From assembly GCF_036017915.1 (NCBI RefSeq), contig NZ_CP107929.1:1178001-1242000 (forward strand): DNA of 64,000 nucleotides, read 5' to 3'. The translations under genes were made by a program, and so were the position numbers. Position 1 is the first letter of the stretch, and each line of letters starts with the position of its first letter. Shown here one piece after another: positions 1 through 64,000 of the stretch. A model generated the notes under the pieces. The model was not told the origin of the DNA. It did no database searches and was given only the letters and a program-made list of their open reading frames with translations. Source of the DNA: Micromonospora sp. NBC_00421. Its GTDB lineage: Bacteria > Actinomycetota > Actinomycetes > Mycobacteriales > Micromonosporaceae.

Positions 1-3000
1 TGCGCCATCGCCTCCATGCCCAGCACGGCGGGGAAGAGCAGGTCCCCGTCGAGCAGGTGGTCGGGCAGGTAGAGGTCGTCCTCGGCGGTCAGGTCGGCGT
101 CCACGACCAGCTCCACGCCCGGGTAGTGCACCTGCAGCCGGTCGACGAAGCGCAGCAGCGGCACGTCGCACCGCTCCAGCGTGACCGTCGGCAGGCCGTC
201 GGCGCGACCCATCACCACAAGCGTCTGCGGTGCGGCCGGGCTGGCCAGCACCTCCTTCAGCGTCGCGATGCCGGCCTCCACCGGGATCGGCGCGATGCCG
301 TCGCGGGTGAGGGCCTCCAGCACCCCGAGCCGCTCGCCCATGCCGGCGCCGGACCACACCGACCACTCCAGCGCCAGGCACCGGATGTGCGGGTAGTCCT
401 CGCCGACCTTGCGGGTCAGGTCGGTCATCCAGTCGTTGGCCGTGGCGTAGTGCCCCTCGCCGCGCAGCCCGGCCCGGCCGATGATGCTGCCGAAGGTGAC
501 AAGCAGCCGCAACGTGTGCGGGTCGGTCGCGGCGAGCACGGCCTCCAGCCCGTCGATCTTCGGGGCGAGGGTCCGCCGGAACGTGGCCTCGTCGAGGTTG
601 GCCACCGCCGTCGGCTCGTTGCGGCCGGCGCCGTGCAGCACGCCGGTGACCGGGCCGAGGACCCGCTCGATGTCGTTGACGGCCGCCTTCACCTCGTCCA
701 GCGCGGTGATGTCCGCGCGGGCGTAGTGGAAGCGCACCCCGGCGGCGGTGAGCCGGTCGAGGTTGGCCGCCAGCTCCGCGTCGGTCGCCGGATCGGAGCG
801 GCCGATCAGGCCCACCGCCGCGAGGGTGTCCCGGCCCAGGGCCAGGGCGCACTCCGCGGTGATGCCCTTGCCGCCGCCGGTGACCAGCAGCACGTCCTCC
901 ACGCCGAGCCCCGGCCCGCCGTTGGGCGCCAGGGTCGCCGGCCGCAGCACCGGCACGTACCGGTTGCCGTCGGCGTCGTAGTGCACCTCGCTGAACCCGG
1001 CGGTGGCCGCCACGTCGGCGACCACCCGGGTCACCGTGGCCGTCACCGCCTCCTCGGACGGTGCGTCGGCGAGCGGCAGGGTGACCACAGTGGTGGCGAT
1101 CTCCGGGTGTTCCTGGTGCAGCGTCTTGGCCAGGCCGGCGGCGTTGCGCCGGTCGCCGACCGTCACGAACCGGACGGCGGTGCCCTGTGCCAGCGCGGCC
1201 CGCGCCGCCCGCAGCATCACCGGGATGTGCTCGGGCTGGCAGTCGCGGGGCAGGCACAGCAGCACCCCGCCGCCGACCCGGGCCTGTTGCAGCGCCGTGC
1301 GCAGTGGCTCGGCGAGTGCGCTGTGCCCGGCGGTGAACGCCTGCCATCCGCCGTCGACCGGGGCGTCGACCCGGGGCCCGACCTCGGTGGGCACCAGGTC
1401 GACGGCGAACGCCCGCACCCACGGCGCCACCCCGGCGATCGACGTGTCCGACTCGTCGGTGTCGGCCGTGGCGCCGGCGTCGTCGAGGATCTGCGCGATC
1501 TCCGCCACAGTGGCGGTGGCGTAGCTGGAGGTCAGCGTCGGCGCCGCCACGTTGAGCTCCCGGGCGGCCTGGTTGACGATCTGGCCGACGGTGATCGAGC
1601 TGAGGTGCAGCTCGTCGAGCGGCCGGCTGTCCGGCCGCACCGCCTCCAGGGGAAGCTCCGCCCGCTCGGCGGCGAGCCGGCGCAGCAACCCCAGGCTGTC
1701 GACCGTGGCGCCGGGCCCGGAGACCGCCACCGACGCGCCGCCCGGCGCCACCGCGACGGCGGCCGGCTCCTCGGCGGTACGGGCCACCGCGAAGTCCCCG
1801 GCCGGCGCCGACTCGGCGGGGCTGGCGAAGAAGCGCAGCGGCCGGCCCGGCTCCAGTGGCCGGGTGAACCGGTCCTGGAACAACGCCCCGTGGTTGACCG
1901 GCGCCCCCGCCGCGTACGCCGCGCCGACCGCGTTGAGCAGGCCCGCGAGGGAGAGGCTGTCGGTCTCCAGCGAGATCGTCGGCACCTGCGGGGCGATGTC
2001 GGCGGCCAGCCCGCGCAGCACCCGGCCGGGGCCGACCTCCAGCAGCAGGTCGGCGTCGTCGGCCAGGCGGCGTACCGCCTGGGTGAACCGCACCGGGTCC
2101 AGTACCTGCCGGCGCAGCAGGTCCGGCACGTCGGTGTCGGCCGGCAGCACGGTGCCGGTGACCGTGGAGACCATGGTCTGCGACAGCGGCGCGAAGGTCT
2201 CGCCGCGCAGGTGCTCGGCGAACGCGACGGCCGCCGGGGCGACGGCCTCGGAGTGGAAGGCGTGCGACACCGCGATACGGGTCCAGAACAACCCGGCCCG
2301 CTCGGCGCGCGCACCGACCTGCTGCACGTCCTCGACCAGGCCGGAGACCACGGTCTGCTGCGGGCTGTTGTAGCCGGCGATGACCACAGGCGTGCCGGCC
2401 AGCAGCGGCTCCACCACCTCGGGGGCGGCGGAGATGCTGGCCATCGTGCCGTCCCCGGCGCTGGCGTCGGCCATGATCCGCCCACGTGCGCCGGCGGTCG
2501 CGATGAGCGTCTGCTCGTCCATGGCGCCGGCCCAGTGCAGGGCGGTCAGCTCGCCGAGGCTGTGTCCGGCCGCGCCGGTGGCCCGGATACCGAGCATCGA
2601 CAGCGCCCGCAGGCCGGCGACCGACGCCGTCACGATCCGCGGCTGGGCCACCGCCGTGGCCACCAGGTCCGCACCGGGCGGCGGCTGGTGGGCCCGGTAC
2701 AGGGCGTCGATCTCCTCGAACCGTCGGCGCAGCGCGCCGCCGTCGGCCCGTCGGCCCGCACCCTGGCCGGGGAAGAGGAACCCGATCCTCGGAGCGGGCC
2801 CCGCCGTGCCGAGGAAGACGCCGCCGGCCGCGTCGATCACCCGCTGCTCGCCCGCGTCGAGCAGCTCGACCAACCGCTCCAGCCGCTGCCGCGCCTGTTC
2901 GGGCGAGGCGACGACCACCGCCGCCCGCACCGGTCGGCCGGTGAGCTTTCCCGCCAGGGCCGCGGCCAGGTCGCCCAGTTCGGCGTACGAGAGCCGGCCC

Positions 3001-4526
3001 ACCCACGGCGCCAGGTCCGACAGCCGCGAGCCCAGCTCCTGCGGGGTACGCGCGTCGAACATCAGCAGCTCGGCGTCCTGCCGGGAGCGCACCAGCGCGG
3101 TCGTCGACGCCCCGATGCGGGTCCGTCGGCCGCTCTCCGCGCTCTCGACCACCAGGTGGGCGTTGATGCCGCCGAAGCCCATCGACGACACGGCCGCCCG
3201 GACCGGCTTGTCGGCCGGCCACAGCTCCGCCGTGGCGGGCACCCGCAGGGCGGGCTGCTCCACGTCGAGCACCGGGTGCGGATCCACGTGCCCGGTGGCC
3301 GGGGGGATGACCTGCTGGCGTACCGCGAGGATCGCCTTGAGCAGTCCGGCGACCCCGGCGGCGGCCTTGGTGTGCCCGAAGTTGCCCTTCACGGTGCTGA
3401 TCGCGGCGGGTGCGCCCACCGGGTCGGCCTCCTGCCGGGCCTCGGTGAACGCGCGCAGCTCCGTGGCGTCACCGACGGCGGTGCCGGTGCCGTGGCCCTC
3501 CAGGTAGGACACCGAGTCGATGCCGAAGCCGGCCCGCTCGTACGCCCGCCGGATGGCCAGCCGGTGGCCGCTGGCCTCCGGCCGGGTGATGCCGCCCTTG
3601 CCGTCGGAGGAGTAACCCCAGCCGGCGATGACGGCGTGCCGGCGCAGGCCTCGCGCCACCGCGTCGGAGTCGCGCATCAGCACCAGCATCCCGCAGCCCT
3701 CGCCGGGCCAGAACCCGTTGGAGTTGCGGTCGTAGACCCGCATCTCGCCGGTGGCCAACGCGCCGGTCTTGGCGAAGCCGATCACCTCGAACGGGTCGAT
3801 GCTCAGGTCCACCCCGCCGGCCACGGCCGCGTCGAGGTCGCCCCGGGCCAGGGCGTTGCAGGCGGTGGCGACCGACAGCAGCGACGACGAGCAGGCACCG
3901 TCGACGGTGAAGCCGCCACCCTTGAAGTCGAAGTGGTTGCAGACCCGGCCGGCGATGGTGTTGGCCAGGCCGCCGGCCAGGGTGTCCTCGTCGATCGGCG
4001 GGAACGGTGCCTTGTAGCGCGGCTCCAGCCCGTCGAGGAACGCGCCGACGGCGGCGTCGTCCCAGCCCTGCTCGCGCAGCGCCGCCCCGACCGTGCGCCG
4101 CACGTACGGCCAGCGCAGCCGCAGCAGGTTGGCCCGGCTGAACTCGCCGGTGAGGGTGTTGCCGATGATCACGCCGGTGGTGGTCAGCGGCAGCCCCTCG
4201 CCGTCGGCGAAGCCGGCGTCGGCCAGGGCCCGGGAGACGGTGTCCAGGGCCAGCCAGTGCGTCATGTCGGTGGACCGGAAGGTGCTTCCGGCGATCTTGT
4301 ACTTGACCCGGTCGAACTCGAAGCCCTCGATCACGGCGGCCTTGGCCGAGTAGAACCGGTCGGGCGCGGCGGGGTCGGGGGAGTAGTAGTCCTCGGAGTT
4401 CATCCGCTCGTCGGGCAACCGGCGGAAGGCCCGACGGCCGGTGAGGACGTTCTCCCACAGCTGGTTGGGGTCCTCCGCGTCGGGATACCGGCAGGCGATC
4501 CCGACGACGGCTATGCGTTCGCTCAC
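1..4526 (-). CDS. pksE: Enediyne iterative type I polyketide synthase (PksE), 3' end cut by the window edge
   Basis: Builds the polyene precursor of an enediyne core by iterative malonyl-CoA condensation. About 1508 codons are visible; family members are near 1900, so the rest of the dehydratase and the C-terminal domain lie outside. Domain order seen: ketosynthase with DGACSSSL (Cys212) and the GHGTGT and NFGH histidine motifs; acyltransferase with GHSLGEL (Ser656); an acyl carrier domain with LHLSSITVGQ (carrier serine about 976-977); ketoreductase from about 1205 (VTGGGKGI, later YATAN); and the start of a dehydratase with DHLLDGDLLFP. The KS-AT-ACP-KR-DH order and the carrier motif are those of enediyne synthases, not modular PKS. 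The GTG start overlaps the UnbU stop (GTGA) and has AGGAG upstream, so the two are translationally coupled. The final product cannot be told from this gene alone. Confidence 0.95.
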   Translation of the reverse strand, partial: MSERIAVVGIACRYPDAEDPNQLWENVLTGRRAFRRLPDERMNSEDYYSPDPAAPDRFYSAKAAVIEGFEFDRVKYKIAGSTFRSTDMTHWLALDTVSRALADAGFADGEGLPLTTTGVIIGNTLTGEFSRANLLRLRWPYVRRTVGAALREQGWDDAAVGAFLDGLEPRYKAPFPPIDEDTLAGGLANTIAGRVCNHFDFKGGGFTVDGACSSSLLSVATACNALARGDLDAAVAGGVDLSIDPFEVIGFAKTGALATGEMRVYDRNSNGFWPGEGCGMLVLMRDSDAVARGLRRHAVIAGWGYSSDGKGGITRPEASGHRLAIRRAYERAGFGIDSVSYLEGHGTGTAVGDATELRAFTEARQEADPVGAPAAISTVKGNFGHTKAAAGVAGLLKAILAVRQQVIPPATGHVDPHPVLDVEQPALRVPATAELWPADKPVRAAVSSMGFGGINAHLVVESAESGRRTRIGASTTALVRSRQDAELLMFDARTPQELGSRLSDLAPWVGRLSYAELGDLAAALAGKLTGRPVRAAVVVASPEQARQRLERLVELLDAGEQRVIDAAGGVFLGTAGPAPRIGFLFPGQGAGRRADGGALRRRFEEIDALYRAHQPPPGADLVATAVAQPRIVTASVAGLRALSMLGIRATGAAGHSLGELTALHWAGAMDEQTLIATAGARGRIMADASAGDGTMASISAAPEVVEPLLAGTPVVIAGYNSPQQTVVSGLVEDVQQVGARAERAGLFWTRIAVSHAFHSEAVAPAAVAFAEHLRGETFAPLSQTMVSTVTGTVLPADTDVPDLLRRQVLDPVRFTQAVRRLADDADLLLEVGPGRVLRGLAADIAPQVPTISLETDSLSLAGLLNAVGAAYAAGAPVNHGALFQDRFTRPLEPGRPLRFFASPAESAPAGDFAVARTAEEPAAVAVAPGGASVAVSGPGATVDSLGLLRRLAAERAELPLEAVRPDSRPLDELHLSSITVGQIVNQAARELNVAAPTLTSSYATATVAEIAQILDDAGATADTDESDTSIAGVAPWVRAFAVDLVPTEVGPRVDAPVDGGWQAFTAGHSALAEPLRTALQQARVGGGVLLCLPRDCQPEHIPVMLRAARAALAQGTAVRFVTVGDRRNAAGLAKTLHQEHPEIATTVVTLPLADAPSEEAVTATVTRVVADVAATAGFSEVHYDADGNRYVPVLRPATLAPNGGPGLGVEDVLLVTGGGKGITAECALALGRDTLAAVGLIGRSDPATDAELAANLDRLTAAGVRFHYARADITALDEVKAAVNDIERVLGPVTGVLHGAGRNEPTAVANLDEATFRRTLAPKIDGLEAVLAATDPHTLRLLVTFGSIIGRAGLRGEGHYATANDWMTDLTRKVGEDYPHIRCLALEWSVWSGAGMGERLGVLEALTRDGIAPIPVEAGIATLKEVLASPAAPQTLVVMGRADGLPTVTLERCDVPLLRFVDRLQVHYPGVELVVDADLTAEDDLYLPDHLLDGDLLFPAVLGMEAMA

Positions 4527-5500
4527 GCGATGCTCCTGGGGGTGTCGAGGGTCAGCGCGGTGGCGGTGCGGGACTTCTTGCGGAGGTCGGCGATCCACCA
4601 GCCCACGCCGCGGATGGCGCAGACGACGACCACCGCGAAGAAGAGCGTGTAGACGACGTTGAACAGCATCAGCACGCCGTAGGTCATGGCCACGCCGGAG
4701 CCGAACATGAACTGGTTCATCGGCTTGACCGGGGTGGTGCCCGGGTCGGTGATCATGTAGTTGGTGAACAGCACGAACGCCACCCCGGTCATCACGCCCA
4801 GCGCGGAGAACAGCGCCACGTCCCAGATCCAGTGCCGGATGAACGCCTGGATGGCGAAGCCGCCGAGCCAGCCGACGATCAGCGGGACCTTGCGGGTCAG
4901 CAGCGCGTTGATCACGGTGCCGGCGGTCACGATGATGATCGGGATCATGATCCGGAAGTACGTGTTGGCGTTCTCCGTGAACTGGTACGGCGGGGCGATG
5001 GAGATCCAGGAGCCGAAGCAGACCAGCGCCATCGTGATGCCGAAGTTCGACGGGTTCATGTAGTGCCGCATCCGGCCGTAGACCGGCGCCTGGAAGACGT
5101 ACTTGCCGGTCACGCCGACGATCACGGCGAACGCGATCGGCAGGAACATGTCGTTGGCGTACAGGAGCATGTTGCAGGCCAGCGCGGTGATGTGCGAAGG
5201 CAGCAGGAACTCGTACACCCGGCGGGCGCCGCCGCCGAGGAACCGGGGGGTGTCCTTCTTCGCCCAGGCCCGGACCAGCTCGAAGCTGATCTCGGCGGCG
5301 TAGCCGGTGAGCACGGCGAAGATGGGCCACAGCCACGGCTGCTCGAAGCCGAGCAGCGTGTAGCCGAAGATGTTGAACACGCTGATGGACAGGGCGAAGT
5401 TGCGCAGGGCCAGGTAGCGGCGGTCGGGCGCGGGTTTGGCCGGGACGACGGGAGCCGCGGGCGCGGTGTCGATGCTGGGGGGAGAGGCGATCGTGGTCAT
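4523..5500 (-). CDS. unbU: UnbU-type integral membrane protein of the enediyne cassette (RnfD/NqrB-like)
   Basis: A 325-residue protein with many hydrophobic segments, lying directly before the enediyne synthase as UnbU genes do in enediyne clusters. It resembles the NqrB/RnfD family of membrane subunits of electron-transport complexes: MNPSNFGI in the middle and ITDPGTTPVKP near the C-terminus are like the NPA-x-FG and TDP motifs of that family. Its role in enediyne formation is not established; electron transfer or export are possible. The ATG overlaps the UnbV stop (ATGA), and its own stop overlaps the synthase start. Family membership rests on context and motifs. Confidence 0.85.
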   Translation of the reverse strand: MTTIASPPSIDTAPAAPVVPAKPAPDRRYLALRNFALSISVFNIFGYTLLGFEQPWLWPIFAVLTGYAAEISFELVRAWAKKDTPRFLGGGARRVYEFLLPSHITALACNMLLYANDMFLPIAFAVIVGVTGKYVFQAPVYGRMRHYMNPSNFGITMALVCFGSWISIAPPYQFTENANTYFRIMIPIIIVTAGTVINALLTRKVPLIVGWLGGFAIQAFIRHWIWDVALFSALGVMTGVAFVLFTNYMITDPGTTPVKPMNQFMFGSGVAMTYGVLMLFNVVYTLFFAVVVVCAIRGVGWWIADLRKKSRTATALTLDTPRSIA

Positions 5501-7467
5501 CGGTTCGGAACCTCCTCGACGCGGTCGGTCAGCACGAGGGTGTGCGTGCCGGCGGTGAGCTGCTCGCTGACGCTGTGCTGCTGGCCGCTCAGGTCACGCC
5601 AACGCATGTCGACGGTGACCGGGCCACTGGTGGCTCCCAGTCCGAAGTGGACCTCGAAGCTGCGCTTGCCGCCGTGGCCGCTGCCGCCGTCGAGCTGGGA
5701 GATCTGCTTGCGTCCGTCGGGCGTGGTGACGGTGACGGTGGCGCCGTAAGCCGGGGTGCAGAGCATCTTGCCCGCCGGGGCGTCGACCGCCGGCCGGTAC
5801 AGCCGCAGGTTCAGGTAGTTGCCCTTGCCCGGCGCCTCGTTGACGTAGAACGCCGGCGGGCCCCACTGGCGGGCCACCGCGAGGTCCAACGCGCCGATAC
5901 CCCGGGTGTCGGCCGTGGCGATGCCCCGGGTGGGGATCGGCACGTCCAGGCCGACCTGCCCGGTGATGTTGGCGAACTCGCCGCTTGCCGTGCGGGCGAA
6001 GAACGCCAGCGGCTGGCTGCCGGCGATGTCGTCGCCGGGCTGCATGTTCGGCCACATCGCCGGGTTGGACATCAGGTCGTCGTTCATCATGGCCATCTCC
6101 TGCAGCCACGGCCAGCGGTCGATCTTGCCCTTGACGAAGCCGAGGGTCTGCACGACGTCCAGGTCGCCGCTGTTGAGGAAGTCGCCGAACTTCACGTCCC
6201 AGCCCCAGCCGCTCCAGGCCAGGCCGAGCGGGCGGGCCTCCTGGGTGAACGGGGCGACGCCCTTGTCCAGCTTGGCGAGCATGTCACCCTCGTCGCGGGC
6301 CCGGTTGATCCAGACGAAGTTGCTCTCCTCCAGGCCCCAGGCCGTGGTGATGTTGGAGACCATCATGTCGAAGGTGCCGTTGCGGTCCAGGTCACCGAAG
6401 TCGATGCCCATGCCCTTGAACGAGCCGTTGCCGAGCACGAACGACTTGGGCGTGGTGGGGGTGCGCTCGCCGACGGCGACCGTGAATTCGATGCGGCCGG
6501 GCTTGGAGACGTTGTGCAGCAGGTGGTCGTGGCCGAAGTCGTTGGCGACGTAGACGTCGGGCAGGCCCCGGCCGGTGAGGTCGGCGGCGTTGAGGCCCAG
6601 CGTCCAGCCGGTCGACGCGACGAACGGGATCGCTGCGCGCTCCGGCACGAAGGTCACCGAGGGGGCGTCGCCCGAGGTCGCCGACAGCCAGCGCAGGACG
6701 TGGCTGCCACCACCGTTTGTGGCGCTGGACAGCGTCTCGTTCATCTCGACGTTGTCCTGGCCCCTGGTGTTGAGCACGTCGGACTCGGGGAAGTAGTTGC
6801 CGATCACCACGTCCGGCCGGCCGTCGCCGTCGAGGTCGCTGACCAGCGTGGCGTTGGTGTGCCACTTGGGCCCGTGGTAGAGGCCGTCGGGCGAGCTCTG
6901 CGGCAGCAGCTCCTGGCGCTGGTACGTCGCGTTGGACACCGTGGTGGCGCTGGCCTTGTGCAGGAACAGGATCGGCACCCGGCCCCAGAAGGTGACCATG
7001 AGGTCCATCCGGCCGTCGAGGTTGTAGTCACCCGGCACGCAGCCCATCGGCGCCATCGTGTCGTCGATCGGCAGCGGCGCCGGATCGAGGATGAACGGCG
7101 CGAACTGGTCCTCCTTCGGCGCGGTGGGCGCGTAGGTCACGACCACCTTGTCGGTGCGCACGTCCACGAAGCACAGGCTGTTGGCGCGGCCGTGACCGGT
7201 GAGGTCGTTGACGGCGATGCTCGCGCCGACCGACGAGACCCAGGCGCGGATCTTGTGGTAAGACCGGTTGACGTCGCGACTTGTCTTCTTGGGTAGCTGG
7301 TCGTAGCCGTCCGGGTAGGCGATCGGCTGCTCGGTGAAGCGGTATCGTGTGGCGGTCTCATCGGCACCGGCGACGGACACGCGGCTGTCGATGATGAAAA
7401 AGAGCGAGGCCACGAGTAGAATCGCGACTATTCCGGGACTGAGCGAGCGTGCGCGTTGACCCAGCAC
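5497..7467 (-). CDS. unbV: UnbV: secreted or membrane-anchored FG-GAP/ASPIC-UnbV repeat protein of the enediyne cassette
   Basis: A 656-residue protein starting with a hydrophobic segment (about residues 12-27) that is either a signal peptide or an anchor, so the body should be outside the membrane. The body holds several FG-GAP/VCBS-type calcium-binding-like loops: DYNLDGRMDL near 150, DLDGDGRPDV near 211, DLTGRGLPDV near 298 and DLDRNGTFDM near 358. The C-terminal 80 or so residues (YGATVTVTTPDGRKQ, then GSGHGGKRSFEVHFGLG) match the ASPIC/UnbV domain, which is named after this enediyne protein. GTG start with AAGGAG eight bases upstream. It is the first gene of the unbV-unbU-pksE operon. 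The biochemical role is unknown. Confidence 0.9.
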   Translation of the reverse strand: MLGQRARSLSPGIVAILLVASLFFIIDSRVSVAGADETATRYRFTEQPIAYPDGYDQLPKKTSRDVNRSYHKIRAWVSSVGASIAVNDLTGHGRANSLCFVDVRTDKVVVTYAPTAPKEDQFAPFILDPAPLPIDDTMAPMGCVPGDYNLDGRMDLMVTFWGRVPILFLHKASATTVSNATYQRQELLPQSSPDGLYHGPKWHTNATLVSDLDGDGRPDVVIGNYFPESDVLNTRGQDNVEMNETLSSATNGGGSHVLRWLSATSGDAPSVTFVPERAAIPFVASTGWTLGLNAADLTGRGLPDVYVANDFGHDHLLHNVSKPGRIEFTVAVGERTPTTPKSFVLGNGSFKGMGIDFGDLDRNGTFDMMVSNITTAWGLEESNFVWINRARDEGDMLAKLDKGVAPFTQEARPLGLAWSGWGWDVKFGDFLNSGDLDVVQTLGFVKGKIDRWPWLQEMAMMNDDLMSNPAMWPNMQPGDDIAGSQPLAFFARTASGEFANITGQVGLDVPIPTRGIATADTRGIGALDLAVARQWGPPAFYVNEAPGKGNYLNLRLYRPAVDAPAGKMLCTPAYGATVTVTTPDGRKQISQLDGGSGHGGKRSFEVHFGLGATSGPVTVDMRWRDLSGQQHSVSEQLTAGTHTLVLTDRVEEVPNR

Positions 7468-8047
7468 GGTACGGTCTCCTTACAACAGAGCCATCGGCTT
7501 CTGCCAAAGCCGATGGCGTGAACAGGACAGACGGCATCACCGCGGCGGTGTTCCACGGGCGGCCCCGGGGTGCTGCGCGGTAAGGGATGGGAAGTGGCAC
7601 CTGACGTCGTGGGCCTCGCGGCCGACGGTGCGGCCGGAGGAGGGCGTTCTCCAGCCACTTCGGTCCGTGCGGCGAAGCTGCTTTCTGGCGTGCCTGGTTT
7701 CCTCCTGTAGCGGCGGGAAGGGTGGATGTTCGGCGACCGGATCGGGCCAGGTTCATCGTGCGACGGTGGCGCCGGGGCGCGCTTCTTTCACATTGCTCCC
7801 GACGTTTTCGCAGCATGAAAGCGGTTTAGTTCGCGTATAGCGGACGATTTGCCGCGCCGGATCCCTATTGGTCGATCTCGTTCGCGTTGATCCGCTGTGT
7901 CCACCCGTCCGGTGCAAGACGGCAATATGGCGACTAACTGTCGTGGCCGCGATGGCTAGCGTGGGTGGCGGCGCTGCCCGAGGCGCCGCCCGGGCGTCGT
8001 CCGCAGGGACCGCCCCCGCCCGGGTTCCGGGAAGAGAGGAAGCCGCC
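7468..8047. promoter_or_regulatory. Divergent intergenic region between the enediyne operon and the small beta-barrel gene
   Basis: About 580 bases with no convincing gene. It must hold the leftward promoter of unbV-unbU-pksE and probably the rightward promoter of the gene at 8048. The stretch 7790-7870 is clearly richer in A and T than its surroundings (tttcacatt, gtttagttcgcgtatagcgg), the most promoter-like part, but I cannot assign -35/-10 boxes with confidence. Confidence 0.4.
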
Positions 8048-8362
8048 GTGTCTGTCGAGGGTTTCTGGAAGGTGGCCGTCGCCACCCCGTTCGGCGTCCG
8101 CCGCACCGAGTTGGAGCTGTTCAGCAAGGACGGTGTCCTGCAGGGCATCTCCCGTGGTGAGAAGGAGACGCTCACCCTGAACGACCTCCGGCTGGAGGGT
8201 AACCAGCTGTCCTGGTACCAGTCGATCAAGAAGCCGATGCGGATGGACCTGGCCTTCGACGTGACGATCGACGGCGACGAGATGACCGGCACCGCCAAGG
8301 GCGGCCCGATGCCGGCGGCGAAGGTCAGCGGTCACCGCGAGCCGGCGACCCAGCCCGCCTGA
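8048..8362 (+). CDS. Small beta-barrel-like protein of unknown function, possibly lipid/polyene binding
   Basis: 104 residues from a GTG preceded by GAGAGGAAG. The sequence alternates short beta-strand-like stretches with G-x-W, DGV, EGNQLSWYQ and DGDEMTGTAKGG turns, as expected of a small up-and-down beta-barrel (calycin or fatty-acid-binding-like). No catalytic motif is visible. Its place beside the enediyne operon recalls DynF of the dynemicin cluster, a small beta-barrel proposed to hold the polyene intermediate; I could not compare the sequences, so that link is an inference from size, fold pattern and context. A hairpin follows its stop. Confidence 0.6.
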   Translation: MSVEGFWKVAVATPFGVRRTELELFSKDGVLQGISRGEKETLTLNDLRLEGNQLSWYQSIKKPMRMDLAFDVTIDGDEMTGTAKGGPMPAAKVSGHREPATQPA

Positions 8363-8383
8363 ACCGTCGCCGTGTGTCGGCCC

Positions 8384-8411
8384 GTCCCCGCCCGCCCGGC
8401 GGGGGCGGGAC
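8384..8411 (+). terminator. GC-rich hairpin after the small beta-barrel gene
   Basis: An inverted repeat of the form GTCCCCGCCC ... GGGGGCGGGAC starts 21 bases after the stop codon. The arms pair with a small slip. No T-run follows, which is usual for actinomycete terminators. Confidence 0.5.
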
Positions 8412-8460
8412 CGCCGGCCCAGTTCGGCTCTTCGGCTGCACCATCCAACCCGGATATGTA

Positions 8461-8486
8461 TTGACTTAAGTGCATTTATCTACAAT
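8461..8486 (+). promoter_or_regulatory. Promoter/operator candidate before the FAD oxidoreductase
   Basis: This AT-rich island contains TTGACT, a perfect 8-base palindrome ACTTAAGT (8464-8471) and TACAAT (8481-8486), 30 bases before the ATG at 8516. TTGACT to TACAAT is only 14 bases, so the exact boxes are uncertain. The palindrome overlapping the promoter looks like a repressor site, for example of the MarR type. Confidence 0.45.
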
Positions 8487-8515
8487 GGTCATGGGTACTC
8501 GACGCGGGAGCATCC

Positions 8516-10069
8516 ATGACCGACTTGCCAGCGGGCACCGAGCACCATCGTTATCTGATCATCGGCGGTGGTCCGGCCGGCCTCCAGCTGAGCTACTACC
8601 TCCAGCAGGCCGGCAGCGACTACCTGACGCTGGAGCGCGCGGCCGAGCCCGGCGAGTTCTTCCGCCGGTTCCCCCGCCACCGCAAGCTGATCTCCCTGAA
8701 CAAGGTGCACACCACGAGCACCGATCCGGAGATCCGGCTGCGCTGGGACTGGAACTCGCTGCTGCACACCCCGGCCGACCTGCCGTTCGCCGACTACAGC
8801 CGGGAATACTTCCCCTCCGCCGACGACATGGTCCGCTACCTCGGCGACTTCGCCCGCCACCACGGGCTCGCCGTCCGCTACGACACGACGGTCGAGCGGG
8901 TGTCCAGGACCGAGGACGGCTTCCTCGTCCGCGCCGGCGGGCGGCTGCTGCACGCCGACTGCGTGGTGGTGGCGGCCGGCTGGGGCAGGCCCCACATCCC
9001 CGACGTACGCGGCATCGAGCACGCGATCGGCTACGAGGACATGAGCACCGACCCGGCCGACTACGCCGACCAGCGGGTCCTCATCCTCGGTAAGGGCAAC
9101 TCCGCGTTCGAGACCGCCTCGGCGATCCTCGGGCACGCCGCCATGATCCACCTGGCCAGCCCGCGCCCCCTGCGGCTGGCCTGGAACACCAAGCACCCCG
9201 GCGACGTACGCGGCCACCACGGCGCGGTCCTGGACAGCTACCAGTTCAAGACCCTGCACTCCGTGCTCGACTGCGTCGTCGACGAGATCCGCCCGGTGGG
9301 GGACAGGTACGAGGTGCGCCTGACCTACACCCACGCCGACGGCGAGACGGCCGTGATGGAGTACGAGTCGGTGCTGCGCTGCACCGGCTTCGCCATGGAC
9401 ACCTCGATCTTCGCCGACGACTGCCGCCCCGGCATGGTGCCCAGCGGGCGGCTGCCCGCCACCCGCCCCGACTGGCAGTCGGTCGACGTCGACGGGCTCT
9501 ACTTCGCCGGCACGCTGGCCCAGGACCGGGACTTCAAGAAGGCCTCGTCGGCCTTCATCGACGGGTTTCGCTACAACCTGCGTACCCTCGCCGCCCTGCT
9601 GCGCGAGCGGTACGACGGCGCGCCGCTGGCGTACGAGAAGGTCGCGGCGGACGCCGAGGCGCTCACCGAGGTGGTGCTGGACCGGGTCAACTGGAGCTCG
9701 GCGCTGTGGACCCAGTTCGAGTTCCTCTGCGACGCCCTCGTCGTCGACGCCGGCGCCGGGGTGGTGCGCCACTACCACGACCTGCCCGAGGACCACGCGG
9801 TCGCCCGGTTCGGCGGCGAGAGCCACTACTACACGTTCTCGCTGCGCTGGGGCCGTGACAGCTACTCCGACGTGTTCGCCATCGAGCGGCATCCGCAGCC
9901 CGACCGGGCTGCCGAGAGCGCCTTCATCCACCCCGTGGTGCGCCGCTACCGGGGCGGGGAACTGGTCGAGGAGCTGCACCTGCTGGAGGACCTGCTGGCC
10001 GAGTGGCGTCGGCAGGACCGGCACGTGCAGCCCCTGCGTGACTTCTTCACCGCGGACCTGGGGCGGTGA
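8516..10069 (+). CDS. FAD-dependent NAD(P)-binding oxidoreductase (FMO/FOXRED2-like)
   Basis: 517 residues; ATG with GGGAG upstream. The N-terminal FAD-binding Rossmann motif is IIGGGPAGLQLSYYL (about residues 13-27), and a second dinucleotide fold appears at LILGKGNSAFETAS (about 190-203), the two-fold layout of flavin monooxygenases. The region RRFPRHRKLISLNKVHT is typical of the FOXRED2-like branch. The last 150 residues are a family-specific extension without a motif I know. It may oxidise or hydroxylate a pathway intermediate if it belongs to the enediyne cluster next door, but the substrate is unknown. It runs tail to tail with the nitroreductase, four bases apart. Confidence 0.8.
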   Translation: MTDLPAGTEHHRYLIIGGGPAGLQLSYYLQQAGSDYLTLERAAEPGEFFRRFPRHRKLISLNKVHTTSTDPEIRLRWDWNSLLHTPADLPFADYSREYFPSADDMVRYLGDFARHHGLAVRYDTTVERVSRTEDGFLVRAGGRLLHADCVVVAAGWGRPHIPDVRGIEHAIGYEDMSTDPADYADQRVLILGKGNSAFETASAILGHAAMIHLASPRPLRLAWNTKHPGDVRGHHGAVLDSYQFKTLHSVLDCVVDEIRPVGDRYEVRLTYTHADGETAVMEYESVLRCTGFAMDTSIFADDCRPGMVPSGRLPATRPDWQSVDVDGLYFAGTLAQDRDFKKASSAFIDGFRYNLRTLAALLRERYDGAPLAYEKVAADAEALTEVVLDRVNWSSALWTQFEFLCDALVVDAGAGVVRHYHDLPEDHAVARFGGESHYYTFSLRWGRDSYSDVFAIERHPQPDRAAESAFIHPVVRRYRGGELVEELHLLEDLLAEWRRQDRHVQPLRDFFTADLGR

Positions 10070-10073
10070 GGTC

Positions 10074-10727
10074 CTACCGGAGGACCATGACCTCCGACAA
10101 CTTCTTGCGGGTCAGCTGCGGGACGGTGACCCCCTCGGCCGGGTAGCCGACCGGTATCACCAGGCAGGCGCGCTCCTCGCCCGGACGCTCGCAGATGTCG
10201 TTGAGGAACCGCATCGGGCTGGGCGTGTGGGTGAGGGTGGCGAGCCCGGACAGGTGCAGGGCGGTTATCAGCACCCCGACGGCGATACCCACCGACTCCT
10301 TGACGTAGTAGGGCTTCGGGGTGTGCGGCCCCTGGTGCACCTCGAACACCACGATGACCACGGGGGCGGTCTCCAGGAACGGCTTCTGCCAGTCGGTGCC
10401 CATCGGGGCCACCGCCTCCAGCCACTCCTGCGAGGCACGGCGCGTGTAGAACTCGACCTCCTCGGCCTCGGCGGCCTCGCGCAGCCGCCGCTTGCGGTCG
10501 GCGTCGGTCACCACCACGAAGCGCCAGGGTTGCAGGTTGGCGCCGCTGGGGGCCGTCGCGGCGGCCCGGACGGCCTCCTCGACGACCTCCAGCGGCACCG
10601 GCTCGGCCGAGAAGTGCCGCACCGACCGGCGGGCCGCCATCCGGTCGGCGAAGTCCCGGGCGGTGCGGCTCATCGACGTGGGATCCAGCCGTTGCAGCTG
10701 GAACGGGGTGGTCGCGATCTGGTTCAC
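10074..10727 (-). CDS. Iodotyrosine deiodinase-type nitroreductase (FMN-dependent reductive dehalogenase candidate)
   Basis: 217 residues from a GTG six bases after GGAGG. Nitroreductase fold with RRSVRHFS (FMN phosphate arginines) and APSGANLQPW. It follows the iodotyrosine deiodinase branch to the C-terminus: SVGIAVG, then LATLTHTPSPM, IPVGYPAEGVTVPQL and KKLSEVM. The substrate triad of the human enzyme (Glu157, Tyr161, Lys182) has an equivalent at Glu90, Tyr94 and Lys115, with identical spacing of 4 and 21 residues. That supports reductive dehalogenation of a halophenol such as halotyrosine rather than general nitroreduction. It lies close to the enediyne genes but on its own transcript. 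The actual substrate is not shown by sequence. Confidence 0.85.
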   Translation of the reverse strand: MNQIATTPFQLQRLDPTSMSRTARDFADRMAARRSVRHFSAEPVPLEVVEEAVRAAATAPSGANLQPWRFVVVTDADRKRRLREAAEAEEVEFYTRRASQEWLEAVAPMGTDWQKPFLETAPVVIVVFEVHQGPHTPKPYYVKESVGIAVGVLITALHLSGLATLTHTPSPMRFLNDICERPGEERACLVIPVGYPAEGVTVPQLTRKKLSEVMVLR

Positions 10728-10823
10728 GGGGGGCCTCCATCGGCAGGTCGGGGCCCCTCCAGCATCACCCACGCCACCCGCCGCCGGTTGTGCGTGATTG
10801 CCCAGATCGCCGCCCGCGAACAG

Positions 10824-11942
10824 TCAGCCCGCCGTCCGCTCCGCGAGGTCGTCGACGACGTCGGCGAGCGTGCCGCCGTCGCGGACGACGGCCCGCTGGC
10901 GGCGCGCCCCGGTGCCGTCGACGCCGAGCCGCTCCAGCCACTGTCCGACGGGGTCGTGGTCGCTGTGGGCGCGTAGCGCCGGCTCGACCGTGGCCAGCAG
11001 GTCGCGGACCAGTTCGGTCGTCGGCCGCAGCCTGCCCGTGCGCGGGTCCAGGCCCTCGCCGTCCAGGCCGTCGCGGGCTGCCCGCCAGTAGGCCGCCCGC
11101 AGCAGCTCACCGGTGACGTGCGGGGTGGGTTCGCCGGCGGCCACCGCGGCCGACAGGTGCACCACCAGCGCCCGCACCAGTGCCGCGTACCGCGCCGCGT
11201 CCTCGGCGGTGGTGGCGGAGTCGGCGACCCGGACCTCCAGGGTCGGGTACCGCTCCGAGGGGCGTACGTCCCAGAAGATGGTGGCCCGGTCGACGAGCGC
11301 GCCGACGTCGAGCAGTTGCCGTACCACCTGGTCGTAGTGCTCCGCCGAGTCGAACACCGGCGGCGGCCCGGCCACCGGCCACCGGCCCCAGACCGTGGTG
11401 CGCCAGCTCGCGTACCCGGAGTCGCGGCCGTCCCAGTAAGGCGAGTTCGCGGTCAGGGTCAGCAGCAGTGGGAGGTACGGCCGCAGGTGGTTGCCGACCA
11501 GCACCGCACGCTGCCGGTCGGGCATTTCCACGTGCACGTGCAGCGCGCACAACGCCAGCTCGTCGTGCAGGCCCCGGTACATCTCGTTGCCGAGGGTCTG
11601 CCGCGGGCCGACGGTCATCGGCGGCGGCACCGCCCCCGCGACGGGGGCCGTGCCGGTGGCGACCACCCGCAGCCCGGCCGCCCGCGCGCAGTCCGCGACG
11701 ACCTTGCGGGCCTCGCCGAGCTGGTCGGTCAGCTCGCCGAGGGTGCCGCAGGCGTGGGTCCGGGTCTCCAGTTGCAGTTCGGTGATCTCGCCCGACACCC
11801 GCTCCCCGAGCGACGCGGACGCCGCCGCCACGACCTCGGCGGCCCGGGGCACCGGGGCCCGGGTGACGGCGTCGACGACGAGGAACTCCTCCTCCACCCC
11901 GAAACGGGGCGGTGGGGCGGCCGGGGGCGTGGTGAGGGTCAT
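10824..11942 (-). CDS. Carboxylate-amine ligase, YbdK/GCS2 family
   Basis: 372 residues, the usual length. The N-terminus has FGVEEEFLVVD, the metal/ATP-binding glutamates of the glutamate-cysteine ligase type 2 superfamily. Further family landmarks are CALHVHVEMPDRQRA, LTANSPYWDGRDSGYASWR and the arginine-rich PTLEVRVADSATT. It joins a carboxylate to an amine using ATP, forming an amide; YbdK members have weak gamma-glutamylcysteine ligase activity and their true substrates are mostly unknown. It stands alone, 51 bases from the M20 peptidase stop, on the same strand. Confidence 0.88.
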   Translation of the reverse strand: MTLTTPPAAPPPRFGVEEEFLVVDAVTRAPVPRAAEVVAAASASLGERVSGEITELQLETRTHACGTLGELTDQLGEARKVVADCARAAGLRVVATGTAPVAGAVPPPMTVGPRQTLGNEMYRGLHDELALCALHVHVEMPDRQRAVLVGNHLRPYLPLLLTLTANSPYWDGRDSGYASWRTTVWGRWPVAGPPPVFDSAEHYDQVVRQLLDVGALVDRATIFWDVRPSERYPTLEVRVADSATTAEDAARYAALVRALVVHLSAAVAAGEPTPHVTGELLRAAYWRAARDGLDGEGLDPRTGRLRPTTELVRDLLATVEPALRAHSDHDPVGQWLERLGVDGTGARRQRAVVRDGGTLADVVDDLAERTAG

Positions 11943-11992
11943 GACACACCATTATGGACGGCTGATCGGCCCGTGGCCAGCAACGACGCGCC

Positions 11993-13159
11993 TCATAGGC
12001 GCGCGGGAACGCCTCGGGCCGCGCCGACCGGACCCCGCCGCTGCCGGGCGAGGACGCCGACGATCGTCGCGGCGAGCAGGGCGGCGCGGTCGGGCAACTG
12101 GCTCACGTCCACCCACTCGCTGCGGGCGTGCGACCCGCCGCCCACCCCGCCCAGGCCGTCCAGCGTGGCCACGCCCAGTGACCCGGTGAAGTTCGCGTCG
12201 GACGCGCCGGCGGCGTGCGCGGCCTCCAGCGGCGGCAGGCCCAGCTCGTGGCCGGCCCGCCGGGCGATCTCCAGCAGCGGCATGGCCACCGCCTCCTGCA
12301 ACGGGTAGCGGTTGATCCCGCCGCCCACCACGAGAGCGGCCTCGGCCAGGTGGGGGGTCAGCGCGTGGATCAGCCGGTCCACCCGGTCGAGCTCCTCCCT
12401 CGTCCAGGCGCGCACGTCGACGCAGAACGTCGCCGACTCGGGCACCTGGTTGCTGATGCTGCCGGCGCTGAGCACCGTCGGCGTGACGCTGGTGCCCTCG
12501 GCGGCGAACGCCCGTACGGCCAGGACCTGGTGGGCCAGCTCGACGGCAGCGTTCACCCCCCGGTGCGGCTCCACGCCCGCGTGCGCTGCCCGGCCGCGGA
12601 CGGTGATGTCGTACCTCGAACCGCCCTTGCGGGCGACCTTGAGCGCGCCGGTCTCCGTGGCCGGCTCGCCCACCAGCACCGCCCGCGACCGCCGGGCCTG
12701 CTGCTCGATCAGCGGCCGGGACGTCGGAGACCCGCTCTCCTCGTCGCAGGTCAGCAGCACCCCCACCCGGGAGGTGTCGGGTAGCAGCGACAGCGCGGTG
12801 ACCAGCTGCACGATGCCCGACTTCATGTCGCACACCCCGGGCCCGGTGGCGATGTGGTCGGCGAGCGCGAAGGGCCAGTCCCGCGTGGTGCCCTCCGGCC
12901 ACACCGTGTCGTAGTGCCCCAGCAGCAGCACCCGCTGGTCCTCGGCCTGCCAGAGCAGGTGCGGCAGCCCGTCGCGCACGACCCGCACGGCGGGCCGGCC
13001 CAGCAGCGGGCTGATCCAGCTCTCCAACAGGTCGGCGCAGGCGTGCAGGTGCCGCACCGCCCCGGGCGGGGATTCGGCGTGCACGAGTTGACGGAGTCGG
13101 TCCACCATGGGCCCGGCCTGCGTCCGGGCCTCCTGCCGTATGTGCGTCGTGTCGACCAT
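11993..13159 (-). CDS. M20 family metallopeptidase (glutamate carboxypeptidase/CPG2-like)
   Basis: 388 residues from the ATG at 13159; the open frame continues upstream but without similarity or a good start. Zinc-ligand motifs are visible: LLLGHYDTVWP (His, catalytic Asp), CDMKSG (bridging Asp), CDEESGS (catalytic base and zinc Glu), GEPATE, and a late GGGSHARSEWV holding the last His. The central lid domain (RGRAAHAGVEPHRGVNA) is the dimerisation insert of carboxypeptidase G2-like enzymes. It should hydrolyse an N-acyl amino acid or C-terminal glutamate amide in the cytosol. Next to an amide-forming ligase, but the physiological link is unclear. Confidence 0.88.
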   Translation of the reverse strand: MVDTTHIRQEARTQAGPMVDRLRQLVHAESPPGAVRHLHACADLLESWISPLLGRPAVRVVRDGLPHLLWQAEDQRVLLLGHYDTVWPEGTTRDWPFALADHIATGPGVCDMKSGIVQLVTALSLLPDTSRVGVLLTCDEESGSPTSRPLIEQQARRSRAVLVGEPATETGALKVARKGGSRYDITVRGRAAHAGVEPHRGVNAAVELAHQVLAVRAFAAEGTSVTPTVLSAGSISNQVPESATFCVDVRAWTREELDRVDRLIHALTPHLAEAALVVGGGINRYPLQEAVAMPLLEIARRAGHELGLPPLEAAHAAGASDANFTGSLGVATLDGLGGVGGGSHARSEWVDVSQLPDRAALLAATIVGVLARQRRGPVGAARGVPARL

Positions 13160-13396
13160 GGTGCCGATCGTGGCAGCGGCCCTTACGCAGCGGCAATACG
13201 CATCCGTGCCCTGCTCGTCACCGTAGGTGTCGGCCCAGGTGCCGGCCTCGCGGACGGCATTCTCGAAGAGCCCGCGACCCGAAGCGTCGGGCCGCGATGG
13301 GCACTGTCGAAGAAGCGGACGGGCCGCCGGGCCGGCAGCATGCGCAGCAGGACCGCGTCGCCGCCGGCCGCGGCCTGTCACGCCGAGGAGAGACAC

Positions 13397-13948
13397 GTGG
13401 CACACATCGATCTGGGTCTGGACGAGACGCAGTACCCGGGGATCAGCGGGCTCATGCACTACCGACCGGAGACCGCCAAGGCGCTCAACGCCCTGGCCGA
13501 GGCGCTGCTGCACGCCCCGCACCCCACTCTCGGCGCCGGCGAGCGGGAGCTGATCGCGGCGTACGTCTCCGGGCTGAACGACTGCACGTTCTGCTGCTCG
13601 TCGCACTCGGCATTCGCCGCCGCCCAGCTCGACGGCGGCATGCCGTTGGTGGTCCAGGTCCGGACGGACCCGGACACGGCCGAGGTCTCCGCGAAGCTGC
13701 GCGGCCTGCTGCGGATCGCCGCCGCGGTCCAGTCCGGCGGGCGCCAGGTGAGCACCGCGCTTGTCGACGCGGCACGCGCCGAGGGCGCGACCGACCTGGA
13801 GATCCACGACACGGTGCTGATCGCCGCCGCGTTCTGCATGTTCAACCGCTACGTCGACGGGCTCGGCACCCGACTGCCGGAGGACCCGGTGGCCTACACC
13901 GAGACCGCGCAGCGAATCAAGGTCGGCGGATACGTGGGCTCGGCCTGA
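13397..13948 (+). CDS. Carboxymuconolactone decarboxylase/AhpD-family protein (peroxidase-related)
   Basis: 183 residues from a GTG preceded by GAGGAGAGA. The AhpD signature is complete: an upstream Glu in GERELIAAYVSG, then DCTFCCSSH with the redox Cys-x-x-Cys and the following His. Such proteins are small all-helical thiol peroxidases or their reductants. The surrounding divergent M20 peptidase and convergent membrane protein do not define a pathway. It ends at a strong shared terminator. Confidence 0.88.
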   Translation: MAHIDLGLDETQYPGISGLMHYRPETAKALNALAEALLHAPHPTLGAGERELIAAYVSGLNDCTFCCSSHSAFAAAQLDGGMPLVVQVRTDPDTAEVSAKLRGLLRIAAAVQSGGRQVSTALVDAARAEGATDLEIHDTVLIAAAFCMFNRYVDGLGTRLPEDPVAYTETAQRIKVGGYVGSA

Positions 13949-13959
13949 CCCGCCCCGGT

Positions 13960-13987
13960 CCGGCGGGCGCGGGGCCGCGCCCGCCGG
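13960..13987. terminator. Perfect 13-bp hairpin between convergent genes
   Basis: CCGGCGGGCGCGG, two bases, then its exact reverse complement. It sits between the AhpD-like gene (plus strand) and the membrane protein (minus strand) and can serve both. Confidence 0.75.
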
Positions 13988-14000
13988 CACGACCACCGTC

Positions 14001-14936
14001 CTATCCGTTGTACGGCATGGTGGGGAACCAGCCGTAGCCGAACATCGCGGGCAGCCGCACGTCCCAGTACACGACCATGAAGACACCCAACGCGATCAGC
14101 AGTGCCCCGGTCACCGCGGCGGTACGGGTCGGGCTGGCCGCGAGCCATCGCACGAACCGGCCCCGGGTGGCCACGATGACCAGGGCGAACAACGCGGTGA
14201 CGATGGCGATGTTGCCGAGCGACTGGAGCACGAACGCGCCCGCCCCGTACAGCGGGTTGCCGGTCTCCACCGCCCAGTGGAAGAGCTTGTTGAACAGCGG
14301 GTACGGCCGGCCGATGAGGAACCCGCCGACCAGCGCGCCGAGCACCACCACCCGGGCGACCGGGCGACGCGCGAACGAGTCGGGCAGCGTGCCGAGCGCG
14401 GCCAGACCGAGGTAGACGAAGGCGAGCCCGATCACGCCGAAGACGACCATCGACTGGACCAGGCGCACCGGCAGCCCGCCGACGGTGTCGGTGGACAACT
14501 GTGGCAGCCGGTCGCCGAGCAGCACGCCCACGAAGCCGTACGTCGCGGCGACCGCCACCATCCCGACGGTGAGCCAGCCGACCGGCCGCAGCAGCACACG
14601 CAGCCCGGCCCGGGTCGCATCGGCGTCGCTGGCCTGGCTCATCGGGCCGACCGCGGCGGCCATCGCGATGTTGCACGCCGTGAACGTGCCGGCCAGGCCC
14701 GAGACGAACGCGAAGACCAGACCCGCGACGGTGCCACCGATGGCGGTGGCCTTCGCATCGTGGCCCAGCAGGGTGTTGGCGACGTTGTCGCCGATCACGT
14801 GGTCGACGAACTCGTACGACCACAGCACCGCCAGCAGGATTCCCGCCGCGACGCCGCCCAGGACGATCCGCCCGCGCGAGCGCGGATAGGCGTGCGCGGT
14901 GAGCTGGACCGCGCGCACTGTTTCGGTGTCAGTCAT
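14001..14936 (-). CDS. Polytopic membrane protein of unknown function
   Basis: 311 residues from the ATG at 14936; upstream in-frame sequence is not protein-like. About eight hydrophobic segments span residues 25-300, with the glycine-rich segment GGTVAGLVFAFVSGLAG followed by TFTACN and the charged loops GRPYPLFNKLFHWAVE and WDVRLPAMFGYGWFP. The arrangement is loosely like CcdA/LysE-type transporters, including a cysteine near the second helix, but I do not recognise a firm family. Transcribed alone, towards the AhpD-like gene. Confidence 0.75.
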   Translation of the reverse strand: MTDTETVRAVQLTAHAYPRSRGRIVLGGVAAGILLAVLWSYEFVDHVIGDNVANTLLGHDAKATAIGGTVAGLVFAFVSGLAGTFTACNIAMAAAVGPMSQASDADATRAGLRVLLRPVGWLTVGMVAVAATYGFVGVLLGDRLPQLSTDTVGGLPVRLVQSMVVFGVIGLAFVYLGLAALGTLPDSFARRPVARVVVLGALVGGFLIGRPYPLFNKLFHWAVETGNPLYGAGAFVLQSLGNIAIVTALFALVIVATRGRFVRWLAASPTRTAAVTGALLIALGVFMVVYWDVRLPAMFGYGWFPTMPYNG

Positions 14937-15051
14937 GGATGGATTGTGGAGACGGAACCCCCCGTTGCCTTCTTCCGGATTGCCCTGTGCGTCGGGCAGG
15001 ACGGCAACCTCGAACAAGTGCCCGCGTGCCCGTCTCCTCCATGGTGGACTC

Positions 15052-15897
15052 ATGTCGGTCACTCCGTACCAGTGGCGTCGCGTCCGTACCTCCGTGCCCG
15101 TCGTCCTCGGGCGGCTGCTCGACCTCGTCGGCGAGGCCCCGCCGGATCGGCCCGCCACCGCGCACTGGACGGTGGCGGACACCATGGCCCACCTGTGCAG
15201 TGTCGCCGCGATGGGGCTGGCCCTGGTCCGGAGCGCCCCACCCGACCTGCCGGTGCCCGATCTGCTCGAGCTGCGCCGGCGCACCACCGTCGACACGATC
15301 TCGGTGATGAACGCCGAGGTGCTGCGGCACTTCACCGAGCGGCGGCTGCCGGTGCTGGCCGAAAGGTTGCGCGCCGACGTCGAGGAGGTGCTGCGGGCGG
15401 CCGACGACGCCGGACCGGAGCACGAGGTGTCCTGGCTGGGCGGGGCCCGGCTGCCGGTCGCCGGGCTGCTGGCCCACCTGCTCAACGAGCTGAACCTGCA
15501 CGCCTGGGACATCGCCCGGGCACTCGGCCGACGTTGGGCCGTCGACCCCGCCGACGCCGCGCTCTTCGTCGACCTGTTCATGATCGGCATGACCCGCCGT
15601 GGCTACGGCCGGCTGCTGGACCGGGACGGCCCGGCGCATCCCGGACCGATCTCGGTGAACTTCCGGCACCGCTTCGGTCCCGAGGTGACCATGGCGCTGA
15701 TCGACGGCCGGGTGACGGTGGCACCGACGAAGCGCCGTCCCGACGTCCGGCTCTCCTTCGATCCGGCCACCTTCACGCTGATGCTGTTCGGTCGGGTGCC
15801 CCGGGTACGCGCGGTCCTCGGTGGCGCGGTGCGGGTGGGCGGCCGGCGGCCCTGGCTGCTGCCGATCTTCCTGCGCACCATGCGCCTGCCGTCCTGA
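15052..15897 (+). CDS. DinB/maleylpyruvate-isomerase-like domain protein with C-terminal SCP2-like domain
   Basis: 281 residues. The first 170 residues fit the mycothiol-dependent maleylpyruvate isomerase N-terminal fold, a four-helix DinB-like bundle: HWTVADTMAHL early and LLNELNLHAWDIARALG later supply the usual metal-ligand histidines and the Glu. The last 100 residues (GPISVNFRHRFGPEV, ALIDGRVTV, DVRLSFDPATFTLMLFGR) match the sterol-carrier-like SCP2 domain. Such actinobacterial proteins are thought to be mycothiol-dependent isomerases or transferases; no substrate can be named. The ATG at 15052 was chosen because earlier in-frame sequence is not conserved-looking. Confidence 0.82.
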   Translation: MSVTPYQWRRVRTSVPVVLGRLLDLVGEAPPDRPATAHWTVADTMAHLCSVAAMGLALVRSAPPDLPVPDLLELRRRTTVDTISVMNAEVLRHFTERRLPVLAERLRADVEEVLRAADDAGPEHEVSWLGGARLPVAGLLAHLLNELNLHAWDIARALGRRWAVDPADAALFVDLFMIGMTRRGYGRLLDRDGPAHPGPISVNFRHRFGPEVTMALIDGRVTVAPTKRRPDVRLSFDPATFTLMLFGRVPRVRAVLGGAVRVGGRRPWLLPIFLRTMRLPS

Positions 15898-16051
15898 CCC
15901 GGGTCGCCGACCTCGCCTGCCGTGCGGCGGCGACCGCGCCGGCGGGGCGAAGGGCACGGGCGCAACACGGAAGAAGTGCCCGCGCGCTGACGGGTGCGAC
16001 CGTGGGATGGACAAGGTCCACGAGGCGGAGAGCCTGCCCAAGGAGGAACTG

Positions 16052-17233
16052 GTGACGATTACCGAAACCCCCACGCGCGAGGAGATCCTCAGCCGCGTCG
16101 CCAAGGCCGAGCCGGTGCTGCGGGAGCACGTGGCCTGGTCGGAGGAGAACCGCCGCCTGCACGAGGCGACGGTCGAGGCGATGGCCGAGGCCGGCATCTT
16201 CCGGATGCGGGTGCCCAAGCGCTACGGCGGCTACGAGTGCGACGGCGCGACGCTTGTCGAGGTCGGCACGGCGCTGGGCCGCATCGACGGCTCCGTGGGC
16301 TGGGTCGCGATGGTGAACTGGATTCCCACGTACCTGGTCTGCATGTTTCCCGACGAGGTGCAGGACGAGGTGTTCTCGATTCCGGACGTGCGGGTCTGTG
16401 GCACCAACGCCCCCAAGGGCACGATGGTCCCGGTCGAGGGCGGCTACATCCTCAACGGCCGGTGGCCCTTCGTCAGTGGCGCGCACCACGCGCACTGGAT
16501 GGAGGCGGCGGCGGTCATTCTGCGCGACGGCGCCGAGCCGGAGCCGGTCATGACCATGGTGCCGATGTCCGACATGGAGCTCGTCGACGACTGGCACACC
16601 ACCGGGCTGCGCGGCTCGGGCAGCATCACGACGGTGGCCACGAACGTCTTCCTCCCCGCCGAGCGGGTCATCCCGCTGGGTGCCGCGCTGGGCCCGGACA
16701 CGCTGTCGGCGACCAACCGGAACATCCCGATCTACTCCACTCCGGCCACGCTGGTCGCCGCGGTCTCCGGGGTCGGCATGCTGGCCGGGCTGGCGAAGGC
16801 GGCCCGGGACACCTTCTTCGACCGGTTGCCCGACCGGAAGATCATCTACACCGACTACCCGAGCCAGGCCGAGGCCCCGCTGACCCACCTACGGGTCGGC
16901 TCCGCCACCCACAAGATCGACCAGGCGGTGTTCCACGCCCGGCGGATCGCCGAGGTCGTCGACCACAAGGCGTTCAGCGGCGAGGCGTGGACGGTCGAGG
17001 AGCGGGTCCGGGTACGCGCCGACCAGGGCGAAGCGGCGCGACTGGCCAAGGAGGTCGCCGACATCTTCCAGATGGCCAGCGGCGGCACCTCCATCTACAC
17101 CGACGTCCCGATCCAGCGCATCGTGCGGGACATCACCTCCGCCGCGCTGCACGGCCTCGTCGTCCCCGACGTCAACACCGAGCTGTACGGCAGGGTGCTG
17201 TGCGGACTGGAGCCCAACACCCTCTACATGTGA
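16052..17233 (+). CDS. Acyl-CoA-dehydrogenase-fold flavoprotein, likely flavin-dependent monooxygenase
   Basis: 393 residues from a GTG five bases after a perfect AAGGAGG (16040-16046). The whole length follows the acyl-CoA dehydrogenase fold: N-terminal helices with GIFRMRVPKRYGGYE, a beta domain with GGYILNGRWPFVSGAHHAHWM and TTGLRGSGSITTVATNVFLP, and a C-terminal four-helix bundle ending SIYTDVPIQRIVRDI. The R-x-P-x-x-Y-G-G and S-G-x-x-H features are those of the flavin-dependent hydroxylase branch (HpaB/DszC-like two-component monooxygenases) rather than fatty-acid oxidation. A flavin reductase partner is not nearby. It ends at a strong terminator shared with the cellulase gene. Confidence 0.78.
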   Translation: MTITETPTREEILSRVAKAEPVLREHVAWSEENRRLHEATVEAMAEAGIFRMRVPKRYGGYECDGATLVEVGTALGRIDGSVGWVAMVNWIPTYLVCMFPDEVQDEVFSIPDVRVCGTNAPKGTMVPVEGGYILNGRWPFVSGAHHAHWMEAAAVILRDGAEPEPVMTMVPMSDMELVDDWHTTGLRGSGSITTVATNVFLPAERVIPLGAALGPDTLSATNRNIPIYSTPATLVAAVSGVGMLAGLAKAARDTFFDRLPDRKIIYTDYPSQAEAPLTHLRVGSATHKIDQAVFHARRIAEVVDHKAFSGEAWTVEERVRVRADQGEAARLAKEVADIFQMASGGTSIYTDVPIQRIVRDITSAALHGLVVPDVNTELYGRVLCGLEPNTLYM

Positions 17234-17315
17234 CGCCTGTGCGCCGCGCCGGGCCCTTCCCACCACCGCCGTGGGGAGAGCCGGCGCGGCGTCGGTCGTC
17301 TGGTGCGGTCGGCCC

Positions 17316-17368
17316 GCCGTGACCGCGCGGGCCGGGCGTCCGTGACACCCGGCCCGCGCGGTCACGGC
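17316..17368. terminator. Perfect 21-bp hairpin between the flavoprotein and cellulase genes
   Basis: Arms 17316-17336 and 17348-17368 are exact reverse complements (beginning GCCGTGACCGCGCGGGCC), separated by 11 bases. It lies between two convergent stops, five bases before the cellulase stop, so it probably ends both transcripts. Confidence 0.8.
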
Positions 17369-17372
17369 CGGC

Positions 17373-18983
17373 TCAGCTCGCCGCGCAGGACAACGACGGT
17401 ACGCCGTTGGTGCCGCTCGCCGATCCCAGGAAGCCGAAGGTCGTGCTCCCGCCGGCACTGATCGCACCGTTGTAACCGACGTTTCGGGCGGTGACCGTCG
17501 CGCCGCTGGCGGTGACCGTCGCGCCCCACGCCTGCGTCACCTGTTGTCCGTTCGCGAAGGTCCAGGTCGCCGTCCAACCGCTGATCGCCGAGCTGCCGGC
17601 GGTCACCCGTACCTCGGCCTGGAAGCCGCCCTGCCACTGGCCGGTCACCGTGTACGACGCCGAACAGGACCGCCCGCCCGACGGCGGCGTGGTCGTCGGC
17701 GCGGCGGTGGTCGGTGCCGGGGTGGTCGTCGGTGGGGTGCTGGTCGGTGGGGTGGTGGTCGGCGGCGTCGTCGGGGTGGTGCTGCCGACGCCGCTCATGA
17801 TGGCGTCGATGATGCCCTGCTGGGTGACCGTGGCGTTGCTGCGGTTGAACAGCCCGAACCCGTACGCCCCGTTGTAGCCGTTGTCCCAGTAGGCGGTGGC
17901 CGCCCCGTACTTCTTGGCGGTGGACACCAGGGTGCGCGCGTAGTCCGCGCGGTAACGGTTGTTCGTCGAGTCGGCGGCCGTCTTGTCGACCGAACCGTAT
18001 TCACCGACGAAGACCGGGTAGCCACGCGAGACGAAGGTGTCGCGTACCTTCTTCAGCTGCGCGTCCATGAAGTCCTGCTGGCCCCAGGTCGACTTCCGTG
18101 CCGGATTGGTGGCGGCCGGCCCCCACTGCGTGATGGTGCCGTTCTCCTCGCCGGCGAAGTCCCAGGGGTCGTAGTAGTGCACGGAGATCATGAGCCGCTG
18201 CTCGTTGGCGGGAACGGACGTCGACCGGTACTGGTCCGTCGGCAGCACGAAGCCGTAGTTGCCCACGGTGTAGTCGATGTTGGTGTTCCAGCCGGGGACG
18301 AGCAGCCAGCGGGAGGTGTTGTTCCCGCCGGTCCGGCGGACCGTGTCCACGAAGATCTGGTTGTAGGCGTTGATGTTCGAGTAGCACGGTTGGGTGGGAT
18401 TGCCGTACTGTCCGTCGAACTCCTCGTTCATGGACTCGAGGATGAGGTGCTCGCCGTAGCTCTGGAACCTGGTCGCGATCTGCTGCCAGACCTTCTGGTA
18501 CTTGTCCCTGATCGTCGTCTGGTTGGACGAGTCGCAGATCAACCACGAGCCGGTGATGGTCTTGTAGCCGTCGCCATGCATGTTGATCAGCACATACAGA
18601 CCGCGACCGTAGGCGTAGTCGACGATTTCCTTGATCCGGTTCAGCCAGGCGGAGCTGATCGTGTAGTTGGGGGCGGACCCGATGTTTCCCAGGTAGGAGA
18701 CCGGGATGCGGATCGTCTTGAATCCCGCCGCCTTCACCCGGTCGATGAAGGCCTGCGTCACGACCGGGTTGCCCCAGGCCGTCTCGCTGGGGATCCCGTT
18801 GGCGTTGGCCTCCAGGGCGTTCCCCAGATTCCAGCCCGCCCCCATGTCGGCGACGAGTTGGGTGGCGTTCAGTGGGGCCATGCTGTCAGCCGATGCGGAA
18901 CTCGCCAGCACGGCTGTGGATCCGGCCAGCGCCAGTACGCCGGAGAGCAAGGCGAACTGGACCTTTCTCAGTGTGGACTTCAC
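17373..18983 (-). CDS. Secreted GH5 cellulase with C-terminal CBM2
   Basis: 536 residues; the GTG at 18983 lies six bases after AGGAG (an ATG two codons upstream is too close to that site). A signal peptide covers about residues 1-33. GH5 catalytic domain about 38-385: WNLGNALE, INMHGDGY, ESMNEEFD (acid/base Glu187) and VFVGEYGS (nucleophile Glu328). A Thr/Pro linker follows (TTPTTPPTTTPP repeats), then a CBM2 cellulose-binding domain of about 100 residues with the bounding cysteines (SCSAS ... SLSCA). It cleaves beta-1,4-glucan, or a related glucan, outside the cell. A LacI-type operator sits 40 bases upstream. Single gene ending at a strong terminator. Confidence 0.93.
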   Translation of the reverse strand: MKSTLRKVQFALLSGVLALAGSTAVLASSASADSMAPLNATQLVADMGAGWNLGNALEANANGIPSETAWGNPVVTQAFIDRVKAAGFKTIRIPVSYLGNIGSAPNYTISSAWLNRIKEIVDYAYGRGLYVLINMHGDGYKTITGSWLICDSSNQTTIRDKYQKVWQQIATRFQSYGEHLILESMNEEFDGQYGNPTQPCYSNINAYNQIFVDTVRRTGGNNTSRWLLVPGWNTNIDYTVGNYGFVLPTDQYRSTSVPANEQRLMISVHYYDPWDFAGEENGTITQWGPAATNPARKSTWGQQDFMDAQLKKVRDTFVSRGYPVFVGEYGSVDKTAADSTNNRYRADYARTLVSTAKKYGAATAYWDNGYNGAYGFGLFNRSNATVTQQGIIDAIMSGVGSTTPTTPPTTTPPTSTPPTTTPAPTTAAPTTTPPSGGRSCSASYTVTGQWQGGFQAEVRVTAGSSAISGWTATWTFANGQQVTQAWGATVTASGATVTARNVGYNGAISAGGSTTFGFLGSASGTNGVPSLSCAAS

Positions 18984-19022
18984 GAGCATCTCCTGTCTTC
19001 GAACCAACCGTCACGCTGGGTT

Positions 19023-19038
19023 GTCGAAGCGATTCGAC
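19023..19038. promoter_or_regulatory. LacI-family operator candidate upstream of the GH5 cellulase
   Basis: GTCGAAGCGATTCGAC: two perfect 6-base arms around GCGA, 40 bases before the cellulase start. It differs by one base from the palindrome at 62759-62774 before the LacI gene of the alpha-xylosidase operon, so the same repressor may act here. Confidence 0.7.
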
Positions 19039-19252
19039 GATACTCGACTGCCTGGATGGGGCGGTCGATGGGCGGTCAAAGAATAGATGCCTGTATATAA
19101 ATGAAGCAAGATTGCCGGCAGCACGTCTCCGTCGAGGGTTGATCACCGTGCGGGGGGCGGCACCCCCGTGCACCTGCGGGTGGACGGCCCGGCTTCGACC
19201 CGATGGGCGTGCCGGACGGCAGCAGCCGGCCGGCATGCGCGGAGGCGGCGGA

Positions 19253-20518
19253 TCACCGGTGGCGGCGGGCCATCCACTGCCAGATGCGGGTGCCGTCGAG
19301 GCTCGGGTCGTTGCGGGCCACGTAGATCCAGGACCAGTGACCGGGGAACCGGTAGCCGTCCCAGACGACGTGGTCGTACAGGGTTATCAGTGATCCCGGG
19401 ATGAGGTGGTGGGCGTGGACCGTGTTGGTCTCGGGCGGCACGGTGTCGTCGTCGCGTGAGGTGACCAGCCAGGTCGGGGTGTGGATCTTCGCCAGCTCCG
19501 CGTCGGTGATCAGCGGCGGGCCCTCTCCGCCGAGTGGCTCGACGACGCCGCAGACCGGCACCGACGCGGCGAACAGGTCGGGGCAGGCGACGGTCATCTC
19601 CAGGGACATGTAGCCGCCGTTGCTGCACCCGGCCACGTAGATCCGGTCGGGGTCGACGCGCTCGCGGTGGACGAGGTCCTCGACGATCTCGCGGATCAGC
19701 GGGGCGAACCGGGGACCGTCCTCCATCCAGTAGGAGGTGCTCTGGGGAGCGACGACGTACGCGTCGGAGAAGATCCGTTGCGCCTCCGGGGTGGCGAAGC
19801 CCAACGCGCCGCGGTTGGCGCGCAGCGTGGTCTCGTTGTCGTAGTAGTCGTCGGGCAGTGAGGCGCCCTCGCCGGCACCGTGCAGCCAGAGGATCAGCGG
19901 CAGCCGACCGCGGCGGGGGGACCGCTTCGGGGAGTACAACCGGTACTTCAGGCCCGAGCCCGAGACGTGGTGGCTGAAGGCGTCCACCTCGGGGTTCGAC
20001 AGCCGCCCCTGCGCGAAGCCGGTGATGGTGACCGGTGGGCCGTGACGCCGGACGAGCGGGATGTTCTGCCTGATGGTGTAGACGAGGTCCAGCCGGACGT
20101 TGCGGCCCCTGCTCACGATGTAGCCGAGGGTGCCACCGCCGAGTTGACCTTCGGCATGGCTCAGGTCGAGCACGATGTTTCCGTGCCGGTCGAGCCGGGC
20201 TGCGGTCACCGTGCGGTCCAGGTCGTACTCGCTGAAGATCAGATCGCCGGGAGCGATCGGGATCGGGCTGGTGGCCTTGGCGTGCACGGTGAACGTGCCG
20301 GGGTGGAGCCCGGCGGGGTCGATCGGCCCGAGCCGGCCGGTGTCGAGGGTGACCGAGGTGACCTGTTCGCCGCCGTCGAGCGTCCGCGCGTCGAGGGTGA
20401 AGCTCACACCGGTGGGACGGTGGCCGTCGGCGTGGGCGGCAGGGCCGGGCAGTGCCAGGCCGACAGCGGCGCCGGCGCCGCCGGCCAGGACGGTGCGGCG
20501 AGTGACAGACGTGGACAT
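19253..20518 (-). CDS. Tat-exported alpha/beta-hydrolase esterase
   Basis: 421 residues. The N-terminus has a twin-arginine export signal (TRRTVLAGGAGAAVG, then AHA). An N-terminal beta-rich region of about 150 residues precedes an alpha/beta-hydrolase domain with the nucleophile motif YVAGCSNGGYMS (Ser in GCSNGG), an oxyanion stretch LILWLHGAGEG, the acid in TSRDDDTVPP and a late GHWSW histidine. This resembles secreted carbohydrate esterases/PHB-depolymerase-like proteins. Likely removes acyl groups from plant polysaccharides, given the neighbouring cellulase, but the substrate is inferred. Monocistronic, 269 bases before the cellulase start. Confidence 0.83.
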   Translation of the reverse strand: MSTSVTRRTVLAGGAGAAVGLALPGPAAHADGHRPTGVSFTLDARTLDGGEQVTSVTLDTGRLGPIDPAGLHPGTFTVHAKATSPIPIAPGDLIFSEYDLDRTVTAARLDRHGNIVLDLSHAEGQLGGGTLGYIVSRGRNVRLDLVYTIRQNIPLVRRHGPPVTITGFAQGRLSNPEVDAFSHHVSGSGLKYRLYSPKRSPRRGRLPLILWLHGAGEGASLPDDYYDNETTLRANRGALGFATPEAQRIFSDAYVVAPQSTSYWMEDGPRFAPLIREIVEDLVHRERVDPDRIYVAGCSNGGYMSLEMTVACPDLFAASVPVCGVVEPLGGEGPPLITDAELAKIHTPTWLVTSRDDDTVPPETNTVHAHHLIPGSLITLYDHVVWDGYRFPGHWSWIYVARNDPSLDGTRIWQWMARRHR

Positions 20519-20647
20519 GCGGCTCCCGGCACCTATGTAGACGTTCGTCGATAGAGGATCAACCTAGCGCCGCAGGGATCCGCTGGCAACCGGTGCCGTC
20601 TCGGGTGAGGCTCGGCGTGCCCACCGACCCGCCGACGCAACAGCCCC

Positions 20648-21004
20648 TTACCGCGCGGTCGGCTGACTGCCGGTGCTCGCGGCCTCCGGGTCGGCCGGCC
20701 CGACATTGGTCGGAGCGTCGGGGCTCGCGGCGGTCTGCAACTGGTACGACCGGTAGGTCAGCCAGAGTGCGACCAGCCCGGCGACTGCCGCTGCCACGCT
20801 GGCGAGCTGGTCGGCCAGGTCCGGGCCGAGCGCCAACACCCCGACGACGATGATCAGGACCGCCAGCCCGCCGAGCGCCACGGTGCGGACCTGCTGCTTG
20901 GCCAGGTGCGCCGTCCAACGGCGCGGGATCACCCTGATCACCAACTCCGCCAGGATGATGCCGGCCATCACCAGGATCGGCACCTGCCACGGCTCGACCT
21001 TCAT
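20648..21004 (-). CDS. Small membrane protein of unknown function
   Basis: 118 residues with three likely membrane helices (about 8-26, 43-60 and 67-85) and a polar, Pro/Ala-rich C-terminal tail. ATG with AGGAGGATCC just upstream. It lies 25 bases after the sugar-binding protein gene on the same strand, so the two are probably co-transcribed. It is not a normal ABC permease. I do not recognise the family. Confidence 0.7.
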   Translation of the reverse strand: MKVEPWQVPILVMAGIILAELVIRVIPRRWTAHLAKQQVRTVALGGLAVLIIVVGVLALGPDLADQLASVAAAVAGLVALWLTYRSYQLQTAASPDAPTNVGPADPEAASTGSQPTAR

Positions 21005-21029
21005 GGATCCTCCTTCACCCCGTCTCCGG

Positions 21030-22250
21030 TTATTCGAGTGCCGCCTTCATGGCGGCGATGAACTCCGAGGTCAGGTCGGACTCACCGGTCAGCATCTGGT
21101 TGGTGTGGTCGACGAAGACCTCGGCGAACGCGCGGTATTCGGGGTGCATCGGCCGGGGCCGGGCATTCTCCACCGCACCCCGTAGTGCTTCCAGGTGTGG
21201 GATGACCGCCTGGAGGTTCCTGTCGTTGTACGCGTCGGCCAAGGTCGGGGCGAAGCCGTGCCCGGCGAGGATCTTCTGGGCTGCTGCGCCGGTCATGAAG
21301 TTGATGAACCGGAGGGCGTGGTCGGGGTGGGGGCAGGTGCGCACGAGTGCGAGGCTCTGGCCGCCGAGCACCCCGGGCCTCAGCGGGTCCACCTGGATCT
21401 TTCCGGCCAACAGGTCGGGGTCCTTACGCTGCTGGAGTTCGCGGTACTTCACCGGCCAGTTACGCATGAACGTCGGTCTGGCCTGCACGAACGTGTTCAG
21501 GCTCGCGTTCTCGTCGCTGGAGAGCGTGACCTTCTTGGCCTCGATGGCCGCCCGCAACGGTTGCAGCGCCTTCTGCCAGGGCTTCAGCTCGAACAGGATC
21601 TCGCCGTTCGCGCTCAGCAGTTCAGGGTCCACGGACATGGCGTGCTCCAGGACGTTGACCAGGAAACCCTCGTTGTAGTTCGACGAGTTGGGACTTAGCT
21701 GGCCGACGAACGAGCGCTTACCGGCGGTGGCGAAGGTGTCGAGCACGAGCGACAACGTCACCTTGTCGGGCTGCTCGGCCGCGGGATTGCGCCAGAACAA
21801 CATGCCGACATCGGTGTTCAGCGGCGCGGCCCAGTAGCTGTTCGGGGCGTCGGCGACCTGGTGGAGATCCTTCACCGACGTCAGGAAGTTCGGGTCGGTC
21901 AGCCGGATCGGGGTGATCAGCTTCTGCGCGGCGAACTCGGGGATGTCGACGATGTCCAGGTTGAGGATGTCGGCACTGCCGTTCTGGGCTGCCGTCAACA
22001 GTCTCTTGCGTTCGTCGCCGGATCCGCCCTCGACCTCGTCGGTGAACCGGACCGGGGTGTCGGGGTTGGCCTGGTTCCACATGTCCATCAGCAGCTTGCG
22101 GGCCCCGGTGGGGTCGGCGCCGGTGGCGAGTCGGAGCTCGACCGGTGGTGGGCGATGTCCGCCGGGTAGCAGGTAGACCGCTGAGGCGCTCAGCGCGCCG
22201 CAGGTCAGCACCCCGCTGAGAAAGGAGCGCCGCGAGTACTGCTCGGACAT
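21030..22250 (-). CDS. Extracellular sugar-binding protein of the ABC type, without permease partners
   Basis: 406 residues with a Tat-like signal (SRRSFLSGVLTCGALSAS) containing a cysteine near residue 17, so it may be a lipoprotein. The mature part follows the family 1 solute-binding fold: WNQANPDTPVRF, DILNLDIVDIPEFA, YWAAPLNTDVGMLFWR and LALVRTCPHPDHALRFINFM. No permease or ATPase lies beside it, only a small membrane protein downstream, so it may serve a transporter elsewhere or act as a sensor partner. A large inverted repeat lies 45 bases upstream. Confidence 0.82.
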   Translation of the reverse strand: MSEQYSRRSFLSGVLTCGALSASAVYLLPGGHRPPPVELRLATGADPTGARKLLMDMWNQANPDTPVRFTDEVEGGSGDERKRLLTAAQNGSADILNLDIVDIPEFAAQKLITPIRLTDPNFLTSVKDLHQVADAPNSYWAAPLNTDVGMLFWRNPAAEQPDKVTLSLVLDTFATAGKRSFVGQLSPNSSNYNEGFLVNVLEHAMSVDPELLSANGEILFELKPWQKALQPLRAAIEAKKVTLSSDENASLNTFVQARPTFMRNWPVKYRELQQRKDPDLLAGKIQVDPLRPGVLGGQSLALVRTCPHPDHALRFINFMTGAAAQKILAGHGFAPTLADAYNDRNLQAVIPHLEALRGAVENARPRPMHPEYRAFAEVFVDHTNQMLTGESDLTSEFIAAMKAALE

Positions 22251-22294
22251 GGTGCGGACTCCTTCGATCCAGGCCGGTTACATGCGCGCAACGA

Positions 22295-22332
22295 GTCATT
22301 CATCACGTTACGCTTTGGCGTTGATGAATGAC
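22295..22332. promoter_or_regulatory. 11-bp inverted repeat upstream of the orphan binding protein
   Basis: GTCATTCATCA (22295-22305) and its exact reverse complement (22322-22332), 16 bases apart. The centre-to-centre distance, about 27 bases, suggests two regulator sites or a large operator in the promoter of the leftward gene. Confidence 0.55.
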
Positions 22333-22698
22333 GGGCCCGGTAGGGGCGCTTGGCGGAGGTTGTACTGTCGGAAACCGGATTCGACGCCGGGGCCGGCTCC
22401 GGTGTTCCGCTCTCTCGCCTGACAACATCTTCCGACGCAATTGTCAGTCCTGGAATATGCAGCAACGGGTCGCCGCTGTCGCACTGCCGGGTCGGTGGAA
22501 CGTCGGGCCTCGTCGCCCGGATCCGGCGCAGCGGTCGTCACGGTCTGACCTGATCACCCGGACCCCTGATGGGCAGCCGATTGACCCACCACGACCAGTT
22601 AATATAGTTTCCTGATTCCTGTGGTGCCCGCCCGGGCGCACGTCGAGCCTGGGCACCGACCGGCTGGCGGCCCGCCGCCCCTTCCCCGAGGAAACGCC
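22333..22698 (+). promoter_or_regulatory. Intergenic region upstream of the chitosanase
   Basis: No gene is supported here. The stretch 22596-22618 (agttaatatagtttcctgattcc) is markedly AT-rich and about 80 bases before the chitosanase ATG, so it is the likely promoter/operator. Streptomyces chitosanases are controlled by the ROK repressor CsnR; whether its site is present cannot be settled by eye. Confidence 0.4.
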
Positions 22699-23916
22699 AT
22701 GGTGCGCAGAAGAACAGTCGCCTACGCCGTGGGCACCCTGCTGACCGGCATCGCGGCGGTCGGCTACGGCCTGCCGTCGGCCAGCGCCGCGACCGCCGGC
22801 CCGATCACCGGTCTGGCCGGCAGATGCGTCGACGTGGCCGGCGCCGACCCGGCCAACGGCACGGCGGTGCAGCTCTACGACTGCAACGGCACGGCGGCCC
22901 AGACGTGGACGGTGGGCAACAGCGACAGCTCGATCCGCGCGCTCGGCAAGTGCCTCGACGTCACCGCCGCGTCGACCACCAACGGCGCCAAGATCCAGCT
23001 GTACGACTGCAACGGCACCGGCGCCCAGAAGTGGACCGCCGCCAGCGGAGGCGCCCTGGTCAACACCGCCTCCGGCAAGTGCCTCGACGTGACCGACCGG
23101 AGCAGCGCGAACGGTGCCCGACTGCAGATCTGGACCTGCGGTGGCACCACCAACCAGCAGTGGACCCTTCCCGGTGGCGGCACCCCCACGCCCACCCCGA
23201 CCGCCACCGCCCCGGCCGGCACCAACCTCGACGACCCGGCGAAGAAGGACGTCGCCATGCAGCTCGTCTCGGCGGCGGAGAACTCCTCGCTCGACTGGCG
23301 CGCCCAGTTCTCCTACATCGAGGACATCGGCGACGGCCGCGGCTACACCGCCGGCATCATCGGCTTCTGCTCCGGCACCGGCGACATGCTCGAACTGGTC
23401 CAGGCGTACACGAACACCAAGCCCGGCAACGTGCTGGCCGGCTACCTGCCGGCGCTGCGCGCCGTCAACGGCACCGCGTCGCACGCGGGTCTCGACCCGA
23501 ACTACCCCCGTGACTGGCGCACCGCCGCCAACGACCCGGTGTTCCGCGCCGCCCAGGAGTCCGAACGGGACCGGGTCTACTTCACCCCGTCGGTCCGCGA
23601 CGGGAAGAACGACGGGGTCCGGGCGCTCGGCCAGTTCGCCTACTACGACGCGGCGGTCATGCACGGGTACGAGGGCATGCGTCAGATCCGCAGCCGTGCC
23701 CTCACCCGGGCGAAGCCCCCGGCGCAGGGTGGCAACGAGCGGACCTGGCTCCACGCGTTCCTCGACGAGCGGGTCGTCGAGATGAAGAAGGAGGAGGCCC
23801 ACTCGGACACCTCCCGCGTCGACACGGCACAGCGGGTGTTCCTCGACAACGGCAACCTCGACCTGAACACGCCGCTGGTCTTCGCCGTCTACGGCGAGCA
23901 GTTCCGCATCGGCTGA
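22699..23916 (+). CDS. Secreted GH46 chitosanase with N-terminal ricin-type (CBM13) domain
   Basis: 405 residues; signal peptide about 1-30 (ends SASA). Residues 35-157 form a ricin B-type domain with three repeats, each with CLDV/CVDV, QLYDC or QIWTC and Q-x-W. A short Thr/Pro linker leads to the GH46 domain from about 176: AENSSLDW holds the acid Glu194 and IEDIGDGRGYTAG the base Asp212, an 18-residue spacing equal to Glu22/Asp40 of Streptomyces N174 chitosanase. It cuts partly deacetylated chitin outside the cell. A ricin domain in front is less common than plain GH46 enzymes. GAGGAA precedes the ATG. Convergent with GH2. Confidence 0.95.
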   Translation: MVRRRTVAYAVGTLLTGIAAVGYGLPSASAATAGPITGLAGRCVDVAGADPANGTAVQLYDCNGTAAQTWTVGNSDSSIRALGKCLDVTAASTTNGAKIQLYDCNGTGAQKWTAASGGALVNTASGKCLDVTDRSSANGARLQIWTCGGTTNQQWTLPGGGTPTPTPTATAPAGTNLDDPAKKDVAMQLVSAAENSSLDWRAQFSYIEDIGDGRGYTAGIIGFCSGTGDMLELVQAYTNTKPGNVLAGYLPALRAVNGTASHAGLDPNYPRDWRTAANDPVFRAAQESERDRVYFTPSVRDGKNDGVRALGQFAYYDAAVMHGYEGMRQIRSRALTRAKPPAQGGNERTWLHAFLDERVVEMKKEEAHSDTSRVDTAQRVFLDNGNLDLNTPLVFAVYGEQFRIG

Positions 23917-23930
23917 CTCGCGCCGTGCCA

Positions 23931-23979
23931 CGGGGCGGTCCAGGGTGTCGGCGCGGTGCCGGCGCCCTGGACCGCCCCG
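23931..23979. terminator. 15-bp hairpin between the chitosanase and GH2 genes
   Basis: CGGGGCGGTCCAGGG pairs perfectly with CCCTGGACCGCCCCG across a 19-base loop. It lies between two convergent stop codons. Confidence 0.75.
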
Positions 23980-23980
23980 C

Positions 23981-26335
23981 TCACGGTGCCCAGGGTGTCG
24001 TGATGTTCCAGGTGCTGTCCGCGGCCCACAGCACGGGTGTGTTCCACGCCGCGCCGCCGGTGCCGTTGCTCAGCCAGACCTCCGAGTCGTAGTGCCGCAG
24101 GTATCTGCCGCGGAAGTTGTAGGACTCCAACGAGACCCCGCCTCCGCTGACCCCGACCCGGGCGCACCAGGTGGCGTCCGCGCGGAGCAGCGCCGAGCCG
24201 TCGTTCGGCGAGTTGCGCACGCGCGACTCCTGGTGCCTGAGGAACTGCCCGGGGAAGTTGACCGACTCGAACGAATAGCACGCCGCGTCGGCCAGACCCG
24301 CCCGGACGGTGTACGTCGCGTCGCTCCTGAGCACCGCCGAGCTGTTCGCGTCCACGACCTCCGTATAGGCGAGGCTGTCCCGGTGTCGCAGGAACCGGTT
24401 GGTGTACCCGGGGGTCGTCACCTGTAGGGAACGGCGGGTGTTCAGTGGCAGCGCCACCGGCGCCGAGCTGCCGATCGTCCTGGACGCGTTGATCAGGGCC
24501 AGGTTGGCCGCCCGTACCCGGGCCTGGTCCATCTTGACCACCTGCCGGTCGTAGGTGAGGAATCCGTTCAGCTCACCCTCCTGGTCGGCGATCTCGGTGT
24601 AGACCGAGGCGCTCAACCCCTTGCCGAGCATGAGGTTCTGCGTGCCCTGCACCAGGCCGACGTAGCGGTCGGTCAGCGCGGTGGAGTTCGGTTGCCACTC
24701 GTAGGCGAAGAAGCTGCCGTTCGGGCTCCACTCGTGTCCGGACGCGCGCAGGCCGAGGCCGCCGAACTCGCCGAGCACGGCGATCCGGCTGCTCGACGGC
24801 ACCGGCGAGTCCGGCCCCAGGTAGACGTGCCAGTCGTCGATGTCGCCGTTGCCGGGATCACCCGACGACTGGCAGCAGTTGTGGCCGCTGTGCGCGTTGA
24901 CCAGCCGGGTCGGGTCCTGGGTCTTGACGGCCTGGGCGACCCGGCGGGTGTCGGCCAGCGCCCGCTCACCCCACCCCTCGTTGTAGACGGTGTAGGTGAC
25001 GACGGCCGGTGAGCTGCGATGCTCGTCCACGATCTCGCGGGCCTCGGTTTCGAGCTGCGCCTGCTGCGCGTCGGTCGCGTTGATGTCCTGCGCGGTCAGG
25101 GACGGGACGTCCTGCCACACCAGCAGACCGAGCCGGTCGGCGTGGTAGAACCAGCGCTGCGGTTCGACCTTGATGTGCTTGCGCACCATGTTGAAGCCCA
25201 GGTCCTTGTGCTTCTGCAGGTCGAACGCGAGCGCGGCGTCGGTGGGGGCGGTGTAGAGCCCGTCCGGCCAGAAGCCCTGGTCCAGGGTGCCGGTCTGGAA
25301 GACGAACTGGCCGTTGAGCTTGGGTCGCAGGACACCGTCGACCATGCCGGTGCTGATCTCGCGCATCCCGAAGTAGTGGGTGGTCCGGTCGACCTGAGCA
25401 CCTGCGGCATTACGCAGGGTGATGCGCAGGTGGTAGAGGAACGGGTCGTCGGGCGACCAGCGGCGGGCGCTCGGCACGGGCACCGCGAACTCGGTGAGAC
25501 CGCCGGTGGCGGAGCCGACCACGGTGGTGCCGTCGAGCGCTTCGGCCAGGACGCTGTGACCGCTGACGTCTCCCCGGGTGAGGACCCGGACGCGCAGGGT
25601 GTTGTCGGTCAGGCGCGGAGTGAGGTCGGCCCTGCTGATCGAGGCCGTCGGCACCGGTTCCAGCCACACGGTCTGCCAGATGCCGGAGCTCGGCGTGTAG
25701 AAGATCCCGCCGGGCTGCTTGGTCTGCTTGCCGATCGGCGGCAGGCTGCCGTTCTGCCGGCTGTCCGTCGGGTCCCACACCTTCACCACGATCTCGTTCG
25801 CGCCGCCCCGCAACGGTGCGGTGACGTCGAAGCTGAAGGCGTCGTAGCCGCCGGTGTGGCCACCGACCGGCACGCCGTTGACCCAGACGGTGGTCTGCCA
25901 GTCGACGGCGCCGAAGTGGAGCAGCACCCGGCGTCCGTTCCAGTTCTCGGGCACCGTCACGGTACGGCGGTAGAACAGGTAGTTGCGGTTGTCCCCGGCG
26001 GCGCGCCGCACGCCGGACAGGGCGCTCTCCACCGGGAACGGCACGTTGATCCGCTCGGGCAGATCGGCGTTGAACTGCGGGGCGTCGTCGGTGGCGGACT
26101 GACGTAGCTGCCATTCGCCGTTCAGGTTGAGCCAGTCCGACCGGGTCATCTGCGGTCGCGGGTACTCCGGCAGTGGCGTGCCGTCGAGTGCCTGGGCGGT
26201 CCAGGGGGTGGTCAGCGGCGGGTTCTTGGCCGGTACGGCGTGCGCCGGTGCGGCCGGCGCGGCGAGCAGGCCGGCGACCAGGGTGAGGACGAGCAGTAGG
26301 GGTGCGACGAGGCGGACGGGATCGGGACGTGTCAT
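23981..26335 (-). CDS. Secreted GH2-family glycosidase with C-terminal AbfB-like domain
   Basis: 784 residues from the ATG at 26335, with a signal peptide (VRLVAPLLLVLTLVAGLLAA, then AHA). Domain order: GH2 sugar-binding jelly roll (about 60-200; FYRRTVTVP, GAVDWQTTVWVNG, GGYDAFSFDVT), an Ig-like domain, a TIM barrel (about 330-620) with NMVRKHIKVEP, LVWQDVPS and VVTYTVYNEGWGE (acid/base Glu), and LGEFGG as the likely nucleophile region. The last 140 residues carry repeated RFLRH, QFLRH and RYLRH motifs, a beta-trefoil of the AbfB (CBM42) type that binds arabinofuranose side chains. Linkage specificity cannot be named. Confidence 0.88.
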   Translation of the reverse strand: MTRPDPVRLVAPLLLVLTLVAGLLAAPAAPAHAVPAKNPPLTTPWTAQALDGTPLPEYPRPQMTRSDWLNLNGEWQLRQSATDDAPQFNADLPERINVPFPVESALSGVRRAAGDNRNYLFYRRTVTVPENWNGRRVLLHFGAVDWQTTVWVNGVPVGGHTGGYDAFSFDVTAPLRGGANEIVVKVWDPTDSRQNGSLPPIGKQTKQPGGIFYTPSSGIWQTVWLEPVPTASISRADLTPRLTDNTLRVRVLTRGDVSGHSVLAEALDGTTVVGSATGGLTEFAVPVPSARRWSPDDPFLYHLRITLRNAAGAQVDRTTHYFGMREISTGMVDGVLRPKLNGQFVFQTGTLDQGFWPDGLYTAPTDAALAFDLQKHKDLGFNMVRKHIKVEPQRWFYHADRLGLLVWQDVPSLTAQDINATDAQQAQLETEAREIVDEHRSSPAVVTYTVYNEGWGERALADTRRVAQAVKTQDPTRLVNAHSGHNCCQSSGDPGNGDIDDWHVYLGPDSPVPSSSRIAVLGEFGGLGLRASGHEWSPNGSFFAYEWQPNSTALTDRYVGLVQGTQNLMLGKGLSASVYTEIADQEGELNGFLTYDRQVVKMDQARVRAANLALINASRTIGSSAPVALPLNTRRSLQVTTPGYTNRFLRHRDSLAYTEVVDANSSAVLRSDATYTVRAGLADAACYSFESVNFPGQFLRHQESRVRNSPNDGSALLRADATWCARVGVSGGGVSLESYNFRGRYLRHYDSEVWLSNGTGGAAWNTPVLWAADSTWNITTPWAP

Positions 26336-26478
26336 GCCGTCTCCATCGGACGGGCCGTCAGGGCCGAGCTGCGCCACCGGCGGCTGGCAGTGGGGGTGTC
26401 GGGCGGCCGGTCAGGTCACGTCCGGTCCACGGGCCGGGCGCGGACGTCGGGAGTTCCGGGAGGGATCGGTGGTGGTAG

Positions 26479-26766
26479 TCATGACTCTGCGCGCTGTCCG
26501 TCCACGGTATCGGACTTCGGGGGACAAAGGGGCGACGGACGGGTGTCGTTCTGAGGCCCGGTCAGATGGCGTCGGGCCGCCTTGCTGAACTCGGCCAGCA
26601 GACGCGACCGGTCACCGGATCGGGTGGCGAGCACCACGTGGCCGGGGGCGATGCCCTCCAGCGCCACGGTGGTCAGGTCCGGGCGCAGACCGCGGATGCC
26701 GCCGGGCACGATGGCCACCGCCTGACCGGCGGCGACGAGTTCCAGCTTGTCCTCGGCTGCCGTCAC
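26479..26766 (-). pseudogene. Remnant of a LysR-type regulator (C-terminal part only)
   Basis: About 70 residues (TAAEDKLELVAAGQAVAIVPG ... ATRSGDRSRLLAEFSKAARRHL) match the end of a LysR effector-binding domain. The frame is blocked 11 codons upstream by a stop at 26800-26802, and neither the rest of the effector domain nor the helix-turn-helix is visible before 26974. It is therefore a decayed gene. The remaining spacer to 26973 holds nothing I can support. Confidence 0.6.
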
Positions 26767-26973
26767 GAGCGGGCCACCGGGCGCCGGCCGCCGTCGACGT
26801 CACGTGCGGCCTCGATCAGGGCCTGCGCGCCGGCAACGGTCGGTGGCTCGACCGGCGGAGGCGCCCCGGCGTACGACTCTGGGTCACGGCGCCCGCCCCG
26901 AGACCGGCGGCGAGCTGCGTCGCCAGCCCGCCTGCGGCGGGACCGCACCATCGCGGTCCCGCCGCAGGTCGCG

Positions 26974-29058
26974 TCAGCGCCGCACGACGGTGAAGCCGCC
27001 CGGCAGGACCCGTGCCGGCACGGTCGCGCCGGACACCACCGTCCGCGACCGGCGCACCCCCGCCGGGTCGTACGACTCGACGACGGCCGGTCCCGTGCCG
27101 GGCAGGGTGACAGTGGTGGTGCGCGGGGCGCGGGCGGCGCTGCGCAGCACCGCCGTGGCGTGGCCGTCGCCCGCGACGACGAACCGGGACAGCAGCGGCT
27201 CCAGCATGACCGCGTCGACCACCGCGCCGTCGCCGGTGGCCGTGGCCGCCAGCGCGGTGGCCCCCGCCGGCAGTTCGCCCGCCCCGGACAGGGTCACCGG
27301 CAGCAGCGCCCCGGGGGCGGGGGAGGTGCCCTGCGCGCCGGTCTGCCCGTGCCGCACCTGGCCCAGCGGCGACGTCCGGCCGTCACCGGCCAGGGCGGAC
27401 CAGCGGGTGACCGCCGACGCGCCGGGGGTCAGGTCGACCACCGGCAGCACCAGCTCCGGCTGGGGCGACGGCGGCAGTTCCCAGCGGACGGTCGACCCGG
27501 CGGGCATCCGGACCAGGGACCCGCCGCTGATCGACGACTCACCGTTCCACGACGACGGCGGGGTGACCACTGTGGCCCCACCCTCGCGGGTGCCCTGCTC
27601 GGCCTCGACCACGCGGGTGCCGACACGTTCCACGATCCGACCCTGCCGGGCCGCCGCGGCCACCTCCGGTCGGGCGTCGAGGGCCAGCATGCTGAGCAGG
27701 CCGTGGATCGTCGACTCGGCGCCGGAGTTGCGGTTGATGGTCCCGTCGCCGGAGATGCCGTCGATCGTGCGCCCCGTCGCCGGGTCGTACGCGGGCACGC
27801 CGGCCGGGTTCGCACCGAAGTACCAGGCGGCGACGACCCCGGCGAGCTGGTCGAAGCCGCCGCGTCCGGTGGCGTCGGCGACGGCGAGCAGCGACTGCAG
27901 GCGGGAGTCCACCCCGTAGGCGATCTGGCTGCGGTCCACCGGGGTGGGGATCCGCCCGTTGTCCGGGCCGCCGGAGGTGAGCAGCCACGGGGTGAAGACG
28001 GCGGAGTCGGCCACCGCCGGGTCGAGCAGCCGCCGGTCGCCCGACACCCGCGCGGCGGCGGCCAGCGCGGCCGGCATCTGTGAGCCCCACCCGTGCCACA
28101 TCGACCGCGACAGCGCCCACGGGCGGACCGCCCCGAACGGCCAGTGCCGGGCGTCGCCGCCGGCCAGCGCGGCGATGCCCGCGGCGAAGTGGCGCAACGC
28201 CAGGCGGGCCGTCGCCCCGCCGCCGGCCCGCACGTACGCGGCCAGCCCGAGGACCGCCTCGGCCGTCGCGTCGGCCCCGTCGGCGATCAACCAGGCGGGG
28301 GTGCGCTCGCCGTCGACGGTCTGGAAGGTGCCGTACCGGGAGAGGACCTGCCGTTGCAGCGCGCCGATGGCCAGGTCGAGGCGCTCGCGCAGGAAGCCGG
28401 CGAACCCGACGTCGGCGGTACGCCACGCGGCGTACCCCTCGCCGAGCGCCCACACCGTGCGGGCCAACCAGTACGACGGGCCGCTGTCGGACGGGTCCGG
28501 CAGCTCGACCGGCTCGGCGCTCGGGTTGAGGGTGCCGTCCGGCTGCGCCCACAGCACCACGTTGCCGGCGTGCGGCCCGGTCGTCGTCTGCAGGTAGGTC
28601 AGGCCGCGCAGCAGTTCCCGGGAGACGTCCCGGCTGCCCGTCGACCCGGTCTGCGTCCAGTGCCGCAGGTAGACCACGGCGGCCCGGGCCACGTCGTCGG
28701 CGTTGTACGCGCCCTGCCCCCAGGTGTCGGTGGCCGGGTCGTACGCCCCGCCGCCGACCCGGCGCAGGTTCCCGTCCGGTCCCGGCTCGGCGTACGTCCA
28801 CAGCATGCCGACCTCGGGGGACTCGGCGAGCCGGTAGGTGGTGTGCCCCTCCAGCGCGGGCGGGGCGACGGCCTGGCGCAGGAAGTCCAGGTGCGAGAGG
28901 TTCGTCAGCGCCCCGGCAGCCGGCGCGGTGGCGGTGGACCCGGTGGCGGTGGACCTGGTGGCGGTGGACCTGGTGGCGGGGGCCGCCCCGGCGGGGGTGC
29001 CGGCGAGCAGGGGAGTGCTCAGGGCGAGCCCGCCCAGCAGCAGGGTGCGGCGCTTCAC
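26974..29058 (-). CDS. Exported (alpha/alpha)6-barrel-like carbohydrate enzyme of unknown specificity
   Basis: 694 residues; GTG with GAGGAG upstream. Tat-like signal (VKRRTLLLGGLALSTPLLAG), then a low-complexity STATR-type linker. Residues 50-440 look like a helical six-hairpin glycosidase: repeated Trp/Tyr-rich helices such as YWLARTVWALGEGYAAWR, YGTFQTVDGERTPAWL and SMWHGWGSQMPAALAAAARVSG, and GTINRNSGAESTIHGLL. The C-terminal 250 residues are beta-rich, like a carbohydrate-binding tail. It lies 35 bases after the GH130 gene in the same direction, so it belongs to the same mannoside operon, but its activity is unknown. Confidence 0.7.
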   Translation of the reverse strand: MKRRTLLLGGLALSTPLLAGTPAGAAPATRSTATRSTATGSTATAPAAGALTNLSHLDFLRQAVAPPALEGHTTYRLAESPEVGMLWTYAEPGPDGNLRRVGGGAYDPATDTWGQGAYNADDVARAAVVYLRHWTQTGSTGSRDVSRELLRGLTYLQTTTGPHAGNVVLWAQPDGTLNPSAEPVELPDPSDSGPSYWLARTVWALGEGYAAWRTADVGFAGFLRERLDLAIGALQRQVLSRYGTFQTVDGERTPAWLIADGADATAEAVLGLAAYVRAGGGATARLALRHFAAGIAALAGGDARHWPFGAVRPWALSRSMWHGWGSQMPAALAAAARVSGDRRLLDPAVADSAVFTPWLLTSGGPDNGRIPTPVDRSQIAYGVDSRLQSLLAVADATGRGGFDQLAGVVAAWYFGANPAGVPAYDPATGRTIDGISGDGTINRNSGAESTIHGLLSMLALDARPEVAAAARQGRIVERVGTRVVEAEQGTREGGATVVTPPSSWNGESSISGGSLVRMPAGSTVRWELPPSPQPELVLPVVDLTPGASAVTRWSALAGDGRTSPLGQVRHGQTGAQGTSPAPGALLPVTLSGAGELPAGATALAATATGDGAVVDAVMLEPLLSRFVVAGDGHATAVLRSAARAPRTTTVTLPGTGPAVVESYDPAGVRRSRTVVSGATVPARVLPGGFTVVRR
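28925..28980. repeat. 15-bp tandem repeat encoding an S-T-A-T linker
   Basis: Near-identical units of the type ggtggcggtggacct repeat almost four times. On the minus strand they encode RSTAT/GSTAT units directly after the signal peptide of the 26974-29058 protein. A coding simple repeat, likely length-variable. Confidence 0.8.
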
Positions 29059-29093
29059 TGTGGCTCCTCGGTGCGGTCGGGACGGGGGTGTCG

Positions 29094-30164
29094 TCACGGC
29101 AGCCGGTCCAGCCGGGCCACGCCGATGCGGGAGTCCGCCATGCCGTAGAAGACGTAACGGACGCCGTCGACCTCCTCGACGGCGGTCGGGAACACCACGT
29201 TCGGCACGGTGCCGTTGCGCTCCTCGGCCAGCTCCGGCACGAGGATCGGCTCGGCGGTACGGGCCAGCACCCGCGACGGGTCCGCCGGGTCGAGCAGCAT
29301 CGCCCCGGCGGCGTACTCGACGCGCTGGGTGGTGGGGTCGAAGCCCTCGGGGATCTCGCCGGTGACCCCGTGGTGGATCAGCAGCCAGCCCTCGGGCACC
29401 CGCAGCGGCGGCGGACCGGCACCGATCTTCAGCTCCTCGTACGGGAACTCCGACAGCGCCACGCAGCGGTGCCCGCGCAGCCGCACCAGCGCCCCGATGT
29501 CGGCGCGCACCTCGTCGACGGGCACGTAGGAGATCCAGATGCCGGGCCGTTCGTCGGTGACGCCGGCCGGCAGGTGCACCCCCTCGCCGGGGCGGAACCA
29601 GCCGAGGTCCCACATCGGACGGTGCAGCATCGCGTAGCAGTCCCGCCCGTCCGGGCCGGGCACCGGTTCGGGGAAGAACACGGCGTCCTTGTTGGGGAAC
29701 ATGTTCAGGTCGGTGTCCAGGTCGGGCTGGTAGCCGAACTGCACCGGCCCGAGTCGCTGCCAGTGCCGCAGGTCCGCCGACACCGCCAGGGCAAGGCGCG
29801 GGCCCAGTGGCCCGTACGCGACGTACGTCATCAGGTGTCGGCCCAGGTCCGGCACCCAGGTCGTGCGGGGGTCCTCGACCCCGGCGTTGTTCTTGCCCCG
29901 CTCCCAGCCCTCGTCGGGGGCCAGGACGACGCCGTCGCGGCGGACCCCGGCCGGTACGCCGTCGCGCAGCTCGACCTCGGCGAGGCCGACCCGGGACACG
30001 TTGCCCTCGGCGACGAGCCGGGGCAGCAGGTGCAGCCGTCCGTCCGGGGTGCGGCCGCTGGCCGGGTTCAACACCCCCTCGGCCTCCAGGGGCTGGCCGG
30101 GCTCGGGCGTCATCACGACGCCGATCCTGGTCAGGGTGTAGGGGACGGTGGTGGAGACAGTCAT
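29094..30164 (-). CDS. GH130 beta-mannoside/mannooligosaccharide phosphorylase
   Basis: 356 residues, typical for GH130. The five-bladed propeller landmarks are present: NAGVEDPRTTWV, FPNKDAVFFPEPV, GPPPLRVPEGWLLIHHGV, YAAGAMLLD and VPNVVFPTAVEEVDG. These enzymes split beta-mannosidic links with phosphate to give mannose 1-phosphate, in the cytosol. No signal peptide is present, in keeping with that. It starts two bases after the permease stop and so is part of the importer operon, implying that beta-mannooligosaccharides are imported and then phosphorolysed. Exact linkage is not determinable here. Confidence 0.9.
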   Translation of the reverse strand: MTVSTTVPYTLTRIGVVMTPEPGQPLEAEGVLNPASGRTPDGRLHLLPRLVAEGNVSRVGLAEVELRDGVPAGVRRDGVVLAPDEGWERGKNNAGVEDPRTTWVPDLGRHLMTYVAYGPLGPRLALAVSADLRHWQRLGPVQFGYQPDLDTDLNMFPNKDAVFFPEPVPGPDGRDCYAMLHRPMWDLGWFRPGEGVHLPAGVTDERPGIWISYVPVDEVRADIGALVRLRGHRCVALSEFPYEELKIGAGPPPLRVPEGWLLIHHGVTGEIPEGFDPTTQRVEYAAGAMLLDPADPSRVLARTAEPILVPELAEERNGTVPNVVFPTAVEEVDGVRYVFYGMADSRIGVARLDRLP

Positions 30165-30166
30165 CG

Positions 30167-31027
30167 TCAGCCTTTCACTCCGGAACCGATGTCGGTGGAG
30201 ACGAAGTACTTCTGGAAGGCCAGGAACAGGCCGACCGCCGGGGCGGCCAGGACGCACGCCCCGGCCAGCACCGCCCCGTACGGGTTGGCGGCGCGGGCCG
30301 CCACGTTGCTGATGTAGTTGGCCAGCGAGACCGCCAGCGGCTGCATGTCGGCCTGCTTGGTGACCAGGAACGGCCACAGGAACTCGTTCCACGGGCCGAT
30401 GAAGGTCAGCAGGACGACGGTCAGCAGCGCCGGGCGCACCAGCGGCAGTGCCACCGACCAGAGCACCCGCAGCTCACCGGCGCCGTCGATGCGGGCGGCG
30501 GCGAACAGCTCGTCGGGCAGTTGCAGGAAGAACTGCCGGAAGACGAACACGGCAGTGGTGTTGATCGCGAACGGCAGGATCATCCCGAGGTACGAGTCGG
30601 CCAGCCCGTAACCGCGCACGATCAGCACGTACAGGGGGATCAGCAGCAGTTGGAACGGGATCACCTGCACCAGCAGCACGAGCGCGAACAGCGTCCCCCG
30701 GCCGCGGAACCGCAGCCGGGCCAGCGCGTAGCCGGCGAGCAGGCCGAACACCACAGTGCCGAGGATGACCCCGCCGGTGAAGATCCCCGAGTTGACCAGG
30801 GAGCCGAGCAGGTCCACCCGGGAGTTGATGTCCCGGTAGTTGTCCAGGGTGAGCCCCGAGGTGGGGAACGCCCCGGCCGGGGAGGTGTCCGGTTCGGCCT
30901 GCAACGACCCGACGAACATGTAGTAGAAGGGGAACAGGAAGACCAGCGCCCCGCCGAACAGCGCGACGGTGCGCAGTACCGTCGTCAGCCGACCGCCGGT
31001 GGCGCGCTTCCCGGGTGTGCCTGCCAT
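30167..31027 (-). CDS. CUT1 sugar ABC permease (MalG type), mannoside operon
   Basis: 286 residues with six membrane segments. The EAA loop that docks the ATPase reads ELFAAARIDGAGELRVLWSVALPLVRP. The C-terminus STDIGSGVKG is typical of MalG-type subunits. One base separates it from the preceding permease, two from GH130. No ATPase gene is in this operon; actinomycetes commonly use one shared MsiK-type ATPase for such importers. Confidence 0.92.
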   Translation of the reverse strand: MAGTPGKRATGGRLTTVLRTVALFGGALVFLFPFYYMFVGSLQAEPDTSPAGAFPTSGLTLDNYRDINSRVDLLGSLVNSGIFTGGVILGTVVFGLLAGYALARLRFRGRGTLFALVLLVQVIPFQLLLIPLYVLIVRGYGLADSYLGMILPFAINTTAVFVFRQFFLQLPDELFAAARIDGAGELRVLWSVALPLVRPALLTVVLLTFIGPWNEFLWPFLVTKQADMQPLAVSLANYISNVAARAANPYGAVLAGACVLAAPAVGLFLAFQKYFVSTDIGSGVKG

Positions 31028-31028
31028 G

Positions 31029-31991
31029 TCAGTCCCTCTCCAGCAGCCGTCGGTTGATCGCCGAGATCACCAGCACGCCGATCACCAGCAGCACGCCGAT
31101 GGCGGCGGCCACGTCGGGCTGGCCCTGCTGGATGCCGCGCTGGTACATCACCAGCACCGGGGAGGCCGACGACCCGCTCGGGCCGCCGCCGCCGGTGAGC
31201 AGGTAGGGCTCGGTGAACAGGTTCGCGCCGGTGATGGTGGCCAGGATGACCACCAGGGCGGTCGCCGGGCGTACCGCCGGTACGGTCACCGACCGGAACC
31301 GGGCCCACGCCGACGCCCCGTCCACGGCCGCCGACTCGTACAGCTCCTTCGGCACGTTCTGCAACGCGGCGAGGTAGAGCAGGATGAAGAAGCCGAGCTG
31401 CTTCCAGGCCACGAACACGGCGATCACCGGCATCGCCAGGCCCTCGTTGACCAGCCAGGACGGGTCGGGCGCGAGCGGTCCGAGCAGCTGGTTGACAAGC
31501 CCTTCGGAGTTGAACAGGAACAGCCACACCCCGACCACGGCGACGCTCGCCGTGACGTACGGGACGTAGAACGCCACCCGCAGGAACATCCGTGCCCGCA
31601 CCGCCTTGTTCAGCGCCACCGCCAGCAGCAGGGCCAGCACGGCGGTGAGCGGCACGTTGATGACGAGGAAGACGCCGATGTTGCCGAACGCCTGGCGCAC
31701 CTGCGGGTCGACCAGCACCGCGCGGTAGTTGTCGAGCCCGACGAAGGGCCGGTCCACCACCGCCCCGGGCGCGGCGAAGAAGTAGTCGTGGAAGCTCATC
31801 CAGATCGCGAACCCGAGCGGGTAGGCGAAGACCGCGGCGACGAACACGGCGTACGGCGCGGCCAGGAGCAGGCCCACCGGGTGGCGGCCGAGCACCGCCG
31901 CCACCCGGCCGCGCGGGGCGCGGCGTCCGGTGCCCCCGCCGCCGGCCTTCGGCCCGGCGTCGGTGGCGGCTGCGGCGTGGGCGGTGGCCAT
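31029..31991 (-). CDS. CUT1 sugar ABC permease (MalF type), mannoside operon
   Basis: 320 residues, six membrane helices after a cytosolic Ala/Gly-rich tail. The EAA loop is ELYESAAVDGASAWARFRSVTVPAVRP. Its ATG overlaps the binding protein stop by one base (TGATG), so the genes are coupled. Pairs with the MalG-type subunit next to it. Confidence 0.92.
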   Translation of the reverse strand: MATAHAAAATDAGPKAGGGGTGRRAPRGRVAAVLGRHPVGLLLAAPYAVFVAAVFAYPLGFAIWMSFHDYFFAAPGAVVDRPFVGLDNYRAVLVDPQVRQAFGNIGVFLVINVPLTAVLALLLAVALNKAVRARMFLRVAFYVPYVTASVAVVGVWLFLFNSEGLVNQLLGPLAPDPSWLVNEGLAMPVIAVFVAWKQLGFFILLYLAALQNVPKELYESAAVDGASAWARFRSVTVPAVRPATALVVILATITGANLFTEPYLLTGGGGPSGSSASPVLVMYQRGIQQGQPDVAAAIGVLLVIGVLVISAINRRLLERD

Positions 31992-33274
31992 CAGGATGCG
32001 GCGAGCTGCTCGGCCTTCTCCGCGGCGGCGGAGAGGGCGTCGGACACCGGCTTCTTACCGAAGATCACCGATTCGGTGTACGCGTCGCGGAACGCCTGCC
32101 AGATGGCCACCGAGTTCGGCACGTTGGGCACCTCGACGGTGCGCGCGGCCTGCTGGGCGAAGCCCTGGTAGGCCGGGTTCTTCGCGAAGTGGTCGGGGTA
32201 GGCGGCCGGCAGGTCGGCGCGCAGCGGCATCTGGCCGGTGGCGGTGAGCAGCGCGCCGTCCTGTTCCTTGCTGGTGGCGAACTTCAGCACGTCCCATGCG
32301 GTGGCCCGGTTCTGGCAGGCCGAGTACATGGCGACGTTCTTGGCGTCGCTGAACGTCTTCACCTGGTCGGCGGGCGTGCCGGCGGAGGTGGGCACCGGCA
32401 CCGCGCCCCAGGAGACCTTGTCGCGGTAGACCGAGATGGCCCACGGGCCGACGATCGCCATGGCGGCCTTGCCGTCGGCGAAGGAGTCGCCGTTGTACTT
32501 CTCCTTGGGGGCGAGCCCCTCGTCGTAGAGGGTCTTCCAGAACTCGGCGACCCGCTGTCCCTCGGGGGAGTCGAACTGCGGCTTGCCGCCGTCGAGGAGC
32601 TGCTTGCCGCCGCTCTCGGCGGCGAACAGCGGGTAGAAGTCGAACCAGGACTGGAAGAACTCGCTTGTCGGCGCAGGGTAGATCGCGGCCTGCGCGGCAC
32701 CTGAAGACTTGATCTTCCGGGCGGCGGCCAGGAACTGGTCGTACGTGGCCAGCTGCGGCTTCTCCGGGTCGAGGCCGGCCTGGGCGAAGATCTTCTTGTT
32801 ATAGAAGATCATCACCGGGTTCGACTTCCACGGCAACTGGTAGAACTTGCCGTCCGGCGACGTGTACTGCCCGGCGTTGGCGCCGGTGCGCCCGGTGATG
32901 TAATCGGTCGCGCCGGCGAAGGAGTCGAGCGCGACCAGGCCGCCCTGCTTCTGGAACTGCGGCACGGCGGCCGGGGCGGTGTTGAAGATCAGGCATGGGG
33001 CGTTCCCGGCGGTGATGGCCGCCCCGATCACCTCCTCGGAGCTGGTGCCGGCCGGGATCTCCTGGGCGGTGATCTGCTCCTCGGCGTGCTGGGTGTTCCA
33101 CGCCTGCACCATCGCCTTGCCCCAGGCGACCTCCTCGGCGTTGTTGGACAGCCAGACCGTGATCGGGCCGCGAGCGGCGTTGGCCTTGCCGGCGTCGCCG
33201 CCGCCGGAGTCGCCGCAGCCGGCGGTGGCGGCGAGGGCGACGGTCAACAGGGCGGCGGGAATGGTCCGTCTCAT
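31991..33274 (-). CDS. Sugar-binding lipoprotein, mannoside importer
   Basis: 427 residues. The lipobox LAATAGCG places the lipid-modified cysteine near residue 20. Solute-binding fold of family 1: ITVWLSNNAEEVAWGKAMVQAWN, YTSPDGKFYQLPWKSNPVMIFYNKKIFAQAGLDPEKP, GKAAMAIVGPWAISVY. It captures the sugar outside the membrane for the two downstream permeases. First gene of the operon after the LacI regulator, 84 bases away. Confidence 0.92.
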   Translation of the reverse strand: MRRTIPAALLTVALAATAGCGDSGGGDAGKANAARGPITVWLSNNAEEVAWGKAMVQAWNTQHAEEQITAQEIPAGTSSEEVIGAAITAGNAPCLIFNTAPAAVPQFQKQGGLVALDSFAGATDYITGRTGANAGQYTSPDGKFYQLPWKSNPVMIFYNKKIFAQAGLDPEKPQLATYDQFLAAARKIKSSGAAQAAIYPAPTSEFFQSWFDFYPLFAAESGGKQLLDGGKPQFDSPEGQRVAEFWKTLYDEGLAPKEKYNGDSFADGKAAMAIVGPWAISVYRDKVSWGAVPVPTSAGTPADQVKTFSDAKNVAMYSACQNRATAWDVLKFATSKEQDGALLTATGQMPLRADLPAAYPDHFAKNPAYQGFAQQAARTVEVPNVPNSVAIWQAFRDAYTESVIFGKKPVSDALSAAAEKAEQLAAS

Positions 33275-33358
33275 GTCTTCTCCGATCCGGGAACGGGGTC
33301 AGGTTCGTCCGCCCGCCGGGCCGGTGGCCGTCGGCGGTGCGGGTGCAGCGGTGTGGGG

Positions 33359-34390
33359 TCAGGAGGGTGGTATGGGCGGTGGTGCCGTCGATCCCCGCAC
33401 GATCAGCCGCGCGGGCGGGATGGGGATGTCCGCTTCGGGTTTGCCGTCGATGAGGTCGAGCAGGGCGTCCGCGGCGGCCCGACCCCAGCCGAAGGGGTCG
33501 GTGCGGACGGTGGTGAGGGCGGGATTGACGTAGCCGGCGAGTTCCGTGTCGTCGAAGCCGGTGATCGACAGTTCGTCGGGCACGCGGATGCCCTGTTGGA
33601 CGGCGATCGAGAGGCCGGCGATCGCCATCAGGTCGTTGCCGTAGACGATCGCGGTGGGCGGGTCGTCGCCCTCCAGCAGGGTGCGGGTGGCCTGCGCGCC
33701 GCCGGCCGCCGAGAAGTCCGACTCGATGGACCGGCCGGTGGGCAGGCCGGCGGCGGCGAGGGCCTGCTCCCACGCCTGCTGGCGGACGGAGCCGTGCAGG
33801 AAGTGCAGCGGCCCCGACACGTGGGCGATGCGACGGTGCCCGAGTTCCACCAGGTGGTTCACGGCGGCGGCGACCCCGGGCCGGTCGTCGACCAGGAGGG
33901 CGGGGTGGTCGCTCGGCACGTCCGGCCGACCGATGGTGACGGCGGGCAGCCGCAACTCGGCCAGCAGGGCGATCCGTGGGTCGCCGAGCCGCAGGTCGAG
34001 CACGAACACGCCGTCGACCCGTTCGGCGTTGGCGAGCCGGCGGTAGCTGGCCTCCTCGACCGAGAGGTCCGGCACCACCTGGAGTACGAGGGCCTGCCCG
34101 CGGTCGGCCAGGGTCCGCTCCACGCCGGCGATGAACGACGGATAGAACGGGTCGGCCCCGAGCAGTTCGGGCGGCCGGGCGATCACCATGCCCACGCTGA
34201 ACGCCCGGGAGACGGACAGGGCCCGGGCCCGGTGACTCGGTGCCCAGCCCAGCGACGCGGCCACCGCGAGGATCCGGGTCCGGGTCTCCTCGCCCACCCC
34301 GGGGCGTCCGTTGAGAGCGAAGGACACCGCGCCCTTGGACACCCCGGCCGCCCGGGCGACGTCGGCGATGGTCGGTCGGCTCGGTCTCAC
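33359..34390 (-). CDS. LacI-family transcriptional regulator of the mannoside operon
   Basis: About 343 residues. The helix-turn-helix is complete (TIADVARAAGVSKGAVSFALNGRPGVGEETRTRI), followed by the sugar-binding domain (VGMVIARPP, YGNDLMAIAGLSIAVQQGIRVPDELSITGFDD, LTTVRTDPFGWG). I favour the GTG at 34390 because GAGGGGG lies eight bases before it; a GTG at 34411 would add seven residues. The gene precedes the importer in the same direction, so it probably represses the operon until a mannoside is taken up. Confidence 0.9.
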   Translation of the reverse strand: MRPSRPTIADVARAAGVSKGAVSFALNGRPGVGEETRTRILAVAASLGWAPSHRARALSVSRAFSVGMVIARPPELLGADPFYPSFIAGVERTLADRGQALVLQVVPDLSVEEASYRRLANAERVDGVFVLDLRLGDPRIALLAELRLPAVTIGRPDVPSDHPALLVDDRPGVAAAVNHLVELGHRRIAHVSGPLHFLHGSVRQQAWEQALAAAGLPTGRSIESDFSAAGGAQATRTLLEGDDPPTAIVYGNDLMAIAGLSIAVQQGIRVPDELSITGFDDTELAGYVNPALTTVRTDPFGWGRAAADALLDLIDGKPEADIPIPPARLIVRGSTAPPPIPPS

Positions 34391-34815
34391 GCGCGGCACC
34401 CCCTCGGTCACAATCCGGCTTTACTCGATTCACATCGACGTAACAAAACTCACTGCGGAGGGACGCTAGACCGGTTTAGTGAGCCGCGCAAGCCCAGCGT
34501 CGGACGCTGCTTTCGGTCCCCACCTGCTCACGTACGGTGGTGGCGGTCGGACTCGACGCCCCGCTCCGCCGACCTCTCGACGACCACCGGATCGTCGACG
34601 ACGCGGGCGCCTGCGTGTCGCGCGTGGCGGTGTGGGCAGTGCCATGTTTCGTCCAGGGGGAGAGGGGCATTTTCCGGCTGCGTCCCAGGTGGGCCGCACG
34701 TTACCCGGTGGAGGCGCACGATGACGGTCGGCCGTTCGGAGACGTCGTCCGTTGTCGGCGACGGGGCCGGGCACCAGGTGCGGTCCGCGAGGCCGTCTCG
34801 GGTGGCGGGACTCCG
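34391..34815. promoter_or_regulatory. Divergent intergenic region, LacI regulator and the PIG-L operon
   Basis: About 425 bases without a supported gene. The part 34412-34450 is AT-rich and likely holds the leftward promoter of the LacI gene. A near-perfect palindrome is listed separately. The rightward promoter of the acyl-CoA-dehydrogenase-like gene cannot be placed. Confidence 0.45.
34466..34479. promoter_or_regulatory. LacI-type operator candidate
   Basis: CTAGACCGGTTTAG is a 14-base palindrome with one mismatched pair and the central CCGG common to LacI-family sites. It lies 76 bases before the LacI start and could mediate autoregulation. Confidence 0.5.
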
Positions 34816-35778
34816 ATGGTGACCACCGGCAGTGAGGATCCGGGGGCGGCATTCCGCTCGGCCGTGCTCACCGGACGTCTCGATCTGCCGTTACCCGGTG
34901 GCGGACACACGGGTGAGCGGTGGTCGCGCTTCGTCGAGCTCGGTCGCGCCGACCTGACGCTGGCCCGGCTGGGGGAGGGGCACGCCGACGCCCTGGCGAT
35001 CCTCGCCGAACTCGGCACGACGATCGATCCTGGGTGGCGCCGCGAGCCGTGGGGCGTGTGGGCGGCCGTGCCGGCTTCGGTCACCGCGACCCGGGACGGC
35101 GACCGGTGGCGGCTGACCGGTGACCGGCCGTGGTGCTCCGGGGCGGGGCTGCTGTCCCGGGCCCTGCTCACCGCGACTGCCCCCGACGGCGTCCGGCTGT
35201 TCGCGGTCGAGGTCGATTCCGCCGGGGTCACCCCGCTGGCCGACACCTGGCCCGCCGTCGGCATGGCCGCCAGCGACAGCCGGACCGTCAGTTTCGACGG
35301 CGTGACCGCCGTTGCCGTGGGCGGACCCGGCAGCTACACCGCGCGGCCGGGCTTCTGGCACGGCGGGCTCGGCGTCGCGGCATGCTGGTACGGCGGGGCG
35401 GTCGGGATCGCCGACACCCTGTACGCCGCGGCGCGGCACCGCCGCCTCGGCCCGCACGCCATGGCGCACCTCGGGGCGGTCGACGCGGTCCTGACCGCCG
35501 CCCGCGCCGTCCTGTTCGCCGCCGCCGACGAGATCGACGCGAACCCCAGCAGCGACGCGGACCGGTTGGCGCACCAGGTTCGCGCCACCGTCGAGGCGGC
35601 CGCCACCACGGTCCTCGACCGGGTCGGCCGGGCCCTGGGGGCGGGCCCGTTGTGCCGGGACGCCCGGCACGCCCGACGGGTCGCCGACCTGACGGTGTAT
35701 CTGCGGCAGAGCCACGCGGAGGCGGACCTGGCCCATCTCGGTGAACTCGTGACGGCGGCAGGAGACCCCGGATGGTGA
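34816..35778 (+). CDS. Acyl-CoA-dehydrogenase-like protein heading the PIG-L/NodS/GT2 operon
   Basis: 320 residues from the ATG at 34816; the true start is uncertain because no strong ribosome site precedes it. The order matches the acyl-CoA dehydrogenase fold: short N-terminal helices, then a beta domain with REPWGVWAAVPASVTATR, DGDRWRLTGDRPWCSGAGLLSRALLTA and PAVGMAASDSRTVSFDGV, then C-terminal helices ending VYLRQSHAEADLAHLGELV. It is shorter than the usual 380 and lacks the normal N-terminal helical domain. Its stop overlaps the deacetylase start. It may oxidise an acyl chain or use its flavin fold in another reaction; the role is unknown. Confidence 0.75.
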   Translation: MVTTGSEDPGAAFRSAVLTGRLDLPLPGGGHTGERWSRFVELGRADLTLARLGEGHADALAILAELGTTIDPGWRREPWGVWAAVPASVTATRDGDRWRLTGDRPWCSGAGLLSRALLTATAPDGVRLFAVEVDSAGVTPLADTWPAVGMAASDSRTVSFDGVTAVAVGGPGSYTARPGFWHGGLGVAACWYGGAVGIADTLYAAARHRRLGPHAMAHLGAVDAVLTAARAVLFAAADEIDANPSSDADRLAHQVRATVEAAATTVLDRVGRALGAGPLCRDARHARRVADLTVYLRQSHAEADLAHLGELVTAAGDPGW

Positions 35779-36509
35779 GGCCGATCGTCGACACGGGCAC
35801 CGACGAGGGCACCTGGCGGGCATGGCCCGCACCGGCCGGCTGGCCCGAACTGGCGCTTGACGACCGGGCGTGGACGGTGCCGCCGTTGGTCGTCGCCCCG
35901 CATCCCGATGACGAGGTGCTCGGCGTCGGCGGCCTGGTCGCGATGCTCGCCGGCGACGTCGAGATCGCGGTCGTCACCGACGGCGAGGCCTCACATCCGG
36001 ATTCGACTGTCCATTCGCAGGCGGAGCTGGCGGCGATCCGGCGGGCCGAGACGGTCACGGCCTGCGGGCTGCTCGGGGTCGTCCCCGCCGCCATCGACCA
36101 TCTCGGGCATCCCGACGGTGGAGTCGACGAAGCGGCGCTCACCGACGCATTGACCACCCGGCTGGCACCGGGCCGGTGGTGTGTCACGACGTGGCGCGGC
36201 GACGGCCACCCGGACCACGAGGCGGTCGGGCGCGCGGCCGCGGTCGCCTGCCGGCGTACCGGTACGACGCTGCTGGAGTTTCCCGTGTGGACGTGGCACT
36301 GGGCCCGACCGGACCATCCCGACGTGCCGTGGCACCGTGCGCGCCGGATCGACCTGACCGGGGTGGCCAGATCGGCCAAGCGGAAGGCGATCGACGCCTT
36401 TCGTAGCCAGGTCCTGCCGCTCGGGCCGGCGCCCGCCGACGCCGCGATCCTTCCCCCGAACGTTCTCGCACGCTTCGCGCGTCCCTACGAAACGGTGTTC
36501 GTACCATGA
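35772..36509 (+). CDS. PIG-L family N-deacetylase
   Basis: 245 residues. The zinc-site motif APHPDDEVLG (about 42-51) and the later HPDHEAVGRAA are diagnostic of PIG-L/MshB/LmbE enzymes, which remove N-acetyl groups from glucosamine-containing molecules. The start overlaps the preceding gene by seven bases, and its end overlaps the methyltransferase by four (ATGA). Not MshB itself: it is shorter and sits in a GT2/methyltransferase operon. The most likely substrate is an N-acetylhexosamine-containing sugar made by that operon. Confidence 0.88.
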   Translation: MVRPIVDTGTDEGTWRAWPAPAGWPELALDDRAWTVPPLVVAPHPDDEVLGVGGLVAMLAGDVEIAVVTDGEASHPDSTVHSQAELAAIRRAETVTACGLLGVVPAAIDHLGHPDGGVDEAALTDALTTRLAPGRWCVTTWRGDGHPDHEAVGRAAAVACRRTGTTLLEFPVWTWHWARPDHPDVPWHRARRIDLTGVARSAKRKAIDAFRSQVLPLGPAPADAAILPPNVLARFARPYETVFVP

Positions 36510-37123
36510 CCTCACGCGGCACCCCGGCCGGATACTTCGACGACCTGTATGCCGGCGCCGAGGACCCGTGGAGTTTCGAAACCCGCTGGTACGACCAGCG
36601 TAAGCACGAGGTGACCGTCGCCTGCCTGCCGCGCCGGCATTACCGGTCGGCTTTCGAACCGGGATGTTCGACGGGCATGCTCACCCGCCGCCTCGCACCG
36701 CGGTGCGACCGGCTGCTGGCGGTCGACATCGCCGCCGCACCGGTGGCGACCACCCGGCAACGGCTGTCGGGCCAGCCGCACGTACGGGTGGAGCGGATGC
36801 GCGTTCCCGACGAGTGGCCGGCCGACCGCTTCGACCTGATCGTGCTCTCCGAGCTGGGCTACTACTTCGACGACGCCGGACTGGACCGGCTGGTGGCCCG
36901 GACGGTGGACTCGCTCGAACCCGGCGGCACGCTCGTGGCCGTGCACTGGCGGCCGGCGGTGGCCGAGCACGCACGTGGCGGCGACGACGTGCACCGGCTG
37001 CTCGCCGGCGTGGACGGCCTGGTGCGGACGGCACGGCACGAGGAGGCGGACTTCCTCCTCGACGTCCTCCTCCGGGTGCCGCCGCCGGCCGGATCCGTCG
37101 CACAGGCCGAAGGTCTGTGGTGA
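36506..37123 (+). CDS. NodS-like SAM-dependent methyltransferase
   Basis: 205 residues. The beginning GYFDDLYAGAEDPWSFETRWYDQRKH is the mark of the NodS family; the SAM-binding loop is AFEPGCSTGMLTRRLA, followed by LLAVDIA and RFDLIVLSELGYYF. Rhizobial NodS N-methylates the deacetylated glucosamine of Nod factors, so a methyltransferase of this kind right after a deacetylase is telling. Overlaps both neighbours (ATGA, GTGA), so translation is coupled. Confidence 0.87.
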   Translation: MTSRGTPAGYFDDLYAGAEDPWSFETRWYDQRKHEVTVACLPRRHYRSAFEPGCSTGMLTRRLAPRCDRLLAVDIAAAPVATTRQRLSGQPHVRVERMRVPDEWPADRFDLIVLSELGYYFDDAGLDRLVARTVDSLEPGGTLVAVHWRPAVAEHARGGDDVHRLLAGVDGLVRTARHEEADFLLDVLLRVPPPAGSVAQAEGLW

Positions 37124-37818
37124 ACCGGATGGCGGTCGTCGTGCCCGCCCACGACGAGCAGGCATTGTTGCCCGCCTGTCTGACCTCGCTCCTCGACTCG
37201 CTGCGTCACCTGCCGGTGCGCTCGGAGGTGATCGTCGTGGCCGACGACTGTCGGGACGCCACGGCCACCGTCGCCGAACGTCTCGGCGCCGTCGTGCTGA
37301 CGGTGCGGGCCCGCAGCGTCGGCCGGGCCCGCGCCGCCGGCATGACGCACGCGCTGCGGCACGGCCCGCAGGGTCTGTGGCTCGTCACCACCGACGCGGA
37401 CAGCCGGGTGCCCCGGCGGTGGGGCGGCTGGCAGCTGCGCCACGCCCGTGCCGGCACCGACCTGCTGGTCGGGACCGTGCGCGTCACCGACTGGGCGCCC
37501 AGATCCACTCAGGTCCGCGAACGTTTCGAGACCCGGTACCGGCGGGGTCTGACCGGCACCGGTCACCGGCACGTCCACGGTGCGAACCTGGGCTGCGCCG
37601 CCACCGCCTACGAGCGGCTGGGCGGATTCGCCGACCTGCGCCACGGCGAGGACCACGACCTCGTCGAGCGCGGTCGTCGGCGTGCCATGCGGGTCGTCAC
37701 CGACGCCGGCTGCGCGGTCCGGACCAGCGCCCGGCGACAGGGCCGAGCACCGCACGGCTTCGCCGGCTACCTCGACGCCCTCGACGACCGGCCACCGGCC
37801 CTCGACGGTCGGGCCTGA
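37120..37818 (+). CDS. GT2-family glycosyltransferase
   Basis: 232 residues from the GTG overlapping the previous stop. Family 2 signs: MAVVVPAHDEQALLPACL, VIVVADDCRDATATVAE, and TTDADSRVPRRW supplying the D-x-D metal site, then GANLGCAATAYERLGGF and the catalytic EDHDL. No membrane helix is seen, so it is a soluble transferase. Last gene of the four-gene operon, followed by a strong terminator. It should transfer a sugar from a nucleotide donor to the unknown product. Confidence 0.87.
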   Translation: MNRMAVVVPAHDEQALLPACLTSLLDSLRHLPVRSEVIVVADDCRDATATVAERLGAVVLTVRARSVGRARAAGMTHALRHGPQGLWLVTTDADSRVPRRWGGWQLRHARAGTDLLVGTVRVTDWAPRSTQVRERFETRYRRGLTGTGHRHVHGANLGCAATAYERLGGFADLRHGEDHDLVERGRRRAMRVVTDAGCAVRTSARRQGRAPHGFAGYLDALDDRPPALDGRA

Positions 37819-37896
37819 GCGAGGGCCGTCCGGCGGGGCGCCGGCCAGGAACGACGCCGCTCTCGGCGAGTACCGGGGCCGAGACCTGTCGCATGC

Positions 37897-37935
37897 CCTG
37901 TCCCGGGGCCGGACCGGGTCCGGCCCCGGGACAGG
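37897..37935. terminator. Perfect 18-bp hairpin after the GT2 operon
   Basis: CCTGTCCCGGGGCCGGAC, a CGG loop, then the exact reverse complement. Lies between the convergent GT2 and esterase genes. Confidence 0.8.
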
Positions 37936-37941
37936 TGGCGG

Positions 37942-39327
37942 TCAGGTACGCAGGCTCCACCGCTGGTTGGCGCCGCCGTTGCAGGACCAGAGGACGAGCT
38001 TGGTGCCGTTGGCCGTGTTGGCGGCGTTGGCGTCCAGGCACAGGCCGGACTGTTGACCGGTGATGGTGCCGTTGGCGTTGACGTTCCACTGCTGGTTGGC
38101 GCCGCCGTTGCAGTCCCAGATGATCACCGCGGTGCCGTTGCTGGTGCCCTGGCCGTTGGCGTCGAGGCACTTGTTGCCGTACACCTGCAGTTGCCTGCCC
38201 CCGGTGTAGGTGAAGCGCTGGCCGGTGGCGCTGCCGCAGTCCCACAGCTGCACCTGGGTGCCGTTGTTCTGGGTCGAGTTCGGTACGTCCACGCACCGGC
38301 CGGACTGGGAGCCCACGATCTGCTGCCCGTTACCCGGTGGTGGCGTCGTGGGCGGGGCGGTCGTGGGCGGGGCGGTCGTGGGCGGCGTGGTGGGTCCGTC
38401 GCCGTTGAGTGAGGTGATGAATTTCCAGACTTCGGCCTGCGTCCAGGACTTGGCGCCGGGTGCGTAGGGGTCGGCGGAGCCGTCGACGGCGTTGGGAGCG
38501 TGTGGTCCGTCGAAGGCACCCCAGACGACGGGGTAGCCGGTGCGGCAGCCGGTGTACCAGGTGACGATGTGGGTGAGGCTGCCCTGGGCTGGTTCTCGCG
38601 GGCTCTGGGGGGTACAGCCGTTGTTCTGGACGAACCGGTCGCGCATGGAGCGTCCCCCGGAGATGGGGAGTGTGCCGTCGCGGAGACCGTGGATGCCGAA
38701 GTAGGCGATGGGTTGGGTGCCGCCCTGGCAGCCGCTGAGGACGCCGCCGGAGTAGACGATGACGCCGCGGAAGACGGTGGCGCGGGCGCAGGCGATGGCA
38801 TAAGCCATGGCACCGCCGTAGCTGAAGCCGGAGGCGAAGAGCTGGGTGGTGTCGACGCAGAGGCTGTTTTCGATCTGCCGGGTCATGTCGTCGACGAAGG
38901 TGAGGTCCTGGCCGTTGCTGTTGCCCCAGCCGTTGTTGATGCCCTGGGGGGCGACGAAGATGGTGTTGGTCTTGCCGTACTTGTCGACACGAAGTCCGTA
39001 GTAGGACCATTCGATGCCGCTGGTGCTGCCGTTGTCCACCTGTTCGGCGGTACCGCCGACCCAGTGGAAGGAGAAGACCAGCCGGTAGGGGTGATTCATG
39101 TCGTAGGTGTCGGGGATGCGCAGGATGTAGCTGCGGCTACGGCCGCCGCTGGAGATGGTGTGGGTGCCGCTGGTGAGGGTGGGCGCCTTTCCGCAGCCGG
39201 CGGTGGTCGCCAGGGTGGCGGTGTTGGTGGCTGCGGAGGCGAGTCCGCCGCTGAGGGCGAGACCGGCGGCCATGGTGAGGGCGACCGCGGCGGCTGCCAC
39301 GGTCGCCGCGGTTGACCGGTGTTTCAA
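37942..39327 (-). CDS. Secreted PHB-depolymerase-family esterase with C-terminal ricin-type domain
   Basis: About 461 residues; the TTG at 39327 lies nine bases after AAGGAG, and a signal peptide (VALTMAAGLALSGGLASA) follows. The esterase domain (about 45-310) is of the CE1/PHB depolymerase type: RSYILRIPDTYD, VFSFHWVGGTAEQ, VAPQGINNGWGNSNG, ASGFSYGGAMAYAIAC (nucleophile Ser), and a late FDGPHAPN His. A PTTAP linker leads to a ricin B-type CBM13 with three Q-x-W repeats. It likely releases feruloyl or acetyl groups from plant cell-wall xylan. A LacI-type palindrome lies about 300 bases upstream. Confidence 0.9.
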   Translation of the reverse strand: MKHRSTAATVAAAAVALTMAAGLALSGGLASAATNTATLATTAGCGKAPTLTSGTHTISSGGRSRSYILRIPDTYDMNHPYRLVFSFHWVGGTAEQVDNGSTSGIEWSYYGLRVDKYGKTNTIFVAPQGINNGWGNSNGQDLTFVDDMTRQIENSLCVDTTQLFASGFSYGGAMAYAIACARATVFRGVIVYSGGVLSGCQGGTQPIAYFGIHGLRDGTLPISGGRSMRDRFVQNNGCTPQSPREPAQGSLTHIVTWYTGCRTGYPVVWGAFDGPHAPNAVDGSADPYAPGAKSWTQAEVWKFITSLNGDGPTTPPTTAPPTTAPPTTPPPGNGQQIVGSQSGRCVDVPNSTQNNGTQVQLWDCGSATGQRFTYTGGRQLQVYGNKCLDANGQGTSNGTAVIIWDCNGGANQQWNVNANGTITGQQSGLCLDANAANTANGTKLVLWSCNGGANQRWSLRT

Positions 39328-39762
39328 GACCTTCAACTCCTTCTGTCCTGGAGATGTCACATCGGGCTGCGGGCCGGTGCGGAGACGGTGTGGCGGACCG
39401 CCGTCTCCCCGGGTCTGCGCCTCGGCGGCGGGCCTCCCGGGATCACCCCCGGTCACCTCGTCGATTCCGCTGGCCGCGACGGCACCGTGCGTCGAGCCTC
39501 GGATGTGGAGGTGACGCGCTACGGTGCCGGGCCCGGGTCAGCTCGGTCGCCGGGGGGTTGGCCCACGGCCGAACTGCTGACCGGGCAAACAGGCCCAACT
39601 CAGACAGGGTTTGCACAGGCTCGGCGAATCGATTCGACACACCATAGATCCGCGCCCATCAGTGCGTCAAGTGACGATCGTCGATGAAGCAGTGGGCCTG
39701 GCCTCTGTCGCGGACAGCTGGCACCTGTGGCACGACCTGCGCGAAGCCGCGGGTAAGGCCGG
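39328..39762. promoter_or_regulatory. Intergenic region upstream of the ricin-domain esterase
   Basis: About 435 bases without a supported gene. It holds the leftward promoter of the esterase and the palindrome at 39624-39637. The alcohol dehydrogenase gene ends at 39763; no clear terminator was seen there. Confidence 0.5.
39624..39637. promoter_or_regulatory. LacI-type operator candidate upstream of the esterase
   Basis: GCGAATCGATTCGA contains the perfect 12-base palindrome CGAATCGATTCG. It follows the same TCGAAnCGnTTCGA layout as the sites at 19023 and 62759, but is about 300 bases before the start, so its role is less certain. Confidence 0.5.
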
Positions 39763-40983
39763 TCACTGTCGCTGTCGGGTCCGCTCCCCGGTCCAGGCCG
39801 CTTCGAGGATCGCGGTCAGGCTGTCGGTGTCGGTCGGGCCCGGATGGTTCTGGATCAGACGGGTGACGCCACTGGCCATCTCCGCGAAGCGCGGGAGGTC
39901 GGCGCGTGCCACGCCGATGTCCGCCAGGGTCGCAGGGATGCCGATGTCGGCGAGGAGCCCGTCGAGCCAGGTGAGGAACGCGTCTGCGGCCTCGGCCTCC
40001 GAGGCGTCGGTCACGTCGAGCCCGCACACCCCGGCGAGGACGGCCAGCCGGTCGCCGACGGCGTCCCTGGCCGCGTCCAGCGCGTACGGCAACAGCAGCC
40101 CGACGCCCAGGCCGTGCGGCGTGTGCGTGGCCGCACCGATGGGGTACTGGAGAGCGTGCGGGGCCCCGTTGCCCGCGTGGGAGAAGGCGAGCCCGGCGAG
40201 CACGGCCCCGTAGGACATGTCCGCGCGCGCGTCCGTGTCGCCTCCGTTCCTGACGGCACGACGCAGGCTACGGGCGATCCGCTCCGCGGCCAGGAGCGCG
40301 TAGTGGTCGGTGACCGGGTTGCGGCCGAGGAACACCTGCTCCACCGGGTCGCGCGGTCCGTGGGCCCGGGGCCGCGCGGTGTAGCTCTCCACCGCGTGAC
40401 AGAACGCGTCGATGCCGGAGTGGGCGGTGACCGTCGCCGGGCAGGTGTAGGTGAGTTCGGGGTCGACGATGGCGAAGTCGGGCACGATGTGGACGCTGGA
40501 GACCCCCACCTTCAGCTCGCGGTCCGGGTCGGTCAACACCGAGACGGGGGTGAGCTCGGAGCCGGTGCCCGACGTCGTCGGCACCGCGACGAGCGGAATC
40601 GTCGGCCCCGGCACCTTCGACTCGCCGTAGAAGTCGCGCGGCGTCCCACCGTGGCGCCGGATGACGCCGACGATCTTGGCGAGGTCGATCACCGTGCCGC
40701 CCCCGATGGCGAGGATCACGTCGGCGTCCACCTCGGCGGCGACCGCGACGGCAAGGTCGACATCGGTGAGCGGCACGTCCGGGGTCGCGTCGGAGAACAC
40801 CTCGACGACCTCGACCTTCTCCCGGACGGCGGCCACGATCCCGGCCACGCCCGGCTGCCCCAGCAGAACCCGGTCGGTCACGATGAGGACTCGCGAGCCG
40901 CTCTCGGCCACCACTCGTGGGATGTTCTGTGCGACCCCTTCGCCCACTATCAGCTGGCGTGGTCCGCGGACGGTCTCAAGCAT
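39763..40983 (-). CDS. Iron-containing alcohol dehydrogenase
   Basis: 406 residues, normal length for the group III dehydrogenases. The NAD-binding motif is AIGGGTVIDLAK, PTTSGTGSE follows, and the metal site is supplied by DAFCHAVESY and by HAGNGAPHALQYPIGAATHTPHG. It interconverts an alcohol and an aldehyde or ketone with NAD(P). It lies 63 bases after the aldehyde dehydrogenase on the same strand, last in a probable transport-and-oxidation operon, so the pair may turn an imported alcohol or polyol into a carboxylate. Maleylacetate-reductase-like or 4-hydroxybutyrate-dehydrogenase-like activities are alternatives. Confidence 0.88.
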   Translation of the reverse strand: MLETVRGPRQLIVGEGVAQNIPRVVAESGSRVLIVTDRVLLGQPGVAGIVAAVREKVEVVEVFSDATPDVPLTDVDLAVAVAAEVDADVILAIGGGTVIDLAKIVGVIRRHGGTPRDFYGESKVPGPTIPLVAVPTTSGTGSELTPVSVLTDPDRELKVGVSSVHIVPDFAIVDPELTYTCPATVTAHSGIDAFCHAVESYTARPRAHGPRDPVEQVFLGRNPVTDHYALLAAERIARSLRRAVRNGGDTDARADMSYGAVLAGLAFSHAGNGAPHALQYPIGAATHTPHGLGVGLLLPYALDAARDAVGDRLAVLAGVCGLDVTDASEAEAADAFLTWLDGLLADIGIPATLADIGVARADLPRFAEMASGVTRLIQNHPGPTDTDSLTAILEAAWTGERTRQRQ

Positions 40984-41046
40984 GTCGGTGCCTTTCCGGA
41001 GCGTCGGCGGCGGTATGTCGGGCGGACGCCCGGAGCAGCAGGCCGG

Positions 41047-42507
41047 TCACGGTAGGTCGATCGCCGCGTAGGTGAGGTCGAGGTATTCGAGGATGCCCTC
41101 GTGCGATCCCTCCCGGCCGATCCCGGACTGCTTCACGCCTCCGAAAGGAGCCGACGGGTCCGAGATCAGGCCACGGTTGATGCCGAGCATCCCGGTGTCC
41201 AGCCCCTCGGCGAACCGCAGCGCCCGCTGCAGGTCACGGGTGAAGACGTAGCCGACCAGGCCGTGCTCGGTGTCGTTGGCCCTCGCCAGCACCTCGTCGT
41301 CGGAGGTGAACGAGATGACCGGCGCCACCGGGCCGAAGATCTCCGTCTTCAGCATCCGCGCATCCTCGGGTACGTCGACGACGACCGTGGGCGGGTAGAA
41401 GTGGCCCGGCCCGTCCGGACGCGCGCCGCCCACCAGGACCCGGGCGCCACGGTCGACCGCGTCGGTGACGAGCTCGTCGATCCTGGTGACCGACGCCTCG
41501 TCGATCAACGCCCCGACGTCCACGCCGTCGTCGAGACCGTGGCCCACCGACAGCGCGCCCATCCGCTCGGCGAAGCGGGCCGTGAACTCCTCGCGTACCG
41601 GTTCCTCGACGTAGATCCGGTTGGCCGCGATGCAGGACTCCCCGATGTTGCGCATCTTGGCCACCATGGCACCGTCGAGCGCGACGTCCAGGTCGGCGTC
41701 GGCACACACGATCAGGGCCGCGTTGCCGCCAAGCTCCATGGAGGTACGCAGCACGTTGTCCGCAGCCTGTCGGAGCAGCACGCGCCCGACCTCGGTCGAC
41801 CCGGTGAACGACAGCTTGCGGGTCCGACCGTCTGCCAGCAGTGCGGAGACCACCTCGCCGGCCCGCTTGGTGGTCACCACGTTGACGACGCCCGGGGGAA
41901 CCCCGACCTCCTCCATGAGGCGGGCCAGGAGCAGCATGGTCAGTGGCGTCTGGGCCGCCGGTTTGGTGATCGTCGTGCAGCCCGCGGCCAGCGCCGGAGC
42001 GATCTTGCGGGCACCCATGGCCAACGGGAAGTTCCAGGGCGTCACGAAGACGCACGGTCCGACCGGCTTCGGTACGGTGAGGATCCGGTATCCACCTGCG
42101 GGAGCGGTGCTGTAGCGCCCCTCGACGCGTACCGCCTCCTCGGCGAACCAGCGGAAGAACTCGGCGCCGTAGGTCACCTCCGCCCGCGCCTCGGCGAGCG
42201 GCTTGCCCATCTCGAGCGTGATCAGCCGGGCGATCTCCTCGGACCGTTCGGTCAGTGCCCGGTACGTCGCGGTCAACAGCTCTGACCGTTTCCGCGGCGG
42301 GGTCGCCGCCCACCCCGTCGTTGCCTTGTCCGCCTCGTCCAGGGCGGCGAGCCCGTCGACGACGTCGGCGTCGGCCACCTCGGCGATGGTCCTGCCGGTG
42401 GCCGGGTCCTCGACGGCGAAGGTGGCGCCGCTTGCGGCGTCGCGCCAGGCGTCGCCGATCCGGAGCCGCCGGTGCTCGGGGGCCAGGACGTTGATCGGGT
42501 CACTCAT
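41047..42507 (-). CDS. NAD(P)-dependent aldehyde dehydrogenase (succinate-semialdehyde type)
   Basis: 486 residues. Landmarks: FVTPWNFPLAMGARKIAPALAAGC, TKPAAQTPLTMLLLA, SFTGSTEVGRVL, the general base in MELGGNAALIV, and the nucleophile in NIGESCIAANRIYV. The closing segment GVKQSGIGREGSHEGILEYLD is that of GabD-like enzymes. Oxidises an aldehyde to an acid in the cytosol. A 65-base gap separates it from the ATPase gene upstream in the operon. Confidence 0.9.
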   Translation of the reverse strand: MSDPINVLAPEHRRLRIGDAWRDAASGATFAVEDPATGRTIAEVADADVVDGLAALDEADKATTGWAATPPRKRSELLTATYRALTERSEEIARLITLEMGKPLAEARAEVTYGAEFFRWFAEEAVRVEGRYSTAPAGGYRILTVPKPVGPCVFVTPWNFPLAMGARKIAPALAAGCTTITKPAAQTPLTMLLLARLMEEVGVPPGVVNVVTTKRAGEVVSALLADGRTRKLSFTGSTEVGRVLLRQAADNVLRTSMELGGNAALIVCADADLDVALDGAMVAKMRNIGESCIAANRIYVEEPVREEFTARFAERMGALSVGHGLDDGVDVGALIDEASVTRIDELVTDAVDRGARVLVGGARPDGPGHFYPPTVVVDVPEDARMLKTEIFGPVAPVISFTSDDEVLARANDTEHGLVGYVFTRDLQRALRFAEGLDTGMLGINRGLISDPSAPFGGVKQSGIGREGSHEGILEYLDLTYAAIDLP

Positions 42508-42572
42508 CGCGTCGCCTCCTGTGATCCTCGTGGTGATGTGCCGGCGCAGGTCGCCGTCGCCGCACGGCGCGG

Positions 42573-43649
42573 CTACCGCCCGGCCTCGGACAGCGACAGC
42601 CCGGTGCCCGCGTCGAACAGGTGCGCACGGTCCAGGTCGACCGTGACACGCACCCGCTCGCCCGGCGTACCGGTGACGGTGGGTCGTGCCTTGACCTTGA
42701 TGATCTTCGTTCCCACCCGGACGTCGACCACCGTGCGGTCACCGAGCGGTTCGAGCCCGTAGAGCTCCCCCGACAACGACGCGTCCCCACGCTGCTCGAC
42801 GGACAGGTCCTCCGCACGCAGGCCAAGCAGCAGCGCACGACCGTCCTCGGCGGTGGCCCAGCGGGGCCGCGGTAGCGTCCAACCCTCCGCGCTGACCAGA
42901 CGATCTCCCTCGGCGTGGCAGGCGAGCAGGCTGATCGGTGGGCTCCCGACGAATCCGGCGACCCACTGGTTGGCGGGACGCTCGTACACCTCGGTCGGCG
43001 TGCCGACCTGTTGCACCTTCCCCGCCTTGAGGACCGCGACCTGGTCGGCCATGGCCAGGGCCTCGACCTGGTCGTTTGTCACGTAGACGAAGGTCGCTCC
43101 GAGGCTGCGGTGGATGCGGGTGAGCTCGGTGCGCATCTCGATGCGGAGCTTGAGGTCGAGGTTCGTCAGCGGCTCGTCCATGAGGAACGCGCGCGGGCTG
43201 CGGACCAGCGCCCGGGCCAGGGCGACCCGTTGCATCTCGCCGCCCGACAACTGCGCGGGACGACGCTGCAGCAGCCGTTCGATGTGCAGCAGGTTCGACA
43301 TCCGTTCGACGGCGGCGGCGATCTCACGCGAGGAACAGCGGCGTGCCCGCAGCGGCGAGGCGATGTTCTCGTAGGCCGTGTGTCGCGGGTAGAGGGCGTA
43401 GTTCTGGAAGACCATGGCCAGGTCGCGTGCGGCCGGGGTGTCACCGGTCGCGTCCCGGCCGTCCAGGTGCACCGACCCGGCGTCGAGCTTGTCCAGGCCG
43501 GCGATCGCCCGCAGGGTCGTCGTCTTGCCCGCCCCGGAGGGCCCGAGCACGACGAAGAACGAACCGTCAGGCACGTCCAGCGTCACCCCGTCCAGGGCCT
43601 GGACCTTGCCGAAGGACTTGCACAGCCCGTGTGCTGCCACGGTTCCCAT
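42573..43649 (-). CDS. CUT1 ABC ATPase with a degenerate H-loop (GlpS-like position)
   Basis: 358 residues of the MalK/UgpC type with C-terminal OB-fold region. Walker A GPSGAGKTT, Q-loop MVFQNYALYP, signature LSGGEMQR, Walker B AFLMDEPLTNLD are intact, but the switch motif reads VYVTNDQVEAL where His is expected in place of Asn (codon AAC). The next gene is a second ATPase with normal HDQVEAM. The two probably pair as a heterodimer with one weak and one full ATP site, as proposed for transporters with two different ATPases such as rhizobial GlpS/GlpT. Starts on the last base of the preceding stop. Confidence 0.9.
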   Translation of the reverse strand: MGTVAAHGLCKSFGKVQALDGVTLDVPDGSFFVVLGPSGAGKTTTLRAIAGLDKLDAGSVHLDGRDATGDTPAARDLAMVFQNYALYPRHTAYENIASPLRARRCSSREIAAAVERMSNLLHIERLLQRRPAQLSGGEMQRVALARALVRSPRAFLMDEPLTNLDLKLRIEMRTELTRIHRSLGATFVYVTNDQVEALAMADQVAVLKAGKVQQVGTPTEVYERPANQWVAGFVGSPPISLLACHAEGDRLVSAEGWTLPRPRWATAEDGRALLLGLRAEDLSVEQRGDASLSGELYGLEPLGDRTVVDVRVGTKIIKVKARPTVTGTPGERVRVTVDLDRAHLFDAGTGLSLSEAGR

Positions 43650-44716
43650 CAGGCCACCAGCTCTTCCGTGCGCACGTCGTAGACCGCCGGGGTCCCGCCG
43701 GTGTGCCGTAGCCCGACCGGTGCGTCGGCGGCGAAACGGACGGTCGGTGGCATCCGCACCCGTACGTCGCGTCGGCCGTCGTGGTCGACCACGTAGATGA
43801 TCTCGTCACCCAGCCACTCCGCCGAGACCACGCGGGCCGGGACCGAACCTTCCGCCCCTGGTGCGGTGACCTCCAGTGCCTCCGGCCGGACGCCGGCGAC
43901 CAGACGACTGTCGCGCGGCAGGCCCGGCGGTGGCGTGAGGGCCAGTCCGCCCTGACCGCGCAGCTCCCCGTCGGCCACCTCCACCTCGATCAGGTTCATC
44001 GGCGGGGAGCCGATGAACGCGGCGCAGAAGAGGGTCGCCGGACGGTCGTAGACCTCCAGCGGCGTGCCGATCTGCTCGACGCGGCCCTTGTTGAGGATGG
44101 CGATCCGGTGACCGAGCGACATCGCCTCGACCTGGTCGTGGGTGACGTAGACCATCGTCGCCCCCAGCTCTCCCTGGAGGTGCTTGATCTCCGTACGCAT
44201 GTCCGCCCTCAGCTCCGCGTCCAGGTTGGTGAGGGGTTCGTCCATGAGGAACGCGCGCGGTCGTCGCACCAGGGCGCGGGCGAGTGCGACGCGCTGCTGC
44301 TCCCCGCCGGACAGTTGGCGTGGCCGCCGGTCCAGCAGCGGACCGAGCCGCATCAGCCGGGCGGCCTCCTCGACCCGCGCGCGCACCTCCGGCTTGGGCA
44401 GCCCCTCGGCCCGCAGCGGGAACGCCAGGTTGTCGCGGGTGCGCAGATGCGGGTAGAGCGCGTAGAACTGGAACACCATGGCGATGTCGCGCTCGGCGGG
44501 CGGCAGGTCGTTGACCAGCGTGTCGCCGATGCGGATGTCGCCGGTCGTCTGCCTCTCCAGGCCGGCGATGGCCCGCAGCGTGGTCGTCTTGCCGCACCCC
44601 GAGGGGCCGAGCATCACGAACAGCTCACCGTCGCCGATGGACAGGTCGACGTGCTCGACCGCGACCGTGCCGTCCGGGTAGCGCTTGTGCAGGGCGGTCA
44701 CCTCGATGGCTGCCAT
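43649..44716 (-). CDS. CUT1 ABC ATPase with intact catalytic motifs
   Basis: 355 residues from the ATG at 44716, which shares one base with the permease stop (TGATG). Walker A GPSGCGKTT, MVFQFYALYPHL, signature LSGGEQQR, Walker B AFLMDEPLTNLD and switch VYVTHDQVEAM are all normal; the C-terminal 120 residues form the regulatory OB-fold domain. It energises sugar or polyol import with the adjacent second ATPase, and may also serve the ATPase-less permease at 52391. Confidence 0.92.
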   Translation of the reverse strand: MAAIEVTALHKRYPDGTVAVEHVDLSIGDGELFVMLGPSGCGKTTTLRAIAGLERQTTGDIRIGDTLVNDLPPAERDIAMVFQFYALYPHLRTRDNLAFPLRAEGLPKPEVRARVEEAARLMRLGPLLDRRPRQLSGGEQQRVALARALVRRPRAFLMDEPLTNLDAELRADMRTEIKHLQGELGATMVYVTHDQVEAMSLGHRIAILNKGRVEQIGTPLEVYDRPATLFCAAFIGSPPMNLIEVEVADGELRGQGGLALTPPPGLPRDSRLVAGVRPEALEVTAPGAEGSVPARVVSAEWLGDEIIYVVDHDGRRDVRVRMPPTVRFAADAPVGLRHTGGTPAVYDVRTEELVA

Positions 44717-45633
44717 CAGCGTCGCACCGCCCCGAGCGTCACACCGGCGACGAGGTGCCTGCGCACCAGATAGGCGAAGACGAGCACCGGTAGCGCGAAC
44801 ACCACCGAGGCGGCGGCCACCAGACCCCAGTCCACCGTGGTGCCACCGATGAGGCCGGCGATGGCGGGTGGGGCCGTACGCACGCTGTCGCTGGAGGTGA
44901 GGAAGATGGCGAACACGAACTCGTTCCAGGAGAAGATGAGGGCGAAGACCGCCGTCGCGGCGATGCCGGGCAGGAGCAGGGGGAGGGTGAACTTCCAGAA
45001 CGCCTGCAGCCGGGTGTAGCCGTCGAGCATGGCGGCGTCCTCGTACTCGGCGGGCACCTCGTCGACGAACCCCTTCATCATCCAGATCGTGAACGGGACG
45101 TTGAACGCGGCGTAGATGAGGATCAGGCCGAGCTTGGTGTCGATGAGTCCGACCTGGCGGTACATCAGGAAGATCGGCACCACGACCACCACGGGCGGCA
45201 TGAAGCGGGTGGACAGGACGAAGAAGAGTTGGTCCTTCTTGGCCTTCAACGTGAAGCGTGAGTAGGCCCAGGCCGCCGGCACCCCCAGCACGGTGGCCAG
45301 CACCGTGGAGACCCCGGCGACCACGACGGAGTTGAGGAACGAGCCGGACAGGGCCGAGCGTCCGCCGCCGGAGGCGACGAACACGTCCCTGAAGTGGTCC
45401 AGGGTGACAGTGAAGCCGAAGAACTCGGCGGGTACGGCGTAGACGTCCCGGTTCTCCTTGATGGAGGTCTCGATCATCCACAGCACCGGGAAGAGCATCA
45501 CGACGGCCAGCACGGTCAGCAGCGCGACCTCCAGCGCGGACCGGCCCCGGCCCCGGCCGCCGGAGCGGCGCGCGGGGGGCCGGGGGTCCGGGGCAGGACC
45601 TGCGGCCACGGCCTCGTCGACGGAGACGGCCAT
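44716..45633 (-). CDS. CUT1 ABC permease (MalG type)
   Basis: 305 residues, six membrane helices after a Pro/Arg-rich cytosolic tail. EAA loop EYEDAAMLDGYTRLQAFWKFTLPLLLPG. The ATG overlaps the previous stop by one base. Partner of the MalF-type permease upstream. Confidence 0.92.
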   Translation of the reverse strand: MAVSVDEAVAAGPAPDPRPPARRSGGRGRGRSALEVALLTVLAVVMLFPVLWMIETSIKENRDVYAVPAEFFGFTVTLDHFRDVFVASGGGRSALSGSFLNSVVVAGVSTVLATVLGVPAAWAYSRFTLKAKKDQLFFVLSTRFMPPVVVVVPIFLMYRQVGLIDTKLGLILIYAAFNVPFTIWMMKGFVDEVPAEYEDAAMLDGYTRLQAFWKFTLPLLLPGIAATAVFALIFSWNEFVFAIFLTSSDSVRTAPPAIAGLIGGTTVDWGLVAAASVVFALPVLVFAYLVRRHLVAGVTLGAVRR

Positions 45634-46586
45634 CAGTCCTCCTTGAGCTTGTTCAGGTAACGCAGGTAGAGCTGCGTGAGGACGATGACGACGAGGACCA
45701 TGAGGATCCCGTACGCCGAGGCGGTGCCGGTGTTGAAGCCCAGGAACGCGACCTTGTAGACGTGGAACGACAACGTCTCGGTGGAGACACCCGGCCCTCC
45801 GCTGGTCAGGATGTAGACGAGGTCGAACAGCCGGAACGCCTCGATGGCCCGGAACAACACGGCGATGAGCAGCAGCGGCCACACCAGTGGAAGCGTGATG
45901 GTGCGGAACCGGAACCACTCGGACGCGCGGTCGATCGAGGCGGCCTCGTACAGGTACCTGGGCACCGCGGTGAGGCCCGCGAGTGCGATGAGCATGATGA
46001 ACGGCGTCCACTGCCAGGTGTCCACCATGATCAGGGAGACCAACGCCGTCCGCTGCCGGGTGAGCCACTCCACCTGCCCCAGCCCGAGCGAGCCGAGCAT
46101 GCTGTTGACCACGCCGAACTGCGCGTCGAGCATGAACCGCCAGAACAGCCCGACCACGACCGGCGACAGCATCATCGGCACCAGGAACAGGGTGGTCAGC
46201 AGCCCCCGCCCGTGCGTACGCCGGGAGATCAGGTAGGCGATGGCGAAACCGAGCACCGTCTGCAGGGCGACCGCGCCGACCACGTAGATCAATGTCGTCA
46301 GGGCCCGCTGGTGGACCTGCGCCGACGTCAGGATGGCGGTGTAGTTGCCGAAGCCGACGAAACGGGCGGGCCCGCCGCGGGTGGCCGAGTAGTCGGTGAA
46401 GGACAGGTACAACGCCCACAGCAACGGGAACACCGACATGCCGAGCAACAGCAGCAGCGCGGGGGAGATGAAGGCGACGGCGAGCCCGCGGTCGCCCAGC
46501 CGGCGGCGGGACCGCCCCGGTGCAGGCGGCGTCGCGGACGCCACCTGCCCGGGGTGGTCGGTCGGCACGGGGATGGGGTCACTCAC
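45633..46586 (-). CDS. CUT1 ABC permease (MalF type)
   Basis: 317 residues from a GTG overlapping the binding protein stop (GTGA). Six membrane helices; EAA loop YLYEAASIDRASEWFRFRTITLPLVWP, with Arg where Gly is usual (DRAS for DGAS). Forms the membrane channel with the next permease. Confidence 0.92.
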   Translation of the reverse strand: MSDPIPVPTDHPGQVASATPPAPGRSRRRLGDRGLAVAFISPALLLLLGMSVFPLLWALYLSFTDYSATRGGPARFVGFGNYTAILTSAQVHQRALTTLIYVVGAVALQTVLGFAIAYLISRRTHGRGLLTTLFLVPMMLSPVVVGLFWRFMLDAQFGVVNSMLGSLGLGQVEWLTRQRTALVSLIMVDTWQWTPFIMLIALAGLTAVPRYLYEAASIDRASEWFRFRTITLPLVWPLLLIAVLFRAIEAFRLFDLVYILTSGGPGVSTETLSFHVYKVAFLGFNTGTASAYGILMVLVVIVLTQLYLRYLNKLKED

Positions 46587-48016
46587 AGCCCGCCGCCGCC
46601 CTTGCGGTTGCTGGAGTCGAGCACGCCCTGCTGCTCCCTGGCGATGTCGTCGAGCGCCTCCTTCGGCTTCTTCGCGCCGTTGAGGGCCGCGTTCACGCCT
46701 GTGTTCTCGATGTCGACGAGACGCGCGTACTCGGGCACGTTCCACATGTCCCGCATCCGCGGCACCGAGTCGGTGTACACCTGGTTGAACGGCCCGGCAT
46801 TGAGGAACTCGGGCGACTGGAGGGCGTCCGTACGCGACGGCACGCCACCAGCCGCGGCCCACTTCTTCTGGACGTCGGCCCGCTCGAACCACTGCATGAA
46901 GTTCAGGGCCTCGGCCTGGTTCGCCGTGGGGGAGTAGGCCGACACGTGCATCCCCATACCGCCGAGCGGAACCAGGTTCGTCTTCTGGCTCGGCAGGGTG
47001 GCGAAGCCCAGCTTGTCGAGGATCTGCTCCCGGGTGGTGCCGAGCTTCGACTGCTTCGGATCCAGCAGGCCGCCGCTCGCGGCGATCCAGTTGAACCCGA
47101 TGCATGCCTTGCCCTGGGCGACCGCCGCGTTCACCTCGTCGATGAACCAGTTGCCGGAGCCCTTGGCGGTCAGCGGCTTCATCTTGTTGACCAGGACGTC
47201 CATCGCCTCATGGCCGGCAGCGTCGTTGAGGACGCCATCGATCTTGCGCTTCTTGGCGTCCCAGAGGTTGCCGCCGTAGACGCCGTTGACCGTGTTGTAG
47301 GTGACGGCCGCCGCGTCGGAGCCGTTGGCCTGGTGGAAGGCCAGCCCGCTGACGCCGGGGTTGTTCGCCTGGCACTTCTCGGCGACGGAGATCATCTCGT
47401 CCCAGGTCTGCGGTGGCTTGTCGCCGATCAGGTCCTTGCGGTAGATCATCGTCCAGGTGTCACCGAGCAGCGGCAGCCCGTACAGGCTGGCGTTCTCGTC
47501 GCGTTTGCCGGTCTCGGCCTGGGGGAACTGGCCGTAGGCCGCCAGAAGGTACGGGTCGTAGGCCTTGACGTCGATGTTCTTCTTGACGAAGTCGGTGAGG
47601 TCGAGAATGTTACCGTTCGTCACGGCCTCGCCGATGTGTTGCGAGTCCAGGATCGCGATGTCGAAGTCGGTCTTGCGCGCGGCGAACTGGGTGAACATCG
47701 CGTCGTGCCAGTTCGCGTTCGGCACGGTGTTGACCTTGACGGTCGCGTTCGGCCGTTCCTTCTTGTACTCCGCGTTCGCGAAGGCTTCCAGTGCGTGGGC
47801 GGGTGGCCAGTCGAACCAGATGAAGCTGAGGGTCAGCGGGTCCTTGGTGAGCTCGGGGATGGTCGCCGGTGCCTTGGGGGCGCTCGTCTTCGCGCCGTCG
47901 TCCTGGCCGCCGCCGCAGGCCGCCAGGGTGGTGGCCACCAGCAGCATGGCCGCCGTCGCCAGCTTCACCTTCCGACCGGAAACGGATGTTCGTACTATTC
48001 GCTTCGGGTGCCGCAT
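46583..48016 (-). CDS. Solute-binding lipoprotein of the two-ATPase importer
   Basis: 477 residues. Long basic N-terminus, then lipobox TTLAACGG with the lipidated Cys near residue 34. Binding-protein fold with FIWFDWPPAHALEAFANAEYK, DFDIAILDSQHIGEAV and YGLPLLGDTWTMIYRKDL. It is long for the class and Trp/Tyr-rich in the binding cleft. First gene of a six- or seven-gene leftward operon. The ligand is unknown; polyols fit the two-ATPase layout and the downstream dehydrogenases. Confidence 0.9.
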   Translation of the reverse strand: MRHPKRIVRTSVSGRKVKLATAAMLLVATTLAACGGGQDDGAKTSAPKAPATIPELTKDPLTLSFIWFDWPPAHALEAFANAEYKKERPNATVKVNTVPNANWHDAMFTQFAARKTDFDIAILDSQHIGEAVTNGNILDLTDFVKKNIDVKAYDPYLLAAYGQFPQAETGKRDENASLYGLPLLGDTWTMIYRKDLIGDKPPQTWDEMISVAEKCQANNPGVSGLAFHQANGSDAAAVTYNTVNGVYGGNLWDAKKRKIDGVLNDAAGHEAMDVLVNKMKPLTAKGSGNWFIDEVNAAVAQGKACIGFNWIAASGGLLDPKQSKLGTTREQILDKLGFATLPSQKTNLVPLGGMGMHVSAYSPTANQAEALNFMQWFERADVQKKWAAAGGVPSRTDALQSPEFLNAGPFNQVYTDSVPRMRDMWNVPEYARLVDIENTGVNAALNGAKKPKEALDDIAREQQGVLDSSNRKGGGGL

Positions 48017-48394
48017 CTTCGTGCCTGCTTTCTGGGTGGGGACTTCCAGGGCCTCGCTCAGCAGGTGCTTGGTCGTTCAGACGTGTCGCCGGGCTGGTGC
48101 GGGGGTCGACCCGCGGACCGGACTCACGGGTACACCGCGACGTGCCGGGTCTTCAGGCCGTCGAGAGGGACGTCGGTGCATCGGCGGCCCGGTGACGAAC
48201 CGGGCAGGACGTCGAGCATGCTCATGGGAGCTCCAGGGGACGGGCGGAGCGATGGCAGGCGGTGTCGCGACGGTGCAGGATGACGGGTGTCCGTCAGTTT
48301 TCCTATACGATCCGGTGGGGGGCGTCAGCATGTCGCAGCGTGGTGACCGATGTCAACAGGTTCCCGAAGACGCAGGAGAGGACCTCACGTCACG
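48017..48394. promoter_or_regulatory. Divergent control region between the importer operon and the GntR regulator
   Basis: About 380 bases without a supported gene. At 48302-48320 the sequence cctatacgatccggtgg contains a -10-like TATACG and, on the other strand, CCGGATCGTATAGG, which shares CGGATCG-AT with the near-palindrome at 49169. Expected to hold both promoters and the regulator site. Confidence 0.45.
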
Positions 48395-49138
48395 ATGGAC
48401 GACGAAGCGATGACCGCCCGGGGCCGCAGGGCCGTGACGGGCGGAACGTCGTCGGGGCGCTCTGGCGGCCGGCTCGCCGACGAGGTGTACGACACGCTGC
48501 TCGGCCAGCTGATGTCGCTGCGGATCGAGCCTGGCTCCCGCGTCACGATCGACGTCCTGGCCCGAGAGCTGGGGGTCTCGCAGACGCCGATCCGGGACGC
48601 GCTGAACCGCATGGAGGCCGAGGGTCTGGTCGTGCGGGTGCCCCATGCCGGCTACCGCATTCCCCCCCAGATCACCCGGCACCGATTCGAGGACATGCTC
48701 GAAGCCCGCCTGCTCCTCGAGCCGGCGGCGGCGCGCAGATCCGCCGAACGGGCATCTCTGGAGCAGGTGGCCGGGCTGCGACGGATGCTGGCGGAGATGG
48801 CGGAGTTGGAGGGGGGCGACGGGCCCACCGCCTACGGCGCCTTCGGGCTACGCGACGCGGCCTTCCACGATCTCGTCGCCCTGAGTGCGGAGAACCAGGT
48901 CATCCGGGAAGCGCTCGCCCGCCTGCACAGCCACGTGCACCTCTTCCGGCTGCACCACGACACCCAGGTCACCCACCTGGCCATGGCCGAGCACGAGGAG
49001 GTGGTGGCCGCGATCGCCGCGCGTGAACCCGACGCCGCCGCCTACGCGATGCGTCGGCACATCCTGCGTTCGGGCGAGCGGTTCCGTCGACTGTTCGACG
49101 AGATCGGGGACGCGGACGCGGTGGCGGTGGAGGCTTGA
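48395..49138 (+). CDS. GntR-family (FCD/FadR-type) transcriptional regulator
   Basis: About 247 residues. Winged helix near the N-terminus (LADEVYDTLLGQLMSLRIEPGSRVTIDVLARELGVSQTPIRDAL ... GLVVRV, read in parts) and an FCD effector domain with metal-binding residues in EARLLLEPAAARRSAER, RDAAFHDLVALSAEN, HLAMAEHEEVVAAI and the final MRRHI. The ATG at 48395 is a choice; an ATG at 48350 adds 15 residues and one at 48410 removes five. FCD regulators bind small acids or sugar acids, which fits control of the dehydrogenase/importer operon on one side and the DJ-1/hydrolase operon on the other. Confidence 0.88.
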   Translation: MDDEAMTARGRRAVTGGTSSGRSGGRLADEVYDTLLGQLMSLRIEPGSRVTIDVLARELGVSQTPIRDALNRMEAEGLVVRVPHAGYRIPPQITRHRFEDMLEARLLLEPAAARRSAERASLEQVAGLRRMLAEMAELEGGDGPTAYGAFGLRDAAFHDLVALSAENQVIREALARLHSHVHLFRLHHDTQVTHLAMAEHEEVVAAIAAREPDAAAYAMRRHILRSGERFRRLFDEIGDADAVAVEA

Positions 49139-49168
49139 CGGGCGGGCAGGGCAGGGGAATGCTAGCTC

Positions 49169-49182
49169 AATCGGATCGGATT
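49169..49182. promoter_or_regulatory. Near-palindrome before the DJ-1/hydrolase operon
   Basis: AATCGGATCGGATT is a 14-base palindrome with two symmetric mismatches, 41 bases before the DJ-1 gene start. A similar 11-mer occurs in the control region at 48303-48317. Candidate site of the adjacent GntR regulator. Confidence 0.45.
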
Positions 49183-49223
49183 GGATCGCGTCCACCACCG
49201 CCACCACATGCGAGGAGAAGCAG

Positions 49224-49793
49224 GTGCCCAGAGCGCTGCTCCTGACCGGCGACGCCGCCGAGGAACTCGACACCATGTATCCCTACTACCGCGTACAGGA
49301 GGGTGGCTGGGACGTCGACGTCTCGTCACGGACGAGACGTGACGTGCAACTGGTCATCCACGAGTTCGACCCCAACTCCGACGCCTACGTGGAGAAGAAC
49401 GGCCGGAAGCTGCCGGTCGACGTGCCCTGGGCCGAGGTCGACGTCGAGCGCTACGACGCCCTCATCATCCCCGGAGGACGGGCCCCCGAGTGGATCCGGG
49501 TCGACGCCGACGTCAGGCGCATCACCGAGCACTTCTTCGCCCGCAACCTCCCCGTCGCGCTGGTGTGCCACGGCGCGCAGGTGCCGGCGGTGTACGGGCT
49601 GCTGAAGGGCCGGAAGACGGCGTGCTTCCCGCCCATCACCGGTGACATGGAGAACGCGGGCGCGACGGTCATCGACGCTCCCGACGTCGTGGACGGCAAC
49701 CTCGTCTCCTGCCGGGGATGGCCCGACATGCCGCAGTTCGGCAGGGCGATGATGGAGCTCTTCTCGAAGTCCGTCGACTCCGCATCGGCATGA
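49224..49793 (+). CDS. DJ-1/PfpI-family protein
   Basis: 189 residues from a GTG with GAGGAGAAG just before it. The fold marks are ALLLTGDAAEELDTMYPYYRVQE at the start (with the conserved Glu region), DALIIPGGRAPEWIR, and the nucleophile elbow VALVCHGAQVPA with Cys115-His116. Members are glutamine-amidotransferase-like hydrolases, proteases or glyoxalase/hydratase-like enzymes; the activity here is unknown. Its stop overlaps the next start (ATGA), so it works with the alpha/beta hydrolase. Confidence 0.88.
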   Translation: MPRALLLTGDAAEELDTMYPYYRVQEGGWDVDVSSRTRRDVQLVIHEFDPNSDAYVEKNGRKLPVDVPWAEVDVERYDALIIPGGRAPEWIRVDADVRRITEHFFARNLPVALVCHGAQVPAVYGLLKGRKTACFPPITGDMENAGATVIDAPDVVDGNLVSCRGWPDMPQFGRAMMELFSKSVDSASA

Positions 49794-50626
49794 GCCCCGC
49801 CCCGGTGACGGCGCTTCGGACCGTCACCGTCGGCGGCTCCCCCGTCCACGTCCTGGAGGGCGGCACCGGGCCTGCGGTGTTGATGCTGCACGGCTCCGGA
49901 CCCGGCACGACCGGGTCCGGAGCCTGGGCGAGCACGGCCCAGGCGCTTGGCACGTCCTGGCGCCTGGTGGCTCCTGACCAGGCGGGGTTCGGCCGTACCC
50001 CTGTCCCGGCGGGCTCCTCCGGTGGGCTCCGGATGTGGACGGAGCAGGCCGCCGGCCTGATGGATGCTCTCGGCATCGAGGACTACGCCGTGGTGGGTCA
50101 CTCCATGGGCGGTGCCGTGGCGCTGGCGCTGGCGGCCGCCCGCCCCCGACAGGTCACCCGGGTCGTGGCGGTCTCGACGATGGGCGCCCCCGGGGCGCCG
50201 CTCTCCGCCGACCTCGACGCGCTCTGGGCCGCCCCGGCCGGCCCGCTCGGGGCACGGGACATGCTCAGTCGCCTCGTCCTCGACCAGACGCTCGTGACCG
50301 ATGCGGCAGTCGACGCCCGTGCGGACGCGATGCGGGCGGGGGCGGCCGCCTACGCGTCGTTGTTCCCGCCACCCAGGGCACGATGGGTCGACGATCTCAC
50401 CCTCCCGGCGCGCACGCTGGCGGCGGTCCGCGCGCCCGTGCTGCTCGTGCACGGTGCCGAGGACCGGGTCACCCCGCTCTGGACGGCAACCCGGCCCCTG
50501 CTCGAAAACCTGGCCGATGTCCGTCTGCACGTGCTCGGCCGCTGCGGGCACGTGCCGGCGATCGAGCACCCGGACGAGTTCAGGCAACTCCTGTCGTGCT
50601 TCCTCCGCCGGGACCGCCGTCACTGA
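49790..50626 (+). CDS. Alpha/beta-hydrolase of the meta-cleavage-product-hydrolase type
   Basis: 278 residues. Oxyanion region LMLHGSGPGTTGSGAW, nucleophile elbow VVGHSMGGAVAL (Ser), acid HGAEDRVTP, and catalytic His in GRCGHVPAIEHPDEF. The HGSGPG motif is typical of carbon-carbon or ester hydrolases of the XylF/BphD group. Coupled to the DJ-1-like gene. It may cleave a lactone or ester form of the imported compound, but the substrate is inferred only from context. Confidence 0.87.
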   Translation: MSPAPVTALRTVTVGGSPVHVLEGGTGPAVLMLHGSGPGTTGSGAWASTAQALGTSWRLVAPDQAGFGRTPVPAGSSGGLRMWTEQAAGLMDALGIEDYAVVGHSMGGAVALALAAARPRQVTRVVAVSTMGAPGAPLSADLDALWAAPAGPLGARDMLSRLVLDQTLVTDAAVDARADAMRAGAAAYASLFPPPRARWVDDLTLPARTLAAVRAPVLLVHGAEDRVTPLWTATRPLLENLADVRLHVLGRCGHVPAIEHPDEFRQLLSCFLRRDRRH

Positions 50627-50963
50627 CTGGCTGTGCAGATCCGTTCGGCCCTATCGGCCAGCGTAAATTGCTAAAGCAGTCTTTCAGGTGGAAGAGAAGT
50701 CTGGTCGCGACTTTCCCAAATGTGTAGAGTGAGCGCAGCGCAGCCCCGGCTGGCATTCCGCCGCTCGGGGCGACGAGTATCTCGGGCAGGCCGGGGAGGG
50801 CCCGCCGGTGGTGGGGCGACTTTTCCGATGGCTATGCGCCAGGGGTGGGCTGAGGCCCCCCGAGCAGGCGATCGTCTCCGGGCGCGAACGGCACCGACGT
50901 CTATCGGGGATGGCTGACCCCCCGACGAGTTTCGGCGAGGCGAGGTGGAGGAGGAAAGCATCC
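50627..50963 (+). promoter_or_regulatory. Spacer before the second binding protein gene
   Basis: About 337 bases, no supported gene. The part 50660-50725 is AT-rich and includes an imperfect palindrome CTAAAGcagtCTTTCAG (50671-50687), so a second promoter for the binding protein and fused permease is likely. Confidence 0.4.
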
Positions 50964-52394
50964 ATGGAAGACAATGCGTTACGGTCCCGGCGCGGCTTTC
51001 TGGGAATGGGGGTGGGGCTGCTCGGTGCGGCCGGTCTGGCCGCATGCGGAGGCAACCCGCCGTCGACGCCCGGGGCGCAGGCCGAGGTCCCGAAGGAGCT
51101 CGTCGACGCCGCGGCACCGTTGAAGGGCGCCTCGCTGGGGATGCTGTCGCAGAAGCTGTACTCGGAGGCGGCGAACGCGGCGCTCGACGCCTCGATCAGG
51201 AAGTTCGCCGACACCACCGGCACGAAGATCGGAAACAGTCTGGTCCAGGCCGACGCCGGCGACCTGGTGGCCAAGATCGACGCCGAGGTCAAGGGTGGCG
51301 TGGCGCGTGACCTCGCGTTCATGACCGACTCGCGGTTCGTCGCCCAGTTCCAGTCACTGGGCGACCTGGAGGACGTGACGGACGTCGTCCAGACACTGAC
51401 GGCGAAGTACGGCGAACCCACCGCAGAGTCCAAGAACTTCTGTGTCTTCGACGGCAAATGGTTCGCCATCCCCTACCACTTCATCGGGATCGGGTCCTTC
51501 CTGCGCAAGGACTGGATGAGCGACGAGGGCATCACCCCCAGGGACATCTACAGCTGGGAGGAGCTACGGGACCTCTGCCTGGCGATCTCCGATCCCGGCA
51601 AGCGGCGGTTCGGCTGGGGCATGACCGTGAACCGGTCCGGTGACGCCAACGGCATGATCGAGGCGTTGATCAACTCCTACGGCGGGGCGATCGCCTCCAA
51701 CGACGGTAGGAAGGTCACGTTCGACTCTCCCGAGACGGTGCAGGCGGTGACCTTCCTCGGTGACATCTACACCAACCCCAGGTACAAGCCGATGCTGCCG
51801 CCCGGGGTGGCCGCCTGGACCGATTCCAGCAACAACGAGAACTGGCTCGCCGGGATCCTCGGCTACACCCGTAACCAGTTCAGCGTCTACGCGGACTCCA
51901 AGACGAAGAAGAACCCCGTCTACGAACGCACCCACGTCTTCGCCGACTGCATCGGGCCGGCCACCGACAACTCCCTGCTGCTCGGTCAGTCCCAGGGCTT
52001 CGTCATCTTCAAGGGGGCCAAGAACGCCGCACTCGCCAAGCTCCTGGCGCAGTACCTGGTCACCGCGCCCGCACTGGTCGGGGTGGCGAAGGAGGCGCCC
52101 GGTCTGGCGTTGCCGGCCTGGGAGAAGGTCTGGGACGCCGACCCGTTCTTCACCGGCGGCGACCCGGCGTTCCCCATCATGCGCAGGATCACCCAGCAGA
52201 AGCTGCCGCTGTCCACGAAGAACGGCCTGGAATTCCCGCAGAAGGCCAGCGCGGGGCAGCAGGCAGCCGTCGGCGCCTACGTCCTCACCGACATGATGCA
52301 ACAGGTCATCCAGGGCACGCCGGCCGCGCGGGCCGTGCAGGCCGCCCACGCCAAGATGGTGCAGATCTTCACCCAGCAGGGTCTGCCACAGTGA
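50964..52394 (+). CDS. Solute-binding lipoprotein of the fused-permease importer
   Basis: 476 residues; ATG with GGAGGAGGAAAG upstream. The N-terminus combines a twin-arginine-like RSRRGFLGMG with a lipobox LAACGG. Binding-protein fold with FADTTGTKIGNSLVQADAGDLVAKID, WFAIPYHFIGIGSFLRKDWM and QGFVIFKGAKNAALAKLLAQYL. The GTG of the permease gene overlaps its stop. Ligand unknown; not similar by eye to the binding protein at 46583. Confidence 0.9.
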   Translation: MEDNALRSRRGFLGMGVGLLGAAGLAACGGNPPSTPGAQAEVPKELVDAAAPLKGASLGMLSQKLYSEAANAALDASIRKFADTTGTKIGNSLVQADAGDLVAKIDAEVKGGVARDLAFMTDSRFVAQFQSLGDLEDVTDVVQTLTAKYGEPTAESKNFCVFDGKWFAIPYHFIGIGSFLRKDWMSDEGITPRDIYSWEELRDLCLAISDPGKRRFGWGMTVNRSGDANGMIEALINSYGGAIASNDGRKVTFDSPETVQAVTFLGDIYTNPRYKPMLPPGVAAWTDSSNNENWLAGILGYTRNQFSVYADSKTKKNPVYERTHVFADCIGPATDNSLLLGQSQGFVIFKGAKNAALAKLLAQYLVTAPALVGVAKEAPGLALPAWEKVWDADPFFTGGDPAFPIMRRITQQKLPLSTKNGLEFPQKASAGQQAAVGAYVLTDMMQQVIQGTPAARAVQAAHAKMVQIFTQQGLPQ

Positions 52395-54418
52395 CGTCGG
52401 TCCGCCCGGCACCGGCCCCGGCGTCAGGAGCATCCCCGCGACCGGAGTCCCGTTCTCCCGGCGCGATCCAGCGACGGCTGGGTCGTGACTGGCGGCTGGC
52501 GGCGTTGTTCCTGGCTCCCATGGCCGTGCTGGTCGGCGCTCTCGTGCTCGTCCCGATCGGCTGGGCTGTCGTCACCAGCACCACCGAGCGGCACGGGCAG
52601 CACAGTGTCTTCGTCGGTCTGGCCAACTACCTCGCCCTGGCCGACGACGGGCAGTTCCACACCGGCGTCATGAACTCGTTCGTCTTCACCGCGTACGCCG
52701 AGGTGTTCAAGACGGTGCTCGGGCTCGTCTCGGCCCTGCTGCTGCACCACCGACGCCGCGGCCGGGCCGTACTGGCCGGGCTGCTGCTCGTGCCGTGGGT
52801 GGTGCCGACGGTGGTCACCGCATTCAGCTGGCGCTCGTTGCTCGACCCGATCTTCGGCAGCGTCAACATGCTGCTCACCGAGTCGGGGATCGGGCCGCTG
52901 CTGGTCAGCGCGCACCTGGTCGACAGCTGGCCCGCGGGTTGGCTGTCCGAGGCGTCCCTGGCCATGCCGTCGGTGATCGGAGTCAACGTGTGGAAGGGGG
53001 TGCCGTTCTTCACCGTCGCCTTCCTCGCCGGGTTGAAGGCCATCCCGACCGACCTGTACGAGGCGGCGACCGTCGACGGCGCCTCGGCGTGGCGGCGGTT
53101 CGTCCACGTGACGCTGCCCGGACTGCGTCACGTGATCACCGTGACGGTGACCCTGTCGTCGATCTGGACGTTCAACAACTTCGACCTCATCTGGTTGCTG
53201 ACGCAGGGCGGCCCCGGCGACGCGACGGCGCCGTACGTGCTGGTCGCCTACTCGAAGGCGATCCTCCAACTCCAGTACGGCGCGGGGGCGGCGGTCACGC
53301 TGGTCATGCTGCCGGTCATCGGTGGGCTGGTGTTCGTCCTGGTCCGGCTGTTACGCCGGGACGCCGGCACCGCGCCGCCCCGACGCGCCCGCAGGCCCCG
53401 GACGGCCCCGCCGACCCGCACGGCCCGCGCGGCACTGCCGTGGGTGGTCGCCGTGGCGGTCACCGGGGCGCTGGCCTGGGTGTCGCCGCACATCTTCTGG
53501 AAGGCGGCGCTGGTTCTCGGAGTGTTCGTGGTGATCGCGGCGGTGGTCGGCCGGGTGGTCTCTACGCTCGGAGCGTCGGGTCGTCGCCGGACGTCGTCGC
53601 TGGTGTCGGGCCTGGCGTCGGGCATCGCCCTGGCCGGGTTGCTCCTCTTCGTCCTGGCCCCGCTGTACTGGATCGCCGTCACGGCCTTCAAGTCCGACGG
53701 TCAGATCGTCATGCACGCCAGCGACCTGTGGCCGACGCCGTGGACCCTGCAGCAGTTCACCGACCTCTTCGCCACCAAGCCGTTCGGCCGCTGGTACCTC
53801 AACACGGTGCTGGTGTCCGTGGCGTCCACGGTGGTGGCGCTGGTCTGTGCCGCCCTGGCGGGTTACGCGCTGGCCCGGCTGCGCTTCCGCGGGGCACAGG
53901 GTTTCACCGTCACGGTCCTGATCACCTACGTGATGCCTGGCGCGTTGCTGTTCATCCCGCTCTACCAGCTGCTCATCGGGGTCCGGCTCACCGACTCGCT
54001 GTGGTCGCTGGTCGTGACGTACCCGACCTTCACACTGCCGTTCGCCACCTGGCTGTTGACGGGATACTTCGCGTCGATCCCCGTCGAGTTGGAGGAGGCC
54101 GCGCTTGTCGACGGCTGCACCCGCCTCCAGTCGTTCCGCCGGGTGGTGCTGCCGCTGGCCAAGCCGGGACTGCTGGCGGTCGCGCTGTTCACCCTGACCA
54201 ACGCCTGGAACGAGTTCCTCTTCGCCTTCGTGTTCATCACCAAGGACGAGTACAAGACGCTCCCTGTGGGCATGCAATCCATGATCACCGGGGACGTCGT
54301 GCCGCAGGGACAGCTCGCCGCCGCGTCACTGCTCGTCAGCATCCCCGTGGTGGTCATGTACGCCTTGGGGCAGCGCTTCCTGACCGACGGGCTCACCGCG
54401 GGCGCGGTGAAGGGCTGA
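52391..54418 (+). CDS. Fused MalF-MalG-type ABC permease in one polypeptide
   Basis: 675 residues. The first half (to about 310) is a complete CUT1 permease with EAA loop LYEAATVDGASAWRRFVHVTLPGLRH; the second half (from about 410) is a complete MalG-type permease with EAA loop ELEEAALVDGCTRLQSFRRVVLPLAKP and the usual AGAVKG end. Between them lie a basic Pro/Arg linker and two extra hydrophobic segments (about 346-390) that would keep the second half in the right orientation. Normally these are two genes. No ATPase gene follows, so it needs an ATPase encoded elsewhere, perhaps those at 42573-44716. Confidence 0.88.
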   Translation: MTSVRPAPAPASGASPRPESRSPGAIQRRLGRDWRLAALFLAPMAVLVGALVLVPIGWAVVTSTTERHGQHSVFVGLANYLALADDGQFHTGVMNSFVFTAYAEVFKTVLGLVSALLLHHRRRGRAVLAGLLLVPWVVPTVVTAFSWRSLLDPIFGSVNMLLTESGIGPLLVSAHLVDSWPAGWLSEASLAMPSVIGVNVWKGVPFFTVAFLAGLKAIPTDLYEAATVDGASAWRRFVHVTLPGLRHVITVTVTLSSIWTFNNFDLIWLLTQGGPGDATAPYVLVAYSKAILQLQYGAGAAVTLVMLPVIGGLVFVLVRLLRRDAGTAPPRRARRPRTAPPTRTARAALPWVVAVAVTGALAWVSPHIFWKAALVLGVFVVIAAVVGRVVSTLGASGRRRTSSLVSGLASGIALAGLLLFVLAPLYWIAVTAFKSDGQIVMHASDLWPTPWTLQQFTDLFATKPFGRWYLNTVLVSVASTVVALVCAALAGYALARLRFRGAQGFTVTVLITYVMPGALLFIPLYQLLIGVRLTDSLWSLVVTYPTFTLPFATWLLTGYFASIPVELEEAALVDGCTRLQSFRRVVLPLAKPGLLAVALFTLTNAWNEFLFAFVFITKDEYKTLPVGMQSMITGDVVPQGQLAAASLLVSIPVVVMYALGQRFLTDGLTAGAVKG

Positions 54419-54491
54419 CCGGGACAAGCGAGGAGGGGCGGTCTCGCGGTCGGGTCGGTTCAGCTGGCCGCTCGGCGCCGGATGGCCGACC

Positions 54492-54572
54492 TGTTCGCAG
54501 TCGACACTCGGCGTCCTGCGAATCCGGGACGGTGAGATCGTCACGTACCACGACTACCCGAACGCGATAGGC
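54492..54572 (+). pseudogene. Possible remnant of a SnoaL/NTF2-like gene
   Basis: The frame reads STLGVLRIRDGEIVTYHDY, like the closing strands of SnoaL-type NTF2 proteins (R-D-G-x-I-x-x-x-x-D-Y). No start or remaining domain is found, and the frame then runs into a tandem duplication. Short, so chance resemblance is possible. The rest of the 54419-54739 spacer holds no gene. Confidence 0.35.
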
Positions 54573-54619
54573 GGCTCCGCCGTCGCGGGCAGCGATAGGC
54601 GGCTCCGCCGTCGCGGGCA
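54564..54619. repeat. 28-bp perfect tandem duplication
   Basis: The unit starting gcgataggcggctccgccgt occurs twice in direct succession (54564-54591 and 54592-54619). Each copy holds a small GGCGG/CCGCC dyad. It lies between convergent genes, after the SnoaL-like remnant. Confidence 0.85.
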
Positions 54620-54739
54620 GCCTGGACAGGCTGGGTACCCTGCTGATCAGCCTCCCGGGGCAGCCGTCGGGGGTCGTGACCGGCAGCCTCTGCGGCCGTG
54701 ATCCCCGCGGCGAGGTGACCGGACCCGGGTGGAGGAAGA

Positions 54740-56137
54740 TCAGGTCAGTTGGCCGTTGCCGGCCAGGTGGCGGTACCAGTGGGCGCTGTCCTTCCAGGTG
54801 CGCTCCTGGGTGTCGTAGTCGACGCGGATGATGCCGAAGCGGCGGTCGTAGCCGTAACCCCACTCGAAGTTGTCGAGCAGCGACCAGACGAAGTAGCCGC
54901 GGACGTCCGCGCCCTGCGCGCGGGCGTCGGCCACCGCACCGATGTGCCGGCGCAGGTAGTCGATCCGCCGGTCGTCGTGGATCCGTCCGTCGGCCGAGAC
55001 CACGTCGTCGAACGCCGCGCCGTTCTCGGTGATCATCAATGGCTGGCCGGGGTACTCGCGCTTCAGACGTAGCAGGAGCTCGGTCAGGGCCGGTGGGTCG
55101 ATGTTCCACCCCATCGCCGTGTGCGGGCCGGGCTGCGGCAGGAAGTCGACGTCGTCGGCGCCCACCCACGGCGAGTGGGCCGAGGCGCCGTGCCCGTCGG
55201 CGTCGGAGCGGGCCGAGTGCCCGTCCCAGGCGCGGACGAGGGTGCTGGAGTAGTAGTTGACCCCGAGGACGTCCAGCGGCACCGCGATCAGCTTCTCGTC
55301 ACCGGGGTGCACGAACGACCAGTCGGTGACGGCGGCGGTGTCGGCGAGCAGGTCGGCCGGGTACGCCCCGTCCAGCATCGGGCCGAGGAACGCCCGGTTG
55401 GCGAGGGCGTCGATCCGCCGGACCGCGTCGGAGTCGGCGGCCGAGTTGGACGCGCCCCGCACGACGTGCAGGTTCAACGTCACCGACAGTTCGGCGCCCG
55501 GCGTCAGCTCCCGGACCACCCGCCCGGCCAGGCCGTGCGCCAGGTTCAGGTGGTGCACGGCAGCCAGCGCGGCCGCCGGTTCGGTCCGACCGGGCGCGTG
55601 GACGCCGGAGCCGTAACCCAGGTAGGCCGAGCACCACGGCTCGTTGAGCGTGGTCCAGGTGTGTACCCGGTCGCCGAGCGCCGCGACGATCCCCGACGCG
55701 TACTCCTGGAAGCGCAGCGCGGTCTCCCGCACCGGCCATCCGCCGGCGTCCTCCAGTTCCTGCGGCAGGTCCCAGTGGTACATGGTCGCGACCGGTCGGA
55801 CGCCGCGCTCCAGCAGGCCGTCGACCAGCCGCGAGTAGAAGTCCAGGCCGGCGGAGTGGAACCGCCCCGAGCCGCCCGGCTGCACCCGGGGCCAGGAGAT
55901 CGAGAAACGGTACGCGCCCAGCCCCAGCTCGGCGATGTGGTCCAGGTCCTGCGGCCACCTGTGGTAGTGGTCGGCGGCCACGTCGCCGGTGTCGCCGTTG
56001 CGGGTACGCCCGGGGGTGTGACTGTAGGTGTCCCAGATGGACGGACCCCGACCGTCCTCGGTGGCCGCACCCTCGATCTGGTACGCCGCCGTGGCCGAGC
56101 CCCAGACGAAGCTCTCCGGGAAGTTCCGTGCCGTCAT
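54740..56137 (-). CDS. GH1 beta-glucosidase
   Basis: 465 residues, full GH1 length, no signal peptide. Family landmarks: [35 protein letters not shown], the acid/base in TTLNEPW (Glu166), the nucleophile in LMITENGA (Glu371), and [13 protein letters not shown]. It removes terminal beta-glucose from imported oligosaccharides in the cytosol. The ATG overlaps the GH31 stop (ATGA). Last gene of the operon, in which its likely substrates are glucans freed of xylose side chains by the GH31 enzyme. Confidence 0.94.
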
Positions 56138-58374
56138 CGCCCCGCCCTCTCCGTGCCGGCCACCACGCAGTGGTACCCCGACGACTCGCCCGCCACCAGT
56201 TCGGCGGTCGCCACCCCGTCGCGGAAGCTCACCTCGAACTGGGCGCCCGGCCCCTCGCCGGGCGCCGGGATCCGTACCCGTTGCCGTTGCCCCTCTGCCG
56301 GAGCGTAGAGCCGCAGTTCCACCCCGTCGGCCCAGTCGTAGTCGGGTCGGTCGCAGCGTGCCCCGAACCCGATGACCGCGCCGGGCCGGGCGAGCACCGG
56401 CAGGCTGTCGTACCCGTGCTTCTCGGTCACCCACGCCGGCCCGGTGAGCTGCGCGCCGGTGACCAGGTGGGTCCACGTGCCGGCGGGCACGTAGAAGGTG
56501 ACCTGCCCGTCGGCGCTGAGCACCGGCGCGACGAGCACGTCCGGCCCGAGCATGTACTGCCGGTCGAGGTGTGCCACGGCCGGATCGTCCGGGAACTCCA
56601 CGATCATCGGACGCATCATCGGGATGCCCTCCCGGTGCGCCTGCTCGGCCGTCGCCGCCAGATAGGGCATGAGACCGAGCTTGAGCCGGGTGAAGTGGCG
56701 CAGCACGTCCACGGCCTGGTCGTCGTACGCCCACGGCACCCGGTACGAGCCGGAGCCGTGCAGCCGCGAGTGCGAGGAGAGCAGTCCGAACGCGATCCAC
56801 CGCTTGAACACCGCCGGGTCGGGGGTGCCCTCGAAGCCGCCGATGTCGTGGCTCCAGTAGCCGAAGCCGGACGACGCCAGGGACAGCCCGCCACGCAGCG
56901 ACTCGGCCATCGCGACGAACGTCGACTCGCAGTCGCCGCCCCAGTGCACCGGGAACTGCTGGCCGCCGGTGGTGGCCGAGCGGGCGAACAGCACCGCCTC
57001 GCCCTCGCCCCGCTCGGCCTCCAACAGCGCGAAGACCGCCTTGTTGTAGAGGTAGGAGTAGTAGTTGTGCATGCGCTGCGGGTCCGACCCGTCGTGCCAC
57101 ACCACGTCGGTGGGGATGCGCTCACCGAAGTCGGTCTTGAAGCAGTCGACGCCCATGTCCAGCAGCGCTCTGAGTTTGCCGGTGAACCAGGCCACCGCGT
57201 CCGGGTTGGTGAAGTCGACGAGCGCCATGCCGGCCTGCCACTTGTCCCACTGCCACACCGACCCGTCCGGGTTGCGCACGAGGTAGCCGGCCTGCCGGCC
57301 CTCCTCGAACAGGTACGAGCGCTGCGCGATGTACGGGTTGATCCACACGCACACCTTCAGGCCCCGCTCGTGCAGCCGGCGCAGCATGCCCTCCGGGTCG
57401 GGGAAGGTCGCCGGGTCCCAGACGAAGTCGACCCAGTGGAACTGGCGCATCCAGAAGCAGTCGAAGTGGAACACCGACAGCGGCAGGTCCCGCTCGGCCA
57501 TCCCGTCGACGAACTCGGTCACCGTCTTCTCGTCGTACGACGTGGTGAACGACGTGGACAGCCACAGCCCGTACGACCAGGCGGGCACCCGGGCCGGTCG
57601 GCCGGTCAGCGCCGTGTAGCGGCGCAGCACGTCCTTCGGGGTGGGGCCGTCGACGACGTGGTAGGTGAGCGACTGGCCCTCGACGCTGAACTGGGTCTGC
57701 GCGACGACCTCCGAACCGACCTCGAACGACACGTGCTCCGGGTGGTCCACGAACACCCCGTAGCCGGCGCTGCTGAGATAGAACGGCACGTTCTTGTACG
57801 CCTGCTCGCTGGCGGTGCCGCCGTCGGCGTTCCAGACGTCGACCGTCTGCCCGTTCTTCACGAACGGGCCGAACCGTTCGCCCAGGCCGTACACCGTCTC
57901 GCCGACGCCGAGCGCGAGTCGTTCGTGCACGTACCGGCGGCCCTCGCCGTCGGTGACGATCCCGATGCTGCGTTCGGTGGAGGCCGTGATCAGCCGGTCG
58001 CCGTGCCGGAACTCGACCCGCCAGCCGTCGACGAGCGCGACCCGGACGGTCAGTTCGCCGGTGGTCAGCGACGCGCTGATCCCGGTGATGTCGACGGTGA
58101 CCGGGTGCGTGTCGTCGGTGCTCAGCCCGAAGTGGGGTTCGCGGGGCAGCCCGCCGTTGTGGTGGCCGATGGTGACCCCGACCACGCCGGGCGCGGGGGA
58201 GAAGAAGCGGACGGTGACGACGGGCCGGTTGAGCGTGTCGCCCCGACCGTTGATCCGACCGGCCGGCGCGAAGACGGTGAAGCCGCGGTCGTCCGGCTCG
58301 ACCGATTCGACCGTGCCGGGGCGCAGCACGCTGACCCCCGGGCGCAGTTGCCAGTACCCGTCGGTGAACTTCAC
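56134..58374 (-). CDS. GH31 alpha-xylosidase, YicI-like
   Basis: 746 residues from a GTG overlapping the permease stop. The (beta/alpha)8 barrel carries the nucleophile in KTDFGERI (Asp415) and acid/base in HWGGDCEST (Asp481); E. coli YicI has them at 416 and 482, in the same local sequence. The segment FHFDCFWM is also the YicI form that selects alpha-xylosides. N-terminal beta domain with [13 protein letters not shown]-terminal beta domains follow. Cytosolic. It should remove non-reducing alpha-xylose from xyloglucan oligosaccharides or isoprimeverose, leaving a substrate for the GH1 enzyme. Confidence 0.92.
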
Positions 58375-59246
58375 TTCTCGGCTCCTGCCGTGATGCCGCG
58401 CGCAAGGGTGCGCTGGAAGATGAGGAAGAAGAGGATGGCCGGCACCAGGCTGATCAGGGCGCCGGCGTTTGTCGTCGGGGCGTCCATCAGCCGGTCGCCC
58501 TGCAACGACGCGAGGGCGACCGGGATGGTCTGGGTCTGGTTGTCGATCAGCATGACCAGCGGGATGAGGAACTCGTTCCAGGTCCAGATGAAGAAGAAGA
58601 TGAGCAGGACGGCGAGGGTCGGCCGCAGGTTGGGGAAGACCACCCGCCACAGCACCGTCCACTTGCCGGCGCCGTCCAGCGCCGCGGCCTCCAACAGCGC
58701 GCGCGGGAACGTGCCCAGCACCGAGGCGAGCAGGTAGGTGCCGAACGCGCTCTGGATGACGGTGAAAATGATGATCACCGACAGTCGGGTGTTGTAGAGG
58801 CCGATCTCCTTGGCGGCGTAGTACAGCGGGTAGATCAACGCCTCCTGCGGCAGCATGTTGGCCAGCAGGAACAACCCGACGATCCACAGCCGGCCGCGGA
58901 CCCGGCCGATACCCAGGGCGTACGCGTTGAGCAGCGACACGACGACGCCGAGCACCGCCACGGATCCGGCGATGAGTGCCGAGTTCCACAGCTTGAGCGG
59001 AAAGTTCACCTCGTTCCAGTACGTCAGCAGGCCCCTGGTGTAGAACTCCGTCGGCCAGCTCAGCGGCCCGCCCGACGAGTAGTCACCAGGCGACTTGAAC
59101 GCGTTGAGCAGCATGAACGCGAAGGGCACCAGCATGACGAGCGCGCCCACGGTGACCCCGGCGAGCACCACCCAGCGGCTGACGCCCCGGTGGTGCCGGT
59201 CGCGCACCGGCCGGCGGACCGGGGGCGCGGTGATGATGACGGCCAT
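58371..59246 (-). CDS. CUT1 sugar ABC permease (MalG type), xyloside operon
   Basis: 291 residues with six membrane helices. EAA loop ALLEAAALDGAGKWTVLWRVVFPNLRP. The end, [10 protein letters not shown], is typical of MalG-type subunits. One base separates it from the MalF-type gene, and its stop overlaps the GH31 start. No ATPase in the operon. Confidence 0.92.
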   Translation of the reverse strand: MAVIITAPPVRRPVRDRHHRGVSRWVVLAGVTVGALVMLVPFAFMLLNAFKSPGDYSSGGPLSWPTEFYTRGLLTYWNEVNFPLKLWNSALIAGSVAVLGVVVSLLNAYALGIGRVRGRLWIVGLFLLANMLPQEALIYPLYYAAKEIGLYNTRLSVIIIFTVIQSAFGTYLLASVLGTFPRALLEAAALDGAGKWTVLWRVVFPNLRPTLAVLLIFFFIWTWNEFLIPLVMLIDNQTQTIPVALASLQGDRLMDAPTTNAGALISLVPAILFFLIFQRTLARGITAGAEK

Positions 59247-59247
59247 C

Positions 59248-60219
59248 TCAGATCCCCCGGTCCCGACGCTCGCTACGGGCCTGCACCCCGATGAAGACCA
59301 CGGCCACCACCACGATGATCAGCGTGAGCACTGTGGAGATCGCGGAACCGTACCCGACCTGGAGCTTCTTGAAGAACGTGTAGTACGCGAAGTACGACGG
59401 CACGTTTGTGGCGTTCTCCGGGCCGCCCCGGGTCAGCGCGTAGATCGGCCCGAACACCTTCAACGCGGCGATGGTGCAGGTGAGGGCCACCACGAAGGTC
59501 TCCGGTCGGATCTGCGGAAGTGTGATCGCCCGGAACCGGCGCAGCCAGTTCGCCCCGTCGACCTCGGCCGCCTCGTACAGCTCCGGGTCGACCCGCTGCA
59601 ACGCCGCCATGAACACGACCACCGGGTAGCCGATCTGCACCCAGATCATCACCGCCATCACCGCCGGCAGCGCGGTGTCCGGGTCGCCCAACCAGTCGTG
59701 GCGCAGCGCTCCGAGACCGACGGCGTCGAGCAGACTGTTGAACGCGCCGTCGGGGCGCAGGATCCAGCCCCAGACGATGCCGGCCACCACCACGGGCAGC
59801 ACCTGCGGCAGATAGAACGCGGCCCGCAACGCCGCCGCCGTACGCGGCCTGAACCGACGCCCGATGACGTCGAAGAGCACCGAGGCGAGCAGCAGCCCGA
59901 GCAGGGTCGGCACCACCACCATCGCGACGATCATCGCCACGGTGTTGCGGAACGACGCCCAGAACACCTCGTCGTGCAGCAGCCGCTGGTAGTTGTCCCA
60001 CCCGACGAAGGTGGGGTCACCGACGCCCGACCACCGGGTCAGCGACAGGTAGCCGGTGCCGACCAGCGGCACCCCGATGACCAGGATGAACAGCACCGCT
60101 CCGGGGAGCAGGTAGAGCCAGTACGCCGCGTCCCGGCCGCCCGGCCGGCGGCGGGACGGGGGAGCGGGGGTGGGGGTCGCCGCCGACGGTGTGGCGGCGA
60201 CGGTGTCGGAGACTGCCAT
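59248..60219 (-). CDS. CUT1 sugar ABC permease (MalF type), xyloside operon
   Basis: 323 residues from the ATG at 60219, six bases after GAAGGA; six helices after a Pro/Ala-rich tail. EAA loop ELYEAAEVDGANWLRRFRAITLPQIRP. Forms the channel with the next gene, for oligosaccharides delivered by the binding protein at 60287. Confidence 0.92.
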   Translation of the reverse strand: MAVSDTVAATPSAATPTPAPPSRRRPGGRDAAYWLYLLPGAVLFILVIGVPLVGTGYLSLTRWSGVGDPTFVGWDNYQRLLHDEVFWASFRNTVAMIVAMVVVPTLLGLLLASVLFDVIGRRFRPRTAAALRAAFYLPQVLPVVVAGIVWGWILRPDGAFNSLLDAVGLGALRHDWLGDPDTALPAVMAVMIWVQIGYPVVVFMAALQRVDPELYEAAEVDGANWLRRFRAITLPQIRPETFVVALTCTIAALKVFGPIYALTRGGPENATNVPSYFAYYTFFKKLQVGYGSAISTVLTLIIVVVAVVFIGVQARSERRDRGI

Positions 60220-60286
60220 GGAGGATCCTTCCCGACGGGGCGGGCGGACGCGCCGGTCGTGCCGGACGCGCCCGCCGCGCACCGGG

Positions 60287-61591
60287 TCACTTGCCGGTGA
60301 TCTCCTTGACGCCGTCGGCGTACGGCTTGGCGATCGTGTCGAGCACCTGGTCGGGGGACTTGGACCCGTTGATCAGGCCCTGGAACCCGCCGACCAGCAC
60401 GTCGTAGTAGCCGGGCACCGGCCAGTCCGGGTAGAAGGCCAGACCGTCCTGCTTGCTGACCGTGTTGAAGTCCTCGATCAGCTTGCGGTCCTTCGGATCG
60501 CTGATCTTGGCGGGGTCACCGGCCACCGGGACGCCACCGTTGTTGCCGATCAGGTCCTGGATCTCGGGGCGCAGGGTGATGTCGATGAAGTCGTACGCCA
60601 GGCTCTTGGCCTTGCTGTTCGTCGGGACGACCCAGATGTTGCCGGACGAGCCGGCGTTGAGGGTGTTGCCCGGGAACAGGAAGGTGTCCCAGTTGGCCTT
60701 CATCTCGGCCTTGAAGCGGCCGTACCACCAACTGCCCGAGACGATCATCGGCGTCTTGCCCGCGATGAACGCGGTGCCCATGTCCTCGGCCTTGAGGCTC
60801 GCCGAGTCCTTGGCCACGTAGCCCTTCCTCACCCAGTCGGCGAAGGTGTCCGCGCCGTACTTCAGCGGGTCGGCGCGGAAGTCGACAGGGTTCTTGTAGA
60901 GCTGGTAGTCGTCGACGAACTGCCTGTCGGCCTTCGACAGGGCCAGCTGGTAGAAGAGCTGCCCGGCCGGGTACTCGGCACCGGCCATGCCCAGCGGGGT
61001 GATCTTCTTGCCGACGAAGGTGTCCATCGCGGCGGTCAGCTCCGCCATGGTGGTGGGCACCTTGACGCCGTTACGGTCGAACAGGTCCTTGTTGTAGTAG
61101 ACCGTGACGTACTCGCCGTAGTTCGGCACGCCGAACCAGTTGCCCGACCCCATCACGCCCTTGTCGCTGTACCGCGCGGTGGTCTGCAGGCTGGGGCTGA
61201 GCCTGTCGGCCCAACCGCGCTTCGCGGCCTCGTAGCTGAGGTCGGTGAGCAGGCCCTGGGACGACAGCAGGCCGGCCGTCGCGTTGCCCTTGTTGTACTC
61301 CATGATGTCCGGGCCTTCGGACGAGTTGATGATCATGCCGGCGTTCTGCTGGATCTGCTCGAACGCCTTGCGCTCGAAGCGCACCTCGACGCCCGGGTGC
61401 TCGGTCTTGAAGATCTCGATGGCCCGGTCCCAGCCGACCCCCATCGCGCTGTTCTCGCCCTCGTAGTGCCAGAGCTTGAGGGTCTTGGCCCCGCTGTCGT
61501 CACCGCTGTCGTCGTCGCCGCACGCGGCCACGGTGGTCGTCGCGGTCGCCGCCAGGGCGATCGCGGCGACGATCCGGCGGAATCGCTGCAT
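60287..61591 (-). CDS. Oligosaccharide-binding lipoprotein, xyloside importer
   Basis: 434 residues; ATG after GAGGAGG. Lipobox TTVAACGD with lipidated Cys near residue 24. Binding-protein fold: TLKLWHYEGENSAMGVGWDRAIEIFKTE split here for length, GVPNYGEYVTVYYNKDLFDRNG, TPMIVSGSWWYGRFK. Captures the substrate outside the membrane. 79 bases after the LacI gene, so it can be read from the same promoter. Confidence 0.92.
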   Translation of the reverse strand: MQRFRRIVAAIALAATATTTVAACGDDDSGDDSGAKTLKLWHYEGENSAMGVGWDRAIEIFKTEHPGVEVRFERKAFEQIQQNAGMIINSSEGPDIMEYNKGNATAGLLSSQGLLTDLSYEAAKRGWADRLSPSLQTTARYSDKGVMGSGNWFGVPNYGEYVTVYYNKDLFDRNGVKVPTTMAELTAAMDTFVGKKITPLGMAGAEYPAGQLFYQLALSKADRQFVDDYQLYKNPVDFRADPLKYGADTFADWVRKGYVAKDSASLKAEDMGTAFIAGKTPMIVSGSWWYGRFKAEMKANWDTFLFPGNTLNAGSSGNIWVVPTNSKAKSLAYDFIDITLRPEIQDLIGNNGGVPVAGDPAKISDPKDRKLIEDFNTVSKQDGLAFYPDWPVPGYYDVLVGGFQGLINGSKSPDQVLDTIAKPYADGVKEITGK

Positions 61592-61670
61592 TGCTATCCT
61601 CCTCGTTGAGTATCGAGCCCGGTACTTCACTGGGTCCGTCGTCGCGTTGCCGCGCGGCGACGGGCCTTTT

Positions 61671-62714
61671 CTACTGGTCAGCCCCTATCGGCGGGCGGCT
61701 TCGTGGGGCTGCGGTCGAGCCCCGGATCTCCAGCGCGCACGGCAGCAGCTGCTGGTGGCGCTCGTCACCGGCCCCGTCCAGGTGGCGCACCAGCGCCTCG
61801 ATCGCGATCCGGCCCATCGCCGACCCGGGCGACGTCATGGCGGTCAGCGCCGGGGTGGCCAGCTCGGCGACCTGCGGCGAGGTGACCATCGAGACGACCG
61901 ACACGTCGTCGGGCACGGCCAGCCCCCGCGCGGTCAGTTCGCCGAGGATGCCGAAGATCGCCGCCTCGTTCATGGCCAGCACGGCCGTCAGGCCCGGCGC
62001 CCGTGCGAAGGCGGCGGCCAGCGCGGCCCGCCCGCCCGCGGCGCTGTCCTCGGCCGGGATCATGACCGGCTCCAGGCCGTGGCCGGTCATGGCCGTGACG
62101 AAGGCGTCCCGGGTACGCAGCGCCGGCCCGTAACCGCTGGCCAGCGTCTCGGCCGAGTGGTTGACGTAGACGATCTGCCGGTGCCCGAGGCCGACCAGGT
62201 GCGCCACTGCCTCCCGTACGGTCTGCGCGAAGTCGATGTCGACGTAGGAGAGCCCGTCGGTGTCCCCGGTGCGCCCGATCAGCACCAGCGGCACACCGGC
62301 CTGCTGGAGCGCGGTGACCCGCTCGTCGGTGAGCTGCACCTCCATCAGCACGACGCCGTCGAACATCCGCTGGCTGGCCAGCCGGCGCAGGCCGTCGAGG
62401 TCGCCGCCGCCACCGACGGGCGACAGCACCAGGTGGTAGCCGACGGCGCTGGCCGCCGCGGCGGCCCCGGTGACGAACGCCGTCTCGGTCGCGCCCAGGC
62501 CGCGTTCGTCCATCGGCAGCAGCAGGCCCAGGATCCGGCTGCGTCGACTGGCCAGACCACGGGCCATGGCGTGGGGCTGGTAGTCGAGCTCGGCCATGGC
62601 GGCGAGCACCTTGGCCCGGGTGGCCGGGGAGATCGGCCGGGCGCCGGTGAGGACGTAGGAAACGGTGCTGACCGAGACCTGCGCCAGGCGGGCGACGTCC
62701 TGCATGGTGGCCAC
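61671..62714 (-). CDS. LacI-family regulator of the xyloside operon
   Basis: 347 residues from a GTG six bases after GGAGGAGG. Helix-turn-helix TMQDVARLAQVSVSTVSYVLTGARPISPATRAKVL is read in two parts: ATMQDVARLAQVSVSTVSYV and the hinge helix MARGLASRRSRILGLL. The effector domain holds GVPLVLIGRTGDT and AVPDDVSVVSMVTSP. It heads the six-gene operon with the importer, GH31 and GH1. Two overlapping palindromes before it indicate autorepression, and sequence-alike sites elsewhere in the window suggest distant targets. Confidence 0.92.
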   Translation of the reverse strand: MATMQDVARLAQVSVSTVSYVLTGARPISPATRAKVLAAMAELDYQPHAMARGLASRRSRILGLLLPMDERGLGATETAFVTGAAAAASAVGYHLVLSPVGGGGDLDGLRRLASQRMFDGVVLMEVQLTDERVTALQQAGVPLVLIGRTGDTDGLSYVDIDFAQTVREAVAHLVGLGHRQIVYVNHSAETLASGYGPALRTRDAFVTAMTGHGLEPVMIPAEDSAAGGRAALAAAFARAPGLTAVLAMNEAAIFGILGELTARGLAVPDDVSVVSMVTSPQVAELATPALTAMTSPGSAMGRIAIEALVRHLDGAGDERHQQLLPCALEIRGSTAAPRSRPPIGADQ

Positions 62715-62758
62715 CGCGCACCTCCTCCGGCCAGGCAGGGAACCGCTTGGGAATGGTC

Positions 62759-62787
62759 GTCGAAGCGGTTCGACGAAGCGGTTCGAC
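62759..62787. promoter_or_regulatory. Two overlapping LacI-type operators before the regulator gene
   Basis: GTCGAAGCGGTTCGAC (62759-62774) and GACGAAGCGGTTCGAC (62772-62787) overlap by three bases, 45-73 bases upstream of the LacI start. The first matches the site at 19023-19038 in 15 of 16 positions. Likely operator pair for the whole operon. Confidence 0.8.
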
Positions 62788-63180
62788 AGACGCTAGACCT
62801 CCTGTTACAGCGACGTCAATAGCCGATGTCGAAGGAGGTCACCTCGTCGGGCGTTCGGCGAACGGGAAGCTCCAGGATCTGCGGGAACCGCCAGGTGCGC
62901 GCCCGGTGAACCGTCGGCTGCGCCCGGTGTGCTGGGCTTCCTCGTGGGCCCGTTCACGGCGAAGGCGGTCTTCCCGGACGGCGTCACGGCCCTGGCGAAC
63001 GTGGGCTGCCCGGTCGGTCGCGCGGACGGGACGCGCGACGCGATCGAGGCGGTCTTCGCGCCGGCCCGCGACGCCGGGCCGTGGGTCGAGTTCGGCGGCT
63101 CCGCGGACCCCGCAGGACCGCCCGGGGGCCCGTCGGGATTAGGAACGAGTTTCGTCTCCACGTGGTCGGTATCCGGATGA
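62788..63180. other. Intergenic region with a doubtful 83-codon open frame
   Basis: About 390 bases between the LacI operators and the dehydrogenase gene. A plus-strand frame at 62929-63180 (MLGFLVGPFTAKAVFPDGV and on) is open but has no good ribosome site and no family I know. It may be a gene remnant. I do not call a gene. Confidence 0.3.
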
Positions 63181-64000
63181 TCAGGCGTCGGCGACGGTGA
63201 CGACGACCTTGCCACCGGGCAGGGTGTTCGCGGTCGCGTCGGCGTGCAGGGCCGGCAGTCCGGCCAACGGCACCCGCCGGGCGACGTCGACCCGCAGCTC
63301 ACCGGTGCTGACCCGGGCGGCCAGGTCGGCGAGTTGGTCGGCGTCGCTTCGGACGAACAGGTCGATGCCGCGCACGCTGCGCTCCTCGTCGGAAGGGGCG
63401 GGCATCCAGACGGTGGTGTTGACCAGGGTCCCGCCGTCCCGGATCACCGTGACCAGCGCGGCGAGCTGTTCCGGGGCGACAGGCGCGAGGTTGAGTACCA
63501 GGTCGACCGGCTCGGTCACCGTCGACGTCACGTCGGTGGTGGTGTGGTCGATCACCTCGTCGGCGCCCGCGGCCCTGACCGCGTCGGCGCTGCGCGGGCT
63601 GGCCGTGGCGATCACCCTGGCACCGGCCTCCTTCGCCAGCTGCACGGCGTATCCACCGACCGCTCCGCCGGCCCCGTTGATCAGCACCCGCTGGCCGGCG
63701 GTCAGCTTGCCGTGGTCGAACAGCGCCTGCCACGCGGTCAGGCCCACCAGCGGGAGCGCCGCCGCGTCGGCCAACGGGATGTTCCGGGGCGCTCCCGTCA
63801 GGATCCCCGCCGGGGCGATCACGTACTCCGCGGACGCCCCGGTCCCCGTCATCGGCAGGAAACCGATGACCCGGTCACCGACCGTGACCTCGTCCACGTC
63901 GTCGCCGACCGCGTCGACCGTGCCGGCGACGTCGAGGCCGGGAGTGTGCGGCAGCTCGACCGGGATCGGGCCCTGCATGTAGCCCGCGCGGATGTTGCCG
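63181..64000 (-). CDS. Zinc-free medium-chain alcohol dehydrogenase/quinone oxidoreductase, 5' end cut
   Basis: About 273 codons visible; the frame runs past the window end (NIRAGYMQGPIPVELPHTPG), so the N-terminal part is missing. NAD(P)-binding domain with LINGAGGAVGGYAVQLAKEAGARVIATA read across the segment, preceded by GLDVAGTVDAVGDDV and PLVGLTAWQAL. The zinc-binding cysteines of alcohol dehydrogenases are absent from the part seen, so it belongs to the quinone-oxidoreductase-like branch. Reduces a quinone or enone with NADPH; the substrate is unknown. Confidence 0.88.
   Translation of the reverse strand, partial: GNIRAGYMQGPIPVELPHTPGLDVAGTVDAVGDDVDEVTVGDRVIGFLPMTGTGASAEYVIAPAGILTGAPRNIPLADAAALPLVGLTAWQALFDHGKLTAGQRVLINGAGGAVGGYAVQLAKEAGARVIATASPRSADAVRAAGADEVIDHTTTDVTSTVTEPVDLVLNLAPVAPEQLAALVTVIRDGGTLVNTTVWMPAPSDEERSVRGIDLFVRSDADQLADLAARVSTGELRVDVARRVPLAGLPALHADATANTLPGGKVVVTVADA

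Follow-up and report, generated by a model that had tools for sequence, protein, structure and literature searches.

The window analysed here, a stretch of 64,000 nucleotides, covers C1:1178001-1242000 on a single contig of 7,231,838 bases of Micromonospora sp. NBC_00421, and its left edge cuts through a gene cluster. At this edge, three genes read on the minus strand are coupled, as the first-pass annotation had described, with 4-base overlaps between unbV and unbU and between unbU and pksE. The unbV gene (E4; 5497-7467, minus strand, GTG start, with an alternative start at 7413 preferred by the gene caller) encodes a protein with FG-GAP repeats and the UnbV_ASPIC domain PF07593, of which it is the sole match in the genome. 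The unbU gene (E5; 4523-5500, minus strand) encodes a membrane protein with relatives in 86 of the 160 genomes of the genus. The pksE gene (E; L013:6707-12526, minus strand) encodes an enediyne-type iterative polyketide synthase (PKS) of 1939 amino acids, of which only the 5' part lies in the window (1..4526), while the remainder extends 1294 bases left of window position 1, up to C1:1176707.

Gene content of the conserved block

The catalytic features initially assigned to PksE agree in position and comprise the KS motif DGACSSS with Cys212, the AT motif GHSLGE with Ser656, the enediyne-type carrier motif DELHLSSI with Ser977 placed by alignment, the KR signature TGGGKG together with Tyr1360, and the DH motif PDHLLDGDLLFP, of which the first-pass annotation had noted the start. 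Past the edge, where a DH and a C-terminal domain had been expected, lie the PS-DH domain (PF14765) and a C-terminus that is PPTase-like and can be aligned with its counterparts in anchored clusters, so that PksE is complete. The domain set is KS-AT-ACP-KR-DH with the PPTase-like C-terminus, the carrier and the C-terminal part being assigned by alignment with anchored PksE proteins, since the Pfam PP-binding model reaches only 19.8 bits, below its cut-off of 20.8. The catalytic motifs align with those of the sporolide-, calicheamicin- and dynemicin-anchored synthases, and several relatives among the matches listed (at least 120) carry the name 'enediyne polyketide synthase' in their source records. 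Chance resemblance is excluded because PksE has full-length relatives with up to 94% identity. Assignment to another kind of type I PKS was rejected, as the NCBIfam PKS models score far below their curated cut-offs and the five-gene cassette is complete.

Extension to the left, proposed in the first-pass annotation as a search for the TEBC thioesterase, UnbL and tailoring genes, located all of them. On the same (minus) strand as pksE lie the gene for the TEBC thioesterase (E10; C1:1176226-1176702), a 4HBT protein whose best solved relatives are 4i4j, an ACP-polyene thioesterase (228 bits), and CalE7 (212 bits), and that for a flavin reductase (C1:1175704-1176222). Converging with these two on the plus strand are unbL (E3; C1:1173124-1174110), whose product is the DUF1702 protein (421 bits), and a P450 gene (C1:1174107-1175474). 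The published enediyne PKS cassette E3/E4/E5/E/E10 (PMC5181780) is thus represented by all five of its genes, intact and adjacent, with UnbU, UnbV, UnbL and TEBC all encoded in one cluster with PksE. Further left, the conserved block contains genes for a short-chain dehydrogenase (SDR; C1:1166842-1167717) and a GMC oxidoreductase (C1:1161593-1163134), and its left part also includes those for an AraC regulator, 3bHSD-like, MDMPI-like and CMD-like proteins, an RPE65-like protein, TetR, MFS and others. A monooxygenase gene forms its left end, starting at C1:1152573, where synteny with two extended clade genomes begins. NRPS-like, carbamoyltransferase and radical-SAM genes (L010:5766 to L011:13236) were considered as cluster members and placed outside, because they have no syntenic match in the compared relatives, while clade synteny starts at C1:1152573.

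To the right of unbV, a small protein without Pfam match (8048..8362, plus strand) is kept in all nine clade relatives compared. A FAD-dependent oxidoreductase of the Pyr_redox_3 type (8516..10069, plus), a nitroreductase-family protein (10074..10727, minus) and a GCS2-type glutamate-cysteine ligase-like protein (10824..11942, minus) each occur in seven of the nine. An M20 peptidase-like protein (11993..13159, minus) occurs in six, with one other contig stopping short of the gene. These are followed by a CMD/AhpD-like protein (13397..13948, plus), a membrane protein without Pfam match (14001..14936, minus), an MDMPI-N protein of the mycothiol-dependent type (15052..15897, plus) and an acyl-CoA-dehydrogenase-like flavin monooxygenase (16007..17233, plus), whose best PDB match is XiaF and which marks the right end of the block. 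With the complete cassette and this accessory block, the proposal that the window borders an enediyne cluster holds: the conserved block, approximately C1:1152573-1195233 (right end at window position 17233), is very probably a complete enediyne-type biosynthetic cluster, a confidence that covers cluster identity and family and leaves ring size aside. The product is presumably an enediyne and, by analogy with the enediyne family, would be a reactive DNA-cleaving compound.

Cluster family and ring-size markers

In the PksE tree, in which 25 rows are unlabelled and marker states refer to the labelled ones, the present synthase falls into a starred 32-row group with enediyne-type clusters of Kitasatospora and Streptomyces, among them that of Kitasatospora sp. 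CB01950, thereby providing the phylogenetic placement suggested at the outset. The cluster family is found in ten genomes of the genus and in Kitasatospora and Streptomyces, and the accessory genes recur in the members of the PksE group from these two genera. The locus shares with CB01950 not only the PksE group but also the GMC, SDR and CMD-like module by which we define a CB01950-like family. Identities to CB01950 are 64% for PksE, 70% for UnbU, 65% for UnbV, 82% for TEBC, 69% for P450, 65% for GMC, 77% for SDR and 68% for the CMD-like g70. TetR, RPE65-like, AraC, MDMPI-like and 3bHSD-like genes and a single DUF1702 are likewise common to both, although the PksE identity falls below the 90% clade cut-off of PMC5181780. 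In the literature searched, which included few subscription papers, no report on a product of this family was found.

According to the published rule, E2 denotes a nine-membered and R3 a ten-membered ring. The genome contains one DUF1702 gene, of the E3 type, and E2 as a second DUF1702 is absent. The equation of R3 with an ABC1/AarF kinase rests on the name TnmR3 (PMC9464397) and on position near three 10-type anchors. An ABC1 gene is found on the cluster contig in none of the ten clade genomes, and an R3-like ABC1 gene such as that about 10 kb from unbU in CB01950 is missing near the present cluster and also in G168 (the scoring covered genomes other than G091). Since there is a single E3-type DUF1702 and no nearby ABC1, the rule yields no call, and the two-marker rule used for cluster ranking leaves the whole clade uncalled. 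The enediyne cluster type is already well known, but here it is without both ring-size marker genes and comes with another set of presumed finishing enzymes. The membrane protein at 14001-14936 was considered as a third ring marker and dropped, because its relatives adjoin both cassette types, E2-bearing (M. lupini, L153) and 10-type. A search for a neocarzinostatin-type apoprotein gave no match, with a control that also matched nowhere.

Candidate finishing modules and the proposed pathway

The cluster carrying E2 and E3 at the sporolide position lies in a genome that we take to be Salinispora tropica CNB-440, of the nine-membered type. It shares the cassette, P450 (65%), flavin reductase (51-52%), PksE (56%), TEBC (76%) and the 3bHSD-like protein (55-57%), but differs by its DUF1702 pair and the sporolide-type FAD oxidoreductase, while lacking GMC and g70 and having an SDR relative of only 30-32%. 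This oxidoreductase, taken as the marker of module A and, as our own criterion, as a feature of nine-membered clusters, accompanies E2 in all 10 E2-bearing genomes that were searched, whereas a search at E 1e-60 did not find it in the present or nine other clade genomes. Module B consists of the GMC oxidoreductase, the SDR and CMD-like proteins, with the SDR of the present cluster (at least 71% identity) as marker. Across 34 genomes, most of them picked after their local gene content was known, the module A marker occurs in 10, the module B marker in 22 and both in none. With 80 of the 525 unbU relatives kept, the 72 scanned loci comprise 15 with module A, 17 with module B, none with both and 40 with neither. 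When tested on the tree, the contrast between A and B gives no better than p = 0.0625.

Regarding biosynthesis, every reaction step of which we infer, PksE would most likely make a polyene iteratively on its own carrier domain, and TEBC would free it from the synthase, both as reported for other family members, in which PksE/thioesterase pairs yield a linear conjugated heptaene (cited in PMC8725005). UnbL, UnbV and UnbU may then help convert the polyene into a diyne core. UnbU could act as a membrane redox component, as its predicted model shares the RnfD/NqrB fold; at the sequence level, its profile A1 gave a single weak RnfD match among PDB sequences (E 0.015) and profile A2 gave nothing. 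The SGAT/TGAT motif, considered for electron transfer and the bound flavin of RnfD/NqrB-like proteins, is absent from the UnbU sequence when read through. The core would be finished by the P450, the flavin reductase with the acyl-CoA-dehydrogenase-like monooxygenases, and module B, which probably acts on the core and would substitute for E2 and for the sporolide-type oxidoreductase of module A.

Ring size and nature of the product

Both E2 and module A are missing here, and the closest relatives that carry R3 have been published as ten-membered; our guess is therefore a ring other than nine-membered, most likely ten-membered. A ten-membered product, as predicted for CB01950 (PMC5181780), with the Micromonospora branch having merely lost the R3 regulator, is given close to an even chance. 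ABC1 lies near the cluster in 10 of 12 E2-less Kitasatospora and Streptomyces relatives including CB01950, and in the calicheamicin- and dynemicin-anchored genomes, too, a single DUF1702 is combined with an ABC1 close to the cluster. However, the present cluster has no ABC1 nearby, and the CB01950 call, in the accessible part of its source, is a prediction with no structure behind it. The calicheamicin-anchored cluster (G019; TEBC 98% identical to CalE7) shares the cassette (PksE 54%, UnbU 55%, TEBC 68%) but has its ABC1 about 25 kb away and no module B. The dynemicin-anchored one (G016; TEBC 100% identical to DynE7) shares the cassette (PksE 43%, UnbU 50%, TEBC 51%) but falls into an outer clade of the PksE tree, and its sole SDR relative (47%) is 2 Mb distant. 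Neither these two nor a Salinispora 10-type cluster, the three compared, has a counterpart of the P450 or flavin reductase, which also speaks against a ten-membered product. Both enzymes are common to the present and all four E2-bearing clusters compared (P450 65-68%), which pulls towards a nine-membered ring; flavin-reductase relatives (37-53%) also occur in the single-DUF1702 loci L070, L071 and L084. A cluster derived from E2-bearing ones, coping without E2 and with module B replacing the work of module A, would also fit the presence of E2-bearing clusters (L112, L114, L119, L123, L132, L136) in the 32-row PksE group. Given that the published nine-membered marker is missing from the genome and the module A oxidoreductase from all ten clade genomes, such a product is nonetheless considered unlikely.

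Still less probable is that module B represents a third route of finishing a common polyene or diyne, leading to a core that is neither of the known nine- nor ten-membered types, with modules A and B exchanged in evolution as alternatives behind one PKS cassette. A product that is not an active enediyne, either a polyene or that of a remodelled or silent pathway retaining the cassette, is viewed with similar doubt. Neither ring marker was found, module B is made up of generic oxidoreductases, the Pfam scan, which covered 33 of the 35 block genes (all except g60 and g61), shows no glycosyltransferase, the PksE of one clade member's record is split into several frames, and non-canonical enediyne pathways such as that of the sungeidines exist. 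Yet PksE is a single open frame and the cassette intact in nine of ten clade genomes, a sequencing error may account for the one broken frame, and maintenance of the cassette across genera suggests that selection acts on a product of the usual kind.

The finishing of the enediyne core is described as mostly unexplained in the accessible part of a 2022 dynemicin-pathway paper (PMC8725005). The present family is widespread and retains the cassette together with the P450 and flavin reductase, but has other enzymes at the place that E2 and the sporolide-type oxidoreductase take in other clusters. It lends itself to a comparison in which product structures from one module A and one module B member with similar PksE would reveal gene roles. 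The family's gene types recur, by description, in t1pks-1 clusters of Phytohabitans, for which the accessible part of the source reports DUF1702, enediyne PKS, thioesterase, flavin reductase and P450 together (PMC7692728), and the PksE of Phytohabitans kaempferiae is 82% identical to that of the present cluster.

The enediyne cassette across the window edge

The genes unbV (window 5497-7467), unbU (window 4523-5500) and pksE (5' end at window 4526) are real genes, as proposed in the first-pass annotation, which had also correctly named KS Cys212, AT Ser656 and a carrier motif of PksE. They lie on the minus strand with a 4-base overlap at each junction, and the carrier motif reads DELHLSSI. After addition of 100 kb on the left of the window (bases 1178001-1242000 of one contig of 7,231,838 bases) and gene calling with a codon-bias script, by which start sites are approximate, pksE was found complete beyond the edge, encoding a full 1939-amino-acid synthase with KR and DH and a C-terminus alignable with the PPTase-like ends found in the sporolide-, calicheamicin- and dynemicin-anchored synthases. 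Among the PksE matches listed, the best were from Micromonospora carbonacea (94%) and other Micromonospora, which points to a Micromonospora-like actinomycete as the host. The TEBC thioesterase gene lies 4 bases past pksE and a flavin reductase gene starts 3 bases past TEBC, completing a five-gene run of unbV-unbU-pksE-TEBC-flavin reductase, and unbL (DUF1702), paired with a P450 gene on the plus strand, approaches from the opposite side, so that two gene runs converge. In PMC5181780, the enediyne PKS cassette is composed of E3 (unbL), E4 (unbV), E5 (unbU), E (pksE) and E10 (TEBC). All five are present, so that none of the absences considered earlier as speaking against an enediyne cluster (DH, C-terminal domain, TEBC thioesterase) is observed, and this reading of the locus is right. 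The predicted model of UnbU resembles RnfD/NqrB membrane electron-transfer subunits, and a UnbU relative in locus L076 matches PF03116 below threshold (24.0 bits vs a cut-off of 27.7).

Distribution and extent of the cluster

The cluster is of a well-known kind and common in its genus, with UnbU relatives and DUF1702 each found in 86 of 160 genomes; its interest lies mainly in a family that has neither ring marker and carries an alternative enzyme set. The close clade, defined by UnbU identity of at least 79%, comprises 10 genomes including NBC_00421. A scan of named genomes, in which 80 of 525 UnbU relatives were kept, gave Micromonospora sp. ATCC 39149, M. rubida, M. halophytica, M. rosaria, M. 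haikouensis and Salinispora fenicalii as close relatives, followed by members of Kitasatospora, among them strain CB01950, and of Streptomyces. In the ATCC 39149 record (L047/L048, L086) pksE is split into several frames, due to either sequencing error or gene decay.

Against the nine other clade genomes, the order of genes g60-g90 is mostly kept with identities mostly of 60-97%, with breaks in S. fenicalii (G037), in G117 and at ends of contigs or fetched stretches. Extension of two clade genomes leftwards placed the left limit at g56; the conserved block spans C1:1152573-1195233 (right end at window 17233), with an acyl-CoA-dehydrogenase-like monooxygenase at both ends, g56 being ~60% identical to g90 orthologues. 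The set shared across genera is smaller, consisting of a GMC oxidoreductase, an SDR, two CMD-like proteins, an AraC regulator, MDMPI-like and 3bHSD-like proteins, UnbL, P450, flavin reductase, TEBC, PksE, UnbU and UnbV, and several other-genus clusters also have the TetR, RPE65-like and membrane proteins.

The RPE65/carotenoid-oxygenase-like gene (L012:6076-7422, left of the window) occurs in the cluster of most clade members and in CB01950-like clusters and, in the clade comparison, is missing from S. fenicalii; a polyene could be its substrate. The stretch at window 8516-13159 (FAD oxidoreductase, nitroreductase, GCS2-type ligase, M20 peptidase), missing from G117 and G037, possibly has a thiol-related protective role. 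The first gene right of the block, a GH5 cellulase with CBM2 (window 17373-18983), is not common to relatives. Further left, L010:5766 to L011:13236 (adenylation enzyme, C-A-T-reductase NRPS, carbamoyltransferase, condensation-domain protein, radical SAM protein) looks like a separate group, with no syntenic match in the relatives compared.

Ring-size markers

Anchors were obtained by comparing TEBC with PDB chains, which identified a dynemicin locus in G016 (100% to DynE7) and a calicheamicin-type locus in G019 (98% to CalE7); G149 we take to be Salinispora tropica CNB-440 and its 3.04 Mb locus to be sporolide. A PksE tree of 71 rows was built by a quick method under LG+G4, with several long branches flagged; it left out seven duplicate clade-genome copies and every locus whose PksE frame was shorter than 1800 aa or missing, including the broken G098 copy. 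Dynemicin PksE falls into an outer clade of this tree, sporolide and calicheamicin PksE share a starred group (21 rows), and the clade under study belongs to another starred group (32 rows) that contains none of the three anchors.

According to PMC5181780, E2 predicts a 9-membered and R3 a 10-membered enediyne. E2 was scored as a second DUF1702 gene; the sporolide-position cluster has a DUF1702 pair, and the dynemicin- and calicheamicin-anchored genomes have one DUF1702 gene each. A 46-row DUF1702 tree separates an E2 clade from an E3-containing clade, which includes the NBC_00421 protein. Every clade genome has a single DUF1702 apart from G037, whose second copy lies in a separate 10-type locus. 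R3 was equated with a kinase gene of ABC1 type on the model of TnmR3 (PMC9464397); this is supported by strong ABC1 genes near the dynemicin locus, the calicheamicin locus (~25 kb) and the Salinispora 10-type locus and none near the sporolide locus. An ABC1 gene lies within ~21 kb of the DUF1702 gene in 10 of 12 E2-less Kitasatospora/Streptomyces relatives, the remaining two being G168 (no ABC1) and G172 (cluster at a contig end). In nine E2-bearing genomes searched, some with short contigs, no ABC1 gene accompanies the E2 locus on its contig. In all 10 clade genomes the contig that holds the cluster has no strong ABC1 gene, save for a single copy megabases away in G098 and the complete genomes, and the absence says little for G088, whose contig is only 19.5 kb. 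With neither E2 nor a nearby ABC1, the published rule gives no ring-size call for this clade.

Among eleven clusters compared, close P450 relatives occur in each of the four E2-bearing clusters and in CB01950-like ones but in no calicheamicin-, dynemicin- or Salinispora 10-type cluster, and the flavin reductase is distributed likewise; flavin-reductase relatives (37-53%) also occur in three single-DUF1702 loci (L070, L071, L084). Because this signal conflicts, ring size is not called with confidence.

Alternative enzyme sets beside the cassette

In the eleven-cluster comparison, E2-bearing clusters share a sporolide-type FAD oxidoreductase (marker of module A), which is not in the NBC_00421 cluster, and CB01950-like clusters carry module B, with 74-77% (SDR), 65-67% (GMC oxidoreductase) and 66-68% (CMD-like g70) identity to the NBC_00421 proteins. 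Across 72 loci beyond the close clade (at most 20 kb each), the module A oxidoreductase occurs in 15, SDR with g70 in 17, both in none and neither in 40. In 34 whole genomes, a count less independent since these were mostly picked after their local content was known, 10 carry module A and 22 the module B SDR (at least 71% identity) without overlap, and the two with neither are those anchored as dynemicin and calicheamicin; SDR relatives of lower identity (47-49%) lie at other places in four genomes. When the modules are mapped onto the PksE tree, six changes are needed to account for the 38 rows labelled A or B, and seven independent pairs comprise five opposite, none same and two not differing (p 0.0625), so the exclusion is suggestive only. 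Locus L133 of Actinomadura xylanilytica, whose SDR (75%) and GMC oxidoreductase (68%) are as close to those of NBC_00421 as Kitasatospora's and whose PksE is more distant (56%), fits a module that is exchanged independently of the cassette.

In three of the 160 genus genomes (loci L075, L076 and L077 of G110, G106 and G025), UnbV (~42%), UnbU (~47%) and DUF1702 (~30%) relatives lie in a syntenic operon without PksE and with a discrete type II-like set of ACP, two KS, a CLF-like KS fragment, FabG-type KR, methyltransferase and glycosyltransferase. Among 397 genomes sampled from the taxonomic order, G110 alone gave a match at E 1e-80. Judged by gene content, the enediyne accessory trio appears here joined to a type II synthase.
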